20,550 nucleotides of DNA from a virus: the IMG/VR virus record IMGVR_UViG_3300035665_000287, positions 1 through 20,550 of that record. One strand, written 5' to 3'. Below are positions 1-20,550 of this stretch, piece after piece. The notes beneath the pieces are model-generated. The model made no database searches, had not been told where the DNA came from, and saw only the letters and a program-made list of their open reading frames with translations. Within the stretch, counting starts at the first letter, position 1; the number at the start of each line of letters is the position of its first letter. The position numbers and the translations under genes are program-made.

Positions 1-1
1 C

Positions 2-1471
2 TACCGCGAATATGTCGTCACTGGCGCAATCGTTGATGGCACAGGATATCGCAAGATCCCTATTTCTCACGTCGCATCTGCGGGCGTCTTGTCGGCAAGC
101 GATATCGTCGTGATTACCTTCTCGCGCACCGGCAATGCGGGCACGGATGGCGTCCAGCCCGGATACCGCTACACCTATTCGACCACCGTCACAGACGCCG
201 ATCCCGGCGCTGGAACGCTGCGCGCCAACAACGCCACATTCAACAGCATCACGCAGCTTTTCATCGACAATGCGGACGCGGCAGGCGCGACGGTAACGAC
301 TTGGCTCGACAGCCTTGACGACAGCACTTCAACAGTCAAGGGAACGCTGCGCATTGAGCAGCTAGGCGCGCCGACGACCTATCGGGAATTTAATGTCACC
401 GGAACGATTGTCGATGGCACGGGTTATCGCAAAGTCACTGTCACGCCTATCGCATCGAATGGCACGCTGGCCGATGGCGCTTCTGTTGTCGTCACATGGT
501 TCCGCGCAGGGGATCAAGGAACGTCGGTTCTTTCTGACGGGGACAAGGGCGACATATCCATCACTGGCGGCGTCTGGACGGTGGACGATGCCGCCATCAC
601 AAACGCCAAACTTGCCGATATGCCGTCGAATACGATTAAGGGTGTTTCCACTACCGGAGAACCAAAGGATTTGACGGCGGCGGAAGCGCGGTCGGTCCTT
701 GGAATTCGTGAAGTGTTGACGGCTGACCGCACATATTATGTGCGAAATGATGGCTCCAACACCAATACAGGATTGGTCAACTCATCAAGCGGTGCATTCG
801 CCACTTTGCAAAAGGCCTATGACACAATCCTGACACTGGACTTGGCCGGTTACAATGCCAACATCACTTACGGGGTGTCCGGTCAGACCATCACGAACGC
901 CTTGAGTTGTTCAGCCCCTCCAGTTGGCGGAAATGTCATCCTTGATTTGGGCGGCAGCACGTTGAACACAGCCAGCGGCCAATGCGTCACCAACAGCGCA
1001 CCGTTTAACTTGACAGTGCAAAACGGCACACTGCGCACGGGGGTCGGCAATTGTCTTTTTGCGAATGGGAAAAGCGCAAAAATAACGGTCGGCGCATCAA
1101 TCACTTTCGGCACAACCACAGGCGGAAGACACGTCGCTGTCTTTCTCGGCCATCTGGTTTTTACAACGTCCTACTCCATCACCGGCCCAGCCGCTACGCA
1201 CATTCTTACAGCAGTTCAAGGGCTGGTCGAATACGGCGCGGGGATCACCGTTACAATCACCGGCACGCCTGCTTTTACTGGCACGATATTTGCGGCAACC
1301 GGCCAAAGTCAGATGTCGATTTTCAGCGTCACATGGAGCGGATCGGCAACCGGCACTCGCTACACATCTGACCAGAACTCCGTAATCAACGTGTACGGGG
1401 CGGGCATCACGCACCTCCCCGGAAATGCAGCGGCGGGAACGCCAACAGCCTCGGGAGGTCAATACGTATGA
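2..1471 (+). CDS. Tail fibre / receptor-binding protein, C-terminal part (5' end outside the window)
   Basis: The frame is open from the first bases, so the start lies outside the window; about 489 residues are visible. The N-terminal part carries two copies of a beta-rich module, each containing an IVDGTGYRK core (first residues of the window, and near 380-530). A linker with the typical collar wording SDGDKGDI...ITNAKLADM follows. The distal part opens with YYVRNDGSNTNTGL...FATLQKAYDTI, the usual entry to a right-handed beta-helix as in pectate-lyase-like tailspikes, and is rich in G, T, S, N and V. The end LPGNAAAGTPTASGGQYV looks like a conserved fibre tip. Inferred role: host recognition, possibly with depolymerase activity, though no catalytic residues can be assigned. 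The stop overlaps the next start (ATGA). Confidence 0.85.
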   Translation, partial: YREYVVTGAIVDGTGYRKIPISHVASAGVLSASDIVVITFSRTGNAGTDGVQPGYRYTYSTTVTDADPGAGTLRANNATFNSITQLFIDNADAAGATVTTWLDSLDDSTSTVKGTLRIEQLGAPTTYREFNVTGTIVDGTGYRKVTVTPIASNGTLADGASVVVTWFRAGDQGTSVLSDGDKGDISITGGVWTVDDAAITNAKLADMPSNTIKGVSTTGEPKDLTAAEARSVLGIREVLTADRTYYVRNDGSNTNTGLVNSSSGAFATLQKAYDTILTLDLAGYNANITYGVSGQTITNALSCSAPPVGGNVILDLGGSTLNTASGQCVTNSAPFNLTVQNGTLRTGVGNCLFANGKSAKITVGASITFGTTTGGRHVAVFLGHLVFTTSYSITGPAATHILTAVQGLVEYGAGITVTITGTPAFTGTIFAATGQSQMSIFSVTWSGSATGTRYTSDQNSVINVYGAGITHLPGNAAAGTPTASGGQYV

Positions 1472-1835
1472 GAACCTACGATCCTTCAAACTGGTACTGG
1501 ATTGTCGGCGGCAACGAGGCGCAAGTCTTCTCTTCGGCAACCGGCAATTATGTCCCCGCCAATGATGCGGCCTTTGCCGCATGGCAGGCAGACGGTTCAA
1601 TGCCGACCCGCATTGTCAACGAAACGAATTGGGCGAAGTGCTGGCCAATGCTCGCGTTCGCCCGGTTCGCGCCGCTGTTCTGGACGCATACAAGGGCCAG
1701 CACGCCAAGCGGATGACCGACGAAGTACAGACCAAGGCGCTGCTTTGGTGCATCAACGAAATTCGCACATTGAAGGGCGAGCAGCCGCTAAACACAATGC
1801 CGCAAATCCGGGCGTTTCTGAAAGGAATCATGTGA
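1468..1835 (+). pseudogene. Small tail-fibre-associated protein, split by a one-base frameshift
   Basis: Translation starts at ATG 1468, overlapping the fibre stop, with a GGGAGG ribosome site upstream. The first frame gives MRTYDPSNWYWIVGG...PTRIVNET, then runs into 26 unrelated residues ending at 1716. From about 1626 another frame carries a fitting continuation, ELGEVLANARVRPVRAAVLD...KALLWCINEIRTLKGEQ...FLKGIM, ending at 1835. Joining them needs one extra base near 1621-1630 (ACG then GAA), giving about 122 residues. As I recall them, proteins after alphaproteobacterial phage fibres begin NWYWIVGG and end NEIRTLKGEQ in one chain, so I read this as a single disrupted gene. No classical slippery heptamer is visible. 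A sequencing error or true loss is more likely than programmed frameshifting. Function unknown; fibre chaperone is a guess. Confidence 0.7.
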
Positions 1836-1936
1836 TGCGCAAACTCCTTCGCAAGATCATCCTTTGGGCGCTGGCCGCCGAACAGTACAAGCACGACCCT
1901 CGTCCGCTGGACGACGAGGCAAAGAAAGGAAGTTGA
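1835..1936 (+). CDS. Small basic protein of unknown function (33 aa)
   Basis: The ATG overlaps the stop of the preceding frame (TGATG) and the ORF ends just before the next gene, with GAAAGGAAG serving as that gene's ribosome site. The product begins MRKLLRKIILWALAAEQY and ends in a charged tail, so the N-terminus could be a short amphipathic or membrane-touching helix. I do not recognise a family. Support comes only from spacing and translational coupling. Confidence 0.4.
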   Translation: MRKLLRKIILWALAAEQYKHDPRPLDDEAKKGS

Positions 1937-1937
1937 G

Positions 1938-2126
1938 ATGATCCGTTACATCCCGATCGTCATTGCAGCGTTGGCTCTCTCTGCCTGTGTCTCGATGGGC
2001 CGATACACCGGCGACGAATACTACTTCACCAAAGACAGTCAACGCTACAGCTGCCGGGAGCCGCAGCCCTATCCGGGCGGAAACTGCAAGCTCGAAAGCC
2101 AATGGGCGACGAAAGGTCTCAATTGA
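1938..2126 (+). CDS. Small lipoprotein (62 aa)
   Basis: The N-terminus is a lipoprotein signal: MIRYIPIVIAALALSAC, with lipobox L14-S15-A16-C17. The mature part is about 46 residues, polar, with two further Cys (in YSCRE and GGNCK). The start at 1938 has a good GGAAG site. It is the first gene of a lysis-type cluster, but the cluster has its own Rz/Rz1 pair further on, so this is probably not the outer-membrane spanin. An envelope-located role, perhaps superinfection exclusion or lysis timing, is only inference. The stop overlaps the next start (TGATG). Confidence 0.7.
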   Translation: MIRYIPIVIAALALSACVSMGRYTGDEYYFTKDSQRYSCREPQPYPGGNCKLESQWATKGLN

Positions 2127-2623
2127 TGATCGACGCTCGTTACGATCAAAACCGCAATTGCTGGTCTGGCCTATTGTCTGGTGACAAATTCAGCTGGCAA
2201 GAAGGTCTGCGCAATGTCTGCTCATCGGTCGGCGGTTTCCAGTTCCACTCCTCGATGAGTGGCTACGAAGGCTACGAGCATGTCGTAGCATCGGCTAAGA
2301 GGCGCAAGCCCAAGCGCATGTATTGGATCGGTCACAGCAACGGAGCCTTCGCCTGCCTATCGGCGATCGCAGAATTGATCAATGAACCGACAGAGCATGT
2401 CGTAGTGGTTTTCGACCGGACGCTAAAGTTCTGCCCGCCTGTCGGCAAGAATGTCATCGCTGCTCTTGATCTTTGGGCACAGTTGGCTAATATTCACCGT
2501 GCTGCGAACTTCGATGGTGTTCTCGAGAGGAAAGACTATTCTCCAGAGAGCCACATCGGTGTGATCGGAAATGAAGATGCTCAACGCGATGCTATCGCTT
2601 TCTTGCGGAAATGGGGAGCGTGA
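2126..2623 (+). CDS. Putative serine hydrolase (alpha/beta-hydrolase-like), 165 aa
   Basis: I chose ATG 2126 (MIDARYDQ) over the upstream ATG 2102 because it overlaps the previous stop and has AAAGG about 10 nt upstream. A nucleophile elbow is visible at residues 69-73 (G-H-S71-N-G) after a hydrophobic strand (KRMYWI) and before a helix. D97 (in VVVVFDRTL) and H143 (in ESHIGVIG) follow in the order and spacing expected of a Ser-Asp-His triad. It is shorter than most lipases or esterases. Because it lies directly before the endolysin, it might attack an envelope ester bond, in the manner of LysB in mycobacteriophages, but no such substrate is shown. Family assignment is inference from the motif. 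The stop overlaps the endolysin start. Confidence 0.55.
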   Translation: MIDARYDQNRNCWSGLLSGDKFSWQEGLRNVCSSVGGFQFHSSMSGYEGYEHVVASAKRRKPKRMYWIGHSNGAFACLSAIAELINEPTEHVVVVFDRTLKFCPPVGKNVIAALDLWAQLANIHRAANFDGVLERKDYSPESHIGVIGNEDAQRDAIAFLRKWGA

Positions 2624-3309
2624 TGAATTATACCATCAAGCAGATCCAGCAAAAGTTGAATGAGCTCAACTTTGACGCAGGACCGGCAGACGGTGTTCGC
2701 GGAAAGAAGACCATCAATGCCATCCGCGCATTTCAGCGTGCGGCCGGAATCAGGTCTGACGGCATCGCAGGTCCGCAAACTCTGACACTCCTCTTTGGTC
2801 GTCCGGTGCAAGCTGCTCAGTCGCCTGACAACTGGCCATGGCTGACAGAAGCGATGCGCGTGCTTGGCTGGCATGAGTCGACCGACAACAAGGCTCTGCG
2901 CCATTGGCTGAGGTCAGACGGCGTAACGCTAGGTGATCCGAAGAAGCTGCCATGGTGCGGTGACTTCGTCGAGACCTGCATCCTTCGTTCGCTGCCCGAT
3001 GAGCCGGTGCCGGACAACCCGTACTACGCCCGCAATTGGGCCAAGTTCGGAATCAACATCAAACCACAGGTCGGAGCCATTCTCGTCTTTCAGCGACCGG
3101 GTGGCGGGCATGTGGGCTTTTATGTCGGCGAGACGAAGACTCATTTCATCGTTCTTGGCGGCAATCAAAACAATCGCGTGTCAAAGTCGAAGATTAGCAA
3201 AGGAAGGCTGATCGCAAGTCGTTGGCCAGCGACAGTGTCGGTCAATCCGACGAATGGTGCAATGGAACTTGACGACTCTGACATCTCCGAAACAACAAAC
3301 GAGGAATGA
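2623..3309 (+). CDS. Endolysin: peptidoglycan-binding domain plus CHAP-like (TIGR02594-type) amidase/peptidase domain
   Basis: ATG 2623 (MNYTIKQIQQ) overlaps the previous stop and has GGGGAG upstream; the in-frame ATG at 2611 lacks this support. Residues 5-58 form a peptidoglycan-binding repeat (IQQKLNELNFDAGPADGVRGKKTINAIRAFQ...DGIAGPQTL). Residues 72-201 match the catalytic fold found in phage TIGR02594/CHAP-type enzymes: C112 in LPWCGDFVE, H163 in GGGHVGFYVG and N181 in LGGNQNNRV are a plausible Cys-His-Asn set. The last 25 residues are acidic and probably disordered. There is no signal peptide, so it would need the holin to reach the wall. The exact bond cut cannot be read from the sequence. 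Confidence 0.85.
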   Translation: MNYTIKQIQQKLNELNFDAGPADGVRGKKTINAIRAFQRAAGIRSDGIAGPQTLTLLFGRPVQAAQSPDNWPWLTEAMRVLGWHESTDNKALRHWLRSDGVTLGDPKKLPWCGDFVETCILRSLPDEPVPDNPYYARNWAKFGINIKPQVGAILVFQRPGGGHVGFYVGETKTHFIVLGGNQNNRVSKSKISKGRLIASRWPATVSVNPTNGAMELDDSDISETTNEE

Positions 3310-3312
3310 ACG

Positions 3313-3483
3313 ATGTTCACGACTTTCGACAAAGCAATCGCAGCAGCACTCGGCCTAGTTTTCTGGGCGCTGAACAACTTCGCCGGAATTGACTTCGGCC
3401 TCTCGCAGGAGACCTTCAATGGCCTCGTAGCTGCGATCACTCCGATGCTCGTCTGGCTGGTGCCGAACAAGAAGGTCGCATGA
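3313..3483 (+). CDS. Putative holin (56 aa, two hydrophobic segments)
   Basis: This short ORF begins 3 nt after the endolysin stop; GAGGAATGAACG upstream contains a fair ribosome site. The product starts MFTTFDKAIAAALGLVFWAL, has a second hydrophobic stretch (FNGLVAAITPMLVWLV) and ends in PNKKVA. Two membrane helices with a short charged C-terminus, placed between endolysin and spanins, fit a small class II-type holin. The ending LVWLVPNK resembles holin-like proteins I recall from alphaproteobacterial phages, but the assignment rests mainly on position and hydropathy. The stop overlaps the i-spanin start (ATGA). Confidence 0.6.
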   Translation: MFTTFDKAIAAALGLVFWALNNFAGIDFGLSQETFNGLVAAITPMLVWLVPNKKVA

Positions 3484-3719
3484 AGGCGATCCTATCGATA
3501 ATTGCGACCGTCTTGAGCTTTCTCAGGGCGGTCGCAGACCGTCTAGCAGAGCAGCGAGCGAAGCAGGCAGGGAAAGATGAATCAGAACTGGAAGCACGCC
3601 GCGAAATCGATCGCCTCAATGCTGATGCTGACGACGCTGTTGGCCGGGTGCAGCGCGACCATGAGGCAATCGTCAACGATCCCAATAATCGTCGGCGAAA
3701 GCAGCCCAATGGCTCCTAA
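3480..3719 (+). CDS. Rz-like inner-membrane spanin (79 aa)
   Basis: The N-terminus MKAILSIIATVLSFL is a single membrane anchor. It is followed by a long charged, heptad-like region (residues about 20-65: DRLAEQRAKQ...ESELEARREIDRLNADADDAVGRVQRDHEA) typical of the periplasmic coiled coil of Rz-type spanins. The distal third is overlapped in another frame by a lipoprotein gene (3577-3885), the hallmark Rz/Rz1 arrangement. Inferred role: together with its partner it bridges inner and outer membrane and fuses them at the last step of lysis. Confidence 0.75.
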   Translation: MKAILSIIATVLSFLRAVADRLAEQRAKQAGKDESELEARREIDRLNADADDAVGRVQRDHEAIVNDPNNRRRKQPNGS

Positions 3720-3885
3720 AGCTGTCCCATGTGCAAAGCTCCGGGAGATCTCGTTCGCAGCTCCTGAGACACCGGACGAAGAAGATCTAGACAATCAAAT
3801 CGACACCCTTGAGACGATCGCCGATCTGCGGTCGCAGAACGCTGTGATAAATCGGATTTGCCGGGCCAAGGGAGAGCTTCGATGA
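3577..3885 (+). CDS. Rz1-like outer-membrane lipoprotein spanin (102 aa), overlapping the Rz-like gene
   Basis: The gene starts inside the Rz-like ORF in a different frame (overlap 3577-3719) and runs past it. The start has GGGAAAG close upstream. It encodes a lipoprotein signal ending in L21-L22-A23-G24-C25. The mature protein has a Pro-containing stretch (IPIIVGESSPMAPKAVP) and then a predicted helix rich in D, E, L and I (about residues 65-90). At 102 residues it is longer than lambda Rz1. The lipobox and the out-of-frame overlap with a membrane-anchored coiled-coil gene together make the spanin call robust. The stop overlaps the next ATG. Confidence 0.75.
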   Translation: MNQNWKHAAKSIASMLMLTTLLAGCSATMRQSSTIPIIVGESSPMAPKAVPCAKLREISFAAPETPDEEDLDNQIDTLETIADLRSQNAVINRICRAKGELR

Positions 3886-4274
3886 AAAGGCTGGCCCTTT
3901 CCCTGCCTTTGGCTGCAACGCTCGCCGTTGCCCATCCTTCGCCCGCTATTCCGCTGGCACCACTCGCCGGTCATCACCAGAATCTCAAGCCCCAGTTGGT
4001 AAAGCGGCTCAAGGGCATGGCAGGACACTTCGGCAAGACCGTTGTAGTCACTTCAGGGTGCCGCACGCCAGCGACCAATCGTGGGGTGAAGGACAGCTAT
4101 CATTTGCGCTGCATGGCGGCTGATGTCCGCCTTCAAGGTGTGAGTGCAAAAGCGATCGTCGCCTATTGGCGCAGCAATGGCGGTGGCGGAACAGGCACAT
4201 ATGGATGCTCACCACCGCATGTTGATATTGGACCAACTCGAACGTGGCACTGGCCCTGCAGGAAAAAGAAATGA
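3882..4274 (+). CDS. Secreted M15-family peptidase (D-Ala-D-Ala carboxypeptidase / murein endopeptidase type), 130 aa
   Basis: ATG 3882 overlaps the spanin stop, with GGAGAG upstream. Residues 1-17 (MKRLALSLPLAATLAVA) form a cleavable-type signal peptide, so the enzyme should act in the periplasm. The core matches the Peptidase_M15_3/YcbK type: TSGCRTPATNRGV (R61), then S-Y-H74...A-A-D81-V, and later P-P-H113-V-D-I-G. H74, D81 and H113 are the expected zinc ligands. Four Cys (60, 77, 109, 126) may form disulfides in the oxidising periplasm. This is the second wall-cleaving enzyme in the cassette. Unlike the CHAP-like endolysin it carries its own export signal, so it may not depend on the holin. 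Confidence 0.8.
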   Translation: MKRLALSLPLAATLAVAHPSPAIPLAPLAGHHQNLKPQLVKRLKGMAGHFGKTVVVTSGCRTPATNRGVKDSYHLRCMAADVRLQGVSAKAIVAYWRSNGGGGTGTYGCSPPHVDIGPTRTWHWPCRKKK

Positions 4275-4546
4275 CCGATCGTCGCCCAAGCCAGATTGAC
4301 AAATTCTCACAAGAGTTTGGTCAAATGCAAAACAAGCTTGATCAGATCCTCCACAATCAAGCTCACATGATGGGTCGGCATGACAAGCTCGACGAGCGAG
4401 TTACCGAACATCATGGCAAGCTCGAAACTAGAGTTTCGAATGTCGAAGCAAAATTGAATTGGTATGCAGGAGGACTAGCTGCAATAGCTGCATTTATAAC
4501 ACTAGCAGGCGACAAGATACGATCAACCTTTTTTGGGGCTAGTTGA
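4271..4546 (+). CDS. Coiled-coil protein with C-terminal membrane helix (91 aa; XhlA/holin-accessory-like)
   Basis: ATG 4271 overlaps the stop of the M15 peptidase. Residues about 8-60 are polar and heptad-like (FGQMQNKLDQILHNQAHMMGRHDKLDERVTEHHGKLETRVSNVEAKL). They are followed by one hydrophobic helix, WYAGGLAAIAAFITLAG, and a short basic tail. This layout resembles XhlA-like or holin-accessory proteins of other phages. Its place at the end of the lysis block suggests a membrane partner in lysis timing, such as an antiholin or second holin. That role is inference. The stop overlaps the next start. Confidence 0.6.
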   Translation: MTDRRPSQIDKFSQEFGQMQNKLDQILHNQAHMMGRHDKLDERVTEHHGKLETRVSNVEAKLNWYAGGLAAIAAFITLAGDKIRSTFFGAS

Positions 4547-5922
4547 TGCCAAGAGATCTTGAAAAGCTGAAACAGTACGCCGCCGAATATGCAGCTGTGA
4601 TCGATGAAGGCTTTGTGCCTAGTTACGATGTTCTGGCAATAAATGGCGGTCGTCCTTCGGCGATTGGCGAGATTGCTCGGCGCTGGAAGATCTCAGTCAG
4701 AGGTGCAAACTTCCGCCTTGAGTCGGTAAGGATCGAAGGATTTTATGATCCCATCCAGAAAGCGACAGACAGGTACAAAGAGAGCAAGGCATCTGAGCCT
4801 GAGCTTGCTCCAAAGATAGACCCGGTCGAAGAGCACCGCAAAGATCGAGCGATTAAAGAGCTGAAGAAAGCCAATCAGCAATTGATCGAAAGGATCGCGG
4901 CGCTCGAAGATCTGCGGTCCGAAGTCTTCCAGCTGGCAAATGCACTCGAAGCTCCAGAAGTGATTCTGCAAGAGCATGGCACAAGCAGCGGCAGTCAGCG
5001 TTCTGCGATCCTTCACATATCAGACGTGCATGCCGGTGAAGATGTCTCTCTGTACGAGATGGATGGTCTCAATAGCTATAATGCCGATATCTGCCGGGTC
5101 AGAATGCATCGGCTGTTCCAGAAGACTGCATCGCTGCTGACTGAGCATTGGGAGGGTGATCCCGTTCAAGAGATTATCCTGTGCTTGGGCGGTGACATGA
5201 TTGAGAATAATCTGCGGGAGGAAAGTCGACGTGGCGGGGCAATGCCAGTCGTCGAGAGCGCACAGCTCGTAGCAGAGCTGATCGCTGGCGGGATCGAATT
5301 CTTGCGCAGTGAGGTGGGAGCGCCGATCCGCGTTTACACTTCGCCGGGTAACCATGGTCGCCTGACGCCAAAGCCGCATTCCGTTGAAGGCAATCGCGAC
5401 AATTGGGACGTGATGGTTTCGTGGAGTGTCGAAAAGATACTTGGCAAGATTGATGATGTAAAATTCTATTACACCGGGTCCGGAGAGGTGTTGTTCAATG
5501 TTTATGGCTGGTGGTTCCTCCTCAGACATGGGCATGAAGGCGCGTCAGGCACTGGCGGAATGTATGGCCCGATCTACAAGCAAGTCAGAGGAATGTACCG
5601 GGCGCACACCAGCTATGGTCGTCGAGGGCGCGGATTCCACTGGGTTCTTCAGGGTCACGACCATACTGCCTCGAACATTCCATTCGGCTTCGCCAACGGA
5701 TCTGTGGTCGGATACAACGCTTACGCCATGCGAAAGCTTATGGCTGATCCGTCACCAGCAGTGCAGAATTTGCTGATTGTTGAGAGCAGGCTCGGCGTCA
5801 TCGCACCGCTGCCATTGTACCTTGGCGACCCGTCAGAGGGATCGCTGTACGAGCCGCCGACGATCGATCCGGGTGCGACCGGCAAGCCATTCACGCGGGT
5901 GAAGGCGGGAAGATCAAAGTGA
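4546..5922 (+). CDS. Calcineurin-like metallophosphoesterase with N-terminal HTH-like region (458 aa)
   Basis: The start is ATG 4546 (MPRDLEKLKQ), overlapping the previous stop; a TTG one codon earlier is also possible. Residues about 30-60 (NGGRPSAIGEIARRWKISVRGANFRLESV) look like a helix-turn-helix, and 95-135 form a coiled coil. The catalytic domain shows the full binuclear metal set: D160-x-H162 (ISDVHAG), D217 (LGGDMIENN), N269-H270 (SPGNHGR), H328 (LRHGHEG) and H371-x-H373 (LQGHDHT). The family cleaves phosphomono- or diesters; whether the substrate is nucleic acid, nucleotide or protein cannot be told here. The HTH and coiled coil make a DNA substrate attractive. It lies downstream of the lysis genes and converges on the helicase gene with a 16-bp gap and no obvious terminator. 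Confidence 0.85.
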   Translation: MPRDLEKLKQYAAEYAAVIDEGFVPSYDVLAINGGRPSAIGEIARRWKISVRGANFRLESVRIEGFYDPIQKATDRYKESKASEPELAPKIDPVEEHRKDRAIKELKKANQQLIERIAALEDLRSEVFQLANALEAPEVILQEHGTSSGSQRSAILHISDVHAGEDVSLYEMDGLNSYNADICRVRMHRLFQKTASLLTEHWEGDPVQEIILCLGGDMIENNLREESRRGGAMPVVESAQLVAELIAGGIEFLRSEVGAPIRVYTSPGNHGRLTPKPHSVEGNRDNWDVMVSWSVEKILGKIDDVKFYYTGSGEVLFNVYGWWFLLRHGHEGASGTGGMYGPIYKQVRGMYRAHTSYGRRGRGFHWVLQGHDHTASNIPFGFANGSVVGYNAYAMRKLMADPSPAVQNLLIVESRLGVIAPLPLYLGDPSEGSLYEPPTIDPGATGKPFTRVKAGRSK

Positions 5923-5938
5923 CCCTCCCGCCCAGCTG

Positions 5939-7621
5939 TCAGAAGTCGTCAGCGAACTGGACTTTCTTCTCAGGCTCGTCAAAGTCGTCAGCGAACAGTT
6001 GATCAACGCTGTCCAGCACCAAGTCGCTGAGACCCTTCTTGGCCTTCAGGTTGCGAGCGATGTAGGCATCGATCGATCCCTTTCCGACCAAGTCAGTATA
6101 TGTCACCGCGCCAACTGTGCCGATGCGGTGAATGCGATCCTCCGACTGCCATCTGTCGATCGACGAGAAGGAGTTGGAGTAGTACAGTGCCCGGTTGCAT
6201 GAGCCTTGAAGGTTCAGACCCACACCGGCACTCTGCGGATTGGCGAGGAAGATCCTTGCCCCATCCTTCGACAGAAAACTCTTCACAGCTTCCGCCCTGT
6301 CGCCATCCTTCACACCACCATGATACTCGACGAACGTGATTCCGGCCGCAGTCAATGCGTCTGCGATCAGCTTCATGTCATAGCGGTAGTGCGCCCAGAC
6401 CACAGCCTTGTCCTCGTCGGAATCAATCCAATCGAGCATGGCTGCGATGCGTGGGTTCTTGTCGACTGGCATGATCTTGTGGTGGTACTTATCCTCATCG
6501 ATCCAGAAGCCATTGGACAGCTGCCTGATCTTGTTCAGTGCTTGCGCACCTTCGAGGTCAGCGAGCTTGGGATGCTTCGGCATTGCAGTCAGCTTTGAGC
6601 GCACCTCTTTGATCATCGCCAGCTGCTCTTTGGTCAAGTCGAACTTCCAGACATTGTACTGCTTGGGCAGGATTCCGATCTGAGCCTTGGTCGCACGGAA
6701 GGTGTGCGGCTCTGTCAGCTTGCGGAAGCGATCGATGTCCCGGTGACCGACGACAGCTCGCCCTTCAAAGCCTCCCATAATGCAGAACTCGCGCTGGAAG
6801 GTCGTCTTGAAGTGGATGCCGATGATGTTCGGGTTGAGCCATTTTAGCTGTGCCCATTCGTCGGTCAGATCCTTGGCGATCGGCGTGCCTGTGGCCAGAG
6901 CTCTGTGGCTCGCCAGTCGGCCGATGTCGGTCATTGCCTTGTGCCGATTCGAAGACGCATTCTTGATGTCCTGCGACTCATCGGCGATCATGAGGAGCTT
7001 GCCGACATGACGCTCTGCGAACTCCTTGGCCACAGCGTTGCCCGCAGCCGCCTTCAAGCCTTCATAGTTGATGGCGAACCATTGCAGCTTTCCGTCGACC
7101 TGGAACAGCTGCTTGACTGGCCAGAAGGCTGCAGTCACCGGACCATCCACATTGGCCGGCAGCTCTGACTCCACCCATTGCCGATGGACACCTTTCTTGG
7201 AGACCACCAACACACCGGTGATCTGCCCGGTGTTCCAGAGCTCAATGGCCCAGTCCATGATGGTCTTGGTCTTCCCGGTGCCCTGCTCCATGAAAAGGCC
7301 GAAAGCCTTCTTGCCGCGCATCTTGTCGAGCGCCGACCGCTGGTGGTCATACGCTGGCCTCTTTGAGCGGATAGTGGGGCGGTGTGGGGCGAGTCCGTCA
7401 AACGCTCCAGCGACCAAATTCGATGGGCTTTCGTCGGTCGCTATCTCGATGCCGGGCACACCTTTGAGCACCCGGATGTTGTGCTGGCTGGCGAAGAGCT
7501 TCATTGAGCCATCCTTGAGCCACGATCGCCGACCTTCCAGTCGGCCAATGACGGCGAGCAGATGGCTGGACGGTCGGCCGATCAGCCGCATTGAGCCATC
7601 TTGATTGATTTCCAAACGCAT
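5939..7621 (-). CDS. SNF2-type superfamily 2 helicase/ATPase (560 aa)
   Basis: I start the gene at ATG 7621 (MRLEINQDGS) because a perfect AGGAGG lies 9 nt upstream; the frame stays open for 30 more codons but those overlap a structured leader. Motifs with this numbering: Walker A in MEQGTGKTKT (111-120), Walker B variant ADESQD (213-218), motif III ATGTPIAK (243-250), motif V SAGVGLNLQGS (464-474) and motif VI DRWQSEDRIHRIG (489-501), whose DRxxQ..DR.HR.G form is typical of SNF2 proteins. It probably translocates on duplex DNA during replication, recombination or transcription. The last residues carry a repeated FADDF and end in Phe after acidic residues, resembling SSB-type tails. It is the last gene of the minus-strand operon and has a distinctive 200-nt leader. 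Confidence 0.9.
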   Translation of the reverse strand: MRLEINQDGSMRLIGRPSSHLLAVIGRLEGRRSWLKDGSMKLFASQHNIRVLKGVPGIEIATDESPSNLVAGAFDGLAPHRPTIRSKRPAYDHQRSALDKMRGKKAFGLFMEQGTGKTKTIMDWAIELWNTGQITGVLVVSKKGVHRQWVESELPANVDGPVTAAFWPVKQLFQVDGKLQWFAINYEGLKAAAGNAVAKEFAERHVGKLLMIADESQDIKNASSNRHKAMTDIGRLASHRALATGTPIAKDLTDEWAQLKWLNPNIIGIHFKTTFQREFCIMGGFEGRAVVGHRDIDRFRKLTEPHTFRATKAQIGILPKQYNVWKFDLTKEQLAMIKEVRSKLTAMPKHPKLADLEGAQALNKIRQLSNGFWIDEDKYHHKIMPVDKNPRIAAMLDWIDSDEDKAVVWAHYRYDMKLIADALTAAGITFVEYHGGVKDGDRAEAVKSFLSKDGARIFLANPQSAGVGLNLQGSCNRALYYSNSFSSIDRWQSEDRIHRIGTVGAVTYTDLVGKGSIDAYIARNLKAKKGLSDLVLDSVDQLFADDFDEPEKKVQFADDF

Positions 7622-7823
7622 GGGGCAGGACCTCCTAGGTTCCAAGTTCCACTTTTCGGCTTGTTTCCACAACCCTTTCGAAGGTTCTTTCTTTTCTCTT
7701 TTCTTATCCAACGGAGTAGAAGAGAGAGAAAGTGGAACCTATCTTCAGACAAAAACACCGGCAGAGTCCTCGAATCCCAAAAAATTTGGAACTTGGAACC
7801 TAGCCGGTGCTCTTGCATGGTGC
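7622..7823 (-). promoter_or_regulatory. Structured leader of the helicase gene, with 17-bp inverted repeat and alternative pairing
   Basis: This non-coding gap holds the 17-bp sequence CTAGGTTCCAAGTTCCA at 7635-7651 and its exact reverse complement at 7787-7803. In the minus-strand RNA the 3' arm runs straight into the AGGAGG ribosome site of the helicase. A second 9-bp inverted repeat (TTCCACTTT 7647-7655 with AAAGTGGAA 7729-7737) shares five bases with the first, so the two helices exclude each other. A purine/pyrimidine-biased tract (about 7675-7730) lies between. It could be a translational switch, an operator pair, or a 169-bp terminal-inverted-repeat insertion. The arms are seen directly; the function is inferred. 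Confidence 0.55.
7751..7809 (-). terminator. Possible terminator or attenuator after the 166-aa gene
   Basis: On the minus strand CACCGGC (7809-7803) can pair with GCCGGTG (7762-7756), which is followed directly by five T (7755-7751). The loop is long, about 40 nt, and contains the upstream arm of the 17-bp inverted repeat. Termination would therefore compete with the long-range pairing. It is weak as a classical terminator because of the loop length. Confidence 0.3.
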
Positions 7824-8324
7824 TCACTTGACAGCAGCCCATCCGCGTTCAACATCCCAGCCAAGGTCGTTCGGACGACCGCCAGCCTTGATGTAGTCCT
7901 CGTAGGTGATGCCGTGCGGGGAGTTGAGCAGGATCGTGTATGAGCGATGTCCATTCGTGCCTGCTCTGCGTGGGTTGTCGGTGTTGGTTGCGTAGATGGT
8001 CTTGCCGGCATAGACCGACTTCTTGCCGCGTGTCAACCTTTCGCCCGGCACCTTTTCCTTCTTGATGCGAGGCTTGGGCTTGTCCAGGTTCAGAGCCTTC
8101 TCGAACCGGGCCTTCACTTCATCGAAAGAATCAGTGGTGAAGATCGACTGATCGAGGAGCGTCTTGGCTGCTTCCTCGCCGATCTTGTCCTTGAGCTGAC
8201 GCTCCAGACGGACGATCGCCGAAGGCTTGTCGGATGCGCGGGACTGACCAGCGCCCATCACGATGCCTGAGAGCTGGGTGATCTCATTGATCGTGAGCGT
8301 TGTTAGGGGGAACAATTCTGGCAT
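7824..8324 (-). CDS. Conserved hypothetical protein with C-terminal 'NPRR..TNGHRSY' domain (166 aa)
   Basis: ATG 8324 is preceded by AAGGAG at about 9 nt, directly downstream of ribozyme A. The first 100 residues are helical and charged; residues 85-110 are very basic (KPKPRIKKEKVPGERLTRGKK). The last 50 residues (NPRRAGTNGHRSYTILLNSPHGITYEDYIKAGGRPNDLGWDVERGW) look like a small folded domain seen at the end of phage and rhizobial hypothetical proteins, possibly winged-helix-like. DNA binding is plausible but not shown. It lies between a hammerhead ribozyme upstream and the structured helicase leader downstream. Confidence 0.75.
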   Translation of the reverse strand: MPELFPLTTLTINEITQLSGIVMGAGQSRASDKPSAIVRLERQLKDKIGEEAAKTLLDQSIFTTDSFDEVKARFEKALNLDKPKPRIKKEKVPGERLTRGKKSVYAGKTIYATNTDNPRRAGTNGHRSYTILLNSPHGITYEDYIKAGGRPNDLGWDVERGWAAVK

Positions 8325-8340
8325 TTCAATTCTCCTTGTT

Positions 8341-8399
8341 TGGCTGACTCTTCAGTGGCGGTAGCCATCCCGCCAGACCGGCGACCAGCCGGTTTCGTC
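8341..8399 (-). ncRNA. Type II hammerhead ribozyme A
   Basis: Read on the minus strand: stem II 5' strand GAC (8399-8397), then GAA (8396-8394). Stem III is ACCGGC/GCCGGT closed by a 5-nt loop (8393-8377), followed by C17 at 8376. Stem I is TGGCGG/CCGCCA (8375-8356) with loop GATGGCTA, then CTGAAGA (8355-8349) and the stem II 3' strand GTC (8348-8346). All invariant core bases are present and the cleavage site GUC falls between 8376 and 8375. Loop bases TGGCT can pair with AGCCA (8345-8341) just before the AAGGAG of the next gene. The upstream stop codon ends at 8400, touching stem II. Confidence 0.95.
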
Positions 8400-8516
8400 T
8401 CAGTTGACAATGACGTGAACGATGATCACGATGGCCGGTATCACGACCAGTGCGACGATCGCAGAGAAGAAAGTGTGCACGAGGTCAAGCTCGTCGAGCG
8501 GACGCTTCCGTTTCAT
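8400..8516 (-). CDS. Small membrane protein (38 aa)
   Basis: The ORF begins with ATG at 8516, one base after the stop of the preceding gene, with a strong GGGAGGTG site upstream. The product MKRKRPLDELDLVHTFFSAIV... has a charged N-terminus and a single long hydrophobic helix (about residues 15-38: FFSAIVALVVIPAIVIIVHVIVN). It has no recognised family. The stop TGA at 8402-8400 abuts stem II of ribozyme A, so its terminating ribosome would cover part of that fold. It shares a ribozyme-bounded RNA segment with the 75-aa gene upstream. Confidence 0.65.
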   Translation of the reverse strand: MKRKRPLDELDLVHTFFSAIVALVVIPAIVIIVHVIVN

Positions 8517-8517
8517 C

Positions 8518-8745
8518 TCACACCTCCCGGTAGCGAATGACGTGATCTGGGAACTGGTCGGAATCGTGCCAACGGCTGACCGACCGCTGGGCCTCAGCCT
8601 CAGCAGTGGTGCGGCAGTGCACCCAACGACCATTCGGTGCGAGGTACTTGCGGGTCGCTGTCGGATCGAAGGTGATGAGGTTGATCCGGCCGAATTCGGC
8701 GTCTTTCGGTCCGCGAGCTTCGATGATGAAACCGTTCTGTGTCAT
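8518..8745 (-). CDS. Hypothetical protein (75 aa)
   Basis: ATG 8745 has AAGGAG about 9 nt upstream, right after ribozyme B. The product starts MTQNGFIIEARGPKDAEFGRINLITFDP and contains a Trp/His-rich second half (WVHCRTTAEAEAQRSVSRWHDSDQFPDHVIRYREV). Its mix of short strands and one helix suggests a small globular protein, but I do not recognise the family. It is followed after one base by the 38-aa membrane protein, so the two probably form a bicistronic unit between ribozymes B and A. Confidence 0.7.
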   Translation of the reverse strand: MTQNGFIIEARGPKDAEFGRINLITFDPTATRKYLAPNGRWVHCRTTAEAEAQRSVSRWHDSDQFPDHVIRYREV

Positions 8746-8764
8746 GCTAGTTCTCCTTGTTGTG

Positions 8765-8824
8765 TGGCTGGCTCTTCAGCACCGGTAGCCATTCCGGTGG
8801 ACCGGCATTCGCGCCGGTTTCGCC
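8765..8824 (-). ncRNA. Type II hammerhead ribozyme B
   Basis: Minus strand: stem II GGC (8824-8822), GAA (8821-8819). Stem III is ACCGGC/GCCGGT with a 6-nt loop GCGAAT (8818-8801), C17 at 8800. Stem I is CACCGG/CCGGTG with loop AATGGCTA (8799-8780), then CTGAAGA (8779-8773) and stem II GCC (8772-8770). The core is complete, with GUC cleavage between 8800 and 8799. Relative to copy A, stem II changes from GAC/GTC to GGC/GCC and stem I is different but still fully paired. Loop TGGCT can pair with AGCCA (8769-8765). The DUF932 gene stop lies 7 nt upstream. Confidence 0.95.
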
Positions 8825-8831
8825 TTCCTCC

Positions 8832-9782
8832 TTATGCCATCTCAAAGAGCTTCTTCTCGACTTCCTGCTTGGCGCGGCTGTAGTCGCCCAGCCAAGACCG
8901 GAAGAGGCGAGACTCATTGCCGCGACCCTGAACGTGATCGCACCAGTGGGTGAAGCCATTCAACACTCCCCATCCGGTGTCCGGGATCGCTCCGGGACCG
9001 TTCTGGATGGAGTCAACGATCTGCTCGATCTTCTTCGAGTTCATCGCCGCATCGAACAGCTCCTGCTCGCTGGTGAAGTCTTCGACCATCTCCGGTGCCA
9101 TCACCGGCACCAGCACCTTGTTGACTGCGTCCATGACAGTCAGCTTCAGCTTGTCGATCTTCTTGGCACGACGCTCGGCATTGTCCAGATCTTCGTGCGC
9201 CGCTGCGACTGCTTCACGTGCAGCCGACTCGTCGAACTCAGACAGGTGGTTCTGCCGGTAGGCGTACTGCCCATCGCGCTCGGCCATCGCCATTGTGTTG
9301 GCGCAGACGACACGCACTGTCGTGGTCTTGATCTTGGTCGCCTCACCGACAACGTGCGAGGTAACGATCAGCAGGTAGCAGTTGATGGTGTCGTTCCGGC
9401 GGATGTTGAGCTGCCGTTCGATCTTCGCCAAGCCCCAGACATAACGGCCACCGCGCAGGGAGCCAGCAGTCTCGAGCTTTGCGCCACCAGCGTTGACGTA
9501 ACGCTGCATGAAGCCGATCGCTTCAGAATTCTGCACCGGCTTCCAGAACTGGCCGGTGACGGTCATCACCTTGCGGTCCGACGACCGCACCAGTGCGTAG
9601 CGACCGGGCACATCGATCAGCTCGCCGTCGTAGTCTGCCTTGAGTGGCTTCAGGTCGACTGTCCAGTCGAGGCCAGCAGCCTTCAGAAACTCGCCAGCGT
9701 TCAGGCTGTCGTCGACCTGCGCTCCCAGACCATGCCACGGTACCTGATTGGCGTAGGCCATCGTTTCAACTTCATGTGCCAT
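8832..9782 (-). CDS. DUF932 / TIGR03299-type phage-plasmid protein (316 aa)
   Basis: The start is ATG 9782 (MAHEVETMAYANQVPWHGLG), with AAGGAG just downstream of ribozyme C; the 14 extra codons of the open frame lie inside the ribozyme and are not used. The opening MAHEVETM...PWHGLG and the later blocks (DRKVMTVTGQFWKPVQNSEAIGF, VRVVCANTMAMA, HWCDHVQGRGNESRLFRSWLGDYSRAKQEV) are the marks of the DUF932/TIGR03299 family, common on phages and plasmids. I know of no established molecular function. It is the largest product in the ribozyme-punctuated part of the operon, so it may need its own mRNA dosage. Confidence 0.88.
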   Translation of the reverse strand: MAHEVETMAYANQVPWHGLGAQVDDSLNAGEFLKAAGLDWTVDLKPLKADYDGELIDVPGRYALVRSSDRKVMTVTGQFWKPVQNSEAIGFMQRYVNAGGAKLETAGSLRGGRYVWGLAKIERQLNIRRNDTINCYLLIVTSHVVGEATKIKTTTVRVVCANTMAMAERDGQYAYRQNHLSEFDESAAREAVAAAHEDLDNAERRAKKIDKLKLTVMDAVNKVLVPVMAPEMVEDFTSEQELFDAAMNSKKIEQIVDSIQNGPGAIPDTGWGVLNGFTHWCDHVQGRGNESRLFRSWLGDYSRAKQEVEKKLFEMA

Positions 9783-9800
9783 GCTAGTTCTCCTTGTTGC

Positions 9801-9859
9801 GGTTGTCTCATCAGTTGCCGGCAACCAACCGGCAAGACCGGCGACCAGCCGGTTTCGAC
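9801..9859 (-). ncRNA. Type II hammerhead ribozyme C (canonical CUGAUGA core)
   Basis: Minus strand: stem II GTC (9859-9857), GAA (9856-9854). Stem III is ACCGGC/GCCGGT with a 5-nt loop (9853-9837), C17 at 9836. Stem I is a 7-bp TTGCCGG/CCGGCAA with loop TTGGTTG (9835-9815), then CTGATGA (9814-9808) and stem II GAC (9807-9805). Here N7 is U, the usual base, and stem II is the inverse of that in copy A (GTC/GAC versus GAC/GTC). Loop GGTT pairs with AACC (9804-9801), a compensatory change from the GGCT/AGCC of the other copies. The upstream stop TAA ends at 9860, touching stem II. Confidence 0.95.
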
Positions 9860-10132
9860 TTAGGCTTGCGCCGATTCAAGGCTGCTCATTGCGGATTCGA
9901 TCGAGCTGACTGCATTTTCTAACTCTGTTATCGCTTGGTCCATCTCTCCGATTGCTTCTTCAGCTGCGCTGCCTTTTTCGCCGCCTTGCAGCGATTCAGG
10001 CATGTTGTCGAAGTAGTCCTGCTCTTCGTCGCGGGCACTTTCGATCTCGGACTTGCAATCCTCGATCTTGCCGCGCAGCTCGTCAATTTCTTTGGCGAGT
10101 TTCTCGAGGGTCTTTCTGCGGTCGTTGTTCAT
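9860..10132 (-). CDS. Small acidic coiled-coil protein (90 aa)
   Basis: The start is ATG 10132 (MNNDRRKTLEKLAKEIDEL), with AAGGAG after ribozyme D. Nearly the whole protein is heptad-like and rich in E, D, K, S and A: EKLAKEIDELRGKIEDCKSEIESARDEEQDYFDNM, a Gly-rich break (QGGEKGSA), then EAIGEMDQAITELENAVSSIESAMSSLES. It should form a helical hairpin or coiled-coil oligomer. I do not recognise a family. The stop TAA abuts ribozyme C. Confidence 0.75.
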   Translation of the reverse strand: MNNDRRKTLEKLAKEIDELRGKIEDCKSEIESARDEEQDYFDNMPESLQGGEKGSAAEEAIGEMDQAITELENAVSSIESAMSSLESAQA

Positions 10133-10145
10133 CGTTCTCTCCTTG

Positions 10146-10203
10146 GGCTGGCTCTTCAGTTGCCGGTAGCCAACCGGCAAGACCGGCCTGAGCCGGTTTC
10201 GCC
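10146..10203 (-). ncRNA. Type II hammerhead ribozyme D
   Basis: Minus strand: stem II GGC (10203-10201), GAA (10200-10198). Stem III is ACCGGC/GCCGGT with tetraloop TCAG (10197-10182), C17 at 10181. Stem I is TTGCCGG/CCGGCAA with loop TTGGCTA (10180-10160), then CTGAAGA (10159-10153) and stem II GCC (10152-10150). The core is complete and the cleavage site is GUC. Loop GGCT pairs with AGCC (10149-10146), two bases before AAGGAG. The upstream stop TGA ends at 10206, 2 nt before stem II. Confidence 0.95.
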
Positions 10204-10205
10204 TT

Positions 10206-10466
10206 TCAAAAAGGAATTACTTCGTCCGTGTCCAAGATTGTCGGCAGCGCAGCAGGATAGACGCGTTTTCCTTCGAGCGTTTCCACCTCATAGTATCCGT
10301 CGCCACCGTTCTCGTATTCGAGGCCATGAAGATCATGAGCGGCGCGATGGGCCATGGCCTCAGTCGCATAATACCGAATGTCCCAGACCTTCCAGCCGCA
10401 AACTGCATCGCGGAAGTCGTGAATCGGTTGACGTTCGACGACACGAAATTTTAGTGGGTTCTTCAT
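10206..10466 (-). CDS. Hypothetical protein (86 aa)
   Basis: The start is ATG 10466 (MKNPLKFRVVERQPIHDF), with AAAGGAGA directly after ribozyme E. The sequence alternates short strands with one helix: FRDAVCGWKVWDIRYYATEAMAHRAAHDLHGLEYENGGDGYYEVETLEGKRVYPA. It looks like a compact alpha/beta protein. I do not recognise a family or catalytic motif. Both its flanks are ribozymes, so its mRNA would be released as a single-gene unit. Confidence 0.75.
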   Translation of the reverse strand: MKNPLKFRVVERQPIHDFRDAVCGWKVWDIRYYATEAMAHRAAHDLHGLEYENGGDGYYEVETLEGKRVYPAALPTILDTDEVIPF

Positions 10467-10478
10467 CTCAATCTCCTT

Positions 10479-10536
10479 TGGCTGGCTCTTCAGTGGTGGT
10501 AGCCATTCCACCAGACCGGCCTGAGCCGGTTTCGCC
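10479..10536 (-). ncRNA. Type II hammerhead ribozyme E
   Basis: Minus strand: stem II GGC (10536-10534), GAA (10533-10531). Stem III is ACCGGC/GCCGGT with tetraloop TCAG (10530-10515), C17 at 10514. Stem I is TGGTGG/CCACCA with loop AATGGCTA (10513-10494), then CTGAAGA (10493-10487) and stem II GCC (10486-10484). The core is complete, with a GUC site cut between 10514 and 10513. Loop TGGCT pairs with AGCCA (10483-10479), which directly touches the AAGGAG of the next gene. The upstream stop TAA ends at 10539. Confidence 0.95.
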
Positions 10537-10538
10537 TC

Positions 10539-11060
10539 TTAGTAAGGTATGCCGCCAAGCTGCCGGGCAACCCGGAAGGCCTCGTCCTTGTCCTTGCGGA
10601 CGACCCAGATCTCTTCGATCCGCTTGGCCTTGCCTTTCGCCCAGTCCTTCACGACTCCGTCCTTGCAGGCCGAAACGTGACGCTTGGTGAAGAGGAGCAG
10701 GTTGCTCTCCATCGCGCCCCAGACTTTCTTGAAGCGTTCCGGGTGGTAAGTGGTCGCCGACTGCAGTGTGTTGTGCGGCGCTGGGTACTTGGCGATGATG
10801 CCCTCTTTAATATGGTGGCGGTAAACTGATGCCACGTAAAAGCCAAGGCTCTCAATCGCTCGCAGCTGGGTGCCTCTGTAGGCTCCCTGCCTGTCCTTGC
10901 GTCCTTGCGTCTTGAGAGCGGCGTGGGCTGTTGCGTAGCTGACGCCGCAGACGATTGAGATGGCGACGACTGCACAGTCGTTCGTCTCGTTCATCGCAAG
11001 GCCATCAGTCCGCACCTGCTTGTATTCGCCGTCTATTTCGCAAGTCTTGATGCGTGCCAT
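10539..11060 (-). CDS. Putative papain-like cysteine peptidase-fold protein (173 aa), first gene of the minus operon
   Basis: The start is ATG 11060 (MARIKTCEIDG), with GGAG upstream; the longer open frame crosses degenerate ribozyme F. The segment NETNDCAVVAISIVCGVSYATAHAALKTQGR...GTQLRAIESLG is like the N-terminal helix of phage proteins in the C39/papain-like group, with C30 (in NDCAVVA) in the nucleophile position. Later KRHVSACKDGVVKDW supplies the usual His followed after about 10 residues by an Asp. A Cys-His-Asp triad is therefore possible. The family call is by motif only. Being first in the operon, it may be made early and act on a host or phage protein, which is inference. Confidence 0.6.
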   Translation of the reverse strand: MARIKTCEIDGEYKQVRTDGLAMNETNDCAVVAISIVCGVSYATAHAALKTQGRKDRQGAYRGTQLRAIESLGFYVASVYRHHIKEGIIAKYPAPHNTLQSATTYHPERFKKVWGAMESNLLLFTKRHVSACKDGVVKDWAKGKAKRIEEIWVVRKDKDEAFRVARQLGGIPY

Positions 11061-11084
11061 CGTAGTGCTCCGTAGGTTTCGTTG

Positions 11085-11139
11085 GCATCTCTTCAGTATG
11101 GGCTGCCATTGCCCATAGACCATTCGGTTGGTTCTCGTC
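11085..11139 (-). ncRNA. Degenerate hammerhead-like element F in the leader of the first minus-operon gene
   Basis: Minus strand: a 7-bp stem I, TATGGGC/GCCCATA (11117-11097) with loop AATGGCA, is followed by an intact CTGAAGA (11096-11090). The loop TGGCA can pair with TGCCA just downstream, another compensated pseudoknot. The other half has decayed or diverged. Stem III is only ACCA/TGGT, the GAA segment reads GAGA with one extra base, and stem II has just its first pair. Cleavage is therefore unlikely. It has no upstream cistron to separate, which fits loss of cleavage with retention of the 5' hairpin. Confidence 0.65.
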
Positions 11140-11313
11140 TCTGCCGGAAACCAGCTCGGGGTGGCTACTTCCGCCTAGGCTCTTCTGCTTTCGCTCCTAG
11201 ACTACCATCCCGACCTACCGGCCAGAGGGAGAGTTTTATGCTTGGGATCTCCGGTCCTGCGTTTCAGGCGCAAGTCGCCCTCAACAAAGCGATTATCGCT
11301 GATATTTGCAGAA

Positions 11314-11330
11314 AAGAAAACAGTTTTCTT
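11314..11330. repeat. 17-bp perfect palindrome, candidate operator
   Basis: The sequence AAGAAAAC-A-GTTTTCTT has 8-bp arms around a single central base, in the AT-rich centre of the divergent control region. It overlaps the position of a possible leftward -35. Size and place fit a dimeric repressor site. The repressor is not identified in this window. Confidence 0.45.
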
Positions 11331-11496
11331 CAGATTACGAACTTAAATTATTCAATGATTTCAACGACAGACGAATTTTTCTTTGCTGAATGTCGACGAT
11401 TTTCCAAATAATCTTTTGTCTCGAAAATTTTCAGGGCATAGTCGATTCGCCGATTCGCTGCCGGCAATCAGCGCAGCGTACCCAAGGAGCTCACAC

Positions 11497-12291
11497 ATGA
11501 GCAAGAATGAAAAGCTGCCTGCAGTGGCAGCTACCAAGGCGGTCTCGGCCGTCGCAGCCGGTGATGACTTTGCAGAATTCGCCGGAGCAGGAATGGAAAA
11601 CGTCACAGCCAACGACGTCATCATTCCCCGCCTAACGATCCTCCAGCAGCTCTCCCCGCAGCTCAATGCCCGCAAGCCGGAGTTTATCACCGGTGCCGAA
11701 CAGGGCGACATCTGCGATGTTGCCACTGGGGACTTGTTCAAGGGCGGCGTCGCATTCCTGCCGGTTCACTACCGCAAGGACTGGATCGAATGGGCACCGC
11801 GTGCATCGGGTAAAGGGCTGGTCGCCGTTCACTCAACGCCAGACATCCTGAACACGTGCCGCAGGGACGACAAGAACAGGCCGATCACTCCGAACGGCAA
11901 TCTGGTGCAGGAAACTGCCCAGTGGTTCGGCCTCAACCTGACCGCTGGTCGGCGGAAGTGCTTCCTGCCGATGGCCTCAACTGCACTGAAGCGATCCAAG
12001 AAGTGGATGAACCTTGCCACTGGCGAGATTCTGAAGCGTGCTGACGGCAGCGAGTTCGTGGCTCCCCTGTTCTACCGGACCTACGATCTCAAGACGGCAC
12101 CAGAGACCAACAACGAAGGCGAATGGCACACATGGCTGATCAGCCGTGGCCCTGCGCTGCCGGAGCTGGACAACTGGCAGGCCATCAAGGAAGAAGCAGT
12201 CAAGTTCCGCGATGCTCTGATCGCTGGCACTGCGTCTGCTGACCTTTCTGCCGACGACGACCACAACGCTGCCGGCGAAGGAGCGATGTGA
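11497..12291 (+). CDS. Conserved phage early protein of unknown function (264 aa)
   Basis: ATG 11497 follows AAGGAG at 8 nt and is the first gene of the rightward operon. The N-terminal 35 residues are Ala-rich and probably flexible. They are followed by MENVTANDVIIPRLTILQQLSPQLNARKPEFITGAEQGDICDVATGDLF and GGVAFLPVHYRKDWIEWAPR, and later YDLKTAPETNNEGEWHTWLISRG. The repeated short strands and aromatic residues suggest a beta-rich fold. Similar proteins occur at the head of replication modules of other phages as I recall them, sometimes guessed to be ssDNA-binding. I cannot confirm this, though the acidic tail (SADLSADDDHN) fits such a role. The stop overlaps the next start region. Confidence 0.75.
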   Translation: MSKNEKLPAVAATKAVSAVAAGDDFAEFAGAGMENVTANDVIIPRLTILQQLSPQLNARKPEFITGAEQGDICDVATGDLFKGGVAFLPVHYRKDWIEWAPRASGKGLVAVHSTPDILNTCRRDDKNRPITPNGNLVQETAQWFGLNLTAGRRKCFLPMASTALKRSKKWMNLATGEILKRADGSEFVAPLFYRTYDLKTAPETNNEGEWHTWLISRGPALPELDNWQAIKEEAVKFRDALIAGTASADLSADDDHNAAGEGAM

Positions 12292-12848
12292 TGACTGACT
12301 CGTCCGAATTTGATATGGGGGCGCCAGTCGGCGCTCCCGACAAACTGAAGTCTCTCCAGACATCGGTCGACGAGGCACTATCGCTGGACGAGAAGATCGC
12401 CCAGATGGAAGAGGACGTGAAGACGTTCAAGAAGCAGCAGCACTATCTCCGCACTGCTGTGATCCCTGACCTGATGGCCGAGCTGCAGATGACTGAGATG
12501 GTCGTCCGTGGCCGAAAGATCAAGGTCGAGGATTTCTACAGCGGCTCTCTCCCGAAGGATTATGACAAGCGGGAGACCGCACTCGCATGGCTCAAGGCGC
12601 ATGGCGGCGAGAGCTTGATCAAGACTGAGCTCAAGGTGCCGTTCGCCAAGAGCCAGCACAACGAGGCTCTGGCGCTGAAGGACGATCTGGTCAAGTCAGG
12701 CCACAACGTGTCGATGGACGAAAATGTCCACACCCAGACGCTGCTGGCGTTCGTCCGTGAGAAGGTGCGCAATGGCGACGATATTGACTTCGACGCTCTG
12801 GGCATCTACACAGGCAAGGTCGCCAAGATCACGGAGGTGAAGAAGTGA
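12291..12848 (+). CDS. Conserved phage protein with N-terminal coiled coil (185 aa)
   Basis: ATG 12291 overlaps the previous stop (TGATG) and has GGAG 8 nt upstream; a GTG one codon earlier is the alternative. Residues about 15-60 are heptad-like (KLKSLQTSVDEALSLDEKIAQMEEDVKTFKKQQHYLRTAVIPDLMAELQM). Then comes VVRGRKIKVEDFYSGSLPKDYDKRETALAWLKAHGGESLIKTELKVPF, which looks like a small mixed domain. I do not recognise a named family. The tight coupling with the 264-aa gene suggests the two work together in early replication. Confidence 0.75.
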   Translation: MTDSSEFDMGAPVGAPDKLKSLQTSVDEALSLDEKIAQMEEDVKTFKKQQHYLRTAVIPDLMAELQMTEMVVRGRKIKVEDFYSGSLPKDYDKRETALAWLKAHGGESLIKTELKVPFAKSQHNEALALKDDLVKSGHNVSMDENVHTQTLLAFVREKVRNGDDIDFDALGIYTGKVAKITEVKK

Positions 12849-13327
12849 CTGACGAACGCTCCCAGCGCATTGAGCGCGAGAATGCAATTCTGAATGCCGG
12901 CTATGTCCGGCGCTGGCATACCTCTCGCACGTTCAACCAGAACATCGCAGAGCACTCATGGCGCATGGCCGCACTGGCCATCGTTCGCTACCCAAACATA
13001 TCGGTGGAGCTGCTGAAGGCGATCATCCTTCATGACATCGGCGAGTATCGGTTCGCAGATATTCCGTCGCCGATCAAGCGGGAACACCCAGAGCTGCGCA
13101 AGCTTGAAGAGGAGATCCAACTGGACTTCTACAAGGAGCTCGGCATCACTCCGCCAAAGCTGACGGTCGTCGAGGAGAAGATCCTCAAGATGCTGGACAT
13201 GTATGAAGCGTTCTGCTTCGTCCAGCAGTACGACCCTGAAGCTGAAGCTCGCCGGATCTCCAAGCGGCTGGAATATTACATGAAGGAGCTCAGCGCCCAG
13301 ATGCCCGAAATGGAAGGAGTTGAATGA
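12845..13327 (+). CDS. HD-domain 5'-deoxynucleotidase, YfbR-like (160 aa)
   Basis: The start is GTG 12845, overlapping the previous stop, with GGAGG at 7 nt. The protein shows the YfbR pattern in order: R23-W24 (the substrate-selecting RW of YRRWH-type motifs), H37 (NIAEHSWRMA), H63-D64 (LHDIGEYRFADIPSPIK), E67 and D118 (KMLDMYEAF). Enzymes of this family remove the 5' phosphate from deoxynucleoside monophosphates using a divalent metal. At 160 residues it is slightly shorter than E. coli YfbR (about 200). Together with ThyX downstream it suggests tuning of deoxynucleotide pools during phage DNA synthesis. Confidence 0.88.
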   Translation: MTDERSQRIERENAILNAGYVRRWHTSRTFNQNIAEHSWRMAALAIVRYPNISVELLKAIILHDIGEYRFADIPSPIKREHPELRKLEEEIQLDFYKELGITPPKLTVVEEKILKMLDMYEAFCFVQQYDPEAEARRISKRLEYYMKELSAQMPEMEGVE

Positions 13328-14268
13328 TGTTCACTGTCATTGGCGCAGGAATGGCCGGCCTGCTGGCAGCGGCGATGCTCCGCAACGAATGTGCGCAGAT
13401 AACGGAGAAGGCCCCAGAGCTGCCGAACAACCACTCAGCGGTCCTGCGGTTCAGATCGTCGGTGGTCGGGGACACGGTCGGCATTGAGTTCAAGAAGGTG
13501 CGCGTCATGAAGGCGAGCCATCCTTACTTGAACCCGGTGGCGGACGCTGTGGCCTATTCCCGCAAGACGAACGGCACTGCCACGCTGCGCTCATCCATCA
13601 CCGGCACTGGTGAAGTCAGCGACCGGTGGATCGCCCCTCCGGACTTCATCTCCAGACTAGCGGCGATCGTCGATCGTACGACGTCGATCAAGTTCGGCAA
13701 GCAGGTGACTGACTTTGTGGATCGTGGTCACCCGATCATCTCGACCATGCCGATGGGCGCGTTGATGGATGTCCTTGGCTACAAGGCTGATGTCGAATTC
13801 CGTTTCGTCGACGGAGTTAACATAACTGCAGAGCTGCCCGGATTCGACACTTACTTCTCTCTGTACGTGCCGGACCCGAAGTACACCGCATCGAGGGTCT
13901 CAGTGACTGGCAGCAAGCTGATCATCGAGACTCAAGGTCATGACATCAATTATGTCAGAGACTATCAGAGCTACATCATCGAAGCAGCTCTTCACCTGAT
14001 CGGCGTTCAACCGGCAATCGGTTTGAAGCAGCTGAAAGATGTTCAGGTCTCGCAGCAACGCTACGCAAAGATCCTGCCCATCAACGAGAAGGTCCGCAGG
14101 GACTTCATCATGTGGGCCAGCAGGGAACACAACGTCTACTCACTCGGCAGGTTCGCAACTTGGCGGCCGAATCTTTTGCTGGATGATGTTGTGCATGACG
14201 TCCGCCAAATTCAACGCATGGTCAATGGCACCAGTGATGCCTACCAACACACACTGAAAGGATACTGA
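13327..14268 (+). CDS. FAD/NAD-binding Rossmann-fold protein, amine-oxidase/UDP-galactopyranose-mutase-like (313 aa)
   Basis: Two adjacent ATGs are possible; 13327 has the better spacing (7 nt) from GGAG. The protein begins MFTVIGAGMAGLLAAAML, a textbook GxGxxG dinucleotide-binding strand-turn-helix. A late block, NVYSLGRFATWRPNLLLDDVVHDVRQI, resembles the C-terminal FAD-contact segment of UDP-galactopyranose mutase-like flavoproteins (GR.A...P...D). The middle part is not recognisable to me. It sits directly before thyX, a flavin-dependent enzyme. Possible roles are a nucleotide- or base-modifying oxidoreductase or a flavin partner. The cofactor fold is well supported, the reaction is not. 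Confidence 0.7.
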   Translation: MFTVIGAGMAGLLAAAMLRNECAQITEKAPELPNNHSAVLRFRSSVVGDTVGIEFKKVRVMKASHPYLNPVADAVAYSRKTNGTATLRSSITGTGEVSDRWIAPPDFISRLAAIVDRTTSIKFGKQVTDFVDRGHPIISTMPMGALMDVLGYKADVEFRFVDGVNITAELPGFDTYFSLYVPDPKYTASRVSVTGSKLIIETQGHDINYVRDYQSYIIEAALHLIGVQPAIGLKQLKDVQVSQQRYAKILPINEKVRRDFIMWASREHNVYSLGRFATWRPNLLLDDVVHDVRQIQRMVNGTSDAYQHTLKGY

Positions 14269-14269
14269 C

Positions 14270-15010
14270 ATGCAAGTGACTCTGATTGACTACACCGGCA
14301 AAGGTTCGCCAGACCCGGCTCGCGCAGCAGCCAACCTGCTCGTCTTCACGAAGCAGACCCGGCTCAAGCTGACGCCAAACCTGCTCTCTGACATCGAGAA
14401 CTGGTCGGACATGGCCATAATGAAAGAGCTGGACTACATGGCCAAGACCATTCCCTCCAGCTGGGAGTTCGTCACCTACACATTCCTGATCACTGGCGTG
14501 ACGCGGGCATTCACTCACCAGTTCGTCCGTACGCGCACCGGCTCCTACGCCCAGCAGACAATGCGGGTGCTGGAGATGGAAGAATGGACTTACGGCACTG
14601 GACCATCGATCGCTGGTAATCGTCATCTTGAAGATCTTTACGAGCTGGAGATGAAGTCTATCGACCTGACATACAAGCAGCTGCTGGCCGATGGGGCCAA
14701 GGCGGAAGACGCTCGTGGGATCTTGCCGACGAACATCCACACCAACATCGTTGCCAAGTTCGACCTGCGCACGTTCTCCGACACCCAGCGTAAGCGCGCA
14801 TCGGTGCGGACGCAGGGCGAGTATCGTGACGTGCTGACAGCGATGCATGATCGCGTTCTTGAGGCGCACCCATGGGCAGCGATGTTCATTGATCGGAGCT
14901 TCGACAAGGCAGCGAAAGAGCTGGAGCTGCTGATCGAGGAATGCGCTCGTGACAGCGAGCTGCGGCTGAAGCTCATCAAGCTCCTCGATGAATTGAGGCA
15001 GACGGCATGA
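14270..15010 (+). CDS. thyX: Flavin-dependent thymidylate synthase ThyX, divergent signature (246 aa)
   Basis: ATG 14270 has AAAGGA upstream. The family converts dUMP to dTMP with methylene-THF, FAD and NADPH. The signature RHRx7S appears as R87-T88-R89-TGSYAQQ-T97, with R99 kept, in FTHQFVRTRTGSYAQQTMR. The C-terminal substrate segment ARGILPTNIHTNIVAKFDLRTFSDTQRKRASVRTQGEYRDVL matches the ThyX pattern (AR..LP...T...........R.....Q.E.R). H88 is replaced by Thr and the final Ser by Thr. Length is normal. The changes could alter flavin or folate handling, or point to a ThyX-like enzyme with another product such as a modified pyrimidine. The stop overlaps the next gene. Confidence 0.9.
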   Translation: MQVTLIDYTGKGSPDPARAAANLLVFTKQTRLKLTPNLLSDIENWSDMAIMKELDYMAKTIPSSWEFVTYTFLITGVTRAFTHQFVRTRTGSYAQQTMRVLEMEEWTYGTGPSIAGNRHLEDLYELEMKSIDLTYKQLLADGAKAEDARGILPTNIHTNIVAKFDLRTFSDTQRKRASVRTQGEYRDVLTAMHDRVLEAHPWAAMFIDRSFDKAAKELELLIEECARDSELRLKLIKLLDELRQTA

Positions 15011-15450
15011 GCGAGAGATTCGGACTGATCGTGGATCTTGATGGGACGCTCTGCGACAGCTCGCACCGCGACCATCTTGCAGCGCAGAAGGAGTGGGAGG
15101 AATTCCACTCCTTGGCTTTTCTTGATAGGCCGAAGAAGTTGACTGGTAAAATTGTCAACATCCTTGAAGAGCAAGACTGGCTGATCGTCGCTTGCACCGG
15201 GCGGAACGAAAAGTGGAGGCCGGCAACAATCGCTTGGCTAAACACACATGGCATAGCGATTGATTTCGTGCTGATGCGGCCAGACGACAACTACGAGCCG
15301 GATCACGAGCTGAAGATCCGCATGGCGCAGGAGTTTATCGCTCCGCTGGCCCCGAAAGAATGGCTGGTCCTCGATGACAGAGAGAAGGTCGTCGAGGCAT
15401 GGCGCAACGCTGGCTTCACCTGCTGGCAAGTTTCACCCGGAGGTTACTGA
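15007..15450 (+). CDS. Stand-alone polynucleotide 3'-phosphatase (PNKP phosphatase-domain, HAD superfamily), 147 aa
   Basis: ATG 15007 overlaps the thyX stop. HAD motifs are D10-L-D12-G-T (nucleophile and acid), T64-G-R66 (motif II), R91/D94 (MRPDDNYEPDHELK, with K103) and D123-D124-R125. The C-terminal VLDDREKVVEAWRNAGFTCWQVSPGGY lines up closely with the end of T4 Pnk as I remember it (IDDRTQVVEMWRRIG.ECWQVASGDF). T4 Pnk removes 3'-phosphate and 2',3'-cyclic phosphate from nucleic-acid ends. The kinase domain is absent: there is no P-loop. So it can trim 3' ends but not phosphorylate 5' ends. The five hammerheads in the window produce exactly 2',3'-cyclic-phosphate ends, making it a candidate healing enzyme. 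Confidence 0.85.
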   Translation: MSERFGLIVDLDGTLCDSSHRDHLAAQKEWEEFHSLAFLDRPKKLTGKIVNILEEQDWLIVACTGRNEKWRPATIAWLNTHGIAIDFVLMRPDDNYEPDHELKIRMAQEFIAPLAPKEWLVLDDREKVVEAWRNAGFTCWQVSPGGY

Positions 15451-15451
15451 T

Positions 15452-15820
15452 ATGACCGCAGAAAGAATGGCAATCGTTTTCGTGATTGTTCTGGCGCTGT
15501 TCGGCTTTCTGCTTTCGGCGCTCGGAGTAAAGTCTCACAGCTGGTATGATGCGGCTTGCTGCAACGAGCAGGACTGCCGGGTGATTGATGGCAGCTCTGT
15601 CACCTATGATGCAGCCAACAAGATCTACTACTGGAAGTCAGATCTGAGTGGCAAGACGCATGCGTTCCACGAGGATAACATTTCGTCGGTCGACGGTAAG
15701 CCAAAGGTGCGCATCAGCCGCGATGGTGAATACCATGGCTGCGAACGCAACACGGCAGACAGGCCGGGCAGCTCTGAGAGCTGGGTCGGCTATTGCCTTT
15801 ACATTCCTCTTAGCTCGTGA
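15452..15820 (+). CDS. Secreted or membrane-anchored Cys-rich protein (122 aa)
   Basis: The start is ATG 15452, with a strong GGAGG about 9 nt upstream. Residues 6-24 (MAIVFVIVLALFGFLLSAL) are a signal peptide or membrane anchor. The outer part opens HSWYDAACCNEQDCRVIDGSSV, a pattern I recall from small exported proteins of rhizobia and related alphaproteobacteria. It also has CERN and GYCLY Cys, so disulfides are likely. It has a host-like character inside a phage replication operon. An envelope role such as superinfection exclusion is possible but not shown. Confidence 0.75.
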   Translation: MTAERMAIVFVIVLALFGFLLSALGVKSHSWYDAACCNEQDCRVIDGSSVTYDAANKIYYWKSDLSGKTHAFHEDNISSVDGKPKVRISRDGEYHGCERNTADRPGSSESWVGYCLYIPLSS

Positions 15821-15827
15821 GGCACCA

Positions 15828-16274
15828 ATGAAAAAAGTTCCTGAAATGCTGCGCGAGTCCGCAGCCACCTACGAAGAGCGCAACAAGATCTATGGCGATA
15901 ACTACAAGCGTTTCGGCCATGTCATGGCAGTGCTCTTTCCGCATGGCATTCACCTGAGCACTGGCGAGGATCTCAACCGGCTGGGCATTCTGGTGCAGGT
16001 CGTCTCAAAGATCTCTCGTTACTGCGAGAGCTTCCACAAGACCGGCCATGATGATTCGCTGCTTGACCTAGCTGTCTATGCGACCATGCTGCGAGAGCTG
16101 GACGAAGAGAAGCGTGACAACATCGCTCGCAACAAGGCGGCTGACGATTGGTTAGCTGGTGTCGACAAAGACGACCAAATCAGCCGTCTTCACGTCATGA
16201 ACCAAGTCACAGACGGAGTGCCAGAGGAAGACCTCGATGTTCACTTGGCACTCAAGGGAGCTGGGCTGCTATGA
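15828..16274 (+). CDS. DUF1599/MazG-like all-helical protein (148 aa)
   Basis: The start is ATG 15828 (MKKVPEMLRESAATYEERN), with GAGG upstream. The core ERNKIYGDNYKRFGHVMAVLF...RLGILVQVVSKISRYC...DSLLDLAVYATMLREL has the spacing of DUF1599 (nucleotide-modification-associated domain 1) proteins: NxxYG, then KxxR, then DxxxDLAxYA. These belong to the MazG-like helical NTP-pyrophosphatase group. A conserved E/D set that could bind Mg is visible (E16/E17, D82, D86). The final 45 residues are charged and less typical. It probably handles a nucleotide, possibly a non-canonical one, in keeping with the neighbouring ThyX and HD nucleotidase. The stop overlaps the exonuclease start. Confidence 0.65.
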   Translation: MKKVPEMLRESAATYEERNKIYGDNYKRFGHVMAVLFPHGIHLSTGEDLNRLGILVQVVSKISRYCESFHKTGHDDSLLDLAVYATMLRELDEEKRDNIARNKAADDWLAGVDKDDQISRLHVMNQVTDGVPEEDLDVHLALKGAGLL

Positions 16275-16807
16275 AGTGCCTATTCTTTGATACCGAGACG
16301 ACTGCGCTGTTCTCCAACTCATTGTTGGAGATCGGCCAGCAGCCGCGCATCATCGAGTTCTACGGAATGATCATGGACGATACTCAGCTGGTGCATCAGA
16401 CCCTTGGCTTCAGGTGCAATCCCGGCATCAGCCTTGAGAAGAAGGTGACAGAGATCACTGGCATCAAGGACGAGGATCTGGCCAACGAGCCGCCATTCGG
16501 AATGTTCCGGCAGACTGTCAGCAGGCTGTTGATGGAGGCTGACGCGATCGTGGCTCACAACCTGAGCTATGACATGGCGGTCCTGTCAGCTGAATACAAA
16601 AGGTTCGACGCTGACAATCCGCCATTCCCATGGGAGCGGATCTGCACAGTCGAGGCGACCGAGTACATCAAAGGCTATCGCCTCAATCTGACCGGCCTGC
16701 ACCAATACCTTTTCGGCGAGGCATTCACCTCAGCTCACTCGGCTGAAGCTGACGTCAAGGCGATGGCTCGGTGCTTTTGGGAACTCAAGGCGAGGGAACT
16801 GATATGA
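16271..16807 (+). CDS. DnaQ-like DEDDh 3'-5' exonuclease (178 aa)
   Basis: ATG 16271 overlaps the previous stop. The three Exo motifs are clear: D7-x-E9 in LFFDTETT (Exo I), D101 in AHNLSYDMAVL (Exo II), and H156 plus D161 in SAHSAEADVKAMARCF (Exo III, DEDDh type). The segment ITGIKDEDL is the usual DnaQ 'ITGI' turn. It is a single-domain protein with no polymerase-binding tail that I can identify. Two genes upstream of the DnaE-type polymerase, it most likely acts as the separate proofreading subunit. Confidence 0.9.
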   Translation: MKCLFFDTETTALFSNSLLEIGQQPRIIEFYGMIMDDTQLVHQTLGFRCNPGISLEKKVTEITGIKDEDLANEPPFGMFRQTVSRLLMEADAIVAHNLSYDMAVLSAEYKRFDADNPPFPWERICTVEATEYIKGYRLNLTGLHQYLFGEAFTSAHSAEADVKAMARCFWELKARELI

Positions 16808-17376
16808 GACAACGTCCGAAGGAAGAGAGCGAAAGGCTGAAGGCAGAGATCCATCGGCTGTGGGAGGAGGACAAGAGCTACACAGAGATAGCTGTCACAC
16901 TTCAAATATCTCGCAGCGCAGTGGCGGGCTTTGTCAACCGGCTGAAGGCAAAGGGCACGATAAAGACTGAGAAGAAGTCGGGCTCAAACGCCACCCAACG
17001 CAAGGCTCGTGGCCCGATGAAGTCAATCGCAGTGGGCACAAGCAAGAAGGTCACCAACCCGGTCGGGCCTCTGAAGAAGATCGCCCGATTGAAGAAGTCC
17101 GGACCCGGTGGCTGGGGAGCGACCTTCACTGACAAGTGCCTACCGCTGCCGGAAGCTCCAGTGTCGGCGGAAGAGTATGAAAGCAAGCTGTCTCCCAAGA
17201 GGCTCGAAGACCTTGAGCAGGACGATTGCCGTTGGATCATTTCGAATCAAGGAGAGGCAAAGTTCTGCGCTGTGCACAAGAAGGAAGGCAGCTCGTACTG
17301 CTCGCATCACCACTTCCGGGCATACACGCCTATCAAGATGAAAGCCGGCAGAAAGAGGAAGCATTCCTTTGCTTAA
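16804..17376 (+). CDS. gcrA: GcrA-family transcriptional regulator (190 aa)
   Basis: ATG 16804 overlaps the exonuclease stop. The N-terminal residues 17-48, HRLWEEDKSYTEIAVTLQISRSAVAGFVNRL, are the GcrA-type helix-turn-helix. A basic linker (GSNATQRKARGPMKS...SKKVTNPVGPLKKIARLKK) follows. The C-terminal part has C142-R-W, F-C155, and S-Y-C166-x-H168-HHFRAY, the sigma-70-contacting end of GcrA with its 'CxW...FC...YC..H...AY' pattern. In alphaproteobacteria GcrA activates promoters carrying CcrM-methylated GANTC sites. A phage copy suggests it redirects host RNA polymerase; two GATTC sites lie at 11444-11456 upstream of this operon. It overlaps the start of the polymerase gene. Confidence 0.85.
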   Translation: MRQRPKEESERLKAEIHRLWEEDKSYTEIAVTLQISRSAVAGFVNRLKAKGTIKTEKKSGSNATQRKARGPMKSIAVGTSKKVTNPVGPLKKIARLKKSGPGGWGATFTDKCLPLPEAPVSAEEYESKLSPKRLEDLEQDDCRWIISNQGEAKFCAVHKKEGSSYCSHHHFRAYTPIKMKAGRKRKHSFA

Positions 17377-20224
17377 GATCAGAACAGGCTATTCGTTCCG
17401 CAGAGCGGCAGGGTCGATCGATGATGTGATCGGCCGGCTCAAGGAGATCGGCGCCACCCATGCGCCGATAACCGATCGTGCGTCGACGTTCGGCTTTTAT
17501 CGATGGGCCAAGGCAGCTGACAAGGCAGGTCTGAAGCCGGTGTTCGGAGTTGAGTTGGCCGTCACCAATTCGATCAATGAGAAGAAGCCAGCTGTCGACC
17601 ATTGGACGTTCATCGCTAAGGATTCGGTCGAGCCGATCAACCGGCTGGTTGAGCTTGCAACCCAGCAATTCCGCTACGAGCCGTTGCTGACGCTGGAACA
17701 GGCCACCGCTGTAAAGGACGCATACGTGGTCACCGGCCACAGAACGCCAATGGAATGGCCTTTGGTACCGGCGAGCAATCTCTTCGTGGCCCTTAGCCCA
17801 GCGTCGAACGCGGCGATGGTACGGCAGCGCATACGGCAAGGCCATCCGATCGTCGCCACGAGCGATAACAAGTTTGTTCGGGAAGGCGACTCGGCTTTCT
17901 ATGAAGTCTTGGTAGGTCGCAACTCTGAGATGCAGACTTATCCGCAATGGATCATGGGGTGGGACGAGTGGCAGGCTTATCATGTCGCGAAGGGATGGCT
18001 GAGTGCGCAGCTTTACGAAGCGAAGGCGAATTCCGACTTGATCCTTCAATCCGCGTCGAGCGTAAAGCTATTGAAGGCAGAGCTGCCTCACCCGGAACGG
18101 CCAGACACGCTTGAGGGTCTCTGCCGGGCGAAAGCAGTTGAGCTGGGCTGCGACCTGACTGACCCAGTGTATGAGGCGCGGCTGAAGCGTGAGCTGGACC
18201 TCATCGCACTGAAAGGCTACGAGGACTACTTCTACATCGTCGCTGACATATGCGTGTGGGCACGCAACCGAATGATCGTCGGACCGGCACGTGGCTCCTC
18301 GTGCGGCTCGCTGGTTTGCTATCTGCTGGGCATTACAACCATTGACCCAATCCCCCATGGCCTCATCTTCGAAAGGTTCATCGATGTTAACCGAAACGAC
18401 ATGCCAGACATCGACATCGACTTCTCCGATCAGCAACGTTATATGGTGTTCGACTATATCAATCAGCGATATGGTTCAGAGCGAGTTGCGCGACTGGGAA
18501 CGGTGGCTCTCTTCAAGCCGCGTTCTGCACTTCAAGAGGTCGGTGCAGCCTTGCGAATTCCTCGATGGAAATGCGATGCTGTCGCTGAGTCGCTGATTGA
18601 ACGGTCTTTGGGCGACAGCCGTGCGCTCCAGACCCTTGAGGACACGCTCCGTTCAATGCCAGCCGGTAAGCGGCTGCTTGAGGATCACCCCAATGCTATC
18701 GTCGTCACACGCTTTGAAGGCCATCCGCGCCATTACTCTCAGCACGCTGCTGGTATCGTTATCGCCAATGAGCCGATCGCCAAGTATGTCGCAGTTGATC
18801 ATCGGACCGGTGCGACCATGTGTGACAAGAAGGATGCCGAGGAAGGGTACAACCTTCTCAAGATCGACGCACTGGGCCTGACGCAGCTGTCTGTATTTGA
18901 AGACTGCCTTGAGCTTGCAGGTTTGCCGAAGGATGCTCTCGAGAAGATCTCGCTCGATGACCCAGCAGCGTTCGAAGTGCTGAACAAGCAGCAGTGGTCG
19001 GGCATCTTCCAGTTCAATGGCATGGCGCTGCAGTCAATCACCAAGCGGTTCCGAGTGGACAAGTTTGATGACATCGTTTCAGTGACGGCGCTCGGTCGGC
19101 CGGGACCGCTGGCCAGCGGTGGCGCGCATGAATGGATCCGCCGACGCAATGGTGTCAACTCGGTGACTTATCCGTCGCCGATCTTCGAGCCATACATGAA
19201 GGACACGCTCGGCATTGTTCTATACCAAGAGCAGGTGATGGAGATTGGCCGCAACATTGGCGATCTTGACTGGGGGCAGGTCACCGCACTGCGCAAGGCG
19301 ATGAGCAAGTCGCTCGGCAAGGAATACTTTGACCAGTTCGGCGATCCATGGAAGGCTGGAGCAATCGCCAAGGGTGTTGACCCGACAGCTGCCGAAAAGA
19401 TCTGGGACGATCTCTGCGCATACGGTGCTTGGTCGTTCAACAAGTCCCACTCAGTCGCCTACGGCATCATCAGCTATTGGTGCTGCTGGCTCAAGGCGCA
19501 TTACCCGTTTGAGTTCGCCGCAGCAACCCTCAGCCATGAGAACGATCCGGCAAGGCAGATCCAGATGCTGCGAGAGATGGTGGCGGAAGGTTATGAGTAC
19601 ATCCCTGTTGACCTCGAATATTCAACAGCCAAGTGGGTCGTGGGAAGTCGTGACGGCAAGCGGATGCTGGTTGGTCCGCTGCAGAACGTCTATGGCATTG
19701 GGCCGAAGACGGTGCAATCAATCATCGCCTGCCGGGCGCGGAATGAGAAGATGCCCGACAAGGTTCGGAAATTGTTCGCCGATCCAAAAACTCCCATTGA
19801 TTCCATTTGGCCTATCAGAGACGCTTTCCGCCGACTCATGCCCGATCCTCTTGAACGCAATATCGTGACACCTCCGACGCCGATCGTCGATCTGCAGATC
19901 CAACAGAATGACTACGAGGCCATGGTCTTTTGCACCTTCTCAAAGATCAACCCACGTGATGAGAACGAAGCAGTCATCATTGCGCGCAGAGGCTTTGAGA
20001 TCAAGGATGGTCTCACGGCATCGCTCAACCTTCAGCTCACCGACGACACAGACACCATCTTCGGCAAGATAGACCGATGGAAGTTTCCCAAGCTGGGACA
20101 GGAGATCGTCGATCGTGGAAAGACGGGCAAGGCTCTCTATGCTGTCAAGGGCACAATCAAAGGCAATACCAGCTTTCGCATGATGATGATCAAACAAGTC
20201 AGGTACATTGGAGACATGGAATGA
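17369..20224 (+). CDS. dnaE: DNA polymerase III alpha-subunit type (DnaE) replicative polymerase, degenerate PHP domain (951 aa)
   Basis: The start is TTG 17369 inside the gcrA end; no ATG or GTG fits the N-terminal homology. Residues 1-60 align with a PHP domain but the HxH metal motif is replaced (LKIRTGYS) and a later His is Arg (ITDRASTFGF). The palm is intact: GPARGSSCGS (305-314), PDIDIDF with D347 and D349, and DALGL with D500, matching E. coli D401, D403 and D555. Other blocks: HYSQHAAGIVIAN, WSGIFQFNGMALQ, LGIVLYQEQVMEI, and FNKSHSVAYGIISYWCCWLKAHYPFEF. A helix-hairpin-helix (GIGPKTVQSI) and a C-terminal OB-like region follow. It is shorter than E. coli DnaE (1160). Proofreading is probably supplied by the separate DnaQ-like gene. 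Confidence 0.93.
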   Translation: MLKIRTGYSFRRAAGSIDDVIGRLKEIGATHAPITDRASTFGFYRWAKAADKAGLKPVFGVELAVTNSINEKKPAVDHWTFIAKDSVEPINRLVELATQQFRYEPLLTLEQATAVKDAYVVTGHRTPMEWPLVPASNLFVALSPASNAAMVRQRIRQGHPIVATSDNKFVREGDSAFYEVLVGRNSEMQTYPQWIMGWDEWQAYHVAKGWLSAQLYEAKANSDLILQSASSVKLLKAELPHPERPDTLEGLCRAKAVELGCDLTDPVYEARLKRELDLIALKGYEDYFYIVADICVWARNRMIVGPARGSSCGSLVCYLLGITTIDPIPHGLIFERFIDVNRNDMPDIDIDFSDQQRYMVFDYINQRYGSERVARLGTVALFKPRSALQEVGAALRIPRWKCDAVAESLIERSLGDSRALQTLEDTLRSMPAGKRLLEDHPNAIVVTRFEGHPRHYSQHAAGIVIANEPIAKYVAVDHRTGATMCDKKDAEEGYNLLKIDALGLTQLSVFEDCLELAGLPKDALEKISLDDPAAFEVLNKQQWSGIFQFNGMALQSITKRFRVDKFDDIVSVTALGRPGPLASGGAHEWIRRRNGVNSVTYPSPIFEPYMKDTLGIVLYQEQVMEIGRNIGDLDWGQVTALRKAMSKSLGKEYFDQFGDPWKAGAIAKGVDPTAAEKIWDDLCAYGAWSFNKSHSVAYGIISYWCCWLKAHYPFEFAAATLSHENDPARQIQMLREMVAEGYEYIPVDLEYSTAKWVVGSRDGKRMLVGPLQNVYGIGPKTVQSIIACRARNEKMPDKVRKLFADPKTPIDSIWPIRDAFRRLMPDPLERNIVTPPTPIVDLQIQQNDYEAMVFCTFSKINPRDENEAVIIARRGFEIKDGLTASLNLQLTDDTDTIFGKIDRWKFPKLGQEIVDRGKTGKALYAVKGTIKGNTSFRMMMIKQVRYIGDME

Positions 20225-20424
20225 AACCGCAAACTGTGCTATTATTGCTCAACTGGTTTATTGCCTTCTCGCTCATTTCTCTTTTGCTGATTGGAGCTTG
20301 GCCTAGGGCTGAGACGATCCGGGTGGTTGGGCCTGATGGCAAGTCGATCTTCAGCCAGCCAGAGATGGTTCAGGAATTCACTCGCGGCAATGTGCCGGTC
20401 TTCGTCTATTCGGACAGGTGGTGA
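20221..20424 (+). CDS. Small membrane-anchored protein (67 aa)
   Basis: ATG 20221 overlaps the polymerase stop (ATGA). Residues 5-27 (TVLLLLNWFIAFSLISLLLIGAW) form a single membrane helix or uncleaved signal. The remaining 40 residues are polar: AETIRVVGPDGKSIFSQPEMVQEFTRGNVPVFVYSDRW. No family is recognised. Translational coupling to dnaE suggests it is a genuine gene of the replication operon. Confidence 0.65.
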   Translation: MKPQTVLLLLNWFIAFSLISLLLIGAWPRAETIRVVGPDGKSIFSQPEMVQEFTRGNVPVFVYSDRW

Positions 20425-20425
20425 G

Positions 20426-20550
20426 GTGAGGCATTGCGAGATTTGTGACGATGTCGGATGCTGCAGATATTGCAGCTTGGCAGACGAGCTTGGACCCGAT
20501 GCGACATTTTTTGATCGCTGGTGGTTCTTCCCAATTTACAGAATAAAACA
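20426..20550 (+). CDS. Cys-rich small protein, 3' end beyond the window
   Basis: A GTG at 20426, one base after the previous stop, opens a frame that stays open to the window end (41 residues visible). The product starts VRHCEICDDVGCCRYCSLADELGPD. The CxxC and CCxxC pairs would suit a small zinc-binding knuckle. GGTGGTGAG just upstream is a weak ribosome site. The call is tentative because the gene is cut off. Confidence 0.45.
   Translation, partial: MRHCEICDDVGCCRYCSLADELGPDATFFDRWWFFPIYRIK

Follow-up and report, generated by a model that had tools for sequence, protein, structure and literature searches.

Five complete type II hammerhead ribozymes lie at gene junctions of a single minus-strand operon in the window (i.e., the whole analyzed stretch of viral DNA, 20,550 nucleotides, from IMG/VR record IMGVR_UViG_3300035665_000287). 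Self-cutting at these sites, between translation units, would probably convert the operon transcript into hairpin-capped, end-shielded mRNAs of one or two genes, with gene dose and lifetime set separately. The elements and the surrounding genes are listed in Table 1.

Table 1. Hammerhead elements and genes of the minus-strand operon in the window
Feature	Coordinates	Strand	Location	Remarks
Sixth hammerhead-like element	11076..11142	-	before gene A	R1 model 20.9 bits; altered core
Gene A	10539..11060	-		phrog_3754; ATG at 11060 likely the true start, behind GGAG
E5, type II hammerhead	10476..10537	-	between genes A and B	RF02276 43.1 bits; predicted cut 10514/10513; pseudoknot TGGCT/AGCCA
Gene B	10206..10466	-		86 aa; no family match
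E4, type II hammerhead	10142..10204	-	between genes B and C	RF02276 46.5 bits; predicted cut 10181/10180
Gene C	9860..10132	-		90 aa; phrog_4068
E3, type II hammerhead	9797..9860	-	between gene C and the DUF932 gene	RF02276 44.9 bits; predicted cut 9836/9835
Gene D	8832..9782	-		DUF932 (PF06067, phrog_1221)
E2, type II hammerhead	8762..8825	-	between the DUF932 gene and gene E	RF02276 46.5 bits; predicted cut 8800/8799
Gene E	8518..8745	-		75 aa; gene F one base downstream, no ribozyme between
Gene F	8400..8516	-		38 aa
E1, type II hammerhead	8338..8400	-	between genes F and G	RF02276 40.5 bits; predicted cut 8376/8375
Gene G	7824..8324	-		166 aa; kept in most DUF932 relatives
Gene H	5939..7711	-		SNF2-type DNA helicase; no ribozyme before its start

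In a search of the window, Rfam family RF02276 (Hammerhead_II) gave five full-model matches (model positions 1 to 66), all on the minus strand, with scores of 40.5 to 46.5 bits against a gathering score of 37 (E-values over the whole window, 7e-7 to 3e-5). Chance matching was ruled out by these scores and because the same search returned zero matches in 14 control genomes. The initial annotation had called five complete type II hammerheads from the letters and proposed the Rfam type II search; run on the window and its relatives, the model matched all five, each above the cutoff and with a complete core. Alignment and a descriptor parse located GAAA, the A15.1-U16.1 pair, C17, CUGANGA, and the C11.1-G10.1 pair in each element, in agreement with the core bases claimed. 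The invariant core (C3 U4 G5 A6 N7 G8 A9, G12 A13 A14, A15.1-U16.1, and H17) is present in these five and altered in the element at 11076 to 11142.

The stem descriptions also held. Stem III is constant (CCGGC/GCCGG plus a closing A-U pair); stem I varies (TGGCGG, CACCGG, TTGCCGG(T) twice, and TGGTGG) and is completely paired in each element; and stem II occurs as GAC/GTC, GGC/GCC (three times), and GTC/GAC. The predicted cut sites, counted along the alignment, coincided exactly with those given before. According to the descriptor parse, loops close stems I and III and stem II is open (i.e., permutation II). One feature had been overlooked: loop I can pair with the 3' tail in a pseudoknot of 4 or 5 pairs in every element (TGGCT/AGCCA in three, GGCT/AGCC in one, and TGGTT/AACCG in E3, which also alone among the five has CTGATGA). 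This pseudoknot is a common, but not universal, feature of the type II class. For two elements, competing nested folds were more stable on paper, with the pseudoknot not counted: in E4, the nested hammerhead reached -26.4 kcal/mol versus a minimum free energy of -32.9 kcal/mol (6.5 better), and in E1 the competitor was better by 1.7 kcal/mol. Cutting at E4 and E1 may therefore be partial.

A sixth, altered element lies just before the ATG of gene A. It was missed by the Rfam searches and was recovered with a model (R1) built from the five elements in a 5.6-kb scan with filters off (E = 3e-4; next-best match, E = 0.26). Stem I (TATGGGC/GCCCATA), CTGAAGA, C17, and a pseudoknot (TGGCA/TGCCA) are all present. 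The GAAA motif has become GAgAA, through either an inserted G or A14G, and stem II is weak; the element is possibly inactive. The structured leader before gene A matched no Rfam family, and its fold was ordinary (z = -1.36). One could regard the whole array as hammerhead-like fossils of an active ancestor, with cutting since lost. The sixth element, an altered core (C at 16.1) in the element before the DUF932 gene of a related contig (L015), and the preference of E4 for another fold all point that way, but every core base is present in all five elements and E3 pairs its own pseudoknot version, different from that of the other four. We regard this account as very improbable.

Within the window, the start codon follows stem II by 17 to 24 bases, and the 3' strand of the pseudoknot stands directly before the Shine-Dalgarno (SD) site. 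The ribozymes had been assigned to five consecutive junctions. Five operon junctions do carry one, but they are not strictly consecutive because the RF02276 search found none at the junction of genes E and F; nor did it find one before the helicase gene. A search for intrinsic terminators on the minus strand gave none at the five ribozyme junctions. The initial annotation had further suggested that the array replaces internal promoters or RNase processing; on this, the lack of sigma-70-like sites on the minus strand from 8300 to 11400, where the scan yielded no more sites than shuffled sequence, bears weakly.

The same geometry recurs in related elements. Among 100 unique elements, a stop codon was found at stem II in 87, an SD site and start codon behind the element in 95, and both in 82; both were seen in 7 at random positions (at most 14 over 200 trials) and in 2 on the antisense strand. 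In 42 of the 87 elements with a stop, the codon ended 0 or 1 base from stem II. Pairing held in 99.4% of pair cells across 116 distinct related elements, compared with 67.8% after shuffling, and 12 of 14 pairs changed on both sides (445 double-change cells versus 133 shuffled), counts that lean toward the structure in that the alignment was fitted to that same structure. The pseudoknot lies outside the model, and in 100 elements the pairing of loop I was better with the native tail than with exchanged ones (z = 11; z = 7.8 when tails were swapped within one locus). The closeness of the pseudoknot strand and stem II to the SD site and start codon in the window would also suit translation control, in which structures around the SD site adjust how ribosomes load or re-initiate, cleavage being incidental. 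Plain hairpins would suffice for that, however, and some ribozyme-less relatives have just hairpins at the DUF932 junction; moreover, the non-pairing catalytic bases (GAAA, CUGANGA, and C17) are invariant in all five elements. We therefore consider control of this kind improbable.

A ribozyme stands directly 5' of the DUF932 gene, at the position of E3, in all seven ribozyme-bearing contigs found, with protein identity down to 39%. Judged from these loci, the hammerhead is dispensable, since it is absent from the majority of DUF932 relatives (75 of 80 contigs in the first scan). In several of these, a plain GC hairpin follows the upstream stop codon instead, and no other ribozyme types or Rfam RNAs were found at 18 ribozyme-less loci. 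The sole hammerhead-bearing relative from the genome collection is a contig binned to Candidatus Methanoperedens; its neighboring genes look phage-like by eye.

Relatives also differ in what lies between the ribozymes. Gene A, a single ribozyme, and the DUF932 gene stand side by side in relative L007; in the window, genes B and C, each with a ribozyme, lie in between. The genes between ribozymes vary from relative to relative. Elements of the same genome resemble each other (similarity, 0.80 in the window) more than those of other genomes (0.68) while their flanks are dissimilar (0.59 and 0.65), so that spread as a copied unit is, on these comparisons, also part of the history of the elements. 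Gene duplication carrying the ribozyme along was ruled out, the flanks being unlike. Repetition at the DNA level alone was rejected as an account, given the covariation in stems and pseudoknot and an orientation that matches the genes. The within-genome likeness and the differences in gene content fit a further version, in which the elements are short intragenomic repeats spread at gene boundaries, either selfish and tolerated there or providing homology for the swapping of small genes, and cutting merely makes insertion harmless. That version appears unlikely to us: compensatory change keeps core, stems, and pseudoknot intact, orientation is kept and the distances to stop and start vary by only a few bases, and the ribozyme before the DUF932 gene is kept across deep divergence.

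The initial proposal that a polycistronic transcript is cut into one- and two-gene pieces is partly supported, in that it fits the family scores, the core, the covariation, the sense orientation, and the placement of each element after a stop codon and before an SD site. Under this processing model, the five ribozymes would fold and cut the operon mRNA during its synthesis. Cutting would never harm a reading frame, because each ribozyme sits between one stop codon and the next SD site. The upstream piece would keep its stop codon and end a few bases on, with the stem III hairpin and a 2',3'-cyclic phosphate; the downstream piece would carry a 5'-OH at its head, on the structure formed by stem I and the pseudoknot, closely followed by a ribosome site of its own. 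A single transcript would thus yield one- or two-gene mRNAs with nuclease-shielded ends, and dose and lifetime could therefore be set gene by gene. The contact between stop codon and stem II suggests that a terminating ribosome might delay folding, so that cutting would wait for translation. That these five elements cut, that the ends are stabilized, and that the phage benefits is what we infer.

Other phages carry larger arrays, of 6 to 24 elements overall. Long arrays were seen in several cultured Streptomyces phages (Amethyst, Daudau, and relatives), with 8 to 10 hammerheads per array. In Daudau, all nine ribozymes coincide with gene boundaries or miss them by a few bases, a fit that allows for some annotated starts that seem to be placed too far upstream. 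The largest array (contig G058) holds 24 ribozymes in 7.6 kb, with one gap-filling open reading frame in 22 of 23 intervals. Possibly, though we advance it only tentatively, some phages follow a regular format in which nearly every gene reads "Shine-Dalgarno - ORF - stop - hammerhead," with the stop codon against the ribozyme, ribosome-gated cutting, end-capped pieces, and maturation that does not depend on host nucleases. In that reading, the window would have five to six such units and G058 would have 24. The stop-ribozyme-SD-start geometry makes the mRNA-processing idea precise, and the idea becomes testable in one infection because a single transcript from a long array holds many natural cut sites. 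If it is true, some phages swap host RNase processing for self-cutting RNA and make their own mRNA ends for each gene.

The window array is of a kind already known, the clustered phage hammerheads, a class that is poorly understood; the role of bacterial and phage hammerheads has been described as an open question (PMC6155905). Like that class, the window has several sense-strand hammerheads that flank individual genes or small blocks of them. Perreault et al. reported in 2011 that clustered hammerheads flank phage genes and proposed mRNA processing; cutting was shown in vitro for three tandem sets and in E. coli for one, and the pseudoknot gave a fast cleavage rate, above 1.2 per minute at 0.5 mM Mg (PMC3088659). 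The description of the serial array as unusual was thus overstated, both the arrangement and the same reading having been published then, and arrays of other phages being as large as noted above. We found no later papers on phage hammerhead arrays in the open-licence literature, and others may exist. New here are the longer arrays, the counts of stop-ribozyme-SD geometry, the strong covariation of stems and pseudoknot, and the constant ribozyme before the DUF932 gene.

The 2011 clusters (e.g., the triple set around ardA in Agrobacterium tumefaciens) likewise lie on the sense strand, flank single genes or small blocks, are of type II with a loop I-3' tail pseudoknot, and were proposed to process long transcripts; the window differs in its genes and in having five elements, plus one altered, rather than the three of the set detailed there (PMC3088659). 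With RF02276, the window elements share core, stems, and pseudoknot, full-length and above the gathering score; four of the five have CUGAAGA (A7), at a position (N7) that the family leaves free. HHphage of haloviruses HF1 and HF2 is also a phage hammerhead, 13 bases before the start of an ATP-dependent DNA helicase gene, but it has core insertions, belongs to a halophilic archaeal virus, and was not described as an array (PMC3088659). The ribozyme insulator RiboJ resembles the window elements as a self-cleaving ribozyme before a ribosome site that leaves a hairpin at the mRNA 5' end, and in E. coli it increased the transcript behind it roughly twofold and protein two- to tenfold; it is man-made and placed behind promoters, whereas the window elements stand between the natural genes of an operon (PMC6206723).

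Scanning the whole window against Rfam returned five full-length minus-strand matches to the Hammerhead_II family (RF02276), with scores of 46.5, 46.5, 44.9, 43.1, and 40.5 bits (gathering score, 37), and no other notable match; the same family search gave no matches in 14 control genomes. The initial annotation had described five complete type II hammerheads and proposed this search, and alignment and a descriptor parse bore out the core, three stems, and cut sites. In each of the elements (E1 to E5), loop I also pairs with the tail 3' of stem II to form a pseudoknot, which is known for this class and required for fast cutting (PMC3088659). Its pairing is (T)GGCT/AGCC(A) in four elements and TGGTT/AACCG in E3, a paired change.

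Features of the hammerhead operon in the window
Feature	Position	Strand	Remark
G/H gap motif	7712-7823	-	ACCGGC...GCCGGT, then TTTTT
E1	8338-8400	-	type II hammerhead
E2	8762-8825	-	type II hammerhead
E3	9797-9860	-	type II hammerhead
E4	10142-10204	-	type II hammerhead
E5	10476-10537	-	type II hammerhead
Gene A	10539-11060	-	first gene of the operon
Sixth element	11076-11142		weaker hammerhead-like match
Leader before gene A	11143-11250		possible long nested hairpin

The positions of 100 unique elements, parsed from 19 loci, were surveyed relative to stop and start codons. An open-frame stop codon lay at stem II in 87 elements, most commonly at a distance of 0 or 1 base, and a Shine-Dalgarno (SD) sequence with a start codon followed within 60 bases downstream in 95. 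Both signals were found in 82 elements, including all five in the window, versus 7 at random positions in the same stretches (maximum of 14 in 200 trials) and 2 on the antisense strand. With this geometry, the predicted cut falls 3' of one stop codon and 5' of the next ribosome site, leaving both frames whole.

Among 116 distinct matches, 12 of 14 pairs showed double-sided changes; cells with double changes numbered 445, versus 133 in shuffles, in an alignment fitted to the structure. For the pseudoknot, which lies outside the model, each loop matched its own tail better than one swapped in (z = 11 over all elements; z = 7.8 within loci). As judged from these sequence patterns, the hammerhead structure is under selection.

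At the sequence level, the ribozyme identity, geometry, and covariation are established. Structured 5'-OH ends are poor RNase E substrates, and 3' hairpins impede exonucleases. The window hammerheads would cut the operon RNA between genes, yielding hairpin-protected ends, and the protected one- or two-gene pieces might benefit the phage. Tandem hammerhead sets of this class do cut (PMC3088659), and in RiboJ, a ribozyme before the ribosome site can increase transcript and protein (PMC6206723). Ribosomes could conceivably gate cutting, a guess prompted by the stop codon touching stem II. Competing nested folds exist for E4 and E1.

The operon runs from gene A through B, C, D (DUF932), E, F, and G to H (SNF2-type helicase). 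Ribozymes occupy junctions A/B, B/C, C/D, D/E, and F/G; E/F (1-base spacing) and G/H have none. Five junctions each bear an element, as initially annotated, but they are not strictly consecutive. A model built from the five elements revealed a sixth, weaker match, under the Rfam threshold, immediately upstream of the gene A start. Its stem I (7 bp) is perfectly paired, CTGAAGA and C17 are present, and the pseudoknot has 5 bp, but stem II is poor and the core is altered (GAAA with an extra G, or A14G). Since both active and inactive core variants have been described (Perreault et al., PMC3088659), this candidate could be either. With it included, an element stands before every gene of the operon other than F and H. 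The long-looped motif in the G/H gap could represent either a terminator or the remnant of a hammerhead. The leader before gene A could fold into one extended, nested hairpin, with a folding energy of -51 kcal/mol across 151 bases and a z of -1.36; the leader had no Rfam match and no relatives among the loci searched.

The majority of DUF932 relatives lack a hammerhead. RF02276 was found in 5 of 80 contigs with such relatives, one of which is nearly identical to the window (99.99% across 15.6 kb). Further searches added two contigs, L314 (IMG/VR) and L223 (JAHFDG010000019.1; binned to Candidatus Methanoperedens), and 78 further loci gave no hammerhead. In all seven ribozyme-bearing contigs, one element ends just upstream of the DUF932 start codon. 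In L223, this hammerhead (4922-4987) lies directly 5' of the gene, and the genes around it appear phage-like by eye; two more, about 350 bases apart, occur on the contig. In the DUF932 protein tree, six ribozyme-bearing members fall in a group of eight, together with the ribozyme-free L008 and L010, and L223 stands apart; this tree requires a minimum of three gain or loss events. Relative L007 has gene A, a ribozyme, and the DUF932 gene in succession and lacks B and C, so window genes B and C and their ribozymes are likely insertions. Several ribozyme-free relatives (L017, L020, and L026 to L030) have, at the site of the hammerhead, a GC-rich hairpin with no U-run shortly 3' of the upstream stop codon; by analogy, hammerhead stem III would give a similar hairpin at the new 3' end.

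An IMG/VR pattern scan and whole-contig searches yielded at least 79 contigs, most with an RF02276-family match and at least 12 with five or more elements; these were picked by window-like stem III and include a few near-copies, so the counts do not estimate frequency. Element likeness was 0.80 within the window versus 0.59 and 0.65 for the flanks, and 0.68 between genomes. High likeness beside unlike flanks shows that copying contributed to the spread of the elements. In contig G058 (locus L206; IMGVR_UViG_3300017605_000570, 9932-17520), a 7.6-kb stretch contains 24 type II hammerheads, each of which scores above the Rfam cutoff. One small ORF fills 22 of its 23 inter-ribozyme intervals, starting 6 to 13 bases after one ribozyme and stopping within 3 bases of the next; a sigma-70-like TTGACT-17-TACATT was read by eye upstream of the array. 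In the open-licence literature, we found no description of such a near-complete one-gene-one-ribozyme array of 24 or of a measured stop-ribozyme-SD-start rule.

Cultured Streptomyces phages also carry hammerheads, with 8 in Amethyst and 9 in Daudau (L230, MF766045.1). Several annotated start codons in Daudau overlap ribozymes and seem to be placed too far upstream. One Daudau hammerhead lies before an acetyltransferase gene and another just 5' of an OCR-like gene; the latter recalls the hammerheads preceding ardA (Perreault et al., PMC3088659), both genes being antirestriction genes. The clustered arrangement and its interpretation as mRNA processing date from 2011 (PMC3088659), and the window operon adds a member to this published arrangement.
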